Under the pieces are notes generated by a model, which ran no database searches, was not told the origin of the DNA, and saw nothing but the letters and a program-made list of their open reading frames with translations. From the NCBI GenBank assembly GCA_025359565.1, contig JANYFY010000025.1:62001-126000 (forward strand): a stretch of DNA of 64,000 bases. The letters run 5' to 3'. The position numbers and the translations under genes are program-made. Origin of the DNA: Gammaproteobacteria bacterium (GTDB taxonomy: Bacteria; Pseudomonadota; Gammaproteobacteria; Steroidobacterales; Steroidobacteraceae). Of the stretch, positions 1 to 64,000 are shown in pieces (the stretch's first letter is position 1; each line of letters starts with the position of its first letter).

Positions 1-899
1 AAATTCAGTTCACTTAAGATATCCGCCGCGGTTTCGGTGAGTTTTGCGCCCTGTCTAATCAGCTGGTGGCAGCCGCGACTTAACGGGCTGTGGATTGAAC
101 CGGGAATGGCAAACACCTCACGACCCACCTCGCCTGCCAGCCTTGCCGTAATTAAAGAACCACTTTGTCGGGCCGCTTCGACCACCAAAGTCCCAAGGCT
201 TAAGGCTGCGATAATTCGATTACGTTGTGGAAAATGCGCAGGCCGGGGTGGCGTCCCCAAAGCAAATTCGCTGATCAACGCACCACTTTTCAGTTCCCCA
301 TTATTGAGGGCGCCGCTATTTGCGATCTCACGGCTTAAAAGCTGATTACTGGGCGGATAGATGCGATCGAGCCCACAGCCTAGCACTGCGATAGTGCTTC
401 CCTGCGCCGCCAGTGCCCCGCGATGGGCGGCGGTATCGATTCCTTCCGCAAGCCCACTAATGATGGTAAGTCCACGGCTGGCCAGATATTTAGCGAATTC
501 GAAAGCATTATCGCGACCTTGCGCAGTGGGGTTGCGACTGCCGACAATAGCCAGTCCCGGTTCACTTAATACTTCGATACTGCCGTCGACATACAAGGCG
601 ATGGGTGCTTGGGGTAGGTTGCGCAGTAGCGCAGGGTAGCGTGGGTCGGTAAAAGCGACTAAGTGGTGTTGGGGCTCCTCTAGCCATGACATTTCGCTGG
701 GGGTAGGGTTAGCGCCGGAGCCTTGTAGAAAGGCTCTGGTGGTGGCGGGTATTCCGGCCCGAGTTTGCGCATCGCTGGATGCTGTCAGCAGGCCTTGTAT
801 TCCGCCCAGCAAGTCCAGAGCGGTCGATACAATAGCGAGATTAAGTGCTGGCGCCCGGGTCAGGGTTATAAATTTTAAACAATCGCTGGTGTGCGGCAT
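1..899 (-). CDS. dprA: DNA processing protein DprA (3' end outside window)
   Basis: DprA binds incoming single-stranded DNA and loads RecA during natural transformation. Translating the reverse strand from an ATG at 899 gives an uninterrupted frame to the window edge, 299 codons. It contains the Rossmann-like nucleotide-binding core with GSRNPTAQGRD, then GLAEGIDTAAHRGAL and PQRNRIIAALS, all hallmark DprA segments. The C-terminal winged-helix part expected in many family members would lie beyond position 1. An in-frame TAA lies just upstream of a TTG/ATG pair, so the start is either the ATG at 899 or slightly before it. It follows the LysM lipoprotein gene on the same strand with a short gap, probably co-transcribed. 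Confidence 0.93.
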   Translation of the reverse strand, partial: MPHTSDCLKFITLTRAPALNLAIVSTALDLLGGIQGLLTASSDAQTRAGIPATTRAFLQGSGANPTPSEMSWLEEPQHHLVAFTDPRYPALLRNLPQAPIALYVDGSIEVLSEPGLAIVGSRNPTAQGRDNAFEFAKYLASRGLTIISGLAEGIDTAAHRGALAAQGSTIAVLGCGLDRIYPPSNQLLSREIANSGALNNGELKSGALISEFALGTPPRPAHFPQRNRIIAALSLGTLVVEAARQSGSLITARLAGEVGREVFAIPGSIHSPLSRGCHQLIRQGAKLTETAADILSELN

Positions 900-969
900 C
901 AATGCGCATTATCACGCAATCAATCGCCGCACGCCGCTCCTTGATCTGCCGCAAGTATCAAGATAAGCC

Positions 970-2205
970 TTACGGGTTTGAAACGCGGTCGGCTACTCGA
1001 ATGATGTTCTTGGCTTCCATAATCAAACCGTAACTCATGCGCTCAAAGGTTTTAAATACGAGGAACGTACCGGTGCGTTCGTCGGGTAAGCGCACCTTGG
1101 GGGCCAGTAAGTTGTTGCCAGCTTGTAGAAAGCCTTGGCCTGCCGTGTCGCGGATCGTTTCGCCGGTTGCAAAAACGGCCAGTACATTGCCGGGGATCAG
1201 GCCGTCACGGGCGCCTCGATTAATGACGACCACTTGATATTGGCCGATTACCTTGACGCCGTCGGTGACCGCCATAATGCGGCCCGTCACTGAAACCTTA
1301 GGGGCGCTTGGAATAAAATCGAGCGGCACATCGACACCACCGGGGAATAATTTGTCGCCGGTAACGGTCTCACGCGCTGATTCGTTGAGGATCAACGTGG
1401 CGGGATCCCCCAATCGGGTGATGCGGCCGGAGCCTGTGTAAATGCCGTCATAACCCACGACTCGATCATCGTCAGGGTCTATCAAAGGGTCACCGACGCG
1501 CACGACATTGTAGTGTTCGCCGAGCTGTAGCGTGCGCGGGAAGCCGCGCGCGTAGAGCGTATCGCCATTCGCCATCACGACATGTTGATCTCGAGTTGCA
1601 ATTACGTAGGCTGCGCCTTTAAGTTGTTCCTGGGCGAGCACGGTGGGCTTCGACATGAAGGCGGCAATGGTTTCATAGGGAATAGTCGTGACCGCAGCGT
1701 CTAAGAGTTGACTTCGAACTCGTGGCTCGGCGCGCGCGCTGTCGCCGCGTTGCAAGGTCAGGTGCGGCTGGCCCTTAATATAAACCAGTCGCAAAATGTC
1801 ACCAGGGTAAATTCGGTGCGGATTTTTTACTTGCGGGTTTTCAGACCAAATTTCGGGCCACACCCAGGGATCGCGCAAGAAAACTTTGGCAATGCCCCAG
1901 AGAGTGTCGCCCCGTTTGACCGTATAAGTGTCGGGTGCGTTAGCTGCTAGCGCGACCCCGCCGTTAATCGAATTGCCGGCGGCGTCGGTGGCCGTTCCGT
2001 TGCCGTTTGTGGCGCCGGTGCCGTGTGGCGCCGTGCGGCTGTCTATCGCCGCTTCCATGGCGGTGCGATTATCACCGACTGCCGTGCCCTCCAGAGTGGT
2101 TTCAGCCGTTGCTAGGGGCACAGGGTCGCTTTTGGGGCGCTCAGTGCGGCATCCGGCGACTAGCGCCAGTGTCAGTGATAAGGCAAATAATTGACTATTT
2201 CGCAT
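970..2205 (-). CDS. LysM-domain lipoprotein
   Basis: 411-residue protein with a lipoprotein signal peptide (lipobox LVAGC around residues 15-19), so probably membrane-anchored in the periplasm. A single LysM domain follows at about residues 92-142 (YTVKRGDTLWGIAKVFLRD, then PHRIYPGDILRL), which binds peptidoglycan glycan strands. The remaining ~260 residues have no catalytic motif I recognise. Genes of this type sit next to dprA in many gammaproteobacteria, and here it is upstream of dprA and divergent from def. The role is probably in envelope maintenance; the substrate is unknown. Confidence 0.9.
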   Translation of the reverse strand: MRNSQLFALSLTLALVAGCRTERPKSDPVPLATAETTLEGTAVGDNRTAMEAAIDSRTAPHGTGATNGNGTATDAAGNSINGGVALAANAPDTYTVKRGDTLWGIAKVFLRDPWVWPEIWSENPQVKNPHRIYPGDILRLVYIKGQPHLTLQRGDSARAEPRVRSQLLDAAVTTIPYETIAAFMSKPTVLAQEQLKGAAYVIATRDQHVVMANGDTLYARGFPRTLQLGEHYNVVRVGDPLIDPDDDRVVGYDGIYTGSGRITRLGDPATLILNESARETVTGDKLFPGGVDVPLDFIPSAPKVSVTGRIMAVTDGVKVIGQYQVVVINRGARDGLIPGNVLAVFATGETIRDTAGQGFLQAGNNLLAPKVRLPDERTGTFLVFKTFERMSYGLIMEAKNIIRVADRVSNP

Positions 2206-2365
2206 TCTTTTCGCTCCCCTTCAGGCACCTGTCTTCCGGTGATGGGCTGATATACTGGCATTACGCCAAAGACTTCCAGGACGCTGACCGTTCATTAAGT
2301 TAAGCAGTAGTGGAACTTTAGCAATATTTTCAAGCCAAAAATACGACATTGCTCTCATATCGCCC
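2206..2365. promoter_or_regulatory. Divergent intergenic region LysM gene / def
   Basis: A 160-bp gap between two divergent transcription units (LysM–dprA leftward, def–fmt–rsmB rightward). It must hold the promoters of both units. A TATACT hexamer lies at about 2251-2256 on the plus strand, but I could not pair it with a convincing -35, so no exact promoter is assigned. Confidence 0.4.
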
Positions 2366-2896
2366 ATGACAACGCTCGCAATCCTTGAGTATCCCGACCC
2401 CAGACTGCGAATTAAAGCCGTTCCGGTGCAAGTCTATGATGGGGCTTTGCGTCGTTTGGTGGACGATATGTTTGAAACCATGTACGAGGCCAAGGGTATT
2501 GGGCTGGCGGCAACCCAGGTGAATGTGCATCAGCGTTTGTTGGTGCTGGATGTCAGCGAAGACCGGGATACCCCTAAAGTGTTCATTAACCCGCAGATTT
2601 TGGAGGCCAAGAGCTTAGGTCCGCGCCAAGAAGGCTGTTTGTCGGTGCCTGGAATTTACGAGAAATTAACGCGGGCCAGCGAAATACGGGTGCGTGCCTA
2701 CGATATAAAGGGCCGGGTGTTCGAAATGGACGCTGCCGGACTGTTGGCGGTTTGTATTCAGCATGAAATTGATCATTTGGACGGCAAACTCTTTGTGGAC
2801 TATCTCTCTGAGCTTAAACGTCAACTAATACGCCGACGTCTGTTAAAAGAGCAACGCCAACGCAACGCGAGCGCGCGCACGTCCGCGGTTTCTTGA
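2366..2896 (+). CDS. def: Peptide deformylase
   Basis: Removes the N-formyl group from nascent proteins; Fe(II)/Zn metalloenzyme in the cytoplasm. All three family motifs are present: GIGLAATQV near residue 43, EGCLSVPG near residue 89 (Cys metal ligand) and HEIDHLDG near residue 132 (two His ligands and catalytic Glu). Length of 176 residues is normal. fmt starts 7 bp after the stop, so deformylation and formylation genes form one operon, the classic def-fmt-rsmB order. Confidence 0.97.
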
Positions 2897-2903
2897 AGAC
2901 GGG

Positions 2904-3860
2904 ATGAGTTCCGCTCCGGTTTTGCGACTCGGGTTTGCCGGTACCCCCGCGTTTGCGGTCCCTGCATTGGATACTTTAGTGGCGAGTCGTCATTCGGTGT
3001 GTGCGGTATTGACCCAACCGGATCGACCGGCTGGTCGGGGTCGCATGCTGCAAATCAGTGCGGTCAAGCAGCGTGCCCTGGAGAGGGGGATCACTTTATA
3101 CCAGCCCGTAAGCTGTAAAACCCCCGAGGTTGCACAGCTTTTTGCAGAATTACAATTAGACGCCTTAGTGGTTGTCGCTTATGGTCTCATACTGCCACGC
3201 AGCGTCCTAAATGCCCCACGCCTGGGTTGTTTTAATATTCACGCGTCTTTGTTACCGCGCTGGCGTGGCGCGGCACCGATACAGCGGGCGCTATTGGCGG
3301 GAGATACGGTTACGGGAGTCACTATTATGCGTATGGAGGAGGGATTGGATACCGGGCCGATACTTGCCGCGCGTAAAATTGAAGTGGGGACAGAAGAAAC
3401 CAGCATGAGCTTGCAGATTCGGCTGGCGAGCTTAGGTGCAGAGCTGATGGGCGAGAGCTTAGAGGGTATTGCTGTTGGGACGCTGCGCGAGCAATCACAG
3501 CCTACTGAAGGAGTGAGCTATGCGGAGAAAATATTAAAGGCGGAAGCATTGATCGATTGGCGCCAGGATGCAGTGTATATATTGCGGCGTATTCGTGCGT
3601 TTAATCCCTGGCCGGTGGCCGAGACGCGCTTGGCAGGCAAGCAACTGCGCATTTGGGAGGCAAATTTAGCAGTCATGCAACCCACCGGTGCGGCGCTCCC
3701 CGGGACCGTGTTGCGGACCTCGACGGCGGGTATTGAGGTGGCCTGCGGAGTGGGGGCGATACGAATATCTCGATTGCAGGCAGCGGGGCGCAAAGCGCTC
3801 CTTGCCGCGGAATTTTTAACGTCGATGCCGCTTGCGGATGCGAGGTTTGAGGTCTTATGA
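2904..3860 (+). CDS. fmt: Methionyl-tRNA formyltransferase
   Basis: Transfers a formyl group from 10-formyl-THF to Met-tRNAfMet for translation initiation. The 318-residue product begins with the typical LRLGFAGTPAFAVPAL and carries the formyl-transfer signature around residues 108-130 (FNIHASLLPRWRGAAPI with the catalytic Asn-His pair). The C-terminal domain containing the AFNPWPVAET segment is present, so the protein is complete. The stop overlaps the rsmB start by 4 bp (ATGA), indicating translational coupling. Confidence 0.97.
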   Translation: MSSAPVLRLGFAGTPAFAVPALDTLVASRHSVCAVLTQPDRPAGRGRMLQISAVKQRALERGITLYQPVSCKTPEVAQLFAELQLDALVVVAYGLILPRSVLNAPRLGCFNIHASLLPRWRGAAPIQRALLAGDTVTGVTIMRMEEGLDTGPILAARKIEVGTEETSMSLQIRLASLGAELMGESLEGIAVGTLREQSQPTEGVSYAEKILKAEALIDWRQDAVYILRRIRAFNPWPVAETRLAGKQLRIWEANLAVMQPTGAALPGTVLRTSTAGIEVACGVGAIRISRLQAAGRKALLAAEFLTSMPLADARFEVL

Positions 3861-5260
3861 ATACAGCCCCGGTGAATACATCTACGGTACCTGCTATCGC
3901 GCCGCCTTCCGCCCCGCCCGCCACGGTGCCTGCCGCGGTGCCTGCCGCGGCGAGTGCTCGGTCGCTTGCTGCCTATGCGGTGGCACGGGTGATACGCGAG
4001 GGAGTGACGCTGGATTCGGCGCTCAAGGATGCACTTGCAGCCACGCCCATAACACTCGCCCCTTCCGTAAAATCGCTAAGCTATGGCGCGGTGCGTGGCT
4101 ATTATCGGCACGAGGCATTGTTGGGGAAGTTATTGTCGCAACCGGTTAAGGCGCTCGATGTACTCGTGCGTGCGTTGTTATCGGTGGCTTTGTATGAATT
4201 AGAAGATTCGCGTACGCCGGAATATGCCGTAGTCGATGCGGCGGTGAAGACGGCGAAGGCTACCGATGCTGCGCGTGCCGGTGGATTAATTAATGCCGTA
4301 CTACGCCGTTATTTGCGCGAGGCTAAGTTGCTCAACACTGAAGTGGGTCGCAATCCGGCCACGCGACATGCATCGCCTGTATGGCTTGCAGATCGACTTC
4401 GCGCGGATTGGCCGGTGCGATGGACCCAGTTGCTGGCGGCTGGTGACGCACAAGCTCCTATGTGGCTGCGCGTGAATGGGCAACACATCAGTACAGAGGA
4501 GTATTTGCTAAAGCTCGAGGCTGCAGGAATCGTCGCGCAGGCGGAAGCCCGCGTGCCCTACGCGGTGCTGTTAAAGACGCCTGTGGATGTGCAGGATTTG
4601 CCAGGCTTTGCCGAAGGCTGGGTATCCGTGCAGGATTTAGGCGCGCAGTGCGTGGCTTTTCCGTTAGCTTTAAGTCCCGGTTTACGGGTATTGGATGCGT
4701 GTGCGGCACCGGGTGGTAAGAGCGCATTGATGCTGGAGCGCGAACCGGGATTAGCGAAATTGGTGGCGGTTGATATCGATCCGAATCGTATCGTTCGTGT
4801 GCGTGAAAATTTAGCGCGCGGCAATTTAATCGCTGATTTAATTACGGCGGATGTCTCGCAGACGAGTAAGTGGTGGGATGGCGTGCCGTTTGACCGAATT
4901 TTATTAGACGCGCCGTGTTCGGCTTTGGGCGTGATTCGTAGGCACCCGGATATTCGCTTGCGCAAGTCGCCGGCGGAGATCGATAAATTACCGTTGGTTC
5001 AGGCGCGACTATTGACCTCCATTTGGCCCCTACTGGCGACTGGTGGGCGGTTGGTGTATGTCACCTGCACGCTCACGCGAAGCGAAAATCGTGATGTGAT
5101 TGGGGCATTTTTGCGCGGCACACCCAATGCCAAATCCGTGCCGGTTGAGTCGTGGATAGGCTGGCCCGGATTGGGCGAAGCGGATGAATACGGACGGCAA
5201 ATTCTAACCGGAGAGGCGGGAGCTGACGGTTTTTATTATGCAGCGTTGACCAAAATCTGA
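3857..5260 (+). CDS. rsmB: 16S rRNA (cytosine-967-C5) methyltransferase
   Basis: RsmB/Sun methylates C967 of 16S rRNA. The 467-residue protein has an N-terminal NusB-like helical domain (about 30-165) and a C-terminal SAM-dependent methyltransferase with DACAAPGGKSALMLE (SAM binding), LDAPCSALGVIRRHPDIR (catalytic-loop Cys) and VTCTLTRSENRDV (second catalytic Cys). It is somewhat longer than typical because of an Ala/Pro-rich stretch in the first 30 residues, with a repeated PAAVPAA. It overlaps fmt by 4 bp. Confidence 0.96.
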   Translation: MNTAPVNTSTVPAIAPPSAPPATVPAAVPAAASARSLAAYAVARVIREGVTLDSALKDALAATPITLAPSVKSLSYGAVRGYYRHEALLGKLLSQPVKALDVLVRALLSVALYELEDSRTPEYAVVDAAVKTAKATDAARAGGLINAVLRRYLREAKLLNTEVGRNPATRHASPVWLADRLRADWPVRWTQLLAAGDAQAPMWLRVNGQHISTEEYLLKLEAAGIVAQAEARVPYAVLLKTPVDVQDLPGFAEGWVSVQDLGAQCVAFPLALSPGLRVLDACAAPGGKSALMLEREPGLAKLVAVDIDPNRIVRVRENLARGNLIADLITADVSQTSKWWDGVPFDRILLDAPCSALGVIRRHPDIRLRKSPAEIDKLPLVQARLLTSIWPLLATGGRLVYVTCTLTRSENRDVIGAFLRGTPNAKSVPVESWIGWPGLGEADEYGRQILTGEAGADGFYYAALTKI

Positions 5261-5309
5261 AATTTTGTTTAAAGTCTTGTCCATATCATCTTACAACCCG
5301 GTCCGGCTA

Positions 5310-5870
5310 ATGCGCACTGCGCTGCTTGCGGGCTTGGCGCTGAGTATTTTAAGCGCTCCTGCCCATGCCGATGGACTGGATGGGCGATTTGAAGTGCGCT
5401 CTGCAGATTTGGAACTTAAAGAAGGTGTCTACCATTTAAATGCACGACTTGATATGCCAGTGGGCGACGCTGTGCGTAAAGGTCTTGCGGATGGCGTGCC
5501 GCTTGGGGTTGAAGTAGATCTGTTGGTGCAACGTGTGCGGCAGCTATTACCCAACTCCAAAGTCGCGGAACTTAGCCAGCGCTATCATTTGCAATACAAC
5601 GCGGTGAGTGCGCGCTATATTTTGCGCAACGACAATACTGGCCAACAAGAGTCGTTACCGACACTCGAGGCCGCGCTCGAATCATTGTCACAAATTCACG
5701 GCGTACCCGCACTCGGCAAATCTTTGGTGGCTGGTGATCGTCGTTACGAAGCCAATGTACGCGCCAAAATTGATTTTGGGACAGTGCCACTATCGGTGCG
5801 ACTCTTGATGTTCTGGGTGAGCGATTGGCATCGCGAAAGCGATTGGTACACATGGACGCTACAGCCTTAA
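5310..5870 (+). CDS. DUF4390 domain protein, exported
   Basis: Small exported protein of the DUF4390 family, which sits between rsmB and an NtrY-type kinase in many gamma- and betaproteobacteria. From the ATG at 5310 it has a clean Sec signal peptide ending in APAHA-DG. A longer reading from a TTG at 5265 is possible, but places 15 polar residues before the signal. No enzyme motif is visible. The end overlaps the kinase gene by 19 bp. From gene context it may be an accessory factor to the downstream sensor; this is inference. Confidence 0.85.
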   Translation: MRTALLAGLALSILSAPAHADGLDGRFEVRSADLELKEGVYHLNARLDMPVGDAVRKGLADGVPLGVEVDLLVQRVRQLLPNSKVAELSQRYHLQYNAVSARYILRNDNTGQQESLPTLEAALESLSQIHGVPALGKSLVAGDRRYEANVRAKIDFGTVPLSVRLLMFWVSDWHRESDWYTWTLQP

Positions 5871-8074
5871 GTCGTAAATACGCATCTTCTGTGCTGGGCG
5901 CCAGCGGCGTAGCGTTATGGCTTGTAGCCTTGTATTTATTAGCCTCCGCCGCGCAGAACTCAGCCGAATATTACAAGTGGCTTCCCTGGATCCTTTTTAT
6001 CAATGTGGCTGGCTTGCTCACTTTGCTGGTGTTACTAGCCAACAAATTGACGCGCCTAGTGAAAGATTTTCGCCAACATGTGCCGGGGTCGCGTCTGCAA
6101 ATGCGCACGGTTGCCACCTTCAGTGCCTTAGCGGTTGTGCCAATTCTAGTGGTTTATTATTTTTCGCTACAGTTCATTAATCGCGGTATCGATAGTTGGT
6201 TTGAGCTTGAAGTTAGCCAGGGTCTGAAAGACACCCGCGAATTGTCTCAAGGCGCGCTCGAACTTCGCGTGCGTGAGTTTTTGCAACATACGCAAGTGGT
6301 CGCGCGCGAACTCGCACGTTTGCCGGATTTCAATCTTATCGGTGTGCTCGACCGCGAGCGCCGCGAGGGCACTGCGCTCGAATTCACTGTGATGGGTCCT
6401 CAGGCCCGGATCCTCGCTACTAGTTCAGATCGGCCTATGGACATTATGCCGTTGGCGGCGACGGATGAAATGATGTTGCAGATACGGCGCGGCCAGCCGT
6501 ATGTGAGTTTAGATACGGACTCGGTAGGGGGTTACGTGATTCGCGCGGCGGCGCCTTTGGATGCGAGCGGCACGCCTGGCGCGCGCGTGTTACTCGCCAT
6601 GTATCCGGTGCCGCAACAGCTCAGTAAGCTCGCCGATACCGTGCAGCGTTCGTATACCCAGTACGCTAGTTTGGTGCAGTTGCGTCAACCCCTTAAATCA
6701 ACCTTCCTGCTGATTTTAACGTTTGTAGTTTTGATGTCTTTGATCGCCGCCGTGTACGGAGCGTTTTTCGCCGCGCAGCGTTTAGTGCAGCCGGTACAGG
6801 ATTTGATTGCTGCGACGCGGGCGGTGGCTAAGGGTAACTATGACACCCAGCTGCAGAGACAAACACACGATGAGTTGGGTTTTTTGGTCACTTCGTTTAA
6901 TGATATGACCAAGCGCTTAGGACGCGCACGTGAGGAGACTCGTAGTAGTCAGCAGGCCGTGGAAGCCGAACGTGCGGGGCTTGCAGTGATCTTGGCGCGG
7001 CTATCTACGGGTGTCGTGTCATTGGATCCAGACTTGACTGTGCGTACCGCCAATCAAGCCGCTAGCGCAATCTTAGGTCTAGACTTAGCGGCGGCGCTCG
7101 GAAAACGATTTGATCAAGCCATTAGCGAAAATACCCTGTTCACACAATTTCAAGCCTTCGTTAAAGCCCATCTCGACGCGAATAGTCTGGATTGGCGTGA
7201 ACAAGTGGAGCTATTGTCTGAGTCTGGAAAACACGTACTGATGTGTGCTTGTACTGCTCTGCCTAACGAGTCTGGTGTGCCGGGCGTGGTGCTGGTGTTC
7301 GACGATATTACAACCCTCTTGCAGGCGCAGCGCGACGCCGCGTGGGGCGAAGTGGCGCGACGGCTAGCGCATGAAATCAAAAATCCGCTGACACCGATCC
7401 AATTATCGGCAGAACGTATGCGGCGCAAATTTCACGGCAGTATGAATGCCCAGGACGCCCAAATTCTGGATCGCGCGACGACTACTATCGTGGCGCAAGT
7501 GGAGGCGATGAAACAGATGGTAAACGCTTTTAGCGAGTACGCCCGGGCCCCGGATCTGCATTTTTCCAGCGTTGATTTAAATCAACTGATTAGTGAGGTG
7601 GTTGATTTGTACCGCGTACAGGACAGCAGTGCGGAAATGAAATTATCACTCGCTGCGCGTTTGCCGAGTATTTCAGCGGATCGGATCCGAATTCGTCAAA
7701 TATTGAACAATCTGATTACTAATTCATTGGAATCCTTAGAGGGCCGTGTGGGTGCGAGTATTGAAATAGATACGCGGGTCACCGATGATGCCAAAAGGCC
7801 CTTTGCGGTGATCTCCGTGACCGACAATGGACCCGGATTTCCACGCGATTTACTGGGGACAGTATTTGATCCTTATGTCACCAGCAAACCTAAAGGGACT
7901 GGACTTGGATTAGCCATTGTTAAAAAAATTGTTGAAGAACACGGCGGACGCATAGAAGCGGATAATGCACGAGGCGGAGCTCGCGTGCGAATATTTATGC
8001 CGCTAGCACCAAGCAACCGCATCCAGGATGCACGCGAATTGCGTAAGACTGAACATAGGAGAGAGCAAGTATGA
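5852..8074 (+). CDS. ntrY: NtrY-like membrane sensor histidine kinase
   Basis: About 740 residues from the ATG at 5852 (a TTG at 5825 would add nine residues). N-terminal transmembrane helices at roughly 10-100, an extracytoplasmic segment, another helix near 285-310, then HAMP (RLVQPVQDLIAATRAVAKGN), a PAS-like region (about 370-480), a HisKA box with phospho-acceptor His in RRLAHEIKNPLTPIQLSAER, and an HATPase_c domain with DNGPGFP, VFDPYVTSKPKGTGLGLAI and the N box NNLITNSLE. This is the NtrY architecture (nitrogen/redox/envelope sensing in relatives). The stop overlaps the next start (ATGA), so kinase and regulator are coupled. Confidence 0.93.
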   Translation: MDATALSRKYASSVLGASGVALWLVALYLLASAAQNSAEYYKWLPWILFINVAGLLTLLVLLANKLTRLVKDFRQHVPGSRLQMRTVATFSALAVVPILVVYYFSLQFINRGIDSWFELEVSQGLKDTRELSQGALELRVREFLQHTQVVARELARLPDFNLIGVLDRERREGTALEFTVMGPQARILATSSDRPMDIMPLAATDEMMLQIRRGQPYVSLDTDSVGGYVIRAAAPLDASGTPGARVLLAMYPVPQQLSKLADTVQRSYTQYASLVQLRQPLKSTFLLILTFVVLMSLIAAVYGAFFAAQRLVQPVQDLIAATRAVAKGNYDTQLQRQTHDELGFLVTSFNDMTKRLGRAREETRSSQQAVEAERAGLAVILARLSTGVVSLDPDLTVRTANQAASAILGLDLAAALGKRFDQAISENTLFTQFQAFVKAHLDANSLDWREQVELLSESGKHVLMCACTALPNESGVPGVVLVFDDITTLLQAQRDAAWGEVARRLAHEIKNPLTPIQLSAERMRRKFHGSMNAQDAQILDRATTTIVAQVEAMKQMVNAFSEYARAPDLHFSSVDLNQLISEVVDLYRVQDSSAEMKLSLAARLPSISADRIRIRQILNNLITNSLESLEGRVGASIEIDTRVTDDAKRPFAVISVTDNGPGFPRDLLGTVFDPYVTSKPKGTGLGLAIVKKIVEEHGGRIEADNARGGARVRIFMPLAPSNRIQDARELRKTEHRREQV

Positions 8075-9432
8075 GCGCTGCCAAAATTCTCATTGTCGAC
8101 GACGAGGTCGACATTCGAGGTTTGCTCAAAGAAATACTTTCTGAGGAGGGCTATGAAGTGCAAGTGGCTGCGAATGCTGCCGAGGCGCGTGCCGCACGTA
8201 GCGCTTTAGGTCCAGACCTTGTGCTGCTGGATATTTGGATGCCCGACATGGACGGCATTAGCTTGTTGCGCGAATGGTTGGTTAACGATGGTCATGATTG
8301 CCCAGTCGTGATGATGTCTGGGCACGGAACCGTTGAGACCGCGGTGGAGGCCACGCGATTAGGAGCCTTCGATTTTGTGGAAAAACCGCTGTCGTTGACC
8401 AAGCTACTGCGTACGGTCGAGCGTGCCCTCGATGCGGGACGACGCAAGCGCCTGTCAACACGCGCGTTAGGCGCCGCCTTAGCGGTACCCATCGGCAAAG
8501 GTAAGGTTATCCAGACCCTTCGTGAACAAGTGCAACAAGCAGCCTCTAGCAACTCGCCGGTGCTTTTCGTGGGTGAGTTAGGGACGGGGCGCGAAGCCTA
8601 CGCGCGCTACCTACATTCTTTAAGTGGACGTTCGGCCAAACCGTTTCTGACGGTCGTTGCGACCAGTCTGGGAGCGGATCCAGCAGCAGCCTTATTCGGA
8701 GTGGAGAGTGGTGGGAGGGTCGAAACCGGCGCATTGGAACAGGCAGCCGGCGGATCCTTGTATATCAATGGACTAGAAGAGCTGGACGGAGCGACCCAGC
8801 GAGCACTCATCGGTGCTATCGAACACGGTGCTTTCACCCGCGTGGGTGGACAGAACCGAGTACTCCTCAATGTGCGCTGGATTAGTTCCGCCAAAGAGGG
8901 GTTCGAGGCCGGTGTGCAATCCGAGCCGCTGCGACTTGATCTATTGGCGCGTTTAGGGGTGATCACCTTAAAGGTGCCGCCTCTACGAGAATATACGGAG
9001 GATGTGCCGGACTTGTTACGTTTTTACGTAGATCGGATTGTTGATGATCAACATCTCCCTTTACGGCGATTCAGTGTCGCTGCGCAAAATCGGCTGCGTA
9101 ATTATCCCTGGCCGGGCAATATTGCGGAGTTGCGCAATCTCGTGCAGCGTATGCTTATACTCGGCTCCGGCGAAGATATTGGCTTAGATGAAGTCGAACA
9201 AGAACTGGCAGTGAAGTCCACGGTATCCGAGCCGTTGGTCAAACAAGATTTGCTGGCATTGCCATTGCGTGAGGCACGCGAGCAATTTGAAAGAGCCTAT
9301 TTGCAACAACAACTCATGCTGTGCAACGGTAAGGTGGGGTTACTCGCGAAGCGAGTTGGCATGGAACGCACGCATTTATATCGGAAATTACGCGCTCTGG
9401 GTGTCGATTTCAAACAGCTGGCGGAAGACTAG
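8071..9432 (+). CDS. ntrX: NtrX-like response regulator with degenerate AAA+ domain
   Basis: 453-residue regulator: receiver domain (1-120, acidic pocket in ILIVDDEVDIRG, phospho-Asp in LVLLDIWMPDMDG, Lys in FVEKPLS), AAA+ domain of the sigma54-activator type (about 140-375) and Fis-like HTH at the C-terminus (GKVGLLAKRVGMERTHLYRKL). The AAA+ part is strongly altered: the P-loop reads GELGTGRE with Arg in place of the catalytic Lys, the Walker B equivalent reads LYINGLEEL without the Asp-Glu pair, and no GAFTGA loop exists (SGGRVETGALEQ instead). Loss of GAFTGA is known for NtrX proteins; loss of both Walker residues suggests it neither hydrolyses ATP nor activates sigma54. Confidence 0.92.
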   Translation: MSAAKILIVDDEVDIRGLLKEILSEEGYEVQVAANAAEARAARSALGPDLVLLDIWMPDMDGISLLREWLVNDGHDCPVVMMSGHGTVETAVEATRLGAFDFVEKPLSLTKLLRTVERALDAGRRKRLSTRALGAALAVPIGKGKVIQTLREQVQQAASSNSPVLFVGELGTGREAYARYLHSLSGRSAKPFLTVVATSLGADPAAALFGVESGGRVETGALEQAAGGSLYINGLEELDGATQRALIGAIEHGAFTRVGGQNRVLLNVRWISSAKEGFEAGVQSEPLRLDLLARLGVITLKVPPLREYTEDVPDLLRFYVDRIVDDQHLPLRRFSVAAQNRLRNYPWPGNIAELRNLVQRMLILGSGEDIGLDEVEQELAVKSTVSEPLVKQDLLALPLREAREQFERAYLQQQLMLCNGKVGLLAKRVGMERTHLYRKLRALGVDFKQLAED

Positions 9433-9443
9433 AGAAAAGTACG

Positions 9444-10004
9444 CTAATCTCCCACACGAATAACGAGTGCGTCGACATCCGCTTTACGCAATTTCTGGCG
9501 TAGTCGATTGAGTTCATCTAATTTGGATATAGGCCCTATGCGGATACGGTGCCAGGTGTCGTTGTCCACTGAAACTTTTTGCACTTTGGATTCTACGCCC
9601 TGTAGGGCCAGTTGGGCGCGTACTCGATCCGCATCGGCAAAATTCTTGTACGAGCCGGCTTGTAAGACATAGGTGCCGCGGCGAGTTTCCGGAAAGGGCT
9701 TGATGTCGGGTCTGACGTCTTTGTCTTTTTCTGGAACCACCACTTCGAACTTCGGCAGCATGTCGTAAAAATCGTAGGACTTGGTCGGTTCCTCATTATT
9801 AACATCGCCGGCTTTCCATTCGGGTGTCTCGCTGTTACGAATTTTCTTCTTGTCAGCAAGTAATTTCGGCGTTGCGTCTCCGTGGTGATCCCTTATGTAT
9901 ACGACACCGGCGACAGTGAGGCCCATGCATAGGCCCATCAACACTCCGGCCCAGCCCGAAAAACCGCTACTGCGATTGCGTTTAGATTTGTAGTCGTGTG
10001 CCAT
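9444..10004 (-). CDS. SPOR-domain membrane protein (FtsN-like)
   Basis: 186 residues: short basic N-terminus, one transmembrane helix (about 18-38), a charged linker, and a C-terminal SPOR domain (about 110-185, beginning YVLQAGSYKNFADADRVRAQ). SPOR domains bind denuded septal peptidoglycan, so this is a likely division-site protein of bitopic FtsN topology. It lies 10 bp downstream of argS on the same strand, the usual argS–SPOR arrangement in gammaproteobacteria. FtsN identity itself cannot be proven from sequence this divergent. Confidence 0.9.
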   Translation of the reverse strand: MAHDYKSKRNRSSGFSGWAGVLMGLCMGLTVAGVVYIRDHHGDATPKLLADKKKIRNSETPEWKAGDVNNEEPTKSYDFYDMLPKFEVVVPEKDKDVRPDIKPFPETRRGTYVLQAGSYKNFADADRVRAQLALQGVESKVQKVSVDNDTWHRIRIGPISKLDELNRLRQKLRKADVDALVIRVGD

Positions 10005-10014
10005 TTTTTTACGA

Positions 10015-11775
10015 TCACATGGTATCGGGAGCGGAGACGCCCAGTAGCAATAAGCCGTTGCGAATCACAATTCGAGTCGCCAATGCCAGCGCCAATCGGG
10101 CGCTGCGGACGCCCACATCGTCGACGATAAATTGATGCGCGCTGTAATAGGTATGGAAGTCATGAGCCAGATCGCGTAAATAGTGAACTAGAGTGTGCGG
10201 TGCGCGTTGCAAAGCGCAGGTTGCGATGATCCCTGGATATGCGCAGAGGCGTTTAATTAGGTCCTTTTCCTGTGGTTCTGATAGTTGATCAAAGGATTGC
10301 AGCGCGAAGTTTAAGTCGTGGGTGAGCCCACGCTCCTGCATTTGCCGCATGACGCTGGCGACACGTGCGTGTGCGTACTGAATATAGTAGACCGGGTTTT
10401 CGTTAGAACGCGCGGTCGCAAGCTCCAGATCAAAGTCCAAGTGTTGATCATTGCTGCGCATGCAATAGAATAAGCGGGCCGCGTCATTGCCGACTTCTCG
10501 GCGTAACTCGCGTAATGTGACAAATTCGCCGGAGCGAGTCGACATTTGCGCCTTTTCGCCGCCGCGAAATAACGCGACGAACTGCACTAAACGAACTTCA
10601 AAGCACTCGGGTGGCCCACCCAGCGCGGTTAATGCCGCCTTAAGGCGGGGAATGTAGCCATGATGATCGGCACCCCATATGTAGATTAGGTGCTCGAAAC
10701 CGCGCTCGCGTTTGTTAACAACGTAGGCGATATCCGAGGCAAAATAGGTTTTGATACCGTTGTCGCGCACCACGACTCGGTCCTTTTCCTCGCCGTAGTC
10801 GGTACTCTTAAACCATAAAGCGCCATCCTTGCGGTAAGCATGACCTGATCTCTCTAATGCGGCTATGCTGCGCTCGACCGCACCGCTCTCGCTCAACGAG
10901 GCTTCCGAGAACCAAGTATCAAAGTTCACACCGAATTCGGCTAAATCGTCGCGAATGTCATCAAGAATGTCTTTGAGAACTAGCGCTAATACGCGCGCGA
11001 ATGCCGCATCGCCGATTAATTCGCGAGCGCGTACCGCCAGCGCATCAATGTAAACATCCTTATTGCCACCTTGCGGCTCGTCTAATGGAAGACCTGCAAA
11101 CAGCTCCGCTGAGCTATGCCGTAGCATACTGCCTTCAGCCGCCCATAATTTATCAGCAACGACGGCAATGTAATCACCCCGGTAGCCGTTGGCAGGGAAT
11201 ACCAACGTTTCGCCGCAGCGCTCGAGATAGCGCAGCCAAGTACTCACCGCCAATATTTCCATTTGGCGGCCAGCGTCGTTGACGTAGTACTCGCGGCTTA
11301 CCTTAAAGCCCACCGCTTCTAGAAGGTTTGCGACCGTGGCACCGAAGGCGGCGTGACGCCCATGGCCCACATGCAACGGGCCAGTAGGATTGGCGGAGAC
11401 AAATTCGAGCAAAACCTTAACGCCTTCCCCTGATTGCGAAGTGCCGTAGTGTTTATCGGCGCTTAAAATTTGTGCGAGTTCGCTGTGATACGCGTTCGGT
11501 TTTAAAAAGAAATTAATAAAGCCGGCGCCTGCAATCTCTACTTTGGCAATGGCCGGGTGATTGGGTAGAGCGGTTATCAGGGCTTCCGCGAGTTTGCGCG
11601 GGTTTTGCCGCTGGGCCTTGCCTAAACGCATTGCAAGATTACTCGCAAAGTCGCCGTGAGCAGCCTCGCGCGTATAGTCGACCTCAATATCGATGTGGCG
11701 AGCGGAAGGGGGTACTAGCGTTTCGGGCAAAGACGCCAGCGCTTGGTTCAGTAAGGTAGCAATCAAATTCTTCAA
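10015..11775 (-). CDS. argS: Arginyl-tRNA synthetase
   Basis: Class I aminoacyl-tRNA synthetase charging tRNA-Arg. The 586-residue product has the N-terminal additional domain, the HIGH-type signature in SANPTGPLHVGHGRHAAFG (about 127-145), and the MSTRSGEFVTLRELRREVG segment in place of the canonical KMSKS, as is usual for ArgRS. The C-terminal anticodon-binding DALR domain ends near ...LLLLGVSAPDTM. Normal length. It lies between priA upstream and the SPOR gene downstream, all on the minus strand. Confidence 0.97.
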   Translation of the reverse strand: MKNLIATLLNQALASLPETLVPPSARHIDIEVDYTREAAHGDFASNLAMRLGKAQRQNPRKLAEALITALPNHPAIAKVEIAGAGFINFFLKPNAYHSELAQILSADKHYGTSQSGEGVKVLLEFVSANPTGPLHVGHGRHAAFGATVANLLEAVGFKVSREYYVNDAGRQMEILAVSTWLRYLERCGETLVFPANGYRGDYIAVVADKLWAAEGSMLRHSSAELFAGLPLDEPQGGNKDVYIDALAVRARELIGDAAFARVLALVLKDILDDIRDDLAEFGVNFDTWFSEASLSESGAVERSIAALERSGHAYRKDGALWFKSTDYGEEKDRVVVRDNGIKTYFASDIAYVVNKRERGFEHLIYIWGADHHGYIPRLKAALTALGGPPECFEVRLVQFVALFRGGEKAQMSTRSGEFVTLRELRREVGNDAARLFYCMRSNDQHLDFDLELATARSNENPVYYIQYAHARVASVMRQMQERGLTHDLNFALQSFDQLSEPQEKDLIKRLCAYPGIIATCALQRAPHTLVHYLRDLAHDFHTYYSAHQFIVDDVGVRSARLALALATRIVIRNGLLLLGVSAPDTM

Positions 11776-11838
11776 AGCGGGACTCGTTTAGCGGAAAGGA
11801 ACAAAAATTATCTCTAAGCCAGTTTACCGTAAAGCGGC

Positions 11839-14163
11839 CTAGTCCACTTCGAGCGGATCGACATCAATTGACCATCTAAAAGCGGCAGGCGAACTTTGGG
11901 CTTCCACCCGTGGGAGCCATTGCGCTAAAAAACGCTGCAAGTTTGCGCGATTTTTAGCTTCGATTAATAGATGAGCGCGAAAATAATCGGCACGACGCGC
12001 GATCAAGGCGGTCGCAGGGCCTAAAATTTTGATTGCTGGCGACTGACCCGCTGGCGACTGGATCGCTGGCGACTGGATCGCTGGCGACTGGGTCGCTGAA
12101 ATCACGGCGTGTCCGGCTGCCGCCGCGGCGCGCAAGAAATTATCCAACGCCACAACATCTCGAGCTTCGGCGCGCAGTAACGCCAGGCGGGTATAGGGTG
12201 GCCAACCCGCTTCACGGCGTTCTTCAAGGGCGTTTAATGCGAAAGCCTCGTAGCCTGAGCTAATCAGGCGATTCAGCAAGGGGTGCTGGGGAAATTCGGT
12301 CTGGATTAAAACTTCACCGGCACGTGATTCCCGCCCGGCGCGCCCTGCGACCTGGATAATGGTCTGAGCGAGCCGCTCGGTGGCCCTAAAATCGCTAGCG
12401 AATAGCCCTTGATCAGCATCCAAAATCACCACTAGTGTGACGTCGGGGAAGTGATGCCCTTTGGTTAGCATTTGAGTGCCCACCAGAATTCTTGCTTCAC
12501 CGCTGTGCACACGCGTTAGGACCGTTTCTATGGCACCACGTGCCCCGGCGGTATCGCGATCCAAGCGTGCGAGCGGTGCATCGGGAAAAATCCTGGTTAA
12601 TGTCTCTTCAATGCGCTCAGTGCCCTGACCGACCGGATGCAGTGCCTGGCCGCAATTTCCACAGGTCTGCGGCACCTGATGGTGAGCGCCGCAATGGTGG
12701 CAGCGCAATTGCGCAGCCCGAAGATGCAAGGTCATGCGCGCGTCGCAATGCGCGCAAGGCGCCACCCACCCACAGGCGTTACAGAATAAACTCGGGGCAT
12801 AGCCGCGACGATTTAAGAAAACGATAATCTGACCCGCAGCATCGAGATGTCTGCGGATGGATTGCATCGCGGGTTGCGATAGCCCTTGCTCGACCGCGTG
12901 TTTGGTAAGATCCACCAGCACCATGCGCGGTGGTTTCGCCGCGCCCGGTCGTTGCGGTAGCAATAATTTCTGATAGCGTCCCTGCATCACGTTGTCTAGG
13001 GTTTCCAGCGACGGAGTGGCAGAGCCTAAGATAATAGGAAGCTTGCCGCGTTGGGCGCGTATCACGGCAAGGTCGCGCGCTGAATACCTAAAACCTTCGT
13101 GCTGTTTATAAGAGGCGTCGTGCTCCTCGTCGATGACGATCAGTTGAAGGTTTGGCATTGAGGTAAACACCGCCGAGCGGGTGCCGATTACGATACGGGC
13201 TTGGCCACTGTGCGCTGCGCGCCACGCGTCACGCCGATGGGAGTCGGATAATCCTGAGTGCAAAACCACGACTCCTGCACTAAAGCGTTTTTTAAAACGA
13301 TCGACTAGTTGCGGCGTGAGACCGATCTCTGGCACCAGTACCAAGGCTTGGCCGCCGCGTTCCATACAGGTGGCAATGACTTGTAGGTATACCTCGGTTT
13401 TGCCGCTACCGGTGACGCCGAATAATAAGTGCGGCACGAATTGCCCCAGCGTTGCGCTAATCGCGTCAATGACTTCGCTCTGGCTTTCCGTGAGCGTCAC
13501 TTCGCTGCTCGCGACCTGCACTGCGGAGGTGGCGGTGAGAGTGGCGTTTGGCGTGGCGGTGAGAGTGGCGTTTGGCGCGGCATTGGGTGCAGGCGCGGTG
13601 ATGTGTGCGGCCGGGCCGGTGTCAATTTGCGCGGCTACCCATCCGCGCGCGCTTAGGGCTTTTAGTTGCGCCGCTTTAAAGGGCGCGGCGAGCTGGCTTG
13701 GTTGCACTGCGCCGCGTTGCTCGAGCCAAGCGAGTAATGCGCGTTGTGCCGGCGCGCGCTTATCGCTGGGATTCAGTAGCTCCGACTGTCCCGCAGGCGT
13801 AATCCGCCAGGACTCGACTCGCGAGCTCGCGGCTTGTCCCGCTCTCAAGGTGACCGGCAGCGCTGCAGCGAAGACTTCGCCAATGGGGTGGTGGTAGTAC
13901 TCGGCCGCCCAGCGCAACAATTCTAAGGTGATCGGATCGAGTACCGGTTGCTGGTCTAGAATTTCAATAGCTGCGCGCAGTTTGGCCGGGACCTCGGATG
14001 CCTCGCTAGTGCCCACCAAAATGCCGAGCAACTGACGTTTGCCAAACGGCACCCGCACGCGAACGCCGATTTGCGGTTTCGTATCGTCTGGACCGTAGCC
14101 TGCCGGGGGCAGGTAGTCAAACAGTCGACGCAGGGGAGTGTCGAGCGCAACTTGCAAAATCAA
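11839..14163 (-). CDS. priA: Primosomal replication helicase PriA
   Basis: 3'-5' helicase that restarts stalled forks. I place the start at the TTG at 14163: it is preceded by AAGGA at 5-bp spacing and makes the protein begin at the conserved LILQVALDTPLRRLFDYLPP. A start at 14229 would add 22 unconserved residues. Walker A is GVTGSGKTEVYLQ, the DEAH box is IDEEHDASYKQHEGFRYSAR, and eight zinc-binding Cys lie in CNACG, CAHC, CHHCG and CGNCG. Two interdomain linkers carry in-frame tandem repeats (NATLTATP type and AIQSP type, listed separately). Confidence 0.95.
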   Translation of the reverse strand: MILQVALDTPLRRLFDYLPPAGYGPDDTKPQIGVRVRVPFGKRQLLGILVGTSEASEVPAKLRAAIEILDQQPVLDPITLELLRWAAEYYHHPIGEVFAAALPVTLRAGQAASSRVESWRITPAGQSELLNPSDKRAPAQRALLAWLEQRGAVQPSQLAAPFKAAQLKALSARGWVAAQIDTGPAAHITAPAPNAAPNATLTATPNATLTATSAVQVASSEVTLTESQSEVIDAISATLGQFVPHLLFGVTGSGKTEVYLQVIATCMERGGQALVLVPEIGLTPQLVDRFKKRFSAGVVVLHSGLSDSHRRDAWRAAHSGQARIVIGTRSAVFTSMPNLQLIVIDEEHDASYKQHEGFRYSARDLAVIRAQRGKLPIILGSATPSLETLDNVMQGRYQKLLLPQRPGAAKPPRMVLVDLTKHAVEQGLSQPAMQSIRRHLDAAGQIIVFLNRRGYAPSLFCNACGWVAPCAHCDARMTLHLRAAQLRCHHCGAHHQVPQTCGNCGQALHPVGQGTERIEETLTRIFPDAPLARLDRDTAGARGAIETVLTRVHSGEARILVGTQMLTKGHHFPDVTLVVILDADQGLFASDFRATERLAQTIIQVAGRAGRESRAGEVLIQTEFPQHPLLNRLISSGYEAFALNALEERREAGWPPYTRLALLRAEARDVVALDNFLRAAAAAGHAVISATQSPAIQSPAIQSPAGQSPAIKILGPATALIARRADYFRAHLLIEAKNRANLQRFLAQWLPRVEAQSSPAAFRWSIDVDPLEVD
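12035..12094. repeat. 15-bp tandem repeat, 4 copies, inside priA
   Basis: Four consecutive 15-bp units close to gctggcgactggatc, at 12035, 12050, 12065 and 12080; they differ only in the last four bases. In the priA frame they encode repeats of Ala-Ile/Gly-Gln-Ser-Pro in a C-terminal linker. The unit length keeps the frame open. Confidence 0.9.
13531..13578. repeat. 24-bp tandem repeat, 2 copies, inside priA
   Basis: Two adjacent 24-bp units (13531-13554 and 13555-13578) differing only at the last base. They encode TPNATLTA twice, in the linker before the helicase core of PriA. Confidence 0.9.
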
Positions 14164-14397
14164 AGGCGTCCTTTTTGCCCACAAAACCTGTGGATAAGTC
14201 TGTTGAAAACCGGGGATCAAATGACCCAAGTGCCCGTTTCATTTCGGGGCGTATTCAAATTGGCGAAAAACTACTCGAAATCCGATCAAATATACTAAAT
14301 TCAATAGCTTACGGGCTTCTCGCTCAATGTCTATGAGGACATGCGTCCAAGTGTAACAATCCCAAAATGCCCGCAGTGTGCGTAAGTCTGCGATCCT

Positions 14398-14414
14398 GCT
14401 TGTCAACGACAAGC
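14398..14414. promoter_or_regulatory. Inverted repeat upstream of sigma factor gene
   Basis: Perfect 7+3+7 inverted repeat GCTTGTC-AAC-GACAAGC, ending 59 bp before the sigma-factor start, in a 244-bp region that lacks any gene and must carry the operon promoter. It could be an operator or an mRNA hairpin; no data decide between them. Confidence 0.4.
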
Positions 14415-14473
14415 GCTACTAGGCGTTTATACCCTAAATAGTCGTCGTTGGTCCGAGGTTAAAAGGACGGGTT

Positions 14474-15091
14474 ATGTCGCGCTTTGTTACTCTCTCTCAA
14501 GCCACTATGTGCTGGGATGATCCGGCCCTGAAAGTTAAGGAATTAGTTCTGGATCAGCCGCGTGCACTTAACCAATTTTTGACCGAGGTCGAACGTCGTG
14601 CGTTTCGCATGGCACAGATGGCTCTGCGGGATGCGGATGACGCACTCGATGTGGTGCAGGACGCCATGCTTAAGCTTGCGAAAAATTATTCGAGTAAGCC
14701 CAGTGCCGAATGGCCGCCCTTGTTTTACCGGATACTGCAAAATGGGATTCGGGATTTGCAGCGGCGTCGATCGGTGCGTAAGCGTTTCATGGCATGGTTA
14801 CCCGGTCCGAAGGATGACCCTGAACAGGAGGCCGACCCTCTGGATACTGTGGCCGATGGCGCTCCCGCGGTGCCTGAGCAATTAATGCAGGACGAGGCCA
14901 TACAGCAGCTCGAAGAATATTTACGGAAACTGCCGGTGCGGCAACGGGAAGCTTTTATGTTGCGCAATTTTGAGGGCCTCGATGTGGCTGATACGGCAAT
15001 CGCCATGGGGTGTTCTGAAGGTAGCGTGAAGACGCATTACTCGCGCGCGGTCCATAGCTTGCGCGATCAGTTGGGCGAGGTGTGGGGATGA
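14474..15091 (+). CDS. RNA polymerase sigma factor, ECF-like
   Basis: 205-residue sigma-70 family protein. Region 2 is at about 36-105 (helices around DADDALDVVQDAMLKL and WPPLFYRILQNGIRDLQRRR), and region 4 at about 140-195 with the HTH around REAFMLRNFEGLDVADTAIA and CSEGSVKTHYSRAVHSL. A start further inside is possible, but the ATG at 14474 has AAAGGA 8 bp upstream. It overlaps the next gene by 4 bp. The set sigma – small membrane protein – DUF3106 protein is known from beta- and some gammaproteobacteria. Its stimulus is unknown. Confidence 0.92.
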   Translation: MSRFVTLSQATMCWDDPALKVKELVLDQPRALNQFLTEVERRAFRMAQMALRDADDALDVVQDAMLKLAKNYSSKPSAEWPPLFYRILQNGIRDLQRRRSVRKRFMAWLPGPKDDPEQEADPLDTVADGAPAVPEQLMQDEAIQQLEEYLRKLPVRQREAFMLRNFEGLDVADTAIAMGCSEGSVKTHYSRAVHSLRDQLGEVWG

Positions 15092-15516
15092 ACGATGCAG
15101 ATACAAAAGGTGGTGCAGCAGAGCAAGCTACGGCAGTGGAGCGGCGTAGTCGCGAGCTATTTAACGACAGTGTTGCGGGGCTTGACCTGCATACGCGTTC
15201 GCGATTGACGCGTGCGCGCTATGCGGCACTTGAACAGGCGCACTCGCGTCGTGGTTGGATTTTTTCGACTCAAGGGCGTTGGATGCCGGCGGCGGGCGTT
15301 AGCGCTGCGGCGCTGTTAGGCTTGGCTTTATGGTTCGGTGCGCCGATGAGCGGCCGGGTCACTGATCCGGTGGTCGCCACTGAAACTTCCGGCTTTGAGG
15401 ACTTAGAAATAGTCGCATCGGATATGGGTGCAAGCGATCCGATAGAAATGTTGCAAGATGAAAGTGAGTTTTATGATTGGGCGGCCAATGCGGCAAGTAA
15501 TGAACCGGCCGCCTGA
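15088..15516 (+). CDS. Single-pass membrane protein, possible anti-sigma (DUF3619-like)
   Basis: 142 residues from the ATG at 15088, overlapping the sigma stop by 4 bp. The soluble N-terminal half contains LDLHTRSRLTRARYAALEQA, the segment typical of DUF3619 proteins encoded right after such sigma factors. One transmembrane helix lies near 65-85 (PAAGVSAAALLGLALWFG). An acidic tail follows, ending in repeated Asp/Glu and DWAANAASNEPAA. Membrane anchoring and coupling to the sigma gene suggest an anti-sigma factor; this is inference from position. Confidence 0.75.
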   Translation: MNDADTKGGAAEQATAVERRSRELFNDSVAGLDLHTRSRLTRARYAALEQAHSRRGWIFSTQGRWMPAAGVSAAALLGLALWFGAPMSGRVTDPVVATETSGFEDLEIVASDMGASDPIEMLQDESEFYDWAANAASNEPAA

Positions 15517-15531
15517 GTTTAAGGGATTCAG

Positions 15532-15819
15532 TTGCGCATTTTGAGGAATAGGGAGTTTGTGGGTACGGATGTGCTCGGAGTTGTGGGTGCGGTTGTGGGT
15601 GCGGTTGTGGGTGCGGGTGCGTTGCTGTGCGCCACTGCGATCGCCGATGCGCTGCCGCCTGATGATGCCTTCATTGAGTTCCTAGGTGGTGATGATGTAG
15701 GAGATGCGAATTTGATAGAGTATTTAAATCACGCTGAATTGCAACGCGCGCCGCCGACAACGACGCCGTCTGCGCCATCGCCTGGTGCACCGCCTGCGCG
15801 TAAAGATGAGCCGAAATGA
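15532..15819 (+). CDS. Small exported protein, unknown function
   Basis: 95 residues from a TTG at 15532. A hydrophobic N-terminal segment (residues 13-38) contains a threefold VVGA repeat encoded by a 12-bp tandem duplication, followed by an acidic middle (DDAFIEFLGGDDVGDANLIEYL) and a Pro/Thr-rich tail. The pattern resembles the DUF3619-to-DUF3106 linking proteins of similar operons, but I cannot name a family. It overlaps the next start (ATGA-like), so it is probably translated. Confidence 0.6.
   Translation: MRILRNREFVGTDVLGVVGAVVGAVVGAGALLCATAIADALPPDDAFIEFLGGDDVGDANLIEYLNHAELQRAPPTTTPSAPSPGAPPARKDEPK
15580..15615. repeat. 12-bp tandem repeat, 3 perfect copies
   Basis: Three perfect copies of gttgtgggtgcg at 15580, 15592 and 15604. 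They encode Val-Val-Gly-Ala repeats in the hydrophobic segment of the small exported protein, lengthening its signal or membrane helix. Confidence 0.9.
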
Positions 15820-16379
15820 TGCGCGTGTTATGCATGGTGGTGGGTTTGATGTTCGCCGCGGCGAGCCTCGCGCAAAATTCTACGCCCGGTTTGGTAAGCG
15901 CAGCGGCGGTGGCGCCACGTCCGTGGACTTCGTTATCACCGGATCAGCAACACTTGCTACAAAAGTTTCAAGGTAATTGGAGTAGTTTGCCGACGGCTCG
16001 TCAACAGGCGCTTGCCAACGGTAGTCATCGCTGGCTTGCGATGTCGCCGCAGCAACGTAACAATGCTCAGCAGCGTTTTACCCGCTGGCGGGCAATGCCC
16101 CCGGCTCAGCGCCAACAATTGCGTCAACGTTGGCAGCATTTTAAAAGTCTACCGCCTGAGCAGCAGCAAAAAGTCCGCCAGGATTTCCAAAAATTCCGCC
16201 AGTTGCCGCTCGATCAACGTCAGGCGCTACGCCAGCAATGGCGGCAGATGACTCCGGAACAACGCCGGGCTAATCCTGCGCAGCGTCCCCCGGCGCGCAT
16301 TGTGCGACCGTCACCCGCCATGGCGCGGCCATCCCCGATGGCGGCACGGGGACCGCATACAGCGCACCGCCCCGCTTAA
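15816..16379 (+). CDS. DUF3106 domain protein, periplasmic
   Basis: 187 residues with a Sec signal peptide (cleavage near SLAQ-NS). The body is made of Gln/Arg-rich helical repeats around LSPDQQHLLQKF, MSPQQRNNAQQRF, MPPAQRQQLRQRW and LPPEQQQKVRQDF, each about 20-24 residues: the DUF3106 signature, reminiscent of CpxP/Spy-type helical periplasmic proteins. A basic Pro/Ala-rich tail follows. It closes the sigma operon and converges with the aminotransferase gene with a 4-bp overlap of stop regions. An envelope-stress function is plausible, not shown. Confidence 0.88.
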   Translation: MMRVLCMVVGLMFAAASLAQNSTPGLVSAAAVAPRPWTSLSPDQQHLLQKFQGNWSSLPTARQQALANGSHRWLAMSPQQRNNAQQRFTRWRAMPPAQRQQLRQRWQHFKSLPPEQQQKVRQDFQKFRQLPLDQRQALRQQWRQMTPEQRRANPAQRPPARIVRPSPAMARPSPMAARGPHTAHRPA

Positions 16380-17719
16380 CGCATGAGTTGCGGAAGGATT
16401 TTTTTCACCGCAGTACTGAAGCGGGTGGCGATTTCATCGAGCTCTTCGTCACTCGTGTTGTAGGGCGGGGCTAAAATTATTGTATCGCCGTTAATTCCAT
16501 CCACATTTGTGGGTGAGGGGTAACACAGTAGCCCGTCAGCGGCGGCGGCTCGCACAATGGCTCCGCAGACCCCGAGTGCGGCGGGAAACGGTTCCTGGGT
16601 GATGGGGTCGGCTACAAACTCGACGCCGATAAAGTACCCGCGACCGCGAATGTCTCCAACCTGACGGACATCTTTAAGTTCGGTGCGCAAGTGCTGCAGG
16701 AGTCGCGTGCCGCCACTGCGGACGCGTGCGAGAAGCCCTTCGCGCCGGATAATTTTTTGCACCGCGACTCCCGCGGCACAGGCGAGCGTGTGTCCGGTAA
16801 AGGTGTGCCCGGTCATGGGGCCGCCATCGATGTTGAATAATACATCCGCCACAGCCTTGTGATACACGGTGGCGCCTAGCGGTACATAGCCGCCGCCTAA
16901 GCCTTTAGCAATGGGCATGATGTCAGGTTCAACGCCATCATATTCGAGCGCACGCCAGGTGCCGCACCGACCAGAGCCACACATGACTTCGTCGGCAATC
17001 ATGAGGACACCATAGCGGGTACAGACTTCGCGCATCGCGCGTGCGTAACCGGGTGGAGCTGGCACTACGCCGCCGGCTGCACCGACCACGGGTTCAAAAA
17101 TAAAAGCGGCGACTTTATTTGCGCCGAGACGTTCTATTTCAGTGGCAAGCTCGTTGGCACAGAAGGTCGCAATATCGGCGGGCGTGACGCCCGTGGGCGG
17201 CCTATACGTATTGGCGGGTGATACATGAGAGGCTTCGACTAGTGCGCCTTCGAAAGCGGCGCGTCGGTCGAGGAATTCGGAAACGCCGAGCGCGCCTAGG
17301 GTATTGCCGTGCCATGAACGACGCCGCGATATAAAACGACGACGACTGATTTCGCCTTTGGCGGTGTGGTATTGCAATGCAATTTTGAGAGCACCCTCGA
17401 CGGCTTCGGAGCCTCCCGTGACGAACACCATGTCTTGATAGTTGGGGCCACACCCTGCGGCAATCAAGGACTCAAGTTCTTCGAGCGCGTCACTGGTGAA
17501 AGTATAGCGATAGCCGTGCGCGATTTTGTCGAGCTGAGATTTGAGTGCGGCGTTCACTTCCTCGTTGCCATGACCGAGTGAATAAACGGCGGGTCCTCCG
17601 GATGCGTCGATGTAGCGATTGCCGTGCACGTCATAGACATAAATGCCCTTGCCGTAGGCAACCTTGGGCAGCCCGCCGGTTTTTGGATCGGTGACCCAGC
17701 CTGCATCAGACTTACGCAT
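16376..17719 (-). CDS. Class III PLP-dependent aminotransferase
   Basis: About 447 residues. Conserved fold-type I features: cofactor-binding [17 protein letters not shown], the Asp of [17 protein letters not shown], and the Schiff-base Lys in [15 protein letters not shown]. Family members use omega-amino acids, beta-alanine or similar amines. The ATG at 17719 gives an 8-bp overlap with the upstream BKACE gene; a GTG at 17728 is the alternative. The pairing suggests that both enzymes act on one beta-keto/beta-amino acid pathway. The exact substrate is unknown. Confidence 0.93.
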
Positions 17720-18632
17720 GTGGCGCACCGGGCGGGTTGGCCTGTGTAGGATGCGAGGGCCGGGTGAGTTGCAAACGCTCGCGCGCTGCGTTGGGGCTGA
17801 TCACCCGCGCTCCGAGGCGCTCGATAATCTCGACGGCGCGCGTGACTAATTCGGCGTTGGTGGCAAGATGGCCTTTGCCTAAGAGTAAATTGTCTTCGAG
17901 TCCGACACGCACATTGCCGCCGAGCAATACGGCTTGCGCGACCATGGGCATTTGCATGCGGCCAATACCGAAGCCGCTCCAGATCACGTTGGGCGGGAGG
18001 GTGTCGACCATGGATTGCATGGAGCGCGTGTCTGCGCCTGCGCCCCAGGGGACACCGAGACAGACTTGGTAGAGGGCGGGCGCGGTAACGAGCCCTTCTT
18101 TATAGAGTTGGTTGGCGAGGCGAACGTGGCCTAGGTCGAAGACTTCGAGTTCGGGCTTAACGCCGAGCTCTTGGATGCGTTTGGCCATGCTGCGTACGTG
18201 TGCGACGGAGTTCATAAATACTTGGTCGCCGAAATTCATGCTGCCGCAGTCGAGACTGCATATCGATGGACGGAGTGCTTCGATGTGTTCGAGTCGCTCT
18301 TGAAAGCCGACAAAATCGGTACCGGGACCGGGGACTAGTGGGTCGGGGTCGCCTAAGGTAAAATCGCCGCCCATTCCGGTGGTGAGATTTAAAATTACAT
18401 CGACGCCGCTGGCGGCGACGCGGGTCATGACTTCGCGGTAGTAGCCCACATTGCGGGTGCCTTGGCCGGTGGCGGGATCGCGGACGTGGACGTGTGCGAT
18501 GGCGGCTCCGGCACGCGCGGCGGCGATGCAGGCGTTGGCAATTTGTTCCGGAGTGACCGGGACATGTGGGCTTTTTTGAGCGGTGTCGCCGCCGCCGGTG
18601 ACGGCGCAGGTGATCATTACGTCTTGGTTCAT
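17712..18632 (-). CDS. Beta-keto acid cleavage enzyme (BKACE, DUF849)
   Basis: 306-residue Zn-dependent TIM-barrel enzyme of the BKACE family (type member Kce, 3-keto-5-aminohexanoate cleavage). It shows the start [12 protein letters not shown], the metal-binding [23 protein letters not shown], and the C-terminal [15 protein letters not shown] with the family's Arg/Glu pair. BKACE enzymes join a beta-keto acid with acetyl-CoA to give a CoA ester and acetoacetate. Translationally coupled to the downstream aminotransferase; a role in carnitine, beta-alanine or lysine breakdown is possible but not resolvable. Confidence 0.92.
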
Positions 18633-18711
18633 GAGAATCCTTGTAGCTGCCGTGAGTGTCGTTCAAACGGAGGGCGCGTTATCCTAGCGCATTGCTGAAT
18701 TGAGGTTGAAT

Positions 18712-19467
18712 ATGAAATTTCGATTGAAGGCGTTTGGGTTGCACTTGTTGTGTAGTGCGAGTGTGCTGGGAGTGGTGTGGGGGAGTCTGTATTGGGGTTG
18801 GTATCACTGGCCGGGGTGGTATCTCGACGACGTATTAAGCGTTATTGGGGTTATGGCGGGGGTTGATTTGGCTCTGGGGCCGATGCTGACGTTTGTGGTG
18901 GGTAACCCTTTAAAATCCCGCCGCGACTTGGCGCGTGACGTGGGGCTTATCGTGTTGGTGCAGATTGTGGCGCTGGTATATGGCTCGATGGCGTTGTGGT
19001 CGGGACGGCCGTTGTACTACACGTTCTCGGCGGATCGCTTGGAGCTGGTGCGTGCCTCTGATTTGGAGCCAGCCGAAATTGCGTTAGGGTTGACGCGTAA
19101 CCCGGAGTTGGCGCCGCGTTGGTACAAGCCTTTGCGTTGGGTATGGGCGCGCTTTCCTGAAGATCCGAAGATTGCCAATGATATTTTGAGTTCTGCGGTG
19201 ATGGGGGGTAGCGATGTGATTGACATGCCTCAGTATTTTCGGCGCTGGGAAGAGGGGCTACCTGAGTTGCGCAAGCAATTGAAAGGGGTCGATAAGCTGG
19301 CCAACTTATCTGAAAAGGATAAAAAACGTGTCAAGGCGCGTATGACGGCGCGCGGCTTCAATGCGGATGCACCGAGTACTATGATCATGACGGGCCGCGG
19401 CGCGCCTTTGGTCGCGGTGTTTGAGCGAAGCTCGGTGCAAATTCAAGCATTGATTCAGTCGGATTAA
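18712..19467 (+). CDS. TfpX/TfpZ-type pilin accessory protein
   Basis: Membrane protein with the typical opening MKFRLKAFGLHLLCS and three predicted helices in the first 110 residues, then a soluble domain ending near ...MIMTGRGAPLVAVFERSS. This matches the TfpX/TfpZ family, which stabilises type IV pilins in neisserial and pseudomonad relatives. I use the ATG at 18712, which has GAGG 6-7 bp upstream, rather than a TTG at 18700. No pilin gene is next to it, so the pilin partner, if any, lies elsewhere. Confidence 0.85.
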   Translation: MKFRLKAFGLHLLCSASVLGVVWGSLYWGWYHWPGWYLDDVLSVIGVMAGVDLALGPMLTFVVGNPLKSRRDLARDVGLIVLVQIVALVYGSMALWSGRPLYYTFSADRLELVRASDLEPAEIALGLTRNPELAPRWYKPLRWVWARFPEDPKIANDILSSAVMGGSDVIDMPQYFRRWEEGLPELRKQLKGVDKLANLSEKDKKRVKARMTARGFNADAPSTMIMTGRGAPLVAVFERSSVQIQALIQSD

Positions 19468-19469
19468 AC

Positions 19470-20480
19470 ATGCAGAGCGCGCAGCCTGTGAGAGTTGGTA
19501 TTTTGGGCGCCGCGCATATTGCACATGGATTTGTCGCGGGCGTTGCGCCGTCGAGTAGGGTTAAGGTAGTAGCGGTTGCTAGTCGGGAGTTGGCTAAGGG
19601 CCAGCGTTTTGCTCACACGTTTGGCATTAGCAAGGCGTACGGATCTTATCGGGAGCTGCTCGCTGATCCGACGGTGGATGCCGTTTATAACCCGTTACCG
19701 AACGGCTTACATGCCGAGTGGTCGATTCGGGCGATGGATGCGGGTAAGCATGTGCTGTGCGAGAAGCCGTTGGCGGCGAGTGCCGCTGACGCTCGCTCTA
19801 TGTTCGCCGCCGCGCGACGCAATGGCGTGGTATTGGCTGAAGGATTTCCCTATCGTTCGCAACCGCATATGCATAAGTTGCGCGAATTAGTAGCGGGTGG
19901 TGAGATCGGGGAGCTGCAATTAATTCAGGCTTCATTCGGCTTCCCGCTCAGCGATCGCAGGAATGTTCGTTTTGATCCGGCGCTTGCGGGCGGTGCTGTG
20001 TTGGATCTGGGGACTTATCCCGTGAGTTTGGTGCGTTTCTTATGCGGGTCGCGAGCGGTGCGGGTTAGCGCGAAAGCTCATTGGGATCCGAGCGGCGTGG
20101 ACCAAACGCTGGTCGCCACTCTCGAACATGCCAATGGTTTGCTCGCCCAGGTGAGCTGTAGCTTTGTGACTGGCCTACATCGACAGGCGCTGATTGTGGG
20201 TACGCGAGGCGCGATTCAGACTACCTTTCCTAACAACCCGACGTTGGATCGGCCAGTGGCGCTATTCATTAGAAAGAGCGCTGACTCGAATGCACCCTAC
20301 CAAACGATCGAGGTACCCGCGCTCGATGGCTTTCGCGCTGAGGCGGAAGATTTTGCGGGTCTTATCGCCAGCGGTGGCAAGCATTGGGGTGGGACGACGG
20401 AAGAAGAGTCGATAGATATTATGATGACACTGGAGGCGATATTGCGCAGTGCACGGGCTGACCAGACTGTAGGGGTTTAG
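19470..20480 (+). CDS. Gfo/Idh/MocA-family oxidoreductase
   Basis: 336 residues. The N-terminal Rossmann fold begins VRVGILGAAHIAHGF; the family signature CEKPLAAS carries the conserved Lys at about residue 95. The C-terminal alpha/beta substrate domain includes GGAVLDLGTYPVS. Family members oxidise sugars, inositols, dihydrodiols or reduce biliverdin. It is 2 bp after the pilin accessory gene, but the functions look unrelated. No sugar-specific neighbours allow a substrate call. Confidence 0.92.
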   Translation: MQSAQPVRVGILGAAHIAHGFVAGVAPSSRVKVVAVASRELAKGQRFAHTFGISKAYGSYRELLADPTVDAVYNPLPNGLHAEWSIRAMDAGKHVLCEKPLAASAADARSMFAAARRNGVVLAEGFPYRSQPHMHKLRELVAGGEIGELQLIQASFGFPLSDRRNVRFDPALAGGAVLDLGTYPVSLVRFLCGSRAVRVSAKAHWDPSGVDQTLVATLEHANGLLAQVSCSFVTGLHRQALIVGTRGAIQTTFPNNPTLDRPVALFIRKSADSNAPYQTIEVPALDGFRAEAEDFAGLIASGGKHWGGTTEEESIDIMMTLEAILRSARADQTVGV

Positions 20481-20588
20481 GCGTCTTGCTTGCGCGGCTT
20501 GTCGTGGGTGGCCGAGCGCGACCTTCGATCATAGTCTGCTGGCTGAGCTGGGTTGTGCATTCGCGCATGCCGATATACTTGACAGCCT

Positions 20589-21296
20589 ATGCCGAGCACT
20601 CAGCATTTTTTGCATCGCTTTCGGATCTGGATATCCGCGCTTTTGATCGCCGGATTCGCCTACTACGCGCTCGCCTATATTCTAGTGCCGATCGCGTGGC
20701 GCTATCGTGAGCATCGCCACCCAGCGCTCAGTGCCCTGGCGACCCGTAGTATTACTAAGGATGGGATTCCCGGTGATCCTATCAATATTGCCCTGATCGG
20801 CGACGAAGTTACGCTCGGGCGTGCCCTACTCGAGAGCGGCTGGGTGCCGGCCGATCCGATAACCTTTGCTGCTGCGCTGCGCATTGCCGCTGATAGCATG
20901 CTGCACCGTCCGTACGATAACGCGCCAGTGAGTAGTTTATTCTTCTGGGGGCATCGTCAGGATCTTGGTTTTGAGCAGATGATCGGTGGCGATCCAAGAC
21001 GGCGGCACCATGTGCGGTTCTGGAAATCGATCGACCGTGACGAACTGGGTCGACCTCTGTGGGTAGGGGCGGCAACCCTGGATAATCGAGCGGGCATTAG
21101 CCACACCACCGGCCAAATTACCCATCACATCGATGCCGACATCGACGGGGAGCGCGACAAATTATTGATTGATCTGAAGCAAGTCGCGGTGCGCGTCGAA
21201 TGGCTGGATACTTTTCAATTAATGCGCAAGGGCCGCAATGGCGGCGGTGACCCCTACTACACCGATGGACGCTTAGCGGTGCTCACGCTGCAGTAG
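20589..21296 (+). CDS. LssY C-terminal-like domain membrane protein
   Basis: 235 residues. One transmembrane helix at about 13-35, then a soluble LssY_C-type domain (INIALIGDEVTLGRALLESGW, SSLFFWGHRQDLGFEQ, HHVRFWK, and a repeated His-rich TTGQITHHIDADIDGERD). LssY C-terminal domains occur alone or behind PAP2 phosphatase domains; their activity is poorly defined. The ATG at 20589 is the first start before the membrane helix. Convergent with the hydrolase gene downstream. Confidence 0.85.
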   Translation: MPSTQHFLHRFRIWISALLIAGFAYYALAYILVPIAWRYREHRHPALSALATRSITKDGIPGDPINIALIGDEVTLGRALLESGWVPADPITFAAALRIAADSMLHRPYDNAPVSSLFFWGHRQDLGFEQMIGGDPRRRHHVRFWKSIDRDELGRPLWVGAATLDNRAGISHTTGQITHHIDADIDGERDKLLIDLKQVAVRVEWLDTFQLMRKGRNGGGDPYYTDGRLAVLTLQ

Positions 21297-21438
21297 GCCA
21301 GTGGAGTGTGGGGAGAAGACGTGCTTAACCTTAATTGTTGGCTAACGCCCGTGTGAAAAAAAGTCTAAGACCGTTCACCGAATTACTGAGCGCCGGAACT
21401 GCTCCTTCTGACCCACAAGCGACGTCCGTAACCGGCCG

Positions 21439-22374
21439 CTATCGGGCAGCGGATTTTTGGATGATCGTGCTGCGTACAAAATCTACGACCGCCCCAAAAA
21501 AGACGGGGGCTGTTGCCTCCAAACCTACTGCATGGTCCCCCCCTGCGATCACAACCCAGCGGCGGTCATTGGTCGAGAGCCTCGAGAAGAACTCTGCGGC
21601 GGCCGCTGGATGAATTCCAGTATCTCTTGCCCCCTGTATCAATAAAGTGGGGACGCGAATGGCCTCGGGACGTATCTCGAGAAACTCCGTGTCGCAACAA
21701 ACGTTCACCTTGATCGGGTCGATTTTGAGAGCCGTGTTGACAAACTCTTGAACTAGATTGGCGTTAATGACGTCCGGTGAAATGAAATCGGACCGTGCAT
21801 CCGCTTCGGAATTGGCAATTGTTTTCGGATCGTCCGTAGCGGGCCCGTAAAGCGGTGGAGAATTTGGATCAAAAGTAAATGCGTATAGGACCAGCCCGCT
21901 TAGCGGCTGCTGTGCTCTGGTCGCTACCAGAGCGGAAATCTTGGATCCCCTTGACCATCCGAGCAGGACTGGCGCCGGCAGTTGGAGATTGTTCCTAGAT
22001 GCGAACCTCAATACTGCTTCGACAACCTCAGCGGCGTGGGTTGGTTTGAGCCATCCCGAGCCATCGCGCGACGTTTCTCCGTATCCAGGGAGGTCAACCG
22101 CATATGCTGCGTATCCAGCGGCCGCCAGCGCTTTAAGGAGTGATCGATTTTCTCCTTTCGGCTCGAAATCAAACGCGGTGCGCGCGCTCCAAGTCCTGCC
22201 ATGGACCAGCACCACGACACCCGCCGGTGATGAAGGTCGTCGCGACCATACGACGATGGGAAGTCCAGAAAGAGTTACAGCGTAGCGCTCAAGAGCGGGA
22301 CCTGACTCCTTGGCAAACACAGGCAGGGCGCACAAAGTCGAGCACACGAATGCGCAACAAATAGTACCCATCAT
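21439..22374 (-). CDS. Alpha/beta hydrolase, exported
   Basis: 311 residues from the ATG at 22374. Signal peptide MMGTICCAFVCSTLCALP...FAKES, then an alpha/beta-hydrolase fold: VVVLVHGRTWSARTA (oxyanion turn), YAVDLPGYGETS, nucleophile elbow GWSRGSKIS (Ser), PTLLIQGARDTGI (acid Asp) and GGDHAVGLE (His). The frame stays open to 22683, but that extension is debris: residues from the 246-bp repeat plus a stub starting RSQLRFVMHPDDARDF (22378-22446) that looks like the beginning of another gene. The hydrolase thus sits against a recombination junction. Substrate unknown. Confidence 0.82.
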   Translation of the reverse strand: MMGTICCAFVCSTLCALPVFAKESGPALERYAVTLSGLPIVVWSRRPSSPAGVVVLVHGRTWSARTAFDFEPKGENRSLLKALAAAGYAAYAVDLPGYGETSRDGSGWLKPTHAAEVVEAVLRFASRNNLQLPAPVLLGWSRGSKISALVATRAQQPLSGLVLYAFTFDPNSPPLYGPATDDPKTIANSEADARSDFISPDVINANLVQEFVNTALKIDPIKVNVCCDTEFLEIRPEAIRVPTLLIQGARDTGIHPAAAAEFFSRLSTNDRRWVVIAGGDHAVGLEATAPVFFGAVVDFVRSTIIQKSAAR

Positions 22375-22532
22375 CCCACGCAGAACTACGCTGATGAAGT
22401 CGCGCGCGTCGTCGGGGTGCATAACAAATCGAAGCTGGCTGCGCATCGGTTCTGTCCAAATCGCCCGGCGGCGAGCGTTATCTAATGTCTCCTTCCAGGC
22501 AGTCCGCCAATGGTGACTACCGGCCGCACCTG

Positions 22533-22778
22533 GCCGACACCTGCCTATGAGCGCCAGATCATTCCTCATAAAATCCTCAGCAAACCGTCGACATAACGCG
22601 AGGTAATCAGCGCACACCGCGCTCGCAGTGCTGTCGGAGTAGGCGGCGAACCGCACGCCACCTTTGAGGATTTTCGGCCGCACGTAAAGACCTCAGAATA
22701 CCACGGGCGCGAGAGGCGCGCTTTGATTGAATGTCTCGACGTTGTCCCCTTGGGTGATTTCGATCTCAATCGCGTCCA
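22533..22778. repeat. 246-bp direct repeat, copy 1
   Basis: Same length and about 96% identical to 25524-25769 in the same orientation (about nine mismatches by eye). On the minus strand it carries the reading ...VRPKILKGGVRFAAYSD..., but here an in-frame TGA interrupts it just before VRPKIL, so this copy is a pseudogene fragment. Left edge: GCCGACACCTGCC; right edge: GCGTCCA. Confidence 0.92.
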
Positions 22779-22996
22779 GCTCTCCTGACTTGAGCCTACG
22801 CCAGCAGGCCGCTGGCCGTCTACCGGTGCGCCCGGCGGCACCGAACTTTCAGTCCGCGTTTGCGCGCCATCCACACCAGCGCGTCAATCAAATCGTCTAT
22901 CGGTTTGTGTAGCTTCAGCGACAACGGGACAAAAAGCTAGCGTAAGGATGAGAGACTTCGACCTGCAGCGGGTGTGCCGTTTAGGGAGCGGAGTGT

Positions 22997-23148
22997 ATGA
23001 GCAAGGGCGAACAGCGACGATTTTTCAGCAGAGCAGAGGTTGGAAATTTTACGCGAGGCTGAGCAGCCGGAAGTGACGGTAAGTGCGGTGTGTCGGCGGC
23101 ACGCATTGGCGCCCTCGGTATTTTATAGATGGCGCGCGGTGGCGAATA
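22997..23148 (+). pseudogene. IS transposase OrfA N-terminal fragment
   Basis: One frame reads FSAEQRLEILREAEQ, TVSAVCRRHALAPSVFYRWR, the N-terminal helix-turn-helix of IS3/IS66-type OrfA transposases. The ATG at 22997 is in a different frame from this homology (an indel lies near 23025-23035). The sequence stops after the HTH and runs into the monooxygenase gene. No terminal inverted repeats or catalytic part are present, so it is only a relic. Confidence 0.7.
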
Positions 23149-23160
23149 CCGGGTCTGCGT

Positions 23161-23433
23161 ATGGCAGCGAAGTATTCCGACATAGGGGAGATTCTTGAGG
23201 TCGCCGTGTTGAACATCCGTGGCGGGCAGGAAACTGCGTTTGAAGAGGCATTTGCGGAGGCACAATCAATTATTTGTGCCTCGCCTGGCTATTGCGGGCA
23301 CCCACTTCGACCATGTGTTGAAAAACCCGGGCGGTACATGCTGCTTGGACTGTGGGAGACGCTCGCAGCGCATACCATCGGTTTTCGGCAATCCGCAGCG
23401 TATTCACAGTGGAAGCGTTTGCTTCACCATTAA
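23161..23433 (+). CDS. Antibiotic biosynthesis monooxygenase (ABM) domain protein, shortened
   Basis: 90-residue ferredoxin-like ABM protein: ILEVAVLNIRGGQETAFEEA, IICASPGYCGHP, YMLLGLWETLAAHTIGFRQS and QWKRLLHH. Relatives usually go on a further ~10-12 residues after LLHH (a FYxPFPxVEHY-like end); here a TAA follows directly, so the protein is trimmed at the C-terminus. The N-terminus is joined to the IS relic and may also be rebuilt. Family function: heme or quinol oxygenation, or reactive aldehyde detoxification. Activity uncertain. Confidence 0.75.
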   Translation: MAAKYSDIGEILEVAVLNIRGGQETAFEEAFAEAQSIICASPGYCGHPLRPCVEKPGRYMLLGLWETLAAHTIGFRQSAAYSQWKRLLHH

Positions 23434-23449
23434 CTTTTAAGGGCAGCAC

Positions 23450-23698
23450 ATGGCTAAAATATCTCCGTATTGGTTTCCCGCAAAACGTTACGGCTGGGGA
23501 TGGGGACCTCCTGCCGTTTGGCAGGGGTGGGCAGTTTTGGCTGTCTGGTTTGCGGCTCTATCGATCGCGGCCTTTGCGTACTTACCAAGACGGCCCGTGG
23601 TATTTCAACTACTGGTGGCGGTAATGGTTTTAGCGCTGATATTGGTTTGCTATGCAAAAGGTGAGCCGCCGTCCTGGCGTTGGGGCGACCGCAAGTGA
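23450..23698 (+). CDS. Small two-helix membrane protein
   Basis: 82 residues, start ATG at 23450, 16 bp after the ABM gene. Begins MAKISPYWFPAKRYGWGWG, followed by two hydrophobic helices (about 23-45 and 48-67) and a charged tail ending RWGDRK. This aromatic WGWG-type opening is shared by conserved hypothetical membrane proteins of proteobacteria, but no function is known to me. Confidence 0.7.
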   Translation: MAKISPYWFPAKRYGWGWGPPAVWQGWAVLAVWFAALSIAAFAYLPRRPVVFQLLVAVMVLALILVCYAKGEPPSWRWGDRK

Positions 23699-23768
23699 CG
23701 AGCGAACTTGAATGACTGCGCTTTCATTGATGCGTTAGTCGATCTGGTTAGTTTTGCTACCAGCTAAC

Positions 23769-23844
23769 TACTAATTCAGTCCAAAATTTGTAGTTTAGGA
23801 AGTGGGTTGTTACTATTTTTCTACTAATTCATACTAAATTAGTA
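23769..23844. promoter_or_regulatory. Repeated TACTAAT operator-like sites upstream of fic relic
   Basis: TACTAATT occurs at 23769-23776 and 23822-23829, and its complement AATTAGTA at 23837-23844; the last two form an 8-bp inverted repeat. A nested perfect palindrome TACTAA-A-TTAGTA occupies 23832-23844. The sites end 7 bp before the fic ATG. Fic proteins of this class carry a C-terminal winged helix, so autoregulation at these sites is plausible. Confidence 0.45.
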
Positions 23845-23851
23845 CATAAAC

Positions 23852-24692
23852 ATGAAAGTTCCGCAAAAAACCGCCTCAATTATTGGAATTACTCACTGAG
23901 TTAATTAAAGAAGAGCCACGCAAGCTCGTGGAGCTAGTGGGTTCAGGTCTAGGTGGACAGCCTGAAGGCAGATACGTCCATTGGGACGAGTTGCGCCATC
24001 TGCCTCTGCCAGCAGGATTCACCCATCGGCAGTGGTGGCTTGTGATCAAGATGTTGAGATGTGCTACTTAGCGTCTTCCCTTCTCCGACAGCAAGCTAAT
24101 AGGATTCACCTACTCCGTCCCCAAGCAACTGTTTAAGCTTCTCCACGAAATAGACCGTGACGCGAGCGGCAGAATTGAGGTCGCGGAACTCGTCACAAGT
24201 TCCCAGACACGCGATCGCCACTTGGTTAACTCCCTAATTGAGGAATCCATTACCTCTAGTCAACTAGAGGGCGCTGCGACTCAGTATAAAGTTGCGGAAC
24301 AGATGTTGCGTCAAGGGCGCAAACCTCGCAACCAAAGCGAGCAAATGATTCACAACAACTTCGCTGCAATGCAATTCATTCGAGCTCACCAGCATCTGCC
24401 ATTCACGCCAGAGCTGATATTGCAGCTGCAATTAATAATGACAGACCTGACTCTACAGGATTCAACCGCAGCGGGACGCTGGCGTCGCCCCGAAGAAAAC
24501 GTCCGCGTAGTCGATGAGCGAAACCATGAGGTCCTTTATGTGCCGCCCTCTGCCGAGGAGATCGCCAGCCGTATAATTGAGCTATGCCATTTTGCCAACG
24601 ATGCAAATCAGAATCCGTTCATACACCCTTTAATTGAAGCTGTGGCGATCCATTTCATGCTGGGGTGGGTGCACCCGTTCGTGGACAAAAAC
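23852..24692 (+). pseudogene. Fic-family protein, N-terminal part (broken)
   Basis: Fic proteins transfer AMP to target hydroxyl groups. Here the 5' part of a ~370-residue Fic gene is visible: Fic_N segment ELLTELIKEEPRKLVELVGS, the regulatory helix region SITSSQLEGA, and the active-site start HPFVDKN at 24672-24692, where homology stops before GNGR. Lesions: a one-base frameshift in an A6 run at 23865-23870, a TAG at 24069-24071, and loss of the GNGRxxR catalytic loop. The C-terminal part continues at 25770. The residue order matches a single ancestral gene. Confidence 0.85.
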
Positions 24693-24776
24693 GCACCGCG
24701 CGGAGTGTGGCGAGCCGCAATTATGATCGCTTCGGCGAATTGTGAAAGCCGTAAGCAGGCAATACTCCTGGCCGCT

Positions 24777-25127
24777 TTACGGTCCGATTTCTACTATCTG
24801 GTTCAGTGCCTCGCACGCAAGTGCATAAGCCTGCTCAGGCACTTGCTTCCAAGGGTGCGGCTTTGCGCCACGCGCGCGCCAGTCAAATGACTTAGGTTGG
24901 TGTGCGAGTACGTAGCTCACAACACCCTTGGGTCCGGCAATCCGGACAGCGAATGGATTCGTCTCGTTGTAGGGCGCCGTCGTCATTGGCAATCCGATGA
25001 CGATGCCAGTGCGTTCGTTGAATTCTCGAGGCGAAAGCACCAGCAGCGGATGCATATCTCGGCCCGCCTGCGGATTGCAATCAATCCAGATCATGTCGCG
25101 GCGCGACGGCACCCATCGCGTCGCCAT
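24777..25127 (-). CDS. mazF: MazF-type endoribonuclease toxin
   Basis: 116-residue PemK/MazF mRNA interferase: RRDMIWIDCNPQAGRDMHPLLVLS with the catalytic-loop Arg, GIVIGLPMTTAPYNETNPF, and the C-terminal segment through VPEQAYALACEALNQIV. Starts with an ATG that shares one base with the antitoxin stop (TAATG). Complete and apparently intact. It lies within the gap between the two fic halves and on the opposite strand. Confidence 0.92.
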   Translation of the reverse strand: MATRWVPSRRDMIWIDCNPQAGRDMHPLLVLSPREFNERTGIVIGLPMTTAPYNETNPFAVRIAGPKGVVSYVLAHQPKSFDWRARGAKPHPWKQVPEQAYALACEALNQIVEIGP

Positions 25128-25381
25128 TAAATCAACTCTTTGCCGACCGGGCGCGCGGCCATCACTTCGCCGCCATGACGAACAGGATCAAAAGAGGCGA
25201 GCTTCTGTGTGAGGGACAGTCTTGGTTTGCCTGCTCGCTTGACGAGTAGGGCATCGTCAGTGACCGACAGCTCGACCGGCTGCCCCACTACAAAGCGAGC
25301 GGAGCGCGCGATTACCGCAGGAATGCGCAACGCTAGACTATTGCCCCATTGTTGAACCGTCAGTGTTGCCGCTTTCGCCAT
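25127..25381 (-). CDS. mazE: MazE-type antitoxin (AbrB fold)
   Basis: 84 residues: SpoVT/AbrB-type DNA-binding N-terminus (LTVQQWGNSLALRIPAVIAR) and an acidic/flexible C-terminal tail that should cover MazF. Overlaps mazF by 1 bp. The upstream strong promoter and dyad indicate the usual autorepressed TA operon. Confidence 0.92.
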   Translation of the reverse strand: MAKAATLTVQQWGNSLALRIPAVIARSARFVVGQPVELSVTDDALLVKRAGKPRLSLTQKLASFDPVRHGGEVMAARPVGKELI

Positions 25382-25410
25382 ATAAAGTCAATTACTATAA
25401 TGTATCAACA

Positions 25411-25438
25411 AGTATATACATCGCATTGGCATAGTCAA
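25411..25438 (-). promoter_or_regulatory. mazEF promoter
   Basis: On the minus strand: TTGACT (25433-25438), 16-bp spacer, TATACT (25411-25416), about 30 bp upstream of the mazE ATG. A TGTAT...ATACA dyad covers the -10 and start region (25401-25420), a likely MazE/MazEF binding site. Confidence 0.65.
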
Positions 25439-25515
25439 GCGGCGTGTGAGTGACCGCGCTTTACACGACCGGGAACGACAGCTATACGGAAATTCAGAGT
25501 GGAAGACCGAATGAC

Positions 25516-25785
25516 TCAAAGTAGCCGACACCTGCCTATGAGCGCCAGATCATTCCTCATAAAATCCTCAGCAAACCGTCGACATAACGCGAGGTAATCA
25601 GCGCACACCGCGCTCGCAGTGCGATCGGAGTAGGCGGCGAACCGCACGCCACCCTTGAGGATTTTCGGCCGCACGTAAGGAATGCAGAATACCACGGGCG
25701 CGAGAGGCGCGTTTTGATTGAATGTCTCGACGTTGTCCCCTTGGGTGATTTCGATCTCAATCGCGTCCATCTCCCGCGCTATCAA
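25516..25785 (-). CDS. Short hypothetical ORF in repeat copy 2
   Basis: 89-residue open frame beginning MIAREMDAIEIEITQGDNVE and continuing APVVFCIPYVRPKILKGGV, RFAAYSDRTASAVCADYLAL. Most of it lies in the 246-bp repeat. The start region (MIARE) is read from fic sequence on the opposite strand, so the true 5' end is missing. The frame is open here but stopped in copy 1. No family recognised; it may be the C-terminal part of a larger protein that moved with the repeat. Confidence 0.35.
   Translation of the reverse strand: MIAREMDAIEIEITQGDNVETFNQNAPLAPVVFCIPYVRPKILKGGVRFAAYSDRTASAVCADYLALCRRFAEDFMRNDLALIGRCRLL
25524..25769. repeat. 246-bp direct repeat, copy 2
   Basis: Direct-oriented partner of 22533-22778; start-to-start spacing is 2,991 bp. 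Its right edge (GCGTCCA) abuts the fic C-terminal coding sequence, which resumes at 25770, so this edge is a recombination junction. Confidence 0.92.
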
Positions 25786-26230
25786 AAAAGCTCCTGCGCT
25801 ATATGCCAGGGCCTACCTGTACACAGAAACCGATGATAACGATCTAACCTACTTCATTGAATATCATCTCAATATAATTTGCGAAGCAATTAAATCGCTG
25901 CACATTGACCTTGCGAATAAAACCAAAGAAAGAGCTGACATACGCCGCTTGTTTGCCTCTTCTGCGAAGTTAAAGGGTAAACTTAATCATAGGCAACTTA
26001 TGGCGATGGAGCATTTTATAAAGCACTCGCACTTCATTTATCGCATCCAAGAACATCAGAACTCTAATCAGGTAACGTATGAAACCGCACGGACGGATCT
26101 ATTGGATCTCGTCGACTTGAGTCTTCTTGAAAAACACCGCGAAGGAAAATCGTTTGTCTTCAGTATGCCTCAAAAAATCCGTGAGAAATTGGTCGGAAAG
26201 TCCGCCACGGTGGGTAAGTCGGTCACATGA
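25770..26230 (+). pseudogene. Fic-family protein, C-terminal part
   Basis: Open frame reading ISRAIKKAPALYARAYLYTE, DDNDLTYFIEYHLNIICEAI, LNHRQLMAMEHFIKHS, TARTDLLDLVDLSLLEK and GKSFVFSMP: the C-terminal helical region and winged helix of the same Fic subfamily as 23852-24692. Between HPFVDKN and ISRA about 22 residues, including the GNGRxxR motif, are gone and replaced by 1.08 kb with mazEF and repeat copy 2. The frame is intact and ends overlapping the VOC gene, so a truncated DNA-binding product is conceivable, though it lacks its own start. Confidence 0.82.
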
Positions 26231-26646
26231 CAACCGTAAGCTTTAGCCACTACAATCTTCGCGCTCCTCGTGAGTTGCTGGATACTTTGCGCACGTTCTA
26301 TACCGAGGTCGTTGGTCTTAGCGTGGGTGATCGTCCACCGTTCACAAGTTTCGGCTACTGGCTGTACGCGGGTCAGCAAGCTGTGTTGCATTTATCTGAG
26401 GCCACACACGGCGAAGTCCGCGCAATTGATTATGCGACAATCGACTCCACTACAATTTTTGATCACGCAGCATTCAATTGCACGGGGCGTAGAGATTTCG
26501 AGCGTAAACTCGCGCAATTGGGTGTCCCGTATGAAGTTGCCGACGTTCCCCAAACGGGCCAAGTTCAACTTTTCTTTAAAGACCCCGCTGGAAATGGCGT
26601 GGAACTTAACTTCACGGGCACCGACGCCCCCGCCTCGGACTCGTGA
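26227..26646 (+). CDS. VOC (glyoxalase/bleomycin resistance) family protein
   Basis: 139 residues with paired beta-alpha-beta-beta-beta modules: FSHYNLRAPRELLDTLRTFY (metal-ligand His), GYWLYAGQQAVLHLSE (Glu/His region), DHAAFNCTG and FFKDPAGNGVELNF (final Glu ligand). Function may be lyase, dioxygenase or resistance; not assignable. Overlaps the fic C-terminal stop by 4 bp, so it was probably expressed with the fic gene. Confidence 0.88.
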   Translation: MTTVSFSHYNLRAPRELLDTLRTFYTEVVGLSVGDRPPFTSFGYWLYAGQQAVLHLSEATHGEVRAIDYATIDSTTIFDHAAFNCTGRRDFERKLAQLGVPYEVADVPQTGQVQLFFKDPAGNGVELNFTGTDAPASDS

Positions 26647-26671
26647 GCCCTACCTGAGTAAGTGAGGTCCA

Positions 26672-27172
26672 ATGATTCTTCGTGCTGCCGATCCTGCCGA
26701 TTTCTCCGCTATCCTCGCGCTCAATGAGGAGTCGGAAAGTTTTTTAAGTCCGCTGTCTCGGTCGCAACTATTGGTGCTACACGAAAAGGCAGCACTCCAT
26801 CTCGTGGTTGAACAAGCCGGGCAAGTTAGGGCATTCTTGCTGGCTCTGCGCGAACACGTCGCATACGACAGTGTTAACTACCAATGGTTTGAAAATCGAT
26901 ATCCAGCATTTCTGTACATTGATCGAGTGGTAGTGAGTCGAACCCTACAAGCAAAAGGCACTGGCTCGTTGATGTATAAAGAAATCTTTGCACATGCAGA
27001 GCAGTACGAAGTGCCGCTCATCACCTGTGAATATGACATTGACCCACCCAACTTAAGCTCCGCGCGTTTTCATACCAAATTTGGGTTTCGCGAAGTAGGT
27101 CGTCAGTCTGCCGGCAACGGTAAGAAACAGGTATCCTTACAGGTAGCAGAGACAAAGGCGCTCGTACGATGA
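26672..27172 (+). CDS. GNAT-family N-acetyltransferase
   Basis: 166 residues. GNAT fold with the acetyl-CoA-binding A motif around FLYIDRVVVSRTLQAKGTGS and C-terminal FHTKFGFREVGRQ. Similar small acetyltransferases use amino acids or small amines as acceptors. It stands upstream of a second GNAT and of the DgcN/DgcA pair, so N-acetylation of an amino acid is a reasonable guess. Confidence 0.9.
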   Translation: MILRAADPADFSAILALNEESESFLSPLSRSQLLVLHEKAALHLVVEQAGQVRAFLLALREHVAYDSVNYQWFENRYPAFLYIDRVVVSRTLQAKGTGSLMYKEIFAHAEQYEVPLITCEYDIDPPNLSSARFHTKFGFREVGRQSAGNGKKQVSLQVAETKALVR

Positions 27173-27200
27173 CGAGGTTTGCGTTTAAAAACTTGAGCCC

Positions 27201-27668
27201 ATGACCCAAGCTACTTATCGCGGTGCAACTGGCGCTGATACTTCCGCCGTCGCGTTTCTCGTTGAACGCTATTGGGCTTTTGAGCATATCGAAGGCTTTG
27301 AGTCGCAACGTGTCGTTACTTTATTGACCGAAATCTTGGCTACGCCGGAGCACGGGGCGTTGTGGATCGCAGAGAAGGAAGGTCAGTTGATCGGTTACCT
27401 GCTTGCGGTCTATTTATGGAGTCTTGAGTATGGCGGCATGATGGCTCAAATCGATGAGTTTTTTGTGCTCCCTGAAATTCGCTCCGCCGGTGTCGGTACT
27501 GGGCTGTTGCAATACGCCGAGGCTGCAATGGCCAGCAGCGGTTTGGTACATCTTGAGTTGCAACTCGCGGTTACTAATATCAGAGGCCGTGTCTTTTATC
27601 GACACCACGGATTTCATGAACGCGCCGGTTACGAATTGCTCGACAAGGCCTTAAGTTTGCGAAATTAG
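27201..27668 (+). CDS. GNAT-family N-acetyltransferase
   Basis: 155 residues, complete GNAT domain: MAQIDEFFVLPEIRSAGVGT (acetyl-CoA loop, R-x-x-G-x-G/A type), then HLELQLAVTNIRGRVFYRHH and GFHERAGYELLDK. Not closely similar by eye to the preceding GNAT, so not a recent duplication. Follows it by 28 bp and precedes the dgcN-like gene by about the same, forming one directional run. Confidence 0.92.
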   Translation: MTQATYRGATGADTSAVAFLVERYWAFEHIEGFESQRVVTLLTEILATPEHGALWIAEKEGQLIGYLLAVYLWSLEYGGMMAQIDEFFVLPEIRSAGVGTGLLQYAEAAMASSGLVHLELQLAVTNIRGRVFYRHHGFHERAGYELLDKALSLRN

Positions 27669-27696
27669 GGGTGATCGCGCTATTGTGCCGGGCATT

Positions 27697-28719
27697 ATGA
27701 AACTTACAAAACCGTACTTACTTTTTCTGGGTGAAAGCCGTTCCTTAGGCGAGTGTAAAACCGCAGCGGGATTGCGCGATTGGTGCCGTAGTGATGTGGT
27801 AGGGCAGTATTCACTGCCCGCCGGCACAGTCGATCTCGGCATTACGCGCCATACACCGGAATCCGCGTACGCGGCGGGGGCACGTTCAATGGTCATCGGC
27901 ATTGCGCCCGTGGGAGGAGCGATTCCGCCTGCATGGTGGCCAGCATTGTTGAGTGCCGTTGAAGCAGGTCTCGACATCGTTAGCGGCATGCACACGCGCT
28001 TAAAATCGGTGCCGGGGCTCGCCGCGGCCGCTGAACGACGCGGACGTAATCTCTTCGATGTGCGTCACTCTGATCAGGTGTTCTCGGCGGCTAGCGGTTT
28101 GAAGCGCACGGGTATGCGAGTTTTAACCGTGGGCACAGATTGCGCGTTGGGCAAGAAATACACCGCCCTGGCGTTGACCAAGGCATTACAAGGAGCGGGT
28201 CGAGCCGCGACCTTCCGAGCCACGGGTCAGACTGGAATTATGATTTCCGGCAGCGGTGTTGCGATCGATGCGGTGGTGGCGGACTTTATCGCGGGCGCAG
28301 CTGAATGGCTGTCGCCGAATAATAAACCCGATCACTGGGATGTGATTGAAGGCCAGGGTGCACTATTTCACCCGGCTTATGCCGGTGTGACCTTAGGTTT
28401 AGTGCATGGTTCGCAACCGGATGCATTAGTGCTATGCCACGATCCCTTGCGTACGACGATTGATGAGTATCCCCACTGCCCGTTGCCTACCTTACGGGAG
28501 GCGATGGATCAATATATAACGGCTGCTCGTGTCACTAATCGCGCGGTGCGTTTTGTCGGTGTTAGCCTCAATACTTCGAAGCTTAACGATGAACATCGAA
28601 AACGCTTAACGGTGGAACTGGAAAAAGAGTTCAAGCTGCCGGTGATCGATCCCATTCGCGAGGGAGCTGCGCGTGTCGCCGCGCGGATGGTGGAAGATTT
28701 CCCGGGAGCCAACTCATGA
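27697..28719 (+). CDS. dgcN: DUF1611 protein, DgcN-like D-glutamate N-acetyltransferase
   Basis: About 340 residues. Two-domain DUF1611 protein: N-terminal KPYLLFLGESRSLGECKTA and SVPGLAAAAERRGRNLFDVR, then a C-terminal P-loop domain with VGTDCALGKKYTALAL and IEGQGALFHPAYAGVTLGLV. DUF1611 proteins next to a dipeptide-epimerase-like enzyme are the DgcN/DgcA pair reported to N-acetylate D-glutamate and then racemise N-acetyl-D-Glu. The ATG at 27697 precedes the conserved start; a GTG at 27685 is possible. The next gene overlaps by 4 bp. Identity is by family and context. Confidence 0.85.
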   Translation: MKLTKPYLLFLGESRSLGECKTAAGLRDWCRSDVVGQYSLPAGTVDLGITRHTPESAYAAGARSMVIGIAPVGGAIPPAWWPALLSAVEAGLDIVSGMHTRLKSVPGLAAAAERRGRNLFDVRHSDQVFSAASGLKRTGMRVLTVGTDCALGKKYTALALTKALQGAGRAATFRATGQTGIMISGSGVAIDAVVADFIAGAAEWLSPNNKPDHWDVIEGQGALFHPAYAGVTLGLVHGSQPDALVLCHDPLRTTIDEYPHCPLPTLREAMDQYITAARVTNRAVRFVGVSLNTSKLNDEHRKRLTVELEKEFKLPVIDPIREGAARVAARMVEDFPGANS

Positions 28720-29726
28720 GCTTACCCACAGCGATGAAGCTCAAGCTTGAGCGTGAGACCTGGCCCTACAAGGTGCCGTTCGGTATCTCGCGAGGTGCTG
28801 AAGTCGCGCTGAACGTGATTGTTGTGACGTTGACCGGTAGCGATGGCATCGTGGGTCGCGGCGAAGCGGCGGGAGTGGATTACGACGGCGAAACCGTTGC
28901 GTTGATGAGTCAGCAGATTGAAGCATTTCGCGCCGATGTCGAAGTCGGTATTGATTTTAATTCGCTTGCGACTCGTTTGCCGCCGGGGGGTGCACGCAAT
29001 GCACTCGACTGTGCGTTGTGGGATATGACCGCACGCCGTCGCGAGGTATCGGTATGGGAGATGGCGAATATCAGCGATCCTAAACCGCTGACCACGTGTT
29101 TCACCCTAGGGATTGATACCGATGAGGCCACACGCGCCGGTGCGACTCAGTATCGCGATTGGCCGCTGCTTAAAGTTAAAGTCAACCATGAGCGACATAT
29201 AGAAGTCATTCGCTTGGTACGAAAAGCTGCACCGAATGTAGGCATTATGATTGATCCGAATCAATCGTGGACGGTCGAGTTACTCAACAATCTTGCGCCC
29301 GAACTGCACGCGCTGGGCGTGGTATTAATCGAACAACCGGTGGCACGTGGTCAGGATGCTGTTTTAAGCAAATATACGGGAAAAATAAGGCTCGCGGCGG
29401 ATGAGTCTGTGATTGATCGACGTAGTTTGTCGGCCATTGGCGATTACTATCAAGTGGTGAATATCAAGCTCGATAAAACGGGGGGTCTGACCGAAGCGCT
29501 AGCATTGGCGCGCGAAGTGCGAAATTTAGGATTGGCAGTCATGGTGGGATGTATGGCGGGTACCTCGCTCGCCATGGCGCCTGGAATGGTGGTGGGGCAG
29601 TTGGCGGAGTTTATTGATTTGGATGGTCCGCTACTGCATGGCAAGGATCGAACCCCTGGCATTGAATATCATTTAGGGCGCATGCAATTGCCGCCCGCAG
29701 CGCTGTGGGGAGGCGCGGGGTCCTGA
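28716..29726 (+). CDS. dgcA: Enolase-superfamily racemase/epimerase, DgcA-like
   Basis: 336 residues, muconate-lactonising/dipeptide-epimerase subgroup. Catalytic features in order: LLKVKVN (KxK base), IMIDPNQSW (Asp ligand), VLIEQPVARGQ (Glu ligand), LAADESV (Asp ligand) and VNIKLDKTGGL (opposite base Lys). The KxK plus Lys pair means 1,1-proton transfer, i.e. racemisation/epimerisation. Coupled by overlap to the DUF1611 gene. Candidate substrates: N-acetyl-D-Glu, or L-Ala-D/L-Glu type dipeptides; sequence alone cannot decide. Confidence 0.9.
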   Translation: MSLPTAMKLKLERETWPYKVPFGISRGAEVALNVIVVTLTGSDGIVGRGEAAGVDYDGETVALMSQQIEAFRADVEVGIDFNSLATRLPPGGARNALDCALWDMTARRREVSVWEMANISDPKPLTTCFTLGIDTDEATRAGATQYRDWPLLKVKVNHERHIEVIRLVRKAAPNVGIMIDPNQSWTVELLNNLAPELHALGVVLIEQPVARGQDAVLSKYTGKIRLAADESVIDRRSLSAIGDYYQVVNIKLDKTGGLTEALALAREVRNLGLAVMVGCMAGTSLAMAPGMVVGQLAEFIDLDGPLLHGKDRTPGIEYHLGRMQLPPAALWGGAGS

Positions 29727-31765
29727 ACTCGATCACAGAACCGCAGGGAACTCTGGAAGTTGCACTGACGCACGCCACGCGCTTGTTGGCGCACAGTCCC
29801 GACCTAGCCGCGACCCAAGCGCAAGAAATTCTTGAAGTTGTACCAGGGCATCCGCAGGCTCGGCTTATTTTAGGCGCGGCGCGACGATCACTTGGTAATA
29901 CTCGAGCGGCATTGGAGGTGCTAGAACCTTTAAGCCAAGAGCAGCCGCAGTCGATGCCCGTTCATTTGGAGCTGGGCGTTGCGCGTAGCGAAGCGGGTTT
30001 GGGCATTGAAGCGGCGGCGGCGTTTTTGCGCGCGACGCAATTGAAGCCGGATTCGCCTGATGCGTGGCGACTCCTCGCGGATCAGTGGGATGCTAACGGA
30101 GATTCGCAACGAGCGGATGCGGCGCGTGCTCGCTATCTCAAAACGGCTACCAATGATCCGCAACTCCTACAGTGCGCCGTCGCCTTAGTTGAGAACAACT
30201 TGCCCGTGGCCGATGCATTGTTGCGCGCACATCTACAAAGAGCTCCGAATGATGTCGCAGCTTTGCGCATGTTGGCCGAAGTCGCTGCGCGTTTGCGCAG
30301 GTATGGAGATGCGCAGGAATTATTGGAGCGTTGTCTGAAGTTGTCCCCTAGTTTTGATGCGGCTCGTCACAATTATGCGGTGGTGCTTAATCGTCAGGGT
30401 AAGGCCGCGGCGGCGTTGCCGGAGGTGCAAAAATTATTGGCGAGGGAGCCGCGTAATCCGAATTACCGGAACCTTGGCGCGGCGGTACAAGCGAATCTCG
30501 GCAATTACGCGGAGTCGATTGTGGTGTATGAGGCGGTGTTAAAAGAGTATCCGAACCAACCGAATATTTGGATGAGCTATGGGCATTCCTTAAAGACCGC
30601 GCGGCGCCAGGAGGAGAGTATTGCCGCGTACCGACGGGCGATTAGCCTCAAGCCTAGCCTGGGCGAGGCTTACTGGAGCCTGGCGAATCTTAAAACCTTC
30701 CGTTTTACGGAGAAGGAGGTGGGGGCGATGGACGCTCTACTTAAGGGGGACGCTCTACTTAAGGGGGACTTCGATGAGGACGAGCGGGTGAATATTGAGT
30801 TCTCGCTCGGTAAGGCGTTTGAGGATCGGGCCCTTTATAAAGAGTCGTTCGAGCATTATCAGGCGGGCAATGACTTGCATCGTCGTCGGCATCCCTACCG
30901 CGCGGATGAAAATACGTCCTTCGTGCGGCGTTCGATGGAGGTGTTTACGCCGGAGTTCTTCGCTGCACGTATGGGGGTCGGGGATCCGTCGCCGGATCCC
31001 CTATTTATTGTGGGATTGCCGCGGGCGGGTTCGACGCTGATTGAGCAAATCTTGGCCAGCCACTCGTTGGTTGAAGGGACGATGGAGTTGCCGGATATTC
31101 CACAGATTGCGCGTGAGCTCGCGGACCGGGAGGCTAGGGACAATGAGGAGGCGGGTTTTTTGCGGTCTTTAGCTGCGTTGAGTGCCGTGGAGTTACGCGG
31201 ATTAGGCGAACGTTATCTGACGGGAACGCGGGTGCATCGGAAAACAAGTAAACCTTTTTTCATCGATAAAATGCCGAATAACTGTCTATACGTGGGGCTG
31301 ATTCAACTCATCTTACCGAATGCGAAAATAATCGATGCGCGGCGCCATCCGTTGGGATGCTGCTTTTCGGGATATAAGCAGCATTTTGCACGGGGCCAAA
31401 ATTTTACCTATGGACTTGAAGATATAGGGCGCTATTATCTGGACTATGTAGAGCTTATGGAACATGGGGAGCGGGTACTGCCAGGGCGGGTTCACCGCGT
31501 GTTGTACGAGGCAATGATCGAGGACACCGAGACTGAGGTGCGTCGACTCCTGGATTATTGTGGATTACCGTTCGAACCGGGGTGTTTGAAGTTCTATGAG
31601 AACCCGCGAGCCGTGCGTACCGCGAGCTCGGAGCAGGTCCGCCAACCGATATTCCGCGAAGGTATGGACTTTTGGCAGCATTACGAACCGTGGCTGGGAC
31701 CGCTTAAGGAGGCGCTCGGGTCGGCGCTTGACTGTTACCCTGCCACCACGAAAGTCGCGCAGTAG
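29705..31765 (+). CDS. TPR-repeat sulfotransferase family protein
   Basis: 686 residues. About ten TPR units fill residues 15-345 (e.g. PQSMPVHLELGVARSEAGLG, PSLGEAYWSLANLKTFRF). The C-terminal half is a PAPS sulfotransferase domain: 5'-phosphosulfate loop FIVGLPRAGSTLIEQIL, 3'-phosphate region AKIIDARRHPLGCCFSGYKQ, RVLYEAMIEDTETEVRRLLD. Starts at a GTG overlapping dgcA by 22 bp. Similar TPR-sulfotransferases stand beside TonB receptors in related bacteria; substrate unknown. An 18-bp tandem duplication adds LLKGDA at about residue 347. Confidence 0.9.
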   Translation: MGRRGVLNSITEPQGTLEVALTHATRLLAHSPDLAATQAQEILEVVPGHPQARLILGAARRSLGNTRAALEVLEPLSQEQPQSMPVHLELGVARSEAGLGIEAAAAFLRATQLKPDSPDAWRLLADQWDANGDSQRADAARARYLKTATNDPQLLQCAVALVENNLPVADALLRAHLQRAPNDVAALRMLAEVAARLRRYGDAQELLERCLKLSPSFDAARHNYAVVLNRQGKAAAALPEVQKLLAREPRNPNYRNLGAAVQANLGNYAESIVVYEAVLKEYPNQPNIWMSYGHSLKTARRQEESIAAYRRAISLKPSLGEAYWSLANLKTFRFTEKEVGAMDALLKGDALLKGDFDEDERVNIEFSLGKAFEDRALYKESFEHYQAGNDLHRRRHPYRADENTSFVRRSMEVFTPEFFAARMGVGDPSPDPLFIVGLPRAGSTLIEQILASHSLVEGTMELPDIPQIARELADREARDNEEAGFLRSLAALSAVELRGLGERYLTGTRVHRKTSKPFFIDKMPNNCLYVGLIQLILPNAKIIDARRHPLGCCFSGYKQHFARGQNFTYGLEDIGRYYLDYVELMEHGERVLPGRVHRVLYEAMIEDTETEVRRLLDYCGLPFEPGCLKFYENPRAVRTASSEQVRQPIFREGMDFWQHYEPWLGPLKEALGSALDCYPATTKVAQ
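30731..30766. repeat. 18-bp perfect tandem duplication
   Basis: gacgctctacttaagggg occurs twice back to back (30731-30748, 30749-30766). In frame, it adds six residues at the junction of the TPR and sulfotransferase halves. Perfect identity suggests a recent event. Confidence 0.93.
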
Positions 31766-31828
31766 CCAAAAAAGGCGTATCTTCCGACCCACAAGTTAAT
31801 TTTAGTTTGTTAAAGGATAGGGGAAATT

Positions 31829-34408
31829 ATGAGTCGTCGTGCAAATAACTTCGTGTCGCGGACAAATCGACCCATTGCTGCGTTCAGTGGGCGGGCGGCT
31901 CTGGGAATACCACTGGCAGCCGCGATTTCGGCGATTCTAGCGGGCGTGCCGCTGGCGTATGCCGCGGAGCCGGATTCCAATACATTAGAAGAAGTCGTAG
32001 TGACCGCGCAAAAGCGCAGTGAAAATCTTCAGGATGTGCCCATTGCGATCATCGCGCTAGGCACGCAAAAGCTTGAGGAACTGCATGTGCAGAACCTCGA
32101 TGATTACGTAAAGTACCTGCCGAGCGTCTCCTATAGTCGCGGTCAGGGTCAGGGCGGCAACGGTCAGCCGGGCTCATCGCATGTCTACATGCGCGGCGTG
32201 GTTTCAGGCGCTAACGAAAATCATTCGGGCTCGCAGCCCAGTGTCGGGACCTACCTTGACGAGCAACCGGTGACGACTATCGACGGTACGGTCGATGTGC
32301 ATGTGTATGACATTGCTCGTGTCGAAGTACTTGAAGGCCCGCAGGGCACTCTGTATGGAGCAAGCTCCCAAGCGGGCACCATTCGCATAATTACCAACAA
32401 ACCCGATATCTCCAAGTTCTCGGCGGGCTACGATATCGGCGCTAACCAAATCAATCACGGGGGTGTGGGCTATAGCGCGGAAGGATTCGTGAATATACCC
32501 TTAAGTCCCGTCGCGGCGATTCGCCTGGTCGGTTGGGTTGAGCATGATGGTGGGTATATTAGTAATGTCGCGGGGACGAATGCTGCCGCCGGTATTGTCA
32601 ACGGCCAGCGTACTTTTCCCACTTGGTCGGCGCTTACGGGTCTTACCCTGAGCAATGCAGCCTACCGCAAGAATAATTACAACACGGCTGAAACCAAAGG
32701 TGCGCGTGCCGCGCTTAAGCTTAACCTTGGTGACAACTGGACCATCACACCGACGGTCATGGGACAGTCAGTGAATAGTGAAGGTTTTTTCGGCTACGAT
32801 CCGGCGGTGGGTGATTTGAAGATCGCCCATTTTGGGCCTGAGAATTCTCAAGATAGTTGGATACAGACCGCGCTTACCGTCCAGGGTAAAGTGTCCGACC
32901 TAGACGTGGTCTATGCGGGTGCGTATATGAAGCGCAATATCCATTCGATTGCGGACTATAGCGATTATTCTTATTTTTACGACAAAGCGGCGGGTTCTGG
33001 CGCTTATTGGACCGGAAATGATGGTAAAGCGATCATGCCGCAGCAACTTGTCGTGTCTAAAGGTTACTTTGAGAAGTGGAGTCATGAGTTGCGGTTTTCG
33101 ACGCCGCAGCAGTACCCGGTCAAAGCAACTTTTGGGGCATTCATCCAACGTCAAGTTCACGATATCTTTGAGGACTATGTGATGCCCGGCTACGGATTCG
33201 TCAATCCTTATGGGGGTGGCAATCCGGCGGGTCTGGCTGACTCGTTATCAATTCCTTCAACGTCGGGAAATTCAATTTGGCTCACGGATGAGCAACGCAT
33301 TGATCGCGATCAAGCGCTGTTTGCGCAGTTAACCTGGGATATGACCGACAAACTATCCGGCAGTGTAGGGTATCGCTATTTCAAGAGCGACAATACATTG
33401 GTTGGCTTCTTTGGGTATTCGCTCAATTTCGATAAAGTAACTGGCGGATCTACCGGGATGCCGCAATGCCCGCTACCACCCTACGTTATTCGGGTCAATG
33501 GCACGCCCTGTACCAATCTTGATAAGCGAGTGTCGGAAAGTGGCAACGTGCCGCGCTACAATTTAAATTACAAAATTACTCCTGACGCGATGGTCTATGC
33601 GACTTATTCTAAAGGCTTCCGTCCGGGCGGCGTCAATCGTACATCGCGAGCTGACATAGGCCCCTATGCGGCGGATTTTTTGACCAACTATGAAGCAGGT
33701 TGGAAAACTCAGTGGTTCGATCATCACGTGCGATGGAATGGTTCATTATTTTTGGAAGATTGGAAAAATTTCCAATTTTCTTTTTTAGGGCCAAGTAGCG
33801 TGACGATCATTCAAAATGGCGGAAATGCGCGCATAAAAGGCATCGAATCGGAGCTCGAATGGGCAGTGGCTGGCGGATTGAACTTGTCGACCAGCTTTAC
33901 ACTGATCGATACGCGATTATTGCAGAACTATTGTGGCTTTACTGACCCTTCTGGGGGTCCAGTTACGAGTGCGAATTGCCTGTATGCGGGAGAGCCCCTC
34001 ACAGACTCAAAGGGTAAGTCCAAAGCTTTTCCCCCGCTGGCTTTCTCAGGTACCAATCTACCTATTGCTCCGAAGTTTAAGGGCAATGTTGTGTCGCGTT
34101 ATAACTTTGAGATGGGTGGTTGGAACGCTAATGTGCAAGGGTCATTTGTTTATCAAACACAGACGGCGCCTGCGCTAAAAACGCAAGACCAGCAGTTAAT
34201 TGGGACACAACCGGCTTATGGGTTGTTTGATTTATCTGGTGGAATCACCAAGGATAATATGACTATAGAATTATTCATTAATAATGTGGTAGACCGGCGG
34301 GCGCAGCTTTCGCGTTTTGAACAATGTACCGTTAAGGTGTGTACACAGCCGTACATCATTCCGACGCAACCGCGCACGATTGCCATTAAGTTCGGCCAGA
34401 AGTTTTAA
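31829..34408 (+). CDS. TonB-dependent outer-membrane receptor
   Basis: 859 residues. Signal peptide cleaved near VPLAYA-AE, TonB-box-like/plug start EEVVVTAQKRSENLQDVPIA, plug domain with YDIARVEVLEGPQGTLYGAS and TIRIITNKPD, then a 22-strand-type barrel including YSKGFRPGGVNR and ending aromatic at KFGQKF. An AAAGGATAGGGGAAATT ribosome site precedes the ATG. It is the uptake gate of the surrounding cluster, presumably for a peptide-like ligand. It is paralogous to the receptor at 46215. A terminator follows. Confidence 0.94.
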   Translation: MSRRANNFVSRTNRPIAAFSGRAALGIPLAAAISAILAGVPLAYAAEPDSNTLEEVVVTAQKRSENLQDVPIAIIALGTQKLEELHVQNLDDYVKYLPSVSYSRGQGQGGNGQPGSSHVYMRGVVSGANENHSGSQPSVGTYLDEQPVTTIDGTVDVHVYDIARVEVLEGPQGTLYGASSQAGTIRIITNKPDISKFSAGYDIGANQINHGGVGYSAEGFVNIPLSPVAAIRLVGWVEHDGGYISNVAGTNAAAGIVNGQRTFPTWSALTGLTLSNAAYRKNNYNTAETKGARAALKLNLGDNWTITPTVMGQSVNSEGFFGYDPAVGDLKIAHFGPENSQDSWIQTALTVQGKVSDLDVVYAGAYMKRNIHSIADYSDYSYFYDKAAGSGAYWTGNDGKAIMPQQLVVSKGYFEKWSHELRFSTPQQYPVKATFGAFIQRQVHDIFEDYVMPGYGFVNPYGGGNPAGLADSLSIPSTSGNSIWLTDEQRIDRDQALFAQLTWDMTDKLSGSVGYRYFKSDNTLVGFFGYSLNFDKVTGGSTGMPQCPLPPYVIRVNGTPCTNLDKRVSESGNVPRYNLNYKITPDAMVYATYSKGFRPGGVNRTSRADIGPYAADFLTNYEAGWKTQWFDHHVRWNGSLFLEDWKNFQFSFLGPSSVTIIQNGGNARIKGIESELEWAVAGGLNLSTSFTLIDTRLLQNYCGFTDPSGGPVTSANCLYAGEPLTDSKGKSKAFPPLAFSGTNLPIAPKFKGNVVSRYNFEMGGWNANVQGSFVYQTQTAPALKTQDQQLIGTQPAYGLFDLSGGITKDNMTIELFINNVVDRRAQLSRFEQCTVKVCTQPYIIPTQPRTIAIKFGQKF

Positions 34409-34734
34409 AATAATAGTGCTCTTGACTTAAGCGATTCGCTGGCGGGCCATTCACGGTCCGCCAGTTTCTTTTCGGGGTGATTCGCCTCTTATCTTATCCC
34501 TAGGACGGGTGCACAGCCGTGAGCGCCTCAGGCCGCAGTAAAAGTCCGAAGTTACTGGCGCGATCTGACCCTGCTAGTTCTCGTGTAGGGAAAGCTTGGC
34601 AAACGTAGGGCGTCCATGTACTGTTAGTTGCACCAAAGATATCTGCAGGTCTTGGCCAGTTTTTGGCAATCATGCGCGCGTCGGACACAAAGACCATTCG
34701 ATCAGAAAAATAGCTCTAACGGAAAATCTGGTAT
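34409..34734. other. Gene-free stretch after TonB receptor
   Basis: 326 bp. The left third holds a terminator hairpin (listed). A minus-strand open frame of 66 codons (34500-34697) has no recognisable family and I do not call it. The rest should contain a promoter for the metallohydrolase operon; no clear -35/-10 pair was found. Confidence 0.5.
34439..34472 (+). terminator. Rho-independent terminator
   Basis: Stem CTGGCGGGCC / GGTCCGCCAG (10 pairs with one G-U, 6-nt loop ATTCAC) followed by TTTCTTTT. Ends the TPR-sulfotransferase/TonB receptor transcript and separates it from the metallohydrolase–permease pair. Confidence 0.85.
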
Positions 34735-37320
34735 ATGCGCATAGGTTTGCTGTTGGGTGGTATGGTTAGTTGTCTGGGTGCCTTACCTGTCTGTGCGGCC
34801 CGCGTACCCGTCCTCAATCAAATCGATGCTCCGCACCCGTACTACTTTCGGGAAATGTATCTGCCGCAGCTCACCAGCGGTCCGTCTAGCGTCACTTGGT
34901 CGGCGGATTCTCAAGAAGTCATTTACTCGATGGCGGGATCGCTTTGGCGTCAGCGGTTGGGGACTCAAGTTGCGCAGCAACTGACTGCGGCGGCTGGGTA
35001 CGACTACCAGCCTGATTGGTCGCCGGATGGGCGCTGGGTGGTGTATAGCGTTTACAATGGGACGTCGGTGGAGTTGTGGGTGTTGGATTTGTCGAGTGGC
35101 AAGGCGCATGCGCTGACCCGTAATGGTGCGGTGAATGTGGAGCCGCGCTTCTCTCCGGACGGTAAACGACTGGTCTTTGTGTCAACGCTGTTTAATCGGC
35201 GGTTCCATGTATTCACCGCCGATTTCTCGGGTGCGTATGTCGCAAGCGAAGGTGCGCCCGTGCTGGCGAATAGTGCGCGTTTGACCGGCGAGAATAAGAG
35301 CGACTTGCCGCGCTATTACTACAGCCCGTTCGATCATGAAATAAATCCGGTCTGGTCGCGTGATGGCCGGGATGTTTTGTACGTGTCGAATCGCAATCAT
35401 ATCTACGGCACCGGAGGCTTTTGGCGCGTTTCCGCGGAAACGTCTGCTGATGCAGGCGCGGCCCCGCGCGAAGCGCATGAAATCCATTACGAGGAGACCA
35501 ACTGGAAGGCGCGCCCGGACCTATCGCCCGATGGCTCTCGCCTGGTTTATAGCTCCTATTTGGGGCAGTCGCTTAATAGTTTGTGGTTGATGCCTGCGAT
35601 GGGTGGGGATGCCTTTCCGCTTGGGTATTCGGGCCATGGCAGTGAAGGCGATCAGACCGCTCCGCGTTGGTCGCCCGATGGTAGGCAGATTGCGTTTATC
35701 AGTAATCGGGGCGGTAATACTGAGTTATGCATTGAGACCATTCCGGGGGGGCAGGCGAGTTGCTTGAATACCCTCGAGCGTCGCTACTTGCATCCTATGC
35801 AACACTTAGACATCAACCTCAAGAGTCTTGGAGGACGCGCTTCAGCGGCGCGAATCAGCATCACGGATAGCGCGGGTAAGTTTTACGCGCCTGCGAGTGC
35901 TTGGATCCATGCGGATGACGGAATTGACCGGCCCCATCAAAAATTTGAGGCGCACTATTTTCATGCCAGCGGTAGCGTGAATATCGAGGTGCCAGTAGGA
36001 CTCATTCACGTCGATATCCTGCATGGCTTCGGACGCAAATTGGAGCACCACGACATCCCGATGGTTGCGGATCGGATGACCACCCTCGTGGTGAACCTGG
36101 ACGAGGGGACTTGGGCCGTGCCCGAAACTGGCCAGTGGGTAAGTGCCGACGTTCATGTGCATATGAACTACGGAGGCGCGTACTTGAACACCCCAAAGCA
36201 TTTGGTACTGCAAGCGCAGGCCGAGAACTTAGGTCTCGTGGATTCGTTGATCGTCAACAAAGAACAGCGTTTCCCGGACATCGCCTATAACGGATTGCAT
36301 ACGGATCCTGCGTCTGCGCCTGATGCGTTGGTGGTACACGGGCAGGAGTATCACACGAGCTATTGGGGTCACTTGGGGTTGCTGGACATCAATAGCCTGA
36401 TATTGCCGGGCTATGTGGGCTATCCCAATACTGCAGCGGCGACTCTCTATCCGATGAACGCGGACATTGCTGATATCGCTCATGCTCGCGGAGCCTTGGT
36501 GGGCTATGTGCACCCGTTTGATGAGGAACCACGGCCGGTTAGTAAGGCTGATGAGAAACTGACGAATGAATTGCCGATCGATGTGGCGTTAGGCAAAGTC
36601 GATTACCTGGAGATTCTGGGCTTTAGCGATCATCGTGCCACGGCAGCGGTGTGGTATCGATTGCTTAATTTGGGATTTCATCTGCCCGCCGCCGCGGGGA
36701 CCGATGCGATGGCAAACTTTGCCTCGCTGCGCGGACCGGTGGGGATGAATCGCGTGTATGCGCGGGTGGATGCGGGCCCTATTAATTCGCAAGCATGGAT
36801 GGCGGCGCTTAAAGCGGGGAGGACTTTTGCGACTAATGGTCCTTTGTTGGGCTTTAATTTGGGGGTTGCGTACATCGGCGATGAGTTGAAGTTTGATACG
36901 CCTCAAGCCAGCGTGCCTTTCTCGGTGCGGATGCACTCGATTGTGCCGGTGGATCATTTGGAATTGGTGTGCAATGGCCGGGTGGTAAAATCGTTGGTGC
37001 AACACAAGGCGTTGGATCAGGGCGAGTTCACCGGACACATTCCTTTACACACGAGTGGTTGGTGTGTGGTGCGAGCGTCTACCGATGCGGCTCATTATCC
37101 GGTGTTGGATAACTATGTGTATGCCACCACTAGCCCGATCTATATTCAGATTGCAGGTCAGCCATTGAAGTCGCCCGAGGATGCGCGCTATTTCGCGGCG
37201 TGGGTTGATCGAGTCGTGGAAGCGACGACTGCGTATCCTGATTGGATTAACGCTGCGGAAAAGCAGGTTGTCTTGACGACGCTTGCGAAGGCGAAAGAAG
37301 TTTATTTGAGGATGGAATGA
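34735..37320 (+). CDS. TolB-type propeller fused to CehA/McbA-like PHP metallohydrolase
   Basis: 861 residues. Signal peptide (PVCAA-RV), then WD40/TolB-like propeller blades at about 35-340, each with SPDGxxxxx motifs (WSPDGRWVVYSV, FSPDGKRLVFVS, WSPDGRQIAFIS). The C-terminal catalytic half (about 460-790) has the PHP-type metal motifs DVHVHMN, VVHGQEYH, GYVHPFDE and AAGTDAMAN, as in CehA/McbA phosphoesterase/carboxylesterase-like enzymes. Probably periplasmic. Translationally coupled to the amino-acid permease by a 4-bp overlap, which points to a peptide or amino-acid conjugate substrate. Confidence 0.88.
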   Translation: MRIGLLLGGMVSCLGALPVCAARVPVLNQIDAPHPYYFREMYLPQLTSGPSSVTWSADSQEVIYSMAGSLWRQRLGTQVAQQLTAAAGYDYQPDWSPDGRWVVYSVYNGTSVELWVLDLSSGKAHALTRNGAVNVEPRFSPDGKRLVFVSTLFNRRFHVFTADFSGAYVASEGAPVLANSARLTGENKSDLPRYYYSPFDHEINPVWSRDGRDVLYVSNRNHIYGTGGFWRVSAETSADAGAAPREAHEIHYEETNWKARPDLSPDGSRLVYSSYLGQSLNSLWLMPAMGGDAFPLGYSGHGSEGDQTAPRWSPDGRQIAFISNRGGNTELCIETIPGGQASCLNTLERRYLHPMQHLDINLKSLGGRASAARISITDSAGKFYAPASAWIHADDGIDRPHQKFEAHYFHASGSVNIEVPVGLIHVDILHGFGRKLEHHDIPMVADRMTTLVVNLDEGTWAVPETGQWVSADVHVHMNYGGAYLNTPKHLVLQAQAENLGLVDSLIVNKEQRFPDIAYNGLHTDPASAPDALVVHGQEYHTSYWGHLGLLDINSLILPGYVGYPNTAAATLYPMNADIADIAHARGALVGYVHPFDEEPRPVSKADEKLTNELPIDVALGKVDYLEILGFSDHRATAAVWYRLLNLGFHLPAAAGTDAMANFASLRGPVGMNRVYARVDAGPINSQAWMAALKAGRTFATNGPLLGFNLGVAYIGDELKFDTPQASVPFSVRMHSIVPVDHLELVCNGRVVKSLVQHKALDQGEFTGHIPLHTSGWCVVRASTDAAHYPVLDNYVYATTSPIYIQIAGQPLKSPEDARYFAAWVDRVVEATTAYPDWINAAEKQVVLTTLAKAKEVYLRME

Positions 37321-38693
37321 CTGAAACTCCAAAAGGATCTTTGCGCAAAATCTTAGGATTGGGTTTTGGTTTGGCGTTGGCCTTTGGCGGTACGGTGGGC
37401 GTGGGAATTTTGCGTTTGCCAGGGACCTTAGCCGCGGCGTTGGGCGATTCGCGCTTAATCATTGCCTGCTGGATTATTGGGGGGTTGTACGCACTTCTCG
37501 GTGCAGTGGCGGTGGCGGAGTTGTCCGCGATGTGTCCGCAGTCGGGCGGATTTTATGTCTATGCCCGGCGTGCCTTTGGCAATGGCGCGGGTTTTGTGGT
37601 GGGTTGGAGCGATTGGATTAATAACGTCGCTTCCCTTTCGTATGCGGCCATTACTGCGGCGGTATTTTTGGGAGTCCTCTGGGCGCCCGCTGCTGCGCAC
37701 CCGCAAACGGTTTCGATCACTGTACTGGCTGTTTTTACGGCTCTGCATTGGTTGGGGTTACGTATTGGGAGTACCTCGACTCGGATCATCAGCGTGACCG
37801 TGGGGGTGATGTTCATGGTGCTGGTCGTGGGCTGTTTTCTAGTCCCTGCAGCACCGGCATTGGCGCCTGCGTTGGCACCGGCAGCGGGGAATGCTGCGAG
37901 CGCAAGCGTGGTCGTATCGGCGGCGTCATTGCCACTGTTGTCGTTAGGCATGCTTACGGCCCTAGTCACCGCCCTGCGTGCGGTGCTGGTGACTTACGAT
38001 GGTTGGTATTCGCCGATCTACTTGGCCGAAGAAAACAAAGATCCAGCGACTACTATGCCGCGCGCAATTGTGGGCGGTACCTTGTTGGTGGCGGCTCTGT
38101 ATATCGTGCTCAACTTGGCCTTCTTAAGAGTTCTTCCGCTGTCAGTGCTGGCTCATTCCGAGTTACCGGCGGCGGATGCGGCGCGCATAATTTTGCCGCG
38201 GGGTGGGGCTGAGCTGGTAACGGTCATTTCACTGTTGACGGTTTTGAGCCTTGTTAATGCGGTGATGCTAATGACGCCGCGAATTTTGTTAGCTATTGGC
38301 CGCGATGGATTTTTTACCCAGAAAGCAGCGACGGTGAGCGCTGGCGGTACGCCGCGAGTGGCGTTGGTGATCTCTAGCCTAGCGGCTACGTTGCTGATTT
38401 TGTGCGGGACTTTCAACCAAATCATCGCGCTGGCGGCGGTGTTGTTTTTGTTGAACTATGTGTCGGCGTATTCGGCGATGTTTGTGTTGCGACGCCGTGA
38501 ACCCTTGACCGTGCGCCCGTATCGGGCGTTCGGTTTTCCGTATACGACGGGAATTGTGTTGCTGGGGTCGGTGCTGTTTTTGGTGGCTGCGGTGGTGGAT
38601 GATTATCAATCAGGCATGGCCGCGGCGGCATTGCTGGGGGGCTGCGTTCCCATTTACCTTTGGCTGGCGCGGAGCCGGGCGCACCAAACGTGA
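37317..38693 (+). CDS. APC-family amino acid permease
   Basis: 458 residues, about 12 transmembrane helices. The first helix contains FGGTVGVGILRLPG, the substrate-binding G-x-G-I-L turn of APC transporters. ALRAVLVTYDGWYSPIYLAEE corresponds to TM6 and its following loop. An Ala/Pro-rich loop with repeated ALAPALAPA lies near residue 180. It likely moves an amino acid released in the periplasm into the cytoplasm. Start overlaps the metallohydrolase stop by 4 bp. Confidence 0.93.
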   Translation: MTETPKGSLRKILGLGFGLALAFGGTVGVGILRLPGTLAAALGDSRLIIACWIIGGLYALLGAVAVAELSAMCPQSGGFYVYARRAFGNGAGFVVGWSDWINNVASLSYAAITAAVFLGVLWAPAAAHPQTVSITVLAVFTALHWLGLRIGSTSTRIISVTVGVMFMVLVVGCFLVPAAPALAPALAPAAGNAASASVVVSAASLPLLSLGMLTALVTALRAVLVTYDGWYSPIYLAEENKDPATTMPRAIVGGTLLVAALYIVLNLAFLRVLPLSVLAHSELPAADAARIILPRGGAELVTVISLLTVLSLVNAVMLMTPRILLAIGRDGFFTQKAATVSAGGTPRVALVISSLAATLLILCGTFNQIIALAAVLFLLNYVSAYSAMFVLRRREPLTVRPYRAFGFPYTTGIVLLGSVLFLVAAVVDDYQSGMAAAALLGGCVPIYLWLARSRAHQT

Positions 38694-38736
38694 CCATTTC
38701 ACTATCCAATCCGTTGACCGCTCTCCCCTCGTCGGT

Positions 38737-38886
38737 CAGATTGGGTGGTGCGGCTATCGCCTGCATGTGCTCGTGGATCTGAGCGGTATCATTTTTGGCT
38801 TGTTGAAGGTTCCAGTAAGTCTCGGTGTATTTCCAAATCTGTTTAAGATCGGATTTGGCGCGAGATCTGGAGGTGTTTTTTGCCAT
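38737..38886 (-). pseudogene. ParE/RelE-like toxin fragment
   Basis: From an ATG at 38886 the minus strand reads MAKNTSRSRAKSDLKQIWKY, then TETYWNLQQAKNDTAQIHEH and MQAIAAPPNL. This matches the N-terminal half of ParE toxins (helical hairpin with DLxxIWxYTxxxW and QA). The conserved C-terminal strands (R-x-I-R-Y-...HVIFY) are missing; the frame runs on into unrelated sequence antisense to the permease. No antitoxin gene is adjacent. It occupies most of the 334-bp gap before the deacylase. Confidence 0.6.
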
Positions 38887-39027
38887 AGCATTTAAAATGT
38901 ACCAAACTTTGGTAATAGGAACAATTGCACATCGTTGTGTGGAATGATGGGAAGGTTGTTTTCTCATATACTGTTGGTTGGAGCGGGCGCACGCGCATCA
39001 GCATCATTCGTCGGGAGATGAAATTAA

Positions 39028-40809
39028 ATGAATCCGTATTACCTGTTGGAATCATGCACTAAGTCTTTCGCGGCGAGGTGCGTGAAAGAGTTCGCTGTTG
39101 GGATGATGGGCGTTGCAGTTTTTGCGGCAACTAGCGCGCTAGGCGCCCCCACGCCCACGCCCACGCGCTCCCTGGCGAGCGGCCCGTCAGTACCGTTTGA
39201 TCTGATTATTACCAACGGACACGTCATCGATGGGTCAGGTTCGCCTTGGTATGCGGCCGATATTGGTATTCGCGCGGGGCATATCGACGCGATTGGGCGA
39301 CTTGAAGGAGCGCTGGCGAAACGGCGCATTGATGCGGCGGGAAAAATAGTGGCGCCCGGATTTATCGATATGTTGGGTCAGTCGGAATTCAGTATTTTAG
39401 TGGACCCGCGCGTGCCCTCGAAAATTTACCAGGGCATCACCACTGAAATCACGGGCGAAGGTAGTTCCGCCGCGCCGTTGTTGGGTCATGCTCGTGATGA
39501 AGCGCAGCAAGATCTGGAACATTATGGTCTCAAAGGAGATTGGACTACGTTGGGGGAATATTTTGCGCGCTTGGAGCACCAGGGCATCGGCATTAATTTA
39601 GCTTCCTACGTAGGTGCCACCACCATTCGCGAGGTGGTCATCGGGGGGGCGAATCGTGCTCCTTCGGCGGCCGAGTTGGTACACATGCAGACCCTCGTTC
39701 GTGAAGCCATGCAAGACGGAGCGATGGGCGTGTCAACGTCTTTAGAGTATGCACCAGCGCCCTATGCAAGCACCGAGGAGCTTATCGCGCTGGCGTCAGA
39801 GGCTTCTCGTTTCGGGGGTCTGTATGCTACCCATATGCGCTCAGAGGGCGATGCGATTGACGCATCCTTGGAGGAGACTTTTCGAATTGCGCGCGAGGCT
39901 CATATTCCGGTTGAGATTTGGCATTTGAAGGTGGCCGGCAAAAACAATTGGGGCCATATGCCGGCGGTGATTAAGCGCATTGATGCCGCGCGAGCGAGCG
40001 GGCTGGATATTGCCGCGGATACTTACGCGTACACGGCCTGGTTTAATACCATGTCGGCGTTTGTGCCGCCGTGGGTTCACGATGGCGGAACAGCGAAAAT
40101 GATTGAGCGGCTGAAAGATCCTAAAACCCGTGCTCGCATTCATCACGAGATGGAGACACCCAGCACGACATGGGATAACGAATGGTCAGAGATTCCGGGG
40201 CCGGAGGCGATTCTCATCGGCGTAGTCAAAAACCCCAAACTGTTGCCCTTGCAAGGCCAAACCTTGGCGGCCATTGCGACTGCACGCCATAACGACCCTA
40301 TTGATACCTTGCTCGATATTCTGATTGAAGACACGGGATTTACGGGCTGTGCGGTGTTTGGTATGCGCGAGGATGATGTGACCTTAGCATTGACTCAACC
40401 TTGGGTCTCAGTGAACAACGATAGTTCCGGCACTTCCCCTGAAGGACGCTTAGGTCAAGAGCATCCTCATCCGCGTGCTTACGGAACGTTTCCGCGTATA
40501 TTAAAAAAATATGTTCGTGAGGAACGTCGCTTTTCACTAGAAGAAGCGATTCGAAAGTTCACCGCACTCCCGGCCGCGCGGATGCGAATAGCCGATCGCG
40601 GTTTGGTCAAACAAGGCATGTGGGCCGACCTTGTAATCTTTGATGCCGAAACGATTGCCGATCGCTCGACCTTCAGTGAACCTAACCAGTTGGCTAGTGG
40701 CATGAATTGGGTGCTCGTCAACGGAGAGCCTGTGATCGCGGATGGGAAAATGACGGGCGCTCGGTCGGGGCGGGTGATAAGAGGGCCTGGGTATCGAGTG
40801 AGTCGTTGA
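39028..40809 (+). CDS. N-acyl-D-amino-acid deacylase-like amidohydrolase
   Basis: 593 residues, exported (hydrophobic segment to about residue 40, repeated PTPTPT linker). Amidohydrolase fold of the D-aminoacylase group: LIITNGHVIDGSGSPWYAAD, KIVAPGFIDMLGQSEFS, GAMGVSTSLEYAP, GGLYATHMRSEGD, EIWHLKVAGK (Lys/His site), and HPHPRAYGTFPRILKKYVRE. The usual HxH after PGFID is replaced by MLGQSE and the bridging Cys position by TGEGSS, so metal binding differs from classical enzymes. It fits the proposed D-amino-acid theme of the cluster. Confidence 0.88.
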   Translation: MNPYYLLESCTKSFAARCVKEFAVGMMGVAVFAATSALGAPTPTPTRSLASGPSVPFDLIITNGHVIDGSGSPWYAADIGIRAGHIDAIGRLEGALAKRRIDAAGKIVAPGFIDMLGQSEFSILVDPRVPSKIYQGITTEITGEGSSAAPLLGHARDEAQQDLEHYGLKGDWTTLGEYFARLEHQGIGINLASYVGATTIREVVIGGANRAPSAAELVHMQTLVREAMQDGAMGVSTSLEYAPAPYASTEELIALASEASRFGGLYATHMRSEGDAIDASLEETFRIAREAHIPVEIWHLKVAGKNNWGHMPAVIKRIDAARASGLDIAADTYAYTAWFNTMSAFVPPWVHDGGTAKMIERLKDPKTRARIHHEMETPSTTWDNEWSEIPGPEAILIGVVKNPKLLPLQGQTLAAIATARHNDPIDTLLDILIEDTGFTGCAVFGMREDDVTLALTQPWVSVNNDSSGTSPEGRLGQEHPHPRAYGTFPRILKKYVREERRFSLEEAIRKFTALPAARMRIADRGLVKQGMWADLVIFDAETIADRSTFSEPNQLASGMNWVLVNGEPVIADGKMTGARSGRVIRGPGYRVSR

Positions 40810-40849
40810 AGGTATTAGCCGAATGTGGTCTGAATCTTAGCGGTTGGAT

Positions 40850-41791
40850 TCACTGCCCGTTTCCCATAAGGATGAACGGCGCCCAATAGAAGGGATGAGC
40901 GAAGCGCGCGCGCGGGTCGGCCATGAATTTTGCCACAGCCGGTGCGCTGTCCACCCGCGCCAAGCCGCGTTCGGTTTTCCCGACGCCGTCTGAATGCACC
41001 GTGCCCCGCAGCACGGGCCTTGATGTTGATTCGCCGGGGTAGGTCACGTCCAGTTCGCCAAGATCGTTGCCGGTCATGTGGGCGTGAACAATATTGTATC
41101 CACCCGAATTGTCGAGCTGCGTAGTACCTCCGGTACTGGAATCATTAACGGTGTCGACACCCCGGAGGAGATCACTGAAATGGTCAGTGGAACTGCGGCC
41201 ACCTTCATCGCGCAAAGAGCCGTCTACGCTCCCGCCCGACCCTCCGCCGCTGTTGCGCATCGCCATTTCCTGGCGCCCGATATTTTCTAGAAACTGGTCA
41301 TTGTTCCTCAATGCCTGATCCGCGATGGCCGCAGCCGCGTTGACCTCGTCCAAGCCTTGCTTTAGTTTCTGGTTGAACATCTGGTTCAAAGTGGTTTGGA
41401 TGACCTGATAGCGCATGGTCCATTGCAGTTCATAATGAACGGACTTCGCGATCAAACAGTAGACCGGCATGTGCTTGTCGAGCGTGCCGCCGGCCGCGCG
41501 AAAACTTTGCAGTGCCTGGAATCCCCAGTTGGTCTGCATGAACTGGTTCGAGGCGATTGCCTCGTGACCCGCCTGTATTGCAGGGTTTCCTGACTTATTT
41601 AGATAGTAAACGCCGAAAAAGGCTTCCTCGACGGGCTTGCCGTGTAAGTCGTAACCAATTTTGATGGCGACCCCGTGCTGGTTCGGCGAGGGGTCGATAC
41701 TCAGGGCCTTTGCCAGGTCAGGCAGGTTCTGTTGTCCAATCCATTTGAGATTGGTTACATCGCTGCGAACCTTCTTGATGAACAAGACCAT
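40850..41791 (-). pseudogene. Secreted Cys-rich family protein, C-terminal part with CHAT-like tail (mosaic)
   Basis: 313-codon open frame. Residues about 45-225 (GVAIKIGYDLHGKPVEEAFF, TNWGFQALQSFRAAGGTLDK, LRNNDQFLENIGRQEMA) look like the body of a family of secreted proteins whose N-terminus is found upstream at 41850-42272. The last ~35 residues (ARFAHPFYWAPFILMGNG) resemble the C-terminus of CHAT protease domains, a different family. An in-frame TGA sits just before the ATG. I read the locus as a recombined, broken gene; a short expressed product cannot be excluded. Confidence 0.55.
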
Positions 41792-41849
41792 CGCTCACAG
41801 GGGAGGCAGCGGCCCACCCGTAGTGCCACTCAATTTTGCCCTCAAAGTG

Positions 41850-42272
41850 TCAGTTTTCCGGAAGACGAATGGTTACTGCCTTCATGCCGCCCTGTTGGGC
41901 GTCGATGAGTGTGCGCTTGACGAAGCGTTCGCCGGCAACGGTGACGGGCGCCGAAGAGGCTTTGGAAGCCGGCGTGGCCTTGGAGTCCGGAGCAGAAGCG
42001 CGCGTCCCCGCGGCTTGTTGGCAGGCATCGGATAATGAATCCTTGTGATCCTTGAGGCAAGCTACGACTCGGCCCCCGCCCGACTGCACTGTCGCGCACA
42101 GCTTCTGAACGTCCCCTGCGCACGCGGCGCGAATCGCACTCAGCTGATCAGCCGGTGCAGGTTGTACCACAGTGTCGGAGGCCAGGCTCGTTTGAGGAAC
42201 CGCGAAGCAAGCCGACGACATTGTTAGCGAAGGAATAATGCAAGCTAAGATAGAAATCCCGTTAATCTTCAT
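41850..42272 (-). pseudogene. Secreted Cys-rich repeat protein, N-terminal part
   Basis: 140 codons with a signal peptide (ACFA-VPQ) and a four-Cys segment RAACAGDVQKLCATVQSGGG ... VVACLKDHKDSLSDACQQA, like Cys-rich repeat (GLG1-like) domains. The end GGMKAVTIRLPEN is followed in frame by TGA and then HFEGKIEWHYG, which fits a Trp codon (TGG) mutated to TGA. The homologous body then resumes in another frame at 41791. Thus the two pieces are probably one inactivated gene. Confidence 0.6.
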
Positions 42273-42632
42273 AGCTACCCTCCTAGACTGCTGTCAGCCT
42301 ATTTCCAAAGACCCTCGGAGCGAGACGGAACTATCGTGATTCTACCGTTCGCCAATCGACTTTCAAAGATCAATGATACCCGTCGGATAGTGCGCGTGTG
42401 TGATCGCAGAGGGGCAAATGACGGGGGCTCGGCCGCGGTGGTCTGCAATACGTTTGATTTAAACAGCGAGAGCGAATTTAATACCCTGAAACCCTAGAAT
42501 GTCCTCCACGACGGAGAGAAACTTTCAGACATGGCGGGTAACTGTCGGGCTGTGGCGGATGAGTGGCGTAGCGTTTCGATTTTGTCGCGTGCATAAAGGC
42601 CAAGATGTAATTACATTTTGGGAGCATGGACC
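42273..42632. other. Gene-free stretch between Cys-rich relic and XRE gene
   Basis: 360 bp between divergent units. No coding frame or RNA recognised. At 42605-42616 lies a perfect 12-bp palindrome ATGTAATTACAT (listed). Confidence 0.5.
42605..42616. promoter_or_regulatory. 12-bp palindrome at XRE gene start
   Basis: ATGTAATTACAT is perfectly self-complementary and ends 16 bp before the XRE ATG. Position and symmetry suit an autoregulatory operator for the helix-turn-helix protein. Confidence 0.45.
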
Positions 42633-43295
42633 ATGGAGAGCTGGATGCAAGTGAGTGCGGAGCGAGTGCGCGGGTTGCGCAGTGGCAAAGCGTGGTCGCA
42701 AGAACACCTAGCCGAATGCGCCGGGGTGAGTCTACGGACCGTACAGCGGGTCGAGGCGGAGGGTGGTGCGTCGCATGAGACGGTGATGGCGCTGGCCTCG
42801 GCCCTGGGTGTTTCGCCCTCGGATCTGGGCGCTTTGCCTACGTCGCGCCGGGCTGTGCCGCTGGGGCACACTCTGGGTGTAATTTTGAGTGTAGTCGGAA
42901 CGCTGGTGGGCCTGGCCGCGGCATGGAGCTCGGTGATTGCACAGCGCCCGCAGGGCGGAGCGGCCGGCCAAGTCTACGGAGTGATGGGGCTGCTGACGGG
43001 CCTCGGGTGCGCGTGGATGGGGCTAATCGTGGGGCGTTGGTTTGAGGTGCGAGGAATGCGTCGCTGGCCACTGGTGAGTGCGTCACCCATGCTCGTGGTG
43101 CTAGCGGCGTTGGGGCTGGGCTTGGGCCAGCGAGTGGCGGTGGCCGAAACAATTATGGTTCGCATCGATGGGCAGCACGCTCATTATGTCGTGCACGGGG
43201 AGTTGGTCACGGAGGACGGGCACGCGGCCGTCATGGAGCTGGGAAAAAAATGCGGCTTGAAGTTGTTCCAACCATCACCCGGGAAGGCCAGGTAA
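42633..43295 (+). CDS. XRE-family regulator with membrane domain (frameshifted end)
   Basis: From the ATG at 42633 (GGGAG 8 bp upstream) the protein has an XRE helix-turn-helix (about 8-62: LAECAGVSLRTVQRVEAEGG), then three hydrophobic helices (about 75-165) and an extracytoplasmic C-terminal piece. After a run of seven A at 43244-43250 the frame soon ends (...FQPSPGKAR), while the -1 frame continues sensibly for 74 codons. The combined 280-residue protein would be a membrane-bound transcription regulator. Either a mutation or slippage at A7 explains this. Confidence 0.75.
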   Translation: MESWMQVSAERVRGLRSGKAWSQEHLAECAGVSLRTVQRVEAEGGASHETVMALASALGVSPSDLGALPTSRRAVPLGHTLGVILSVVGTLVGLAAAWSSVIAQRPQGGAAGQVYGVMGLLTGLGCAWMGLIVGRWFEVRGMRRWPLVSASPMLVVLAALGLGLGQRVAVAETIMVRIDGQHAHYVVHGELVTEDGHAAVMELGKKCGLKLFQPSPGKAR

Positions 43296-43474
43296 TGCTG
43301 CGGCTGAAGCTCTACGAGTTCCGAGAGGGCAATCTCATATTAATAAGCTCGCCGGAATTTCTAGTGGCCAATAAAGACACGGCTGCGGTGGAGTTGAGCG
43401 CGGACCGCCCGGCTGAGGACGGCGCGCCCTATCGGTTTGAGTTGACACCGATACGCAATGAATCCGTGCTTTAG
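43250..43474 (+). CDS. C-terminal part of the XRE membrane protein in -1 frame
   Basis: 74 codons reading MRLEVVPTITREGQVMLRLK and LYEFREGNLILISSPEFLVA, a beta-rich domain ending TPIRNESVL. It begins exactly at the last A of the A7 run and continues the domain begun by HGELVTEDGHAAVMELGKK in the previous frame. Best read as the tail of the same gene, not an independent protein. Confidence 0.6.
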   Translation: MRLEVVPTITREGQVMLRLKLYEFREGNLILISSPEFLVANKDTAAVELSADRPAEDGAPYRFELTPIRNESVL

Positions 43475-43555
43475 ATCTTAGTGATTTTGTTGGAAGGCGC
43501 GGTCGGTTCGAACTGAACTGTTATTTTTGTAATTTAGAGTCAGGCGGCAGATTAG

Positions 43556-43819
43556 GGCGCGATTTCTATTGTTGTTAGTAGGATTCTTGATCTTGCGCAT
43601 AGTCAACGGCAAAGCTTTCTGTTGGACGGCACCTTGTCGAGCCAAAAACAAGCGCGGGAAAACGTCCTCAGGTGCTTGAAAAATGAGCGGCCTGTGCAGA
43701 TTTTGTACGTTTGTCAGGACCCATTGCAGGCCTGGAAATTCGTACAGGCTCGTGAGGCAGGGGAGGGCCGAAAGGTGCCGATAGAGCGTTTTATTGAACA
43801 GTATTTTGCAACCAGAGAC
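43556..43819 (+). pseudogene. Zeta-toxin fragment
   Basis: Open reading without a start: IVVSRILDLAHSQRQSFLLD, GTLSSQKQARENVLRCLKNE, VQILYVCQDPLQAWKFVQAR, KVPIERFIEQYFATRD. This is the middle of zeta-toxin family kinases (UDP-GlcNAc phosphorylating P-loop enzymes); the Walker A and C-terminal parts are lacking. It ends at 43819, exactly where the LD-carboxypeptidase stub of the opposite strand ends at 43820, so this is a fusion junction. Confidence 0.72.
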
Positions 43820-44005
43820 GCTAGCCGGTGCCACGAGCGCGACCGCGTCGCCCGCTCTCAGTCGCGCCGGCCTGACGATTGAGTTGCTCGTTGCGGTAGA
43901 AGTAATCTTTGCAGTTGCCGCGCGCGCCGAACCGATCGGACTTGCAACGCTTCCCAATACCCCTATTGTTGCCGCAAGTACATGCCGTCGGTTTAAATTC
44001 GTCAT
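43820..44005 (-). pseudogene. LD-carboxypeptidase (S66), N-terminal stub
   Basis: 62 codons: a Tat-type signal (MTNLNRRHVLAATIG, AxA near SARAAT), then IVRPARLRAGDAVALVAPAS, the beginning of S66 murein LD-carboxypeptidases. The catalytic Ser-Glu-His part is absent: after VAPAS the frame continues antisense to the zeta-toxin fragment. A clear truncation of a formerly ~340-residue exported peptidase. Confidence 0.78.
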
Positions 44006-44009
44006 TTTT
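43990..44009. repeat. 20-bp direct repeat, copy A
   Basis: GGTTTAAATTCGTCATTTTT, spanning the start codon of the LD-carboxypeptidase stub. Identical to 45044-45063. Together they bracket about 1.03 kb that contains vapBC. Confidence 0.8.
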
Positions 44010-44096
44010 TAACCTTTTCTTGATTAGGCAGGTGTTACGGCGAGGCACAAGGTACCGGGTTGTTCTCGACGTTGAAATTGGTGCCGGCGCACGAGT

Positions 44097-44495
44097 TCAA
44101 AGTCTGGGCGTCAGGAACGCGCAGGCGACACTGTTTGATTTTGAAAGAGGCTCGTCCAAAGTTGCGAGCGGAAGTTTTAACGCCTCGGCAAGGGCGACGT
44201 ACCACGCGTCGTAACTCGTTATGTTATGACGCAGTTCCCAAATGCGGTCGGCGAAGGGCTCAAAAGGAAATAAAGCGATATCGAGCTGCATCAGATCATT
44301 GCGCGCCGCATTCGCCTCCGGCGTCGTAATTTGCTTTGCCCTTTCCAGACGGCGAAGTATGTTCGTCGCCTCGACACGTGCCAGCTCAGGCGCGTACAAA
44401 GATCCGCCCCCTAGAACTGTCTCCGCCCAAGCGCCGTGAGGTCCGGTATCAACGAGCGCGGCCACTAGCACCGACGAGTCAACGACAGTACTCAA
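44097..44495 (-). CDS. vapC: VapC-type PIN-domain toxin
   Basis: 132 residues from a TTG that overlaps the antitoxin stop (TTGA). PIN fold with the acidic residues in STVVDSSVLVAALVD (first Asp), YAPELARVEATNIL (Glu), SYDAWYVALAEAL (Asp) and LATLDEPLSKS (Asp), the Mg-dependent RNase site. Appears complete. A longer in-frame opening to 44585 overlaps vapB and is not needed. Confidence 0.88.
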   Translation of the reverse strand: MSTVVDSSVLVAALVDTGPHGAWAETVLGGGSLYAPELARVEATNILRRLERAKQITTPEANAARNDLMQLDIALFPFEPFADRIWELRHNITSYDAWYVALAEALKLPLATLDEPLSKSNSVACAFLTPRL

Positions 44496-44728
44496 CGCCG
44501 CTCTGCGTTTCTGTTTGCCAGTATCTGCTTGGAGGAAACGCGAGTCTGTGTCGCGCGCTTTCTTGTGCGCACCTGCTGTAGCCACGCGTCGATCGACGGG
44601 CGGGTGGCCAAACGCTCAAGTTCGACGCGCAAGAACTCCTGCATCGACCTGCCCTGCAGAGCCGCACGGGCAGCTAGTTCGTCACGAACTCTTTCCGGGA
44701 CGTCCCGGATGTTAATCTGAATACTCAT
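44492..44728 (-). CDS. vapB: FitA/VapB-type ribbon-helix-helix antitoxin
   Basis: 78 residues: N-terminal ribbon-helix-helix (SIQINIRDVPERVRDELAAR, AALQGRSMQEFLRVELERLA) and a basic C-terminal arm expected to bind VapC. It precedes vapC with a 4-bp overlap, the normal antitoxin-first order. Confidence 0.9.
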   Translation of the reverse strand: MSIQINIRDVPERVRDELAARAALQGRSMQEFLRVELERLATRPSIDAWLQQVRTRKRATQTRVSSKQILANRNAERR

Positions 44729-45093
44729 GCTTTCATAATGCCAGTAATGATTGCATTTTACCAGCAGAGCTTAGGCGGGGCAGTTGCAGTAAGGACCTAA
44801 GTCTCTACTGCGCCGATCACTGAATGATTGCTGGCCTTCGCGGTCTGCGCGCTACCTAAGGTCTTAGCAGCGGGGTCCCGCGTCGTTATCGCTCGTTTCG
44901 GCACAACAGCCTGTAACCTGGCATTATATGTAACCGACTGACGTTCGAGACGAGCGATTTATTCTGGGCGCCGACGTGGTCACTCATACGAAAGGCAATA
45001 TTGAAGGGTGCGCTCTGCAGGCGTTCCGACGGTCCGCCGTGGTGGTTTAAATTCGTCATTTTTCCAATCCCCTTAAATTAGGCGGTATGTGCT
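44729..45093. other. Gene-free stretch upstream of vapBC
   Basis: 365 bp between divergent vapBC and the metallophosphoesterase gene. It must hold both promoters. Near its right end is copy B of the 20-bp repeat; the minus strand there again starts MTNLN like the LD-carboxypeptidase stub but then runs into unrelated codons. Nothing else recognised. Confidence 0.5.
45044..45063. repeat. 20-bp direct repeat, copy B
   Basis: Identical to 43990-44009, same orientation. Ends 30 bp before the metallophosphoesterase start. Confidence 0.8.
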
Positions 45094-46089
45094 ATGCGTA
45101 AACTAATTTTCAGACTTGTTATTTCAGCGGCGACTTTAAGCGGTTGTATGAATACAGGCGGTACGCTGTCATCGGGCCCGAAAGGGATCTCTGCGGCGAC
45201 CTTCAATGTGGCTGACGCTGAATTGGTAACCAAGCCGTTGGTATTTATTGCCTATGGCGATATGCGCTTCACCAATCCGACTGAGATTATCGCTAGTCAC
45301 CCGAATGTGCGGCAAGCCTTAGTCGCTAAAGTGGCGGGTGAACATCCGGCGGCGGTATTTATAAATGGGGATTTGCCGTGGCGCGGGCTGGCTGAAGACT
45401 ACGAAGTTTTTAAACAAGAGACCCAGATTTGGCGTGATCAGCAGTTACGTATTTATCCGGCTCTGGGAAATCATGAATTTGCGCAGTGTGCCGAAAGTGT
45501 GTGTCTCGATCATTGGTGGAATATTTTTCCGGAGCTACGCGGTCAGCGGTGGTACTCGGTGGGGCTGGGAAGTAAGGTGCTCGCCATTGCGTTAGATACT
45601 GATACGTCACTATTGCCGGAAAGCGCACAACGGATATGGCTTGAAGATCAGATATCGAGGATGTCTTCAAGCGTGCGATTTGTGTTGATATATTTGCACC
45701 ATCCACCGGTCGCTGATGTTCAGCCAGTGAAGATGGCTAGCCATAATCCGCGGGCGAACGAAATGTCTTTGGCGGAATATTTGGGTAAAGCCGCGCCGCA
45801 TCTGCGCGCCAAAATTATTGTGAGTGCGGGTCATATCCATAACTATGAGCGTTTCTCGCGCGATGGTATCACTTACCTCGTGTCCGGCGGCGGGGGTGCT
45901 AAACCGTATGAGGTCGATAGAACTGCGGATGATCTATATCAAGACAAGGGGTTCCCCAATTTCCACTATGTGCGCTTTGAATTGCGTGGTAATCGATTGA
46001 CCGCCGAAATGATGCGCATCGCGGACTTTACGGCGGAGGTTCCCACTCATTGGGAGGTGAAGGATCGGTTTGAAGTGATCGCACCTTAA
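45094..46089 (+). CDS. Lipoprotein metallophosphoesterase
   Basis: 331 residues with lipobox LSGC at 15-18. Calcineurin-like phosphoesterase core: FIAYGDMRF (Asp ligand), VFINGDLPWRG (Asp), ALGNHEFAQ (Asn-His), VLIYLHHPP (His), SAGHIHNYERF (His-x-His) – purple acid phosphatase-like. Membrane-anchored in the periplasm. It is followed by a TonB receptor, so a phosphorylated ligand may be processed there. The stop codon lies in a 16-bp tandem triplication. Confidence 0.92.
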   Translation: MRKLIFRLVISAATLSGCMNTGGTLSSGPKGISAATFNVADAELVTKPLVFIAYGDMRFTNPTEIIASHPNVRQALVAKVAGEHPAAVFINGDLPWRGLAEDYEVFKQETQIWRDQQLRIYPALGNHEFAQCAESVCLDHWWNIFPELRGQRWYSVGLGSKVLAIALDTDTSLLPESAQRIWLEDQISRMSSSVRFVLIYLHHPPVADVQPVKMASHNPRANEMSLAEYLGKAAPHLRAKIIVSAGHIHNYERFSRDGITYLVSGGGGAKPYEVDRTADDLYQDKGFPNFHYVRFELRGNRLTAEMMRIADFTAEVPTHWEVKDRFEVIAP

Positions 46090-46121
46090 AGTGATCGCAC
46101 CTTGAAGTGATCGCACCTTAA
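46074..46121. repeat. 16-bp tandem repeat, 3 copies, over a stop codon
   Basis: agtgatcgcaccttaa at 46074-46089, 46090-46105 (one mismatch, ttga) and 46106-46121. The first copy contains the end of the metallophosphoesterase gene. Confidence 0.93.
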
Positions 46122-46214
46122 ATGGGGCCGTACCGGCACGCTTAATTTTGAACATTTTGCCGGATGCTTTACACTCTAGAATGAAACTTAAATTCTGAAA
46201 TTGATGGGGATGCA

Positions 46215-48692
46215 ATGACTCGTAGCCGCAAGAGAAAGTTAATGCGAATCGGAACCCGGATTGCCTCGATTCCTTTCGCTTCAGCCGCCATTTTTGCGGG
46301 CGTTGGTGTTGCGCGAGCTCAAGAAGGTGCAGCCTTAGAAGAAATAGTGGTGACCGCTCAGAAGCGATCAGAGGATTTACAGAAGGTGCCGATCAGCTTG
46401 CAAGTGTTGAACGCAGAGAAACTAGCAGAGCTTCAAGTTACTAGTTTTGATGATTACGCTAAATTTCTACCCAGCGTGAGCTTCCAGTCCCTCGGCCCTA
46501 GTCAAGCGCAGCTTTACTTTAGAGGAATTGCAAGTGGTGGAGACGGTTTGCATGCGGGTTCTTTGCCGGCAACGGGGATGTATCTAGATGAGACACCGGT
46601 CACGACGATTGGTAGTTCTCTCGATATACATGTCTATGATATCGCGCGCGTTGAAGCACTCGCGGGTCCTCAAGGAACGCTGTACGGCGCGAGTTCGCTG
46701 TCGGGTACTTTACGTATTATCACCAACAAACCTGATCCCTCAAAATTCTCCGCGGCATACGATGTAAAAGCCGATAAATTTGGCAAGGGTGACGGCGGCG
46801 GGGGATTTGAGGGTTACGTTAATATTCCGCTGTCGGAACACATGGCCATTCGATTAGTGGGTTATTACGAACATGATGGTGGTTACATCAGCAATGTGCA
46901 GGGTAGTAATACCTTTCAACGGGCAAGTAGTACAGATAGCAATGGGAATCCTGTGGGCGCCTCCTCGTTTACACGAACCAATGCAAATTTACTCAAGAAA
47001 AACGCTAACGATGTTGATAATTACGGTGGACGAGCGGCTCTCAAAGTCGATTTAAATGATAATTGGTCGGTTACGCCGACGGTGCTTTACCAACATCAGA
47101 AAGCCAACGGTGACTTTTCATTTGACCCTAAGGCGGGCGACCTTAAAGTCGGCGACTACCAATTCGGTCAAAATCTCGATCGATGGTACCAGTCAGCGCT
47201 CACAATTGAGGGAAAAATAAGCAATTTCGATCTGGTGTATTCAGGCGGTTATTTTGAACGCAAAATTGATAACGTTGTGGATTACGCTCAATATTCTGTT
47301 GCTTACGATCAATCCAACAATGTGTATACACGTTTTGATGATGGCGCGGGTGGCTTGTTAGATCCCACTCAATATACGGCTAATCACGACAAGTACACTA
47401 AATTAAATCAAGAATTTCGCATTTCTTCGCCGGCACAAAATCGATTTAAATTTGTGGCGGGTGGCTTTTATCAGCGGCAAACCGATAATATTCGTGCGGA
47501 ATTTCGCGTCGATGGTTTGCGCACTTTGGACAGCGTGCCTGTAGCGCGTAATGATGTATACGCCTACGCGGTGGATGGCCAACCCGGAATTCTCTATTTG
47601 TCACAGCAAACTCGTACTGATCGTGACTATGCCGTATTCGGTGATATGACTTTTGATATTACCGATCAATTGAAAATCAGCGGTGGCATTCGACAGTTTT
47701 GGGTGAATAACACTTTGTACGGGTTCTTTGGGTATCAAGGATCCTTAAACGGCACCCCAACGCTTAGCGGTGAGCTCAGCTGCAAATCACCGGCGGGTCC
47801 GACGACCACCATTCCCGGGTACTGGCCTTGCGTCAATACCGATAAGAAAGTGGTCGAATCGGGTGAAACCCACAAACTTAACCTTACCTACCAAATTGAC
47901 CCGGATCATATGATTTACGGTACTTATTCAACTGGATTCAGGCCGGGTGGCAACAATCGGCGTGTAGAAGTCGTGTCCTACGGGGCGGATAAGCTTAGTA
48001 ATTATGAGTTTGGCTGGAAAACTGCTTGGTTTGATCATCGTGTACGCTTAAATGGCGCAGCGTTCTTCGAAAAATGGGCGGGAGTGCAAATTGGGGTACA
48101 AGGTGTCAACGGTATTACTTCTATCCTGAATGCGGGCAGGGCGGAGGTAAAAGGAGTTGAGTTCGATGTTAATTGGCTGATTGGCGACAATCTCACATTA
48201 TCCGCCTCGGGAACTCGCGTTGACGCGAAGATCACTAGCGATTTCTGTAGCGCGCCGAACGGCGTTGTCACCTCTGTTTGTCTGCTGACTCCGCCGAACA
48301 AGGGAGATCCTACACTCGTAGCCCCGTCCGGAACCCAGCTGCCCGTTACGCCGAAATTTAAGGCCAATGCTACTGCTCGCTATAAGTTCGAGGTCGGTGA
48401 TTACCATAGTTTCGTGCAAGGTTCGGTGGTTCACCAAGGGTCTACGACTTACAGTCTTGAGGCCAATAGCAACGCCATAGTTGGAGATACTCCGGCATTT
48501 ACCACGGTCGATTTTTCGATCGGAACCGGGCACCAAAATTGGAGTCTTGAAGCGTACGTTGAGAATGTCTTGGATAAGCGTGGTGAACTCGGCCGAGTGT
48601 CTGAATGCAGTGCTACGTATTGTTACGCCAACACGCGCGTGTATCCGATTAAGCCGATAAATTTTGGGATCAAGTTCGGACAGAAATTCTAA
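46215..48692 (+). CDS. TonB-dependent outer-membrane receptor (paralogue)
   Basis: 825 residues: signal peptide ending VARA-QE, plug start LEEIVVTAQKRSEDLQKVPI, YDIARVEALAGPQGTLYGAS, LRIITNKPDPSKFSA, barrel segment YSTGFRPGGNNR, terminal KFGQKF. Very similar in plan and many segments to the receptor at 31829, including the same ending and plug motifs, so they are paralogues with probably related ligands. ATG at 46215 has GGGGATG just upstream. Confidence 0.94.
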   Translation: MTRSRKRKLMRIGTRIASIPFASAAIFAGVGVARAQEGAALEEIVVTAQKRSEDLQKVPISLQVLNAEKLAELQVTSFDDYAKFLPSVSFQSLGPSQAQLYFRGIASGGDGLHAGSLPATGMYLDETPVTTIGSSLDIHVYDIARVEALAGPQGTLYGASSLSGTLRIITNKPDPSKFSAAYDVKADKFGKGDGGGGFEGYVNIPLSEHMAIRLVGYYEHDGGYISNVQGSNTFQRASSTDSNGNPVGASSFTRTNANLLKKNANDVDNYGGRAALKVDLNDNWSVTPTVLYQHQKANGDFSFDPKAGDLKVGDYQFGQNLDRWYQSALTIEGKISNFDLVYSGGYFERKIDNVVDYAQYSVAYDQSNNVYTRFDDGAGGLLDPTQYTANHDKYTKLNQEFRISSPAQNRFKFVAGGFYQRQTDNIRAEFRVDGLRTLDSVPVARNDVYAYAVDGQPGILYLSQQTRTDRDYAVFGDMTFDITDQLKISGGIRQFWVNNTLYGFFGYQGSLNGTPTLSGELSCKSPAGPTTTIPGYWPCVNTDKKVVESGETHKLNLTYQIDPDHMIYGTYSTGFRPGGNNRRVEVVSYGADKLSNYEFGWKTAWFDHRVRLNGAAFFEKWAGVQIGVQGVNGITSILNAGRAEVKGVEFDVNWLIGDNLTLSASGTRVDAKITSDFCSAPNGVVTSVCLLTPPNKGDPTLVAPSGTQLPVTPKFKANATARYKFEVGDYHSFVQGSVVHQGSTTYSLEANSNAIVGDTPAFTTVDFSIGTGHQNWSLEAYVENVLDKRGELGRVSECSATYCYANTRVYPIKPINFGIKFGQKF

Positions 48693-48695
48693 CCC

Positions 48696-48747
48696 ACTGG
48701 CGGACCCATATTTACTGGCGGACCCATACCTACCGGCGGACCCTACC
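48696..48747. repeat. 17-18-bp imperfect tandem repeat, 3 copies
   Basis: Units of the type actggcggacccatac begin at about 48696, 48714 and 48732, between the TonB receptor stop and the stop of the convergent TIGR02466 gene. Confidence 0.85.
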
Positions 48748-49400
48748 TACCACGCGTAGTTAAAACTAATACTGACGCGTTCTGAATGTATGGAATTGGC
48801 TGGAACTTCGTGTCGCAGCCAACTTTCAAACAGCACAAATTTTCCAGCGGCGGCGCTTTCCGTGTGCCACACACGATTTTCCAATTTGCAATCGGCTCGG
48901 CGTGGCGGCGCGGCCATGAATCGGTCTAGTCGCGGATCCTCGAATTTAAGTCCTGAACTGCCGCGAGGTGTGCGTACGTAGTAGGTGCCGCTCACGGCGG
49001 AGAGCGGGTGGATATGCCCGCTGTGATGGACGCCCTGCGGCATGATATTGATCCAGCAATCGGTCATGACCAACGGCTTACTTGCCAAATCCCATTCCAG
49101 TTCGGCAGCAAATGCCACCGCATGTCGGCGCAGTTTTTTCTCCAATTGCGCAAAAGTGGGCGATAGTTCTTGCATGCGGCACAGCGAATGATAGGACGTA
49201 TAGCCGCCGTAATAATTCTTCTGTGACCAACGTTGGCCGCCCGCATCGTCATCGCGAAATTGGCGGCATTCATTCAGGAGCCGGCTATTAAACTGTTGCC
49301 AAGCCGCCCCGCGCCATTGATGGCTGTAAATACGGGTGGGGAATAGCGCTAAGCTGCGGGAGGCAACCATGTGGTTAGTCTTTGGCGTTAGTACCGGCAA
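48747..49400 (-). CDS. TIGR02466 family protein (putative 2OG-Fe(II) oxygenase)
   Basis: 217 residues: LALFPTRIYSHQW, NYYGGYTSYHSLCRM, DCWINIMPQGVHHSGHIHP, SAVSGTYYVRTP, LFESWLRHEVPAN and final RVSISFNYAW. This is the TIGR02466 double-stranded beta-helix family, with candidate iron ligands in HSGHIH and LRHEV. Relatives occur beside TonB receptors and TPR proteins, as here. A start at 49370 (MVASRS) is also possible. Confidence 0.85.
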   Translation of the reverse strand: MPVLTPKTNHMVASRSLALFPTRIYSHQWRGAAWQQFNSRLLNECRQFRDDDAGGQRWSQKNYYGGYTSYHSLCRMQELSPTFAQLEKKLRRHAVAFAAELEWDLASKPLVMTDCWINIMPQGVHHSGHIHPLSAVSGTYYVRTPRGSSGLKFEDPRLDRFMAAPPRRADCKLENRVWHTESAAAGKFVLFESWLRHEVPANSIHSERVSISFNYAW

Positions 49401-49408
49401 TGCTCGCG

Positions 49409-50086
49409 CTAGCGCGAGCTACGAATTTGCACTACCCCGGAGCAGTTGCTTCGAACGCCTCGTCCACAGTCGCGGGTTTTCAGGTCACGGGTTAAACATA
49501 CCCGTACTTCTGATAGCTGCCCACGACTGCATTCCACCGCCAACGCGTTGGCGGGGAGTGAGGGGTTGTTAGCGTGAAACGCTGCAATGATATCGGTGTC
49601 ATTCATTTGCAGACTGGTGGCGGGCGCTTCGAACACTGCTGGAATTTTCACCGCTGCGGCCGCGCTATCAGCTGTTTTGAAATAGTTGACCGCATCCAAG
49701 CCGCTGCACGTGCCGTGACGATCCCACTCGTGTTCCACCAGCTTAGGACTGGGGTAGATGCTACGACCGATTGAGCTTGCCTCAGGCGTCAGGGCACTGG
49801 CGGTGGCGCAGTTCTGCGGATACCCGCCGGAATTGAATTGTGGCCATAAGCCATGCAGCACAAACCCGAAACCCTTTGATGCGCACTGGGCCCGATCCTC
49901 AGGGTGGGTCAGGCAGTAGCTGGGCGACCAAGATAACGAGAGCAAGTAGTAATCGAATTGCCCGGCCACATTAGCGGAAGGGGATTGATGATGGTGATGA
50001 CGGGCCAGGGTAACCGCGCTTACGCCGAGTGCCGCAATGATTCCGAGCGAGGCGCGTAGAGTGCGCAAACTGGTGAATTTGTTCAT
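49409..50086 (-). CDS. Ribonuclease T2 family protein, secreted
   Basis: 225 residues from the ATG at 50086 with a hydrophobic export signal (about 12-28) and a His-rich stretch (HHHHQS). Both catalytic boxes are intact: CAS1 FVLHGLWPQ and CAS2 HEWDRHGTC, each with its His. RNase T2 enzymes hydrolyse RNA non-specifically in the periplasm or outside, supplying nucleotides or phosphate. Cys pairs for disulfides are present (YCLTH, QNC, GTC). Reading can extend to 50155 but that adds no signal features. Confidence 0.93.
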   Translation of the reverse strand: MNKFTSLRTLRASLGIIAALGVSAVTLARHHHHQSPSANVAGQFDYYLLSLSWSPSYCLTHPEDRAQCASKGFGFVLHGLWPQFNSGGYPQNCATASALTPEASSIGRSIYPSPKLVEHEWDRHGTCSGLDAVNYFKTADSAAAAVKIPAVFEAPATSLQMNDTDIIAAFHANNPSLPANALAVECSRGQLSEVRVCLTRDLKTRDCGRGVRSNCSGVVQIRSSR

Positions 50087-50207
50087 GCGCGAATCTTGAT
50101 GGCAATGATGAAATAGCGCAATTAAGTTGCAGAAACAATTGTCGAGACATGCCAAGCAGGCGACATATCAGCGCTGCGGAGGCACCTTCATGGAAGTTCG
50201 GCGCTGG

Positions 50208-52067
50208 TCAGGTTTCCTCGCCAATAAACCCGCCGCTTTGGTGCGCCCACAGCCGTGCGTATACGCCGCCCTGCGCAAGTAACGTGGCATGGTTGCCCAT
50301 CTCCACAATCTGGCCGCGGTCTAAAACGACTAACCGGTCCATCGCGGCGATGGTCGAGAGTCGGTGCGCGATGGCGATCACGGTTTTGCCACGCATGAGT
50401 CGGTCGAGACTGCCCTGTATGACGGACTCCACTTCGGAGTCGAGCGCGCTAGTAGCTTCGTCAAGTAACAAAATCGGCGCGTCTTTGAGCATGACTCGCG
50501 CAATCGCAATTCGCTGTCGTTGTCCTCCGGACAGCTTGACGCCGCGTTCGCCGACATGAGCGTCGAAGCCGCGTCGATTCTTGGCATCGGCGAGATCACC
50601 TATGAATTCCAGGGCCTGCGCATCGGTGGCAGCTTGAGTCAGCTCGATATCACCCGCGCCGGGTTTGCCATAGAGAATATTGTCGCGCACCGAGCGATGT
50701 AGCAACGAGGTGTCTTGAGTTACCATGCCGATTTGAGCGCGCAGACTGTCTTGGGTCACTGTCGCAATATCTTGCTCGTCAATTAAAATGCGTCCGCTTT
50801 GGACATCGTAAAAACGTAATAGTAAATTTACCAGCGTCGATTTACCGGCGCCCGATCTACCGACTAAACCAATTTTTTCGCCGGGAAGAATGTTGAGCGT
50901 GAGGTCCTCGATGATGGGGCGAAGCGGCATGATCGGTCGCGCTTCGGTACTCGGTTGTTGGTAGGTAAAATTAACGGCTTCAAAGCGTACTGCGCCGCGG
51001 CTCACTTTAAGCGGTGTGGCGTCGGACCGGTCCAATACTAAATGAGGTCGAGTGAGCGTGTTAATGCCATCATGAACGGTGCCGACATTCTCAAACAGCC
51101 CGGCCATTTCCCACATGACCCAGTGCGAAAGACCATTCAGGCGCAAGGCCATGGCGGTCGCGGCGGCGACTGCACCCACTTTTATCGCGTCATGCTGCCA
51201 AAGCACGAGGGCGACGCCGGTGGTGCCGATGACGAGCAGCACATTTAAGGTTTGATTGACGATCTCAAAGCCGCTTACTAAACGCATTTGACCGTGTACG
51301 GTACTAATAAAATCTTGCATTGCACGCCGCGCAAAACCGGCTTCGCGGGCGGAGTGTGAGAATAATTTAACCGTGCCGATGTTGGTGTAGGCGTCCGCAA
51401 TTCTCCCTGTCATTAATGAACGCGCATCGGCTTGTAGCTCGCCAACGGCACTTAACCTCGGCACAAACCAAACGATGGCAACCACGTAGAACGCGAACCA
51501 GGTCAGCAGCGGCGCAAGTAACCAGGGGTGAAAATTCCCAATCACTAATCCAATAGTGACAAAGTAAATCACTATATAAACCAAAATGTCAGCCAGTGAG
51601 AACCAGAAGTCGCGCACGGCGAGAGCGGTTTGCATGACTTTGGCGGCGATGCGCCCGGCGAACTCGTCTTGGTAGAAGGCTAAACTTTGCCCTAACATCA
51701 GCCGATGGAAGTTCCAGCGCAATCGCATAGGGAAATTTCCGGCAAGGGTTTGATGCTTGATGAGTGTTTGTAGGCCGACTAATCCAATGCTGGCGATGAG
51801 TATCGAGCTGATAATTAACACGGGCGCGCGGCCTTGTACCCAAAGCTGACTGCGAGGCAGGACGCCAAGGATGTCGACGATGCGGCCGAGCAGGGCAAAT
51901 AGTGCGGCCTCGAAAACACCGATTAAACCACTGAGTATCGACATGGCCGCGAGATGACCCCGCAGCCCGCGCGTACCGGCCCATAAAAACGCGATGAATC
52001 CCTTAGGAGGGATGGCTTGTCGCGTATCGGGATAGGGGTCGACTAAATTTTCAAAAAACTTCAGCAA
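50208..52067 (-). CDS. ABC transporter, fused permease and ATPase
   Basis: 619 residues. Six-helix ABC exporter membrane domain (about 25-330) and nucleotide-binding domain with Walker A GLVGRSGAGKSTLVNLL, Q loop GMVTQDTSLLHRS, signature KLSGGQRQRIAIARV, Walker B ILLLDEATSALD and H loop IAIAHRLSTI. A half-transporter that should work as a dimer. Sequence features resemble MdlB/LmrA-type multidrug exporters; the substrate is unknown. Confidence 0.95.
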   Translation of the reverse strand: MLKFFENLVDPYPDTRQAIPPKGFIAFLWAGTRGLRGHLAAMSILSGLIGVFEAALFALLGRIVDILGVLPRSQLWVQGRAPVLIISSILIASIGLVGLQTLIKHQTLAGNFPMRLRWNFHRLMLGQSLAFYQDEFAGRIAAKVMQTALAVRDFWFSLADILVYIVIYFVTIGLVIGNFHPWLLAPLLTWFAFYVVAIVWFVPRLSAVGELQADARSLMTGRIADAYTNIGTVKLFSHSAREAGFARRAMQDFISTVHGQMRLVSGFEIVNQTLNVLLVIGTTGVALVLWQHDAIKVGAVAAATAMALRLNGLSHWVMWEMAGLFENVGTVHDGINTLTRPHLVLDRSDATPLKVSRGAVRFEAVNFTYQQPSTEARPIMPLRPIIEDLTLNILPGEKIGLVGRSGAGKSTLVNLLLRFYDVQSGRILIDEQDIATVTQDSLRAQIGMVTQDTSLLHRSVRDNILYGKPGAGDIELTQAATDAQALEFIGDLADAKNRRGFDAHVGERGVKLSGGQRQRIAIARVMLKDAPILLLDEATSALDSEVESVIQGSLDRLMRGKTVIAIAHRLSTIAAMDRLVVLDRGQIVEMGNHATLLAQGGVYARLWAHQSGGFIGEET

Positions 52068-52102
52068 GACTTAGACACTCGTCGGCGGCGTAGCCCGCTA
52101 TT

Positions 52103-53491
52103 CTAACCCGCCGCCTTAACCGCCTGTATTAATTGGCCGACGGCCGCTTGAGCATCACCGTACAGCATGCGGGTTTGATCGAGACCGAACAAAGCATTGT
52201 CGATGCCGGAGAACCCCTGGCCCTGGCCACGCTTGATGACGATGACGTTTTTGGCTTTATCGGCCGATAAAATGGGCATACCGAAGATCGGGCTCGCCTT
52301 ATTGGTACGGGCGTCCGGGTTGACCACATCGTTGGCACCAATGATGAGCGCAACATCGGCAGTATCGAATTCTGCATTAATCTCGTCCAAATCAGAGATT
52401 AAATCGTAAGGCACGCCGGCTTCCGCGAGCAATACGTTCATATGGCCCGGCATGCGACCGGCGACGGGGTGGATAGCGAACTTGACGAGAACCCCGTGTT
52501 CGATCAAGAGCTGGCATAGCTCCCATACTTTGTGCTGACCTTGGGCGACCGCGAGGCCGTAGCCCGGCACTACGATAACTTTCTGTGAGAAAGCCATCAT
52601 GACGCCCGCATCTGACGCTTCGATGGGTTTTTGCGACCCCGCCATAGTGCCCGTGGAAGCGCCGGAGCTCTCGCCAAAGTTGGCGAACAGCACGTTGCCC
52701 AGTGACCGATTCATAGCTTTCGCCATGAGCTGCGTGAGCAGTGTGCCGGCAGCACCCACCACCATGCCCGCGATGATCATTGCCGCATTGTCGAGTACAA
52801 AACCTTCGAAGCTGACCGCAAGACCGGTTAGCGCGTTGTAGAGGGAAATCACTACCGGCATGTCAGCGCCACCGATCGGTAGCGTCATGGCGACGCCTAG
52901 GATCAGCGAGAACGCGAAGAATAGCGAGACCAGCGGGAGTTCCGATTTAACGCCGCAAATTACCGTGCAGCCTAATATGAGGACAATCACTAGAATGGCT
53001 AAGTTCATGGCTTTTTGGCCGCTGAAGCGCACCGACTTGGTAATGAGTCCTTGCAGTTTCGCAAACGCGATAAGGCTGCCGCTAAAGGACACGGCACCGA
53101 TGAAGCCGCCAATGATGGCAAGTGTCAGGTGTGCAAAGCTATGCTCATTGCCGCGATACAATGCTATCGCGGCGATCGCTGCGGCAGCACCACCGCCCAT
53201 CCCGTTATACAGCGCAATCATTTGCGGCATGTCAGTCATGGCAACACGCTTGCCGCTCACCCACGCAATCGCACCACCGGTGAGAATGGCGGCCACTACT
53301 AGCGCCATATTAAGAGTGGGTGTCATGAACGCGAGGGTCACCAAAGTGGCGAGTACCATGCCAGCCCCCGCCCAACGCACGCCGCTGACCGCGGTGACGG
53401 GCGAGCTCATGCGCTTTAACCCAAGGATAAATAGCGCGGCCGCGACGAGATAGGACAGTTGCGTCATGGTTTGGGCGTTCAGGGTATTCAT
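52103..53491 (-). CDS. pntB: NAD(P) transhydrogenase beta subunit
   Basis: 462 residues. N-terminal ~9 transmembrane helices and the C-terminal dIII NADP(H)-binding domain: VIVVPGYGLAVAQGQHKVWE, FAIHPVAGRMPGHMNVLLAE, DVALIIGANDVVNPDARTNK, VIKRGQGQGFSGIDNALF. Proton-translocating enzyme that makes NADPH from NADH. Start overlaps pntAB stop by 1 bp (TGATG). Confidence 0.97.
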   Translation of the reverse strand: MNTLNAQTMTQLSYLVAAALFILGLKRMSSPVTAVSGVRWAGAGMVLATLVTLAFMTPTLNMALVVAAILTGGAIAWVSGKRVAMTDMPQMIALYNGMGGGAAAAIAAIALYRGNEHSFAHLTLAIIGGFIGAVSFSGSLIAFAKLQGLITKSVRFSGQKAMNLAILVIVLILGCTVICGVKSELPLVSLFFAFSLILGVAMTLPIGGADMPVVISLYNALTGLAVSFEGFVLDNAAMIIAGMVVGAAGTLLTQLMAKAMNRSLGNVLFANFGESSGASTGTMAGSQKPIEASDAGVMMAFSQKVIVVPGYGLAVAQGQHKVWELCQLLIEHGVLVKFAIHPVAGRMPGHMNVLLAEAGVPYDLISDLDEINAEFDTADVALIIGANDVVNPDARTNKASPIFGMPILSADKAKNVIVIKRGQGQGFSGIDNALFGLDQTRMLYGDAQAAVGQLIQAVKAAG

Positions 53492-53802
53492 CAGTGGCCC
53501 TGCTTCTTGCCAGCCGCGTTCTTACCGGCCGAGACAAACATTTTTAACATTCGTTCAGTGACTACGTACCCGCCGACAGCATTACCCGCAGCGAGGATGA
53601 CGCCGATAAAACCGATTACGCGTAATAACGGCGTATCTGCTGCACCGAGCGCGACCATGGCACCCACGAGGACAATGCCGTGCACGAAATTAGACCCCGA
53701 CATCAGCGGAGTGTGCAGGATGACCGGTACGCGTGAAATCACTTCGTAGCCAGTGAAGGCCGCAAGCATAAAAATATATAAGGCGATGACACCATCAATC
53801 AT
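53491..53802 (-). CDS. pntAB: NAD(P) transhydrogenase alpha subunit, membrane part
   Basis: 103 residues with three transmembrane helices (about 4-22, 38-60, 62-82), corresponding to the C-terminal membrane piece of the E. coli alpha subunit, here a separate gene as in alphaproteobacteria and some gammaproteobacteria. TPLMSGSNFVHGIVLVGAM and RVIGFIGVILAAGNAVGGYV are typical. 4 bp after pntAA. Confidence 0.96.
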   Translation of the reverse strand: MIDGVIALYIFMLAAFTGYEVISRVPVILHTPLMSGSNFVHGIVLVGAMVALGAADTPLLRVIGFIGVILAAGNAVGGYVVTERMLKMFVSAGKNAAGKKQGH

Positions 53803-53806
53803 AGTA

Positions 53807-54946
53807 TTAACCTTTAGACGCGTTTAACACGTCGAGTGCTTTGCGAGTTGCTTCGTGTTTAATTTGCCCGTCATGCGTGAGCACACACCCGGCAAATACT
53901 TCGTCGCTCCAATCGATCAGGAGTTCGCCTTTCACGAGCGCGGGCTTGAGTAGATTGAATAGATTGCGCGCATACATTTCGCTGGCGTGAAAGGGCAGTT
54001 GCGCCGGTAAGTTGACGGGCCCTAAAATTCTGACCCCGCCGTGAATGACAGTCTCGCCCGCACGGGTCAATTCGCAATTACCGCCTTGCTCCGCGGCGAT
54101 ATCGACGACGATCGCACCGGTCTTCATCCGTTCCACCGCCGCTTTGCTAATAATGCGAGGTGCGGCGCGACCCGGAACGGAGGCGGTACAAATGACGGCA
54201 TCGCACGCGGCGATACGGGCATCGAGTACTTCTTGTTGTTGGGATTTTTCTTCCGCAGTAAGCTCGCGCGCGTAGCCGCCGACCCCCTCCGCCGAGACAC
54301 CGGTTTCGATGAACTTCGCCCCGAGCGATTTAACTTGTTCGCGAGTGGCACTGCGCACGTCATAGGCTTCGACCACCGCCCCTAAGCGTTTAGCCGTGGC
54401 AATGGCCTGTAATCCGGCGACACCGACGCCGATTACCAGCACCGTTGCCGGGCGAATGGTGCCCGCTGCGGTGGTTAGCATAGGTAGAAATTTATCCAAG
54501 GTATTGGCAGCAATGAGCACCGCTTTATAGCCAGCCACCGAGGCCTGGGAGGAGAGGGCGTCCATTGACTGAGCACGAGATATGCGGGGTACTAGTTCTG
54601 CCGATAGGCTGGTAACGCGCCGGGCCACAAGGGCTTTGACTAGGTCGGCTCTGGCGTAAGCCTGCATATAACCGACCACGAGCGCACCGGGTTGCAGGGC
54701 ATTGACTTCATCAAGGCTCGGCGGCTGGACTTTTAACAGTATATTGGCGGTTGCCAATATGGCAGCGGAGTCGCTAAATTCAGCATCTGTAAAGAGACTA
54801 TCTGGGAAACGAGCCTGTATGCCCGCCCCCCGTTCAATCAAAACGCGGGCACCCGCCGTCTTAAATTTAGTGGCGACCTCGGGAACGATGGCCACGCGAG
54901 TTTCATTGAGAACGGTCTCCCTGAGGACACCAATGACGACAGGCAT
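53807..54946 (-). CDS. pntAA: NAD(P) transhydrogenase alpha subunit, NAD-binding part
   Basis: About 379 residues from the ATG at 54946, which has GGAG upstream and matches the family start MPVVIGVLRETVLNETRVAI. NAD(H)-binding dI domain: ATVLVIGVGVAGLQAIATAK, VEAYDVRSATREQVKSLGAK, and the mobile loop region. The frame is open upstream to 55096, but those 50 residues are not conserved and would overlap the HNH gene. First gene of the pntAA-pntAB-pntB operon. Confidence 0.95.
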   Translation of the reverse strand: MPVVIGVLRETVLNETRVAIVPEVATKFKTAGARVLIERGAGIQARFPDSLFTDAEFSDSAAILATANILLKVQPPSLDEVNALQPGALVVGYMQAYARADLVKALVARRVTSLSAELVPRISRAQSMDALSSQASVAGYKAVLIAANTLDKFLPMLTTAAGTIRPATVLVIGVGVAGLQAIATAKRLGAVVEAYDVRSATREQVKSLGAKFIETGVSAEGVGGYARELTAEEKSQQQEVLDARIAACDAVICTASVPGRAAPRIISKAAVERMKTGAIVVDIAAEQGGNCELTRAGETVIHGGVRILGPVNLPAQLPFHASEMYARNLFNLLKPALVKGELLIDWSDEVFAGCVLTHDGQIKHEATRKALDVLNASKG

Positions 54947-55006
54947 GTGAGGATATCTCCAGAAAGATTGAATTATGACATAGGAGTCGTTTATTGTTAG
55001 CGAGTT

Positions 55007-55681
55007 ATGAAGCCTGAAATTCACGGAAATGTCCAAGTGTTGGACTGGCGCGACGACTTTGGGGTCGTATCGCAAGGCTATCCTTTGTCGCAACAAATTC
55101 TGCGCACGGATGTGTCGGGCATGCCCTTAGAGTGGGTGGATTATCGGGAGGCGGCGCGGTTGTATCACACCGAACAGGTCGCTTATGCGTGTGGGACCCT
55201 GCTTTATCGGCTTTACGGCGGGACTTGCGCGAAGACTGGCCTACGTACCACGGTGGATGTTAACTCCATTATTGCGACGCTTGGGCATACGGGAAATCCC
55301 GGCAATTTACGGGGTGCAGGCTATACCCCCCCGCTTAATAATCAGACGCTGTTTCGGCGCGATGCCTACCTTTGCCTGTATTGTGGCGCGCGGTTTACTT
55401 ATAGCCTGTTGTCGCGAGATCATGTCACGCCTTTTAGTCGCGGCGGCCAGGATCATTGGAAGAACGTAGTATCGGCTTGCCGACGTTGCAACAATGCGAA
55501 AGCTTCGCGCACGCCGGAACAGGCGGGTATGCAATTGCTCGCCGTGCCATTTACGCCGACGTATGCGGAATACATTTTTTTGAAGGGCCGCCGGGTACTT
55601 GCGGATCAAATGGAGTATTTGGTCGCGCATTTTCCGCGTTCTAGCCCGCTGCACGAGCGCATGCAACGCTGGCCGATGTGA
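55007..55681 (+). CDS. HNH endonuclease
   Basis: 224 residues. C-terminal HNH domain: CLYCGARFTYSLLSRDHVTP with zinc Cys pair and catalytic His, followed by SRGGQDHWKNVVSACRRCNN (Asn, second Cys pair) and a closing A-S-R-T-P-E. The N-terminal 115 residues (VLDWRDDFGVVSQGYPLSQQ) are of no known domain. Such stand-alone HNH genes are common in proteobacterial chromosomes. Divergent from pntAA and coupled to the exonuclease by a 4-bp overlap. Confidence 0.92.
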   Translation: MKPEIHGNVQVLDWRDDFGVVSQGYPLSQQILRTDVSGMPLEWVDYREAARLYHTEQVAYACGTLLYRLYGGTCAKTGLRTTVDVNSIIATLGHTGNPGNLRGAGYTPPLNNQTLFRRDAYLCLYCGARFTYSLLSRDHVTPFSRGGQDHWKNVVSACRRCNNAKASRTPEQAGMQLLAVPFTPTYAEYIFLKGRRVLADQMEYLVAHFPRSSPLHERMQRWPM

Positions 55682-56595
55682 GTTTGCTGGGCCGATCCGG
55701 CGTCGTTTATTATGTGGACGCCAGCTATTTTATCTTTCGGGCCTATCATTCTATGCCTCCCGACATGGTAGATGGCGACGGCAATGCCACTCATGCGCTC
55801 TATGGATTCGCTCGATTTTTATCCGACTTATTGGAAGAAGTTAGGCCGGAACGCATCGGGATTGCCTTCGATCAAAGTCTTAAATCCGAGACGTCTTTTC
55901 GCAATGGGATTTACCCTGCATATAAAGCCAATCGCGACGCGCCACCTGCGGATTTAGAGCGTCAATTCTCGCTGTGTCGAGAATTTTGCCGGCTGATGGG
56001 GCTTGCCGAATATGCGAGTGCTCACTATGAGGCGGACGATATTATTGGCACGCTTGCAGCGCGCTCGCGTGCAGCGGGCTTGAGGAATGTATTAGTGACT
56101 CGCGACAAAGATTTGTCACAGTTAATCCGCCAAGGCGATATATTTTGGGATTACAGCGGCAATATGCGCTATCAATATGAGGATATTGGTGAGCGTTTTG
56201 GCACGACGCCGGAACTCATTGCAGATTTTTTGGCCCTGACAGGTGACGCGGTAGATAACATTCCGGGCGTTCCGGGCGTCGGTAGAAAGACCGCGACCGA
56301 GTTGTTCGCGGTGTTTGGTTCGCTGGATGATCTATATGCCAACCTTGAGCGTGTGCCGATGATGAAACTACGCGGGGCAATGGGTATTGCCGCTAAGTTG
56401 CGGCTGCACAAAGAGGCGGCCTATTTCGCGCGACAGTTAACCGGAATAGTGTGCGATATACCGTTGGCGGCGACGTTAGATGATTTAAAATTACAACCGC
56501 CGCAGGTGTCGGCATTAGATGAGTTTTTTGACACGCATGGGTTTGGCAGTATCCTTCGTAGGCAAGCACGCCGTATTGCGCAAATAGGGATTTAG
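55678..56595 (+). CDS. 5'-3' exonuclease (FEN family, Xni/Pol I-N like)
   Basis: 305 residues from a GTG in a GTGA overlap with the HNH gene. Flap-endonuclease fold: [18 protein letters not shown] (metal Asp), [34 protein letters not shown] (acidic cluster), [12 protein letters not shown], and H3TH motif [20 protein letters not shown]. No polymerase domain, so it is a stand-alone enzyme like ExoIX or the Pol I N-domain homologues. Coupled translation with a nuclease suggests joint DNA processing; unproven. Confidence 0.94.
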
Positions 56596-56599
56596 CACC

Positions 56600-58891
56600 A
56601 TGGCTCAAAAAAATATCGAATCAGAAATGCATGAAATGCGAGTGATCCCGCCGAGTCCGGAATTTAAGAAACGGGCGAGCTTACAAGAGGCGGAGTTAAA
56701 TACACTCTATGAGCATGCCGCTGCAGATTACATCGGATTTTGGGCCAATCTTGCGGTGACCGAGCTTGCGTGGCACAAGCCTTTTACGCACGCATTGAAT
56801 GATGCTCAAGCTCCCAACTATCGCTGGTTTGCCGATGGAGAGCTTAACGTTTCCTATAATTGTCTAGACGTGAATCTCGCTCATCATGCCGACAAACTCG
56901 CTATTGTGTTCGAGGGAGAACCGGGTGATGTGGTCAAGCTGACTTATCGGGAATTGCACCGCGAAGTTTCTCGGCTAGGTAATGCGTTAAGAGCTCAGGG
57001 CATCCAAAAAGGGGATCGCGTAGTTATCTACATGCCGATGATACCCGAGGCCGTCATTGCCATGCAGGCCTGCGCGCGTATTGGGGCGGTGCATTCGGTA
57101 GTGTTTGGCGGTTTTTCCGCTAACGCTGTGCAGGATAGGATTGAAGATGCCGGTGCGAAGATGGTGATCACCGCAGATGGTGGATGGCGTGGCGGGAAGC
57201 GAGTCGAGTTGAAGCAAGCCGTCGATAAGGCGCTTGAGGGAGGCTGTCGTACGGTTGAGTGCGTTATTGTAGTCGAGCGGACAGGCGGACCCTGCAGCAT
57301 GCAAGCGGGGCGCGATATCTGGTGGCAGGACGTGGTCAGCGGACGTAGCGAAGTTTGTACACCTGAGTGGGTTGAGGCGGAACATCCGCTTTTTTTGCTG
57401 TACACCTCAGGATCGACGGGAAAACCTAAGGGTATCCAGCACTCCAGTGCTGGCTATTTGTTGGGAGTGAAATTAACGAGTCGTTGGACTTTTGATTTTC
57501 AAGCCGCTGATGTGTTTTGGTGTACCGCCGATGTGGGCTGGGTCACTGGACACAGCTATGTGGCGTATGGCCCGTTAGCCGCGGGTGCTACCGTGATGAT
57601 ATATGAAGGCGGACCCACTTTTCCAGATGGAGGGCGCTTTTGGCAGATCTGCGAATCACACGGGGTGACTATTTTCTACACTGCCCCTACCGCGATTCGC
57701 GCGTTGATGAAGTTAGGGGATGACATACCGGCCAAGTACAACTTAAAGAAACTACGCTTGTTGGGCAGCGTAGGCGAGCCGATCAACCCTGAGGCTTGGA
57801 TGTGGTATCACCGCGTCATTGGTAAACAGCGTTGTCCCATTGTCGATACTTGGTGGCAAACCGAAACCGGTTGCATCATGATGACGCCGGTTCCAGGTGT
57901 CACTCCCACGAAGCCTGGGTCGTGCTGTAAACCGTTACCTGGGATTTTTATTGATATCGTTGATGATGAAGGTCGCGCTGTTAAGAAAGTGAACGCCGGT
58001 GGCTATCTGGTTATTAAACGACCCTGGCCTTCAATGTTGCGGACTATTTGGGGTGACAATGAGCGTTACTTAAGTACTTACTGGGAGAAATTCCAGAACC
58101 GTTATTACGTGGCGGGTGATTCTGCGCATCGTGACGCGGATGGGTATTACTGGCTAATGGGGCGTATTGATGACGTGCTGAACGTCGCGGGGCATCGACT
58201 CGGTACGATGGAAATTGAGTCAGCGTTGGTGGCGCACTCCCGAGTCGCTGAATCTGCGGTAGTCAGTAAACTGCATGATGTTAAGGGTGAGTCAGTGTTT
58301 GCTTACGTGGTGCTGAAGGGCGCGCGTCCTCTGCCGGGCGCTGCAGAAACAGCGTTAATCGCCGAACTGCGTGACTGGGTTGGAGCGCAGCTTAGTCCCA
58401 TTGCTAAGCCGGATGAAATCCGTTTGACGGAGCAATTGCCCAAGACACGGTCGGGTAAAATTATGCGGCGACTGCTGCGGTCGCTCGCGCGGGGTGAGGC
58501 TATTCTGCAGGATATATCGACCCTTGAAAACCCAGCGATTTTGGATCAGCTACGGGACGGTGGCGTTGCGGTGTCGGCGCCCGCCGCGGCGGTGGTCGTT
58601 AAGAGAGCCAAGAGGCAGGCCGCTACGAGGAAAGTAGCTACTCGAAAAAAAGTAATTCGGAAAAAAGCTATGCGGAAGAAAGCTACGCGGAAGAAAGCTA
58701 CGCGGAAGAAAGTGAACAATAAAGGTTTGCCGCGCAAAAGGGGCGTGGTTAAATCGAAAAAACTGCCGTCAGGCGCTAAGGTTAAGCGCGCTAAACCTTT
58801 ACCAATGGCGAAGACGCAGGCTCGGCGTAAGGTTCCGGTGCGACGTAAGGTCCGTGGTAGGGTCCGTGGTAAGGTCCATGCGAAAAAGTAA
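56600..58891 (+). CDS. acs: Acetyl-CoA synthetase with H1-like basic C-terminal extension
   Basis: 763 residues. Residues 1-650 are a normal AMP-forming acetyl-CoA synthetase: ACS_N, P-loop [50 protein letters not shown], hinge/ATP site [20 protein letters not shown] and the acetylation site [14 protein letters not shown]. It then carries about 105 extra residues rich in Lys/Arg/Ala with [10 protein letters not shown]-type repeats, like histone H1/AlgP tails. The extension is in frame with no stop, and part arises from a 15-bp tandem repeat. The tail may bind nucleic acid or polyphosphate. Confidence 0.95.
58672..58716. repeat. 15-bp tandem repeat in acs tail
   Basis: gcggaagaaagctac at 58672-58686 and 58687-58701, with a third partial copy from 58702. 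It encodes the RKKAT repeats of the basic tail. Confidence 0.88.
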
Positions 58892-58904
58892 TTTTCTGTG
58901 CAAG

Positions 58905-58930
58905 GCCTGCGCACCCAATTGAGCGCAGGC
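58905..58930. terminator. Hairpin between convergent acs and TonB receptor
   Basis: Perfect 8-bp stem GCCTGCGC / GCGCAGGC with a 10-nt loop, 14 bp after the acs stop and 55 bp after the receptor stop. It has no clear U-tract on the plus strand and a weak one on the minus strand. Position suggests a shared terminator. Confidence 0.5.
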
Positions 58931-58985
58931 ACCCCCAATGCCTTGTTAACCTCCGGTCACCGCTTGCGCGCGTGATTGCACGCCA

Positions 58986-61919
58986 TCATTGCCGCAAGTT
59001 GAAGCGCGCGCCCGCGTAGTAATAGCGACCTAGCGGGGAGATCGGGATGTTGGTGAAGAAGGAGGCGGGATCGGGCTTCTGATCCGTTAAATTGTTGACT
59101 CCGACGTAAAACTGATAGCGATCCTGAATGTCGAACTTGACTTGTGCATCATGCTGCCAAAGTGCCTTCAGGCGAAGATACTGGGGAGCGGCGTAGTTTG
59201 GGCTGGCGTCGGTGATCGCGCGAGTGAATGCGCGAGTAGCATCGTTCCACCGTAGGTTGTAGTTGACGGTGACGGCATTCAAGGTCCAAGTCGGCGAGAA
59301 GTTGGCAGTCAACCGTGGCTTGAAGGGCTGATCGACTTGATTGTCAGCCACTGCGCCTGGGATAGCAACCTGGTCTAACTTGTGGAGATAACCTCCGACC
59401 AGCCTTACGTCGAATGTACCGATTTGCGCGGTCCGGATCAGGTAATCCATATTGATATCAAGACCCGCGGTGTGAAAGCGGGCGACATTCAGCGGGCCCA
59501 CAACGAAGCTATTGATGATGCCGGTCCCTTGCGTGCGCGTGAATTGGTTGCAGAATTGATTGGGAACGGTGGGCTGATCGACGCATAGGTTGGCGAGAGT
59601 ACCGGCGTCGATCTGATTTATGGCGTCTTTCAGATTAATGTCGTACCAGTCGAAAGAGACGTTAAGCCCGCTCAGGAAGCTCGGACGCAACAGCAAGCCC
59701 GCAGTCCAAGTGCGCGCGACCTCGGGCTTGAGATTCGGGTTGCCAGACGAAGTCCCGACCACAAAATTGCCGGTCTGCAGTCCGGGCGAGACGACGGCAC
59801 CGACCGCCGCGAGCGTTGCCGCACAATTGGCCTGACGATATTGGGTGCCGCTATTGATCTGGGCGGGCGTGCACGGATCGGTGAAGAAATTCGATGCGCC
59901 GAACGTCGGCTGGAATAGTTCGCCGATGTTGGGTGCACGCACCGCTTTGCCGTAGCTGCCACGCAGCGCAACGTCGCTCACGGGCGCATAGGTGACGTTA
60001 AACTGCCAGGTGTTGGTTTTGCCAATCGTCGAATATTGCGAGTAGCGGGCGGCGGCACCGACGGATAGTACGTTGGCGAAGCGACGATCCTTCAGTATCG
60101 GCACCTCGACTTCGCCGAAAGCCTCCTTGACGTTGAATTGCCCGCGAGAAGCGCTTACCACGCTCGGCTCGTCGAATTGAAAATATAGCCCATTGGCAAT
60201 ATTGGCGTTTGGATCGAAGCGACTGGATTCGCGGCGATACTCTGCACCCACGGCGTACTTGACCGGCCCACCGGGTACCTGCAGGAACTGCCCAAAATCA
60301 CCGCTGACGCTCGCGCTGGCTACCTGCTGCTCGACCTTGGCGTTACTGACGTTGTTGGTGCGGAAGTAAGCCAGTTGCTGGGGTGTTACCGGGCCGGCGC
60401 CGAACAGGCTAACCGGGATGCAGCCCGCTCCCGGATTATTCGCGGGATTGCAAACGATCTGGCCCGTCACAGGGTCACGAACGGCGTCGATCGCATCGGT
60501 GTATTGCTTCCTCAGTCGGTCGCCGATTTTGGTGATGGGATCCTTCGTCACTCCATATTCATAATAGGCGTCCCACTTCGCATGGTCTGAGATCTGCCCT
60601 GAAGCGTCGATCACGGCGCGAAAAGTTTGCCGATTATCCTCTTCGCCCGGGCGCCCGTAGTCGAGGTTGTCGCGACTGACGAGCACACTAGGGAGCCCAC
60701 GCGCGAGCGCGGCATCGTGGATCGAGGTCGGCACAAACGGGTTGCTCAGGCTAACGGGGAAGCCATAGGTTCCGGTGTATTGGCCTAAGCTGCTCGTGTG
60801 GTTTTCGACATACTTTGCCTCGACCGATAGCGCGAAAGCGTCCGAGTAGTCGTAGTGCCCGAGCAGGTTGATAGCGTTTCGCTTGGTTTTGGGGAAGAGA
60901 TCTCCCTGGTAGAAGCCGGCGACCTCGGTGCCGACGCCGCCAACTTGGTAGTAAGCGGCAGGCACGCCGGGATCATAGGGACGGCCGAGGCCATCGAAAC
61001 TGGGATTTGCATCGTTGCCCAAGACAACCGCACCGATCGGTGATTCGCCCACATACCTAATGCCGCCGACAAGAATATTTTGCGGTGCGGTAAGGTCGCC
61101 AGCCGAATAGGCGTCATTGGGAATAATGAATTTGCGCTGGCTGAACCTTAAGAAAGGGCGATCGTCGTTGGCGACCGCATCGTCGGCGTTGTACTCGTAA
61201 GCCAACGTCACATTGCCCTTCCCGTCGCCGAAGTTCTTACCGGCGGCCAACGATGCGAAGCGATTGCCGGCGTCCCCATAGCGGGATCTGCCGTACTGGG
61301 CTCTCCCGGTGACACCCTCGAAATCCCGCTTGAGGATAAAGTTGACAACACCGGTTACGCCGTCGGCACCGTAAATCGCCGAGACCGCGCCGGTTAGCAC
61401 GTCGACCCGCTCGATCAGGTCGGTCGGGATGGTGTTGATATCCACCGCCGCCGTGCTCACCTCGCCAGCCACGTGCCGCCGCCCATTGACCAGCACTAGC
61501 GTGCGGTTAGGGCCGAGACCACGCAAATCAAGTTCATTCAGGCCGGTCTGGCCGAAGGTGCCGTAGGTGCCTTTTCCACCCGAGGTCTTCGCGCTGTCTT
61601 CTGAATTCGAAAGCGCCGGCACGCGCTCAAGGAAATTGGTGAGATTGATGTTGCCCGATTGCTGAATGTTGGTCGCGTTGAACGAGACGATTGGATTCGG
61701 CGCTTCGAAATCGGGTCGCGCAATGCGGGAGCCGGTAACCACGTACTCTTTGAGCGCTGTGCTTTGATCGGTAGCGGCTTTCGCGTCGGCAGGCGCGGGG
61801 CCAGCCGACGACGGTGTTGCGGGCTGTGCGCTGTCAGTCGCCTGCGCGAGGGCGCTGGTCGAAAATATCGCTGCGCCGGTCAGCAGCAGCGCGCGTGAGG
61901 TATTGGCAAGCATCATCAT
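58986..61919 (-). CDS. TonB-dependent outer-membrane receptor (large type)
   Basis: 977 residues from the first of three ATG at 61919, preceded by GGGGAG 6 bp upstream. Signal peptide ends STSALA-QA, then plug start EYVVTGSRIARPDFEAPNPI, NLTNFLERVPALSNSE, AVSAIYGADGVTGVVNFILK, a long barrel, and the final strand LGRYYYAGARFNLRQ. Different subfamily from the receptors at 31829 and 46215 (the one with the GSRI plug motif, common for carbohydrate or oligopeptide uptake). Third gene of the operon after agaS and MFS. Confidence 0.94.
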   Translation of the reverse strand: MMMLANTSRALLLTGAAIFSTSALAQATDSAQPATPSSAGPAPADAKAATDQSTALKEYVVTGSRIARPDFEAPNPIVSFNATNIQQSGNINLTNFLERVPALSNSEDSAKTSGGKGTYGTFGQTGLNELDLRGLGPNRTLVLVNGRRHVAGEVSTAAVDINTIPTDLIERVDVLTGAVSAIYGADGVTGVVNFILKRDFEGVTGRAQYGRSRYGDAGNRFASLAAGKNFGDGKGNVTLAYEYNADDAVANDDRPFLRFSQRKFIIPNDAYSAGDLTAPQNILVGGIRYVGESPIGAVVLGNDANPSFDGLGRPYDPGVPAAYYQVGGVGTEVAGFYQGDLFPKTKRNAINLLGHYDYSDAFALSVEAKYVENHTSSLGQYTGTYGFPVSLSNPFVPTSIHDAALARGLPSVLVSRDNLDYGRPGEEDNRQTFRAVIDASGQISDHAKWDAYYEYGVTKDPITKIGDRLRKQYTDAIDAVRDPVTGQIVCNPANNPGAGCIPVSLFGAGPVTPQQLAYFRTNNVSNAKVEQQVASASVSGDFGQFLQVPGGPVKYAVGAEYRRESSRFDPNANIANGLYFQFDEPSVVSASRGQFNVKEAFGEVEVPILKDRRFANVLSVGAAARYSQYSTIGKTNTWQFNVTYAPVSDVALRGSYGKAVRAPNIGELFQPTFGASNFFTDPCTPAQINSGTQYRQANCAATLAAVGAVVSPGLQTGNFVVGTSSGNPNLKPEVARTWTAGLLLRPSFLSGLNVSFDWYDINLKDAINQIDAGTLANLCVDQPTVPNQFCNQFTRTQGTGIINSFVVGPLNVARFHTAGLDINMDYLIRTAQIGTFDVRLVGGYLHKLDQVAIPGAVADNQVDQPFKPRLTANFSPTWTLNAVTVNYNLRWNDATRAFTRAITDASPNYAAPQYLRLKALWQHDAQVKFDIQDRYQFYVGVNNLTDQKPDPASFFTNIPISPLGRYYYAGARFNLRQ

Positions 61920-61959
61920 GGTATCTCCCCTTATCGTCTTCACCGCGGATCGCGGCCTC

Positions 61960-63345
61960 TCAAAATTTAGTCGAACTCTTCGCCGTGATCGTTTCCAGAC
62001 CATGACCGTGCGGTCCTCTCTCGCGCATGCGCAGCAGCACGGTTAAGGCAACACCGGCTAATCCTAGGCCCGAAAAAATCAACAGACCTAGTCGGTAACC
62101 TTGCAAATTGCCGAGTCCGGCGTGCTGATGATCGTTGGCGCTGCCGATCGCTAAGTTGAGCACAAAAAACCCCACTTGCTCGACCAAGGTCATCAGCGCG
62201 TAGGCGGTACCAAGCCGAGATTGGTCAACGAGATACGCGACGCAGGGCCACATGACCGCCGGAATGACGGAAAACGCGAGCCCCATCATGCACAAGGGTA
62301 TGTACAGCGTGATATTCGTGTAGCCCATCAGCACATACGCCGGCATCAGAATCAGCGCAGCGGTCATCATCAAGGTCGCGCGCTGGCCGATTCGGTCCGA
62401 CAATAGTCCGAGCAGCGGGGTTGCGATCATGGCGGAGAGCGGTAAAAGACTCGCGAACCCACCCGCCTGCTGGTGCGCGAGCATGCGCATGGCTTCAGTA
62501 GCGCCAAGCCCGCCGTGATCCTCGAGAATACGGTTGGTGAAAAAATCGATTGCGAATGTGCGAAAAGGGAAGATCGCCGAATAAAATGTCAGGCAAATGC
62601 CGACGACATACCAATACGAGGGGTTAAATTTGAGCGACTGACGAAGGTTGATGTTGCGTTTTGCACTAGAGGCGATCGGCAATGCGCGACTCGCGCCTGC
62701 AGCGTGTCTCTCGAGTGCCCAATAGACTCCTGAGCACAAAATCGCAATGGTGCCGGCGCCTACCGCCAACAATAGCGGGCCTTGCCAACTGGGCTCGGTG
62801 CTCAGCCCATGAGGATAGAACACTTTGTTTGCCCATCCCGGGGAATTATCGGCGGCTACCGACGCCAGTCGCGCGATCGTAATCTTGATACCAAAGGCAA
62901 AAGCGAGCTCCTTGCCTTTGAACCATTTCGCAATTACCGTGGTGGCGGCGACTACCAGCGACTCCCCGCCCAACCCAAGCAAAGCTCGGCCTGCAATCAT
63001 CGTGTTCGGATGTCCGCTAGCCGCGGTGAGTGCCGCTCCTAAGCAACAGATCACCGCAAACAACGGAATCGCTCGCTGCGTACCGATTCGGTCGATGACC
63101 ATACCGCCGAGCAGCAGCGTGAGAATCGCGCTCGCGGCGTAGGCGGAATTCAACCAACCGAATGTGGTCGCAGAAAAACCTAACTCCTGGATGAAAATGC
63201 GTTCGAGCGGATTGATGCTGTCGTAAATATAGTAAGTGCCACAACCCATCGTGAGGCTGACGAACAGGAGCACGGTCCATCGATACAGAACGGAGGGTTG
63301 TCCTGGCAATTCGGCGACGGCGTTGACGCTGGGGGTGATGCTCAA
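61960..63345 (-). CDS. MFS transporter
   Basis: 461 residues, 12 predicted helices, with the MFS motif A-like GGMVIDRIGTQRAIPLF after helix 2 and GLLSDRIGQRATLMM after helix 8. Overlaps agaS stop by 4 bp, so they are coupled. With agaS and a TonB receptor it probably imports an amino sugar or related carbohydrate across the inner membrane. Confidence 0.93.
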   Translation of the reverse strand: MSITPSVNAVAELPGQPSVLYRWTVLLFVSLTMGCGTYYIYDSINPLERIFIQELGFSATTFGWLNSAYAASAILTLLLGGMVIDRIGTQRAIPLFAVICCLGAALTAASGHPNTMIAGRALLGLGGESLVVAATTVIAKWFKGKELAFAFGIKITIARLASVAADNSPGWANKVFYPHGLSTEPSWQGPLLLAVGAGTIAILCSGVYWALERHAAGASRALPIASSAKRNINLRQSLKFNPSYWYVVGICLTFYSAIFPFRTFAIDFFTNRILEDHGGLGATEAMRMLAHQQAGGFASLLPLSAMIATPLLGLLSDRIGQRATLMMTAALILMPAYVLMGYTNITLYIPLCMMGLAFSVIPAVMWPCVAYLVDQSRLGTAYALMTLVEQVGFFVLNLAIGSANDHQHAGLGNLQGYRLGLLIFSGLGLAGVALTVLLRMRERGPHGHGLETITAKSSTKF

Positions 63346-64000
63346 GGCTGCTTACCCCAGGGATATACCGAGACGCCCTGCACTACGCGGTTGACGACGC
63401 CGCTGGCATTAGGCGCGTCGGGCCGCAATCCAAGTGCCAGCGACTGCCGCAAAGCCAAGCTCTGCGCGAACACTGCGTAAGGGAAGCACAGATCGATGTC
63501 CGCGGCCTCCGCCGCACCCGCTATGCAAATCTCGTCCAATGACGCGACGGCCAACGGCTCAGCGGTCAGTGCTAGCACGCGCGCCGCAATCCCGTCGTCG
63601 CGAAGCTCACGGAGCAAGTCGATCTCATAGGCGCGCGTGTAAGTATTATTGCTGAGGAACATGACCACCAATGTTTTGGCGTTAAGAAATGTCTTCGGGC
63701 CATGCCGAAATCCTAAGGCGGTGTCGCAGGTGGCGACCACCATGCCATCCGTGAGCTCCAGCATTTTCAGAGCCGCTTCGCGCGCCAGCCCCTTGAGCTC
63801 GCTGTTACCGAGATACACGATCCGTTCGAATTTTAAGGCTTCGAGACGGGAGAAGACCAAAGAATCGGCGAGTATCTGATTTGTCCATCGGCCGAGTGTT
63901 GCCGCCGCCTGTGGAGCCAGCGACTCGAAAGCAATCGCACCGCTCAGCAACATACTGGAAAAGCTCGACGTCATGGCAAAGCCACGATCGTTGGTTTCCT
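63342..64000 (-). CDS. agaS: AgaS-like sugar isomerase/deaminase, SIS domain (5' end outside window)
   Basis: Open reading frame runs from the right edge (ETNDRGFAMTSSFSSML) to the stop at 63342; an apparent ATG at 63974 is internal, since the frame continues upstream with conserved residues. Second SIS domain: FERIVYLGNSELKGLAREAA, LGFRHGPKTFLNAKTLVVMF, LSNNTYTRAYEIDLLRELRD. This pattern is typical of AgaS, which converts amino-sugar phosphates (galactosamine-6-P / N-acetyl derivatives). The first SIS domain must lie beyond 64000. Confidence 0.9.
   Translation of the reverse strand, partial: ETNDRGFAMTSSFSSMLLSGAIAFESLAPQAAATLGRWTNQILADSLVFSRLEALKFERIVYLGNSELKGLAREAALKMLELTDGMVVATCDTALGFRHGPKTFLNAKTLVVMFLSNNTYTRAYEIDLLRELRDDGIAARVLALTAEPLAVASLDEICIAGAAEAADIDLCFPYAVFAQSLALRQSLALGLRPDAPNASGVVNRVVQGVSVYPWGKQP

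What the first reader, a model, noticed from the sequence alone, without database searches (positions are those of the whole stretch)
26672..40809. Candidate D-glutamate / N-acyl-D-amino-acid utilisation island
Thirteen kb of co-directional genes combine a DgcN-like DUF1611 protein, a DgcA-like racemase with all catalytic Lys/acid residues, two GNATs, a TonB receptor, a secreted propeller-PHP metallohydrolase coupled to an APC permease, and a D-aminoacylase-type enzyme. Established: DgcN/DgcA N-acetylate and racemise D-Glu. Inferred: the receptor and hydrolases liberate D-amino-acid conjugates, the permease imports them, DgcN/DgcA convert them to the L series. The TPR-sulfotransferase between racemase and receptor has no role in known versions, so this could be a new system.
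Basis: partly seen in the sequence, partly recalled or inferred. Interest (0 to 1): 0.7.

Follow-up and report, generated by a model that had tools for sequence, protein, structure and literature searches.

The report
D-glutamate scavenging locus with sulfotransferase-linked receptor
An uncultured bacterium carries a set of genes that probably takes up and breaks down molecules containing the mirror-image amino acid D-glutamate; the odd sulfotransferase in it is probably not specific to that job but belongs with one class of outer-membrane receptor in these bacteria, a link for which no description was found.

Summary
In detail: nine co-directional genes at 26672-40809 (two GNATs, DgcN-like, DgcA-like, TPR-sulfotransferase, TonB receptor, propeller-CehA, APC permease, D-aminoacylase-like). 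DgcN and DgcA match their NCBIfam models over full length but miss the curated cut-offs narrowly (448.7/480, 388.6/400). The order dgcA > D-aminoacylase-like > TPR-sulfotransferase > receptor > CehA recurs in one other genome of the genus and, cut by contig ends, in parts in four more; dgcN adjoins dgcA in some genomes and not in others; GNATs and permease are not kept. So the D-Glu reading is partly supported, but not as one fixed system. The sulfotransferase is not a D-Glu gene: 35 of 37 scored TPR-sulfotransferase loci lie within 4.5 kb of a TonB receptor, against 1 of 20 random windows; 44 of 47 paired receptors fall in one clade. Those receptors keep a DYxxYxxxY motif in an otherwise variable loop, a possible sulfation site. 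The amidohydrolase lacks the HxH and Cys of the classic D-aminoacylase. Elsewhere DgcN sits with S12 hydrolases and MlrC-family M81 peptidases, pointing to D-Glu peptides.

The parts
26672..27172 (+). GNAT-family acetyltransferase 1, not conserved at related loci
   Evidence: PF00583 1.2e-07; its cluster has a member in one other locus only, L113; no label
27201..27668 (+). GNAT-family acetyltransferase 2, no counterpart seen at related loci
   Evidence: PF00583 2.1e-14; no locus label or 42
27685..28719 (+). DgcN-like D-glutamate N-acetyltransferase (DUF1611)
   Evidence: NF041892 448.7 bits, cut-off 480, profile 1-325 of 326; 7xrj 1.6e-101; the only PF07755 match in the genome
28716..29726 (+). 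DgcA-like N-acetyl-D-glutamate racemase (enolase superfamily), overlapping dgcN by 4 bases
   Evidence: NF042940 388.6 bits, cut-off 400, against 238.2 for L-Ala-D/L-Glu epimerase NF011708, cut-off 343; catalytic stretches align with 1jpd
29705..31765 (+). TPR-sulfotransferase of the receptor-linked subfamily
   Evidence: PF13469 2.1e-45 plus TPRs; a TonB receptor within 4.5 kb at 35 of 37 scored homologous loci, direct neighbour in 33
31829..34408 (+). TonB-dependent receptor of the sulfotransferase-paired clade; DYSDYSYFYD at residues 376-385
   Evidence: PF00593/PF07715; tree; column conservation
34438..34465 (+). terminator-like hairpin after the receptor (weak)
   Evidence: 11 pairs, 8 G-C
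34735..37320 (+). propeller plus CehA/McbA-type metallohydrolase, secreted by eye
   Evidence: NF038032 210.7 bits, cut-off 80; PD40 1.1e-31; 67% homologue behind the receptor in L200
37317..38693 (+). APC-family permease
   Evidence: PF13520 1.7e-41; APC near dgcN in 3 of 94 loci
39028..40809 (+). D-aminoacylase-like amidohydrolase without HxH and Cys metal ligands
   Evidence: 1rjp 7.9e-89 with HTH to LGQ and the Cys replaced or gapped; same pattern in 6 of 6 close homologues
16376..17728 (-). class III aminotransferase, possible displaced partner
   Evidence: PF00202 8.1e-85; homologues near dgcN-dgcA in L041, L059, L060, L061
17712..18632 (-). beta-keto acid cleavage enzyme (BKACE), possible displaced partner
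   Evidence: PF05853 2.4e-100; homologues near dgcN in L041, L059, L060, L061, L135

Best explanation
It is a composite catabolic locus for small peptides or conjugates that contain D-glutamate (or another acidic D-amino acid). Proposed path: (1) the TonB receptor, with its dedicated TPR-sulfotransferase, takes the substrate across the outer membrane; (2) the CehA-type hydrolase and the D-aminoacylase-like amidohydrolase, both probably periplasmic, open amide or ester bonds; (3) the APC permease or another carrier brings the freed amino acid in; (4) DgcN acetylates D-Glu with acetyl-CoA and DgcA turns N-acetyl-D-Glu into N-acetyl-L-Glu. Shown here by computation: gene content, recurring linkage of dgcA, amidohydrolase, sulfotransferase and receptor (and CehA once) in the genus, and the general receptor-sulfotransferase pairing. 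Inferred: every substrate, every direction of flow, and that the enzymes are active.
For: DgcN/DgcA best models and margins. Order dgcA > amidohydrolase > TPR-sulfotransferase > receptor > CehA in G021 (L200), and contig-limited parts of it in G007 (L199), G017 (L201), G013 (L141), G014 (L204); dgcN > dgcA > amidohydrolase in G001 (L033). Of 10 amidohydrolase matches at 63% identity or more outside the own genome, 6 sit beside dgcA or the sulfotransferase; the other four are in G016, G003, G002 (contig end) and an 80-residue contig-end piece in G013. dgcA is near dgcN in 67 of 94 loci, immediately beside in 62. D-aminoacylase-type genes near dgcN in 12 of 94 loci, S12 hydrolases in 32, TonB receptors in 26; random windows: 0, 1, 1 of 20 (S12 p 0.007, D-aminoacylase p 0.12). 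M81/MlrC-family genes in 8 DgcN loci (three confirmed by Pfam), in four of them with an Opp/Dpp-type importer (L063, L067, L086, L087). D-Glu to N-acetyl-L-Glu by the two enzymes is stated in PMC11747546 (passages).
Against: Both core enzymes miss the curated cut-offs. In G007, G013, G014, G017 and G021 the dgcN closest to the window's is not linked to the dgcA cluster; G021 has a second, 53% dgcN with a dgcA two genes on (L045), as do G020's loci L043 and L047. A threonine-aldolase-like gene precedes dgcA in the four cluster loci that reach that far (L199, L200, L201, L204); that fits a substrate other than plain D-Glu. 14 of 23 genus genomes, the own one included, lack a DgcN match. The amidohydrolase has lost classic metal ligands, so its activity is open. 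The D-aminoacylase and M81 counts are not significant against 20 windows (p 0.12 and 0.35), and the S12 and D-aminoacylase models were built from genes in these same loci. CehA next to the receptor outside the window rests on one locus, L200. The APC permease is not kept.
Confidence: 0.55

Rival explanations
1. Two neighbouring modules without common function: a DgcN/DgcA pair for D-Glu turnover, and a receptor-sulfotransferase-CehA-amidohydrolase module for an unrelated substrate.
For: The receptor-sulfotransferase pair occurs without D-Glu genes in view at the loci (dgcN and dgcA scored in none of 38), with varied neighbours: 81 Pfam families among 70 neighbours. dgcN is separate in five genus genomes. 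A 326-base gap and a weak hairpin divide the units.
Against: dgcA itself, not only dgcN, lies next to the amidohydrolase in five genus genomes and in the same run as the sulfotransferase in three (L199, L200, L201); in L059 and L061 a different arrangement again brings dgcN-dgcA and sulfotransferase-receptor together.
Confidence: 0.25
2. The racemase is an L-Ala-D/L-Glu epimerase and the locus recycles murein peptides.
For: Same superfamily, same catalytic residues; 1jpd, L-Ala-D/L-Glu epimerase, is a close solved relative (3.5e-60).
Against: The DgcA model beats the epimerase model by 150 bits and the epimerase score is far under its cut-off (238.2 of 343); dgcA directly beside dgcN in 62 of 94 loci.
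Confidence: 0.1
3. The locus serves cyanobacterial or other non-ribosomal peptides with D-Glu, as a stand-in for or extension of mlr-type pathways.
For: In Roseateles toxinivorans (L122) a receptor, an MFS-cluster gene, an S12 hydrolase, an M81/MlrC-family peptidase, dgcA and dgcN are consecutive and co-directional; Sphingosinicella microcystinivorans is also among the 80 kept loci. MlrC cleaves the Adda-Glu bond (PMC8618024, passages) and P. toxinivorans 2C20 degrades microcystins without the mlr cluster (PMC8068134, passages).
Against: The window's genome shows no M81 match (whose controls were silent, so weak); the window locus has CehA and an amidohydrolase instead; the nearest named loci (L059-L061) bear depths in cm in their names, which suggests soil (inferred).
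Confidence: 0.1

Closest known systems
DgcN/DgcA D-glutamate pathway (EC 2.3.1.312 and 5.1.1.25)
   Same: Both enzymes, adjacent and overlapping, full-length HMM matches
   Different: Scores just under both curated cut-offs; joined to a TonB receptor, TPR-sulfotransferase, CehA, APC and an amidohydrolase
D-aminoacylase / N-acyl-D-glutamate deacylase (1rjp, 3gip; NF006560)
   Same: Sequence family, two conserved His and the late Asp stretch
   Different: HxH replaced by LGQ and the metal-binding Cys by Glu or a gap; 204.6 bits against a cut-off of 340 for NF006560
RaxST with the PAPS genes raxP/raxQ of Xanthomonas (PMC4216712, passages)
   Same: A PAPS-type sulfotransferase; in two relatives PF01507 and CysNC-type genes follow the receptor-sulfotransferase pair
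   Different: Here the partner is a TonB receptor, not a secreted peptide and type I exporter, and the enzyme carries a long TPR superhelix
O-GlcNAc transferase / SPINDLY
   Same: N-terminal TPR superhelix in front of a C-terminal transferase (Foldseek hits)
   Different: Transferase domain unrelated; TM-scores low (TMq 0.22-0.29) and the sulfotransferase part is modelled poorly
mlr microcystin pathway (MlrB, recalled as S12; MlrC, M81)
   Same: S12 and M81 families recur near dgcN in other genomes
   Different: Neither lies in this island

Membership tests
DgcN (NF041892) | score over the curated equivalog cut-off of 480 bits | tested here: not met
   448.7; three related loci 444.5, 447.9, 453
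DgcN (NF041892) | full-length DUF1611 N and C domains, paired with dgcA | tested here: met
   PF17396 and PF07755; profile 1-325 of 326; dgcA overlaps by 4 bases
DgcN (NF041892) | acetyl transfer to D-Glu | not testable with these tools
   needs an assay
DgcA (NF042940) | score over the curated cut-off of 400 bits | tested here: not met
   388.6; four related loci 376.9-395.4
DgcA (NF042940) | enolase-superfamily catalytic Lys and acid residues | tested here: met
   alignment to 1jpd and 4gfi; residue roles recalled
L-Ala-D/L-Glu epimerase (NF011708) | score over 343 bits | tested here: not met
   238.2
D-aminoacylase | metal ligands HxH, Cys, His, His, Asp | tested here: not met
   HxH and Cys absent, two His and the Asp stretch present; ligand roles recalled
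CehA/McbA metallohydrolase (NF038032) | score over 80 bits | tested here: met
   210.7
Sulfotransfer_3 (PF13469) | score over 27 bits and the PRxGSTL-type donor motif | tested here: met
   156.1 bits; LPRAGSTLIEQ in the translation; motif role recalled
mlr microcystin pathway | M81/MlrC gene in the genome | tested here: inconclusive
   0 matches of PF07364, but no control genome rang

The most novel reading that the evidence does not exclude
The TPR-sulfotransferase sulfates its partner TonB receptor. A clade of receptors found in several classes of one phylum travels with a dedicated enzyme whose TPR superhelix, as in O-GlcNAc transferase, would hold the unfolded receptor before export and put sulfate on the acid-flanked tyrosines of the conserved DYxxYxxxY loop, tuning the outer face of the receptor for its ligand. 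I know of no protein-sulfation system for bacterial nutrient receptors (recall, and the narrow searches); in the window it would serve D-Glu conjugates.
Probability: 0.22. Interest if true: 0.85.

Novelty: new variant of a known kind. Interest (0 to 1): 0.5.

Why it matters
It ties the DgcN/DgcA pathway to outer-membrane uptake and hydrolysis in bacteria outside the sea, which hints at where environmental D-Glu comes from. More broadly it exposes a tight link between one clade of TonB receptors and a TPR-sulfotransferase; three narrow searches of the open-access library turned up no paper that describes it. If the enzyme modifies the receptor, a large and little-known receptor group would become testable.

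Tried and rejected
Foreign island by composition: rejected, GC is flat. GNATs as part of the pathway: rejected for lack of recurrence. TPR-sulfotransferase as a D-Glu gene: rejected (near dgcN in 3 of 94 loci, and in 2 of 20 random windows). DY motif as independent proof of sulfation: not obtained; 37 of 47 paired and 7 of 56 unpaired receptors have it, but it follows the clade and the independent-pairs test is uninformative (median p 1). Structure of the TPR-sulfotransferase (mean pLDDT 72.9): TPR part good, sulfotransferase part poor, and the 50 hits shown by the fold search look like TPR and other helical-repeat proteins. Promoter scan: no more hits than shuffles (8 against 11.4). My first ORF picker chose shadow ORFs in GC-rich loci and was replaced by a codon-scored caller; the neighbourhood counts come from the second. 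It gave no genes for L239 and L240 and only two for L241, so these were dropped's count (37 of 40).

Limits of the counts: the 40 TPR-sulfotransferase loci were picked by hand from the list, leaning to distant matches and including two of the own genome; the 20 random windows (positions drawn) lie on contigs whose lengths I knew because they had carried hits; one of them (L267) holds a TPR-sulfotransferase. One search compares five genes on either side of dgcN with whole 10.9 kb windows, counts the first DgcN per locus, leaves out five duplicate loci (L072, L084, L089, L090, L091) and loci without a full DgcN call (94 of 100 remain), and uses S12 and D-aminoacylase models built from these loci. 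Several M81 genes lie six or more genes from dgcN. Receptors under 550 residues were dropped; L290 repeats a window gene and was dropped, where L298 and L300 were labelled paired by hand. One search uses the 43 paired receptors over 700 residues. Of 90 neighbour proteins listed, 70 were given to (L251 was among those left out and was checked).
Full report
What is there. The window lies in a 3.14 Mb genome of 33 contigs, 98% complete. Nine + strand open frames fill 26672-40809: two GNATs, a DUF1611 protein, an enolase-superfamily racemase, a TPR-sulfotransferase, a TonB receptor, a propeller-CehA hydrolase, an APC permease and a D-aminoacylase-like amidohydrolase.

Core enzymes. The DUF1611 protein matches NCBIfam DgcN with 448.7 bits (cut-off 480) and the racemase matches DgcA with 388.6 (cut-off 400), against 238.2 for L-Ala-D/L-Glu epimerase (cut-off 343). 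The related loci scanned score alike (DgcN 444.5, 447.9 and 453 in three; DgcA 376.9-395.4 in four), so this looks like a slightly divergent branch. The nearest solved DgcN relative is 7xrj (1.6e-101), the nearest DgcA relatives 4gfi and 1jpd. PMC11747546 states that EC 2.3.1.312 and 5.1.1.25 turn D-Glu into N-acetyl-L-Glu (passages); PMC12363236 calls dgcN the key gene of an irreversible racemisation pathway for acidic D-amino acids and their amides (passages); PMC10845958 takes DgcN-DgcA as very likely the main D-Glu route in Shewanella psychrophila WP2 (passages). The founding paper of the pathway is not held and is known to me from recall only.

Is the gene order kept? Of 60 genomes searched, own included, 20 have a DgcN match, among them 8 of the 22 other genomes of the genus. 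In G021 (L200) the order is threonine-aldolase-like, dgcA, amidohydrolase, TPR-sulfotransferase, receptor, CehA; G007 (L199), G017 (L201), G013 (L141) and G014 (L204) show the parts that their contigs allow; identities to the window are 63-66% (dgcA), 74-79% (amidohydrolase), 64-67% (sulfotransferase), 67-69% (receptor), 67% (CehA). G001 (L033) has dgcN, dgcA, amidohydrolase; G016 (L032) has the aldolase-like gene, dgcN, dgcA and a gene with a weak match to caprolactamase alpha. In G007, G013, G014, G017 and G021 the best dgcN lies elsewhere with no dgcA in view (L034-L038); G021 and G020 also have more distant dgcN copies with a dgcA two genes on (L043, L045, L047). The aldolase-like gene (PF01212 for L199; 70-80% identical in L032, L200, L201, L204) has a 70% homologue in the window's own genome just upstream of another receptor (receptor plug at C13:24512). 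In G003 (L206) the sulfotransferase and receptor, and in G016 (L032) the dgcN cluster, sit at the same chromosomal place, shown by five shared flanking genes of 70-96% identity. So the cluster is a real but shuffled association within the genus.

Wider DgcN contexts. Across 94 DgcN loci (80 and 25, less five duplicates and six without a full DgcN call), dgcA lies within five genes in 67 (immediately beside in 62), S12 hydrolases in 32, TonB receptors in 26, D-aminoacylase-type genes in 12, BKACE in 5, class III aminotransferases in 4, APC in 3, the TPR-sulfotransferase in 3; in 20 random windows the only hits are S12 in 1, a receptor in 1 and TPR-sulfotransferase in 2. M81/MlrC-family genes occur in 8 DgcN loci (three checked by Pfam), some six or more genes away; in Roseateles toxinivorans (L122) one lies directly upstream of dgcA-dgcN, behind an S12 hydrolase, and in L063, L067, L086 and L087 they lie next to genes grouped with an Opp/Dpp-type importer, of which representatives were identified by Pfam. 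Against the small random set the M81 and D-aminoacylase counts are not significant (p 0.35 and 0.12), the S12 count is (p 0.007), with the caveat that its model came from these loci. The pattern suggests that DgcN/DgcA finish the breakdown of D-Glu peptides, with different hydrolases in different lineages.

The amidohydrolase. It aligns with D-aminoacylase 1rjp over two long stretches, but HTH is replaced by LGQ and the metal Cys by Glu or a gap; the two later His and the Asp stretch stay. Six of six close homologues share this. Of the more distant ones, those in L039 and L049 also lack HxH, while those in L054, L077, L093, L094, L103, L115 and L129 keep an HxH. Its activity must therefore be tested, not assumed.

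The TPR-sulfotransferase. The genome has 7 PF13469 genes and 32 receptor plugs; five of the seven are direct neighbours of a receptor, one has one gene between, one lies about 4 kb off. Of 40 homologous loci taken, 37 could be scored and 35 have a TonB receptor within 4.5 kb, a direct neighbour in 33 and on the same strand in 31; the two without are L229, at a contig end, and L257. 1 of 20 random windows has a receptor (Fisher p 6e-12). Among the fetched best matches of 29 related genomes, 26 show a receptor within 1.5 kb; in a draw of 90 genomes over the phylum the six fetched full-length matches over 430 bits all do (five outside the own genome, two of them in one genome), the 23 weaker ones once and weakly. 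So the link belongs to one subfamily. In a FastTree tree of 103 receptors, 44 of 47 paired ones fall in one supported clade of 52. In two genomes of one genus (L242, L251) the pair is followed at about 21 and 29 bases by a PF01507 gene and a CysNC-type gene with APS kinase; a third locus, L238, has homologues of both on the other strand nearby. This fits local PAPS supply. Among 43 paired receptors D376, Y377, Y380 and Y384 (window numbering) are 91, 95, 98 and 88% conserved; only 6 of 628 columns beyond residue 230 are more conserved than Y380, inside a loop that mostly varies. That the loop faces outward is inferred from its length. A four-sequence model shows a TPR superhelix, and the fold search puts O-GlcNAc transferase and SPINDLY first, at low TM-scores; the nearest solved sulfotransferase by sequence is CurM (4gbm, 4.3e-08), which acts on a small-molecule chain (recalled), so a small-molecule substrate is not excluded. 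Hence the novel reading that the enzyme sulfates its receptor; the motif cannot be separated from ancestry with these data.

Literature. Three searches that demanded sulfotransferase and TonB-dependent together with TPR, operon or neighbourhood terms returned one unrelated paper (listing), one on a gut bacterium's aryl sulfotransferases with a TonB gene near one of 17 (passages), and none. RaxST is a known bacterial tyrosine sulfotransferase with PAPS genes raxP and raxQ (PMC4216712, passages). One search for D-aminoacylase, DgcN, TonB and related terms listed two papers, neither about such a cluster by title and abstract. All are open-access papers only.

Verdict. The island is most likely a composite locus for D-Glu-containing conjugates, assembled from a DgcN/DgcA pair, hydrolases and a generic receptor-sulfotransferase pair. 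The last is the part most worth following.

Noticed in passing
window 24222-24890 and 25718-26230: Piece of a Fic-family gene (PF02661) followed by a second frame that looks like the tail of such a protein (by eye); the gene appears broken.
   Followed up: no
window 46215-48692 and 48747-49400: A second TonB receptor that falls in the sulfotransferase-paired clade but has no sulfotransferase beside it, facing a putative 2OG-Fe(II) oxygenase (PF13759).
   Followed up: partly
window 16376-18632: Class III aminotransferase and BKACE, whose homologues lie near dgcN-dgcA in L041, L059, L060 and L061 (BKACE also in L135); could be a route for a beta-amino acid from the same substrate.
   Followed up: partly
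L122:958-11011: Roseateles toxinivorans: receptor, MFS-cluster gene, S12 hydrolase, M81/MlrC-family peptidase fused to an alpha/beta hydrolase, dgcA, dgcN in a row; a candidate for mlr-independent peptide degradation in that species.
   Followed up: partly
L242:1956-9185, L251:1736-7897 and L238:8136-9334: Sulfate-activation genes (PF01507 and APS-kinase types) beside receptor-sulfotransferase pairs: a tight same-strand run in the first two, on the other strand in the third.
   Followed up: partly
loci L218-L256, neighbours of receptor-sulfotransferase pairs: Aspartyl/asparaginyl beta-hydroxylases in 4 of 70 neighbour proteins scanned, a second possible receptor-modifying enzyme.
   Followed up: no
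L199:3840-4890 and L200:16337-17345: A small two-gene pair upstream of the dgcA clusters that looks like an Xre-RES toxin-antitoxin module (by eye, no family search).
   Followed up: no
L131: Stenotrophobium rhamnosiphilum carries two dgcN-dgcA pairs with M81/MlrC-family genes around them.
   Followed up: no
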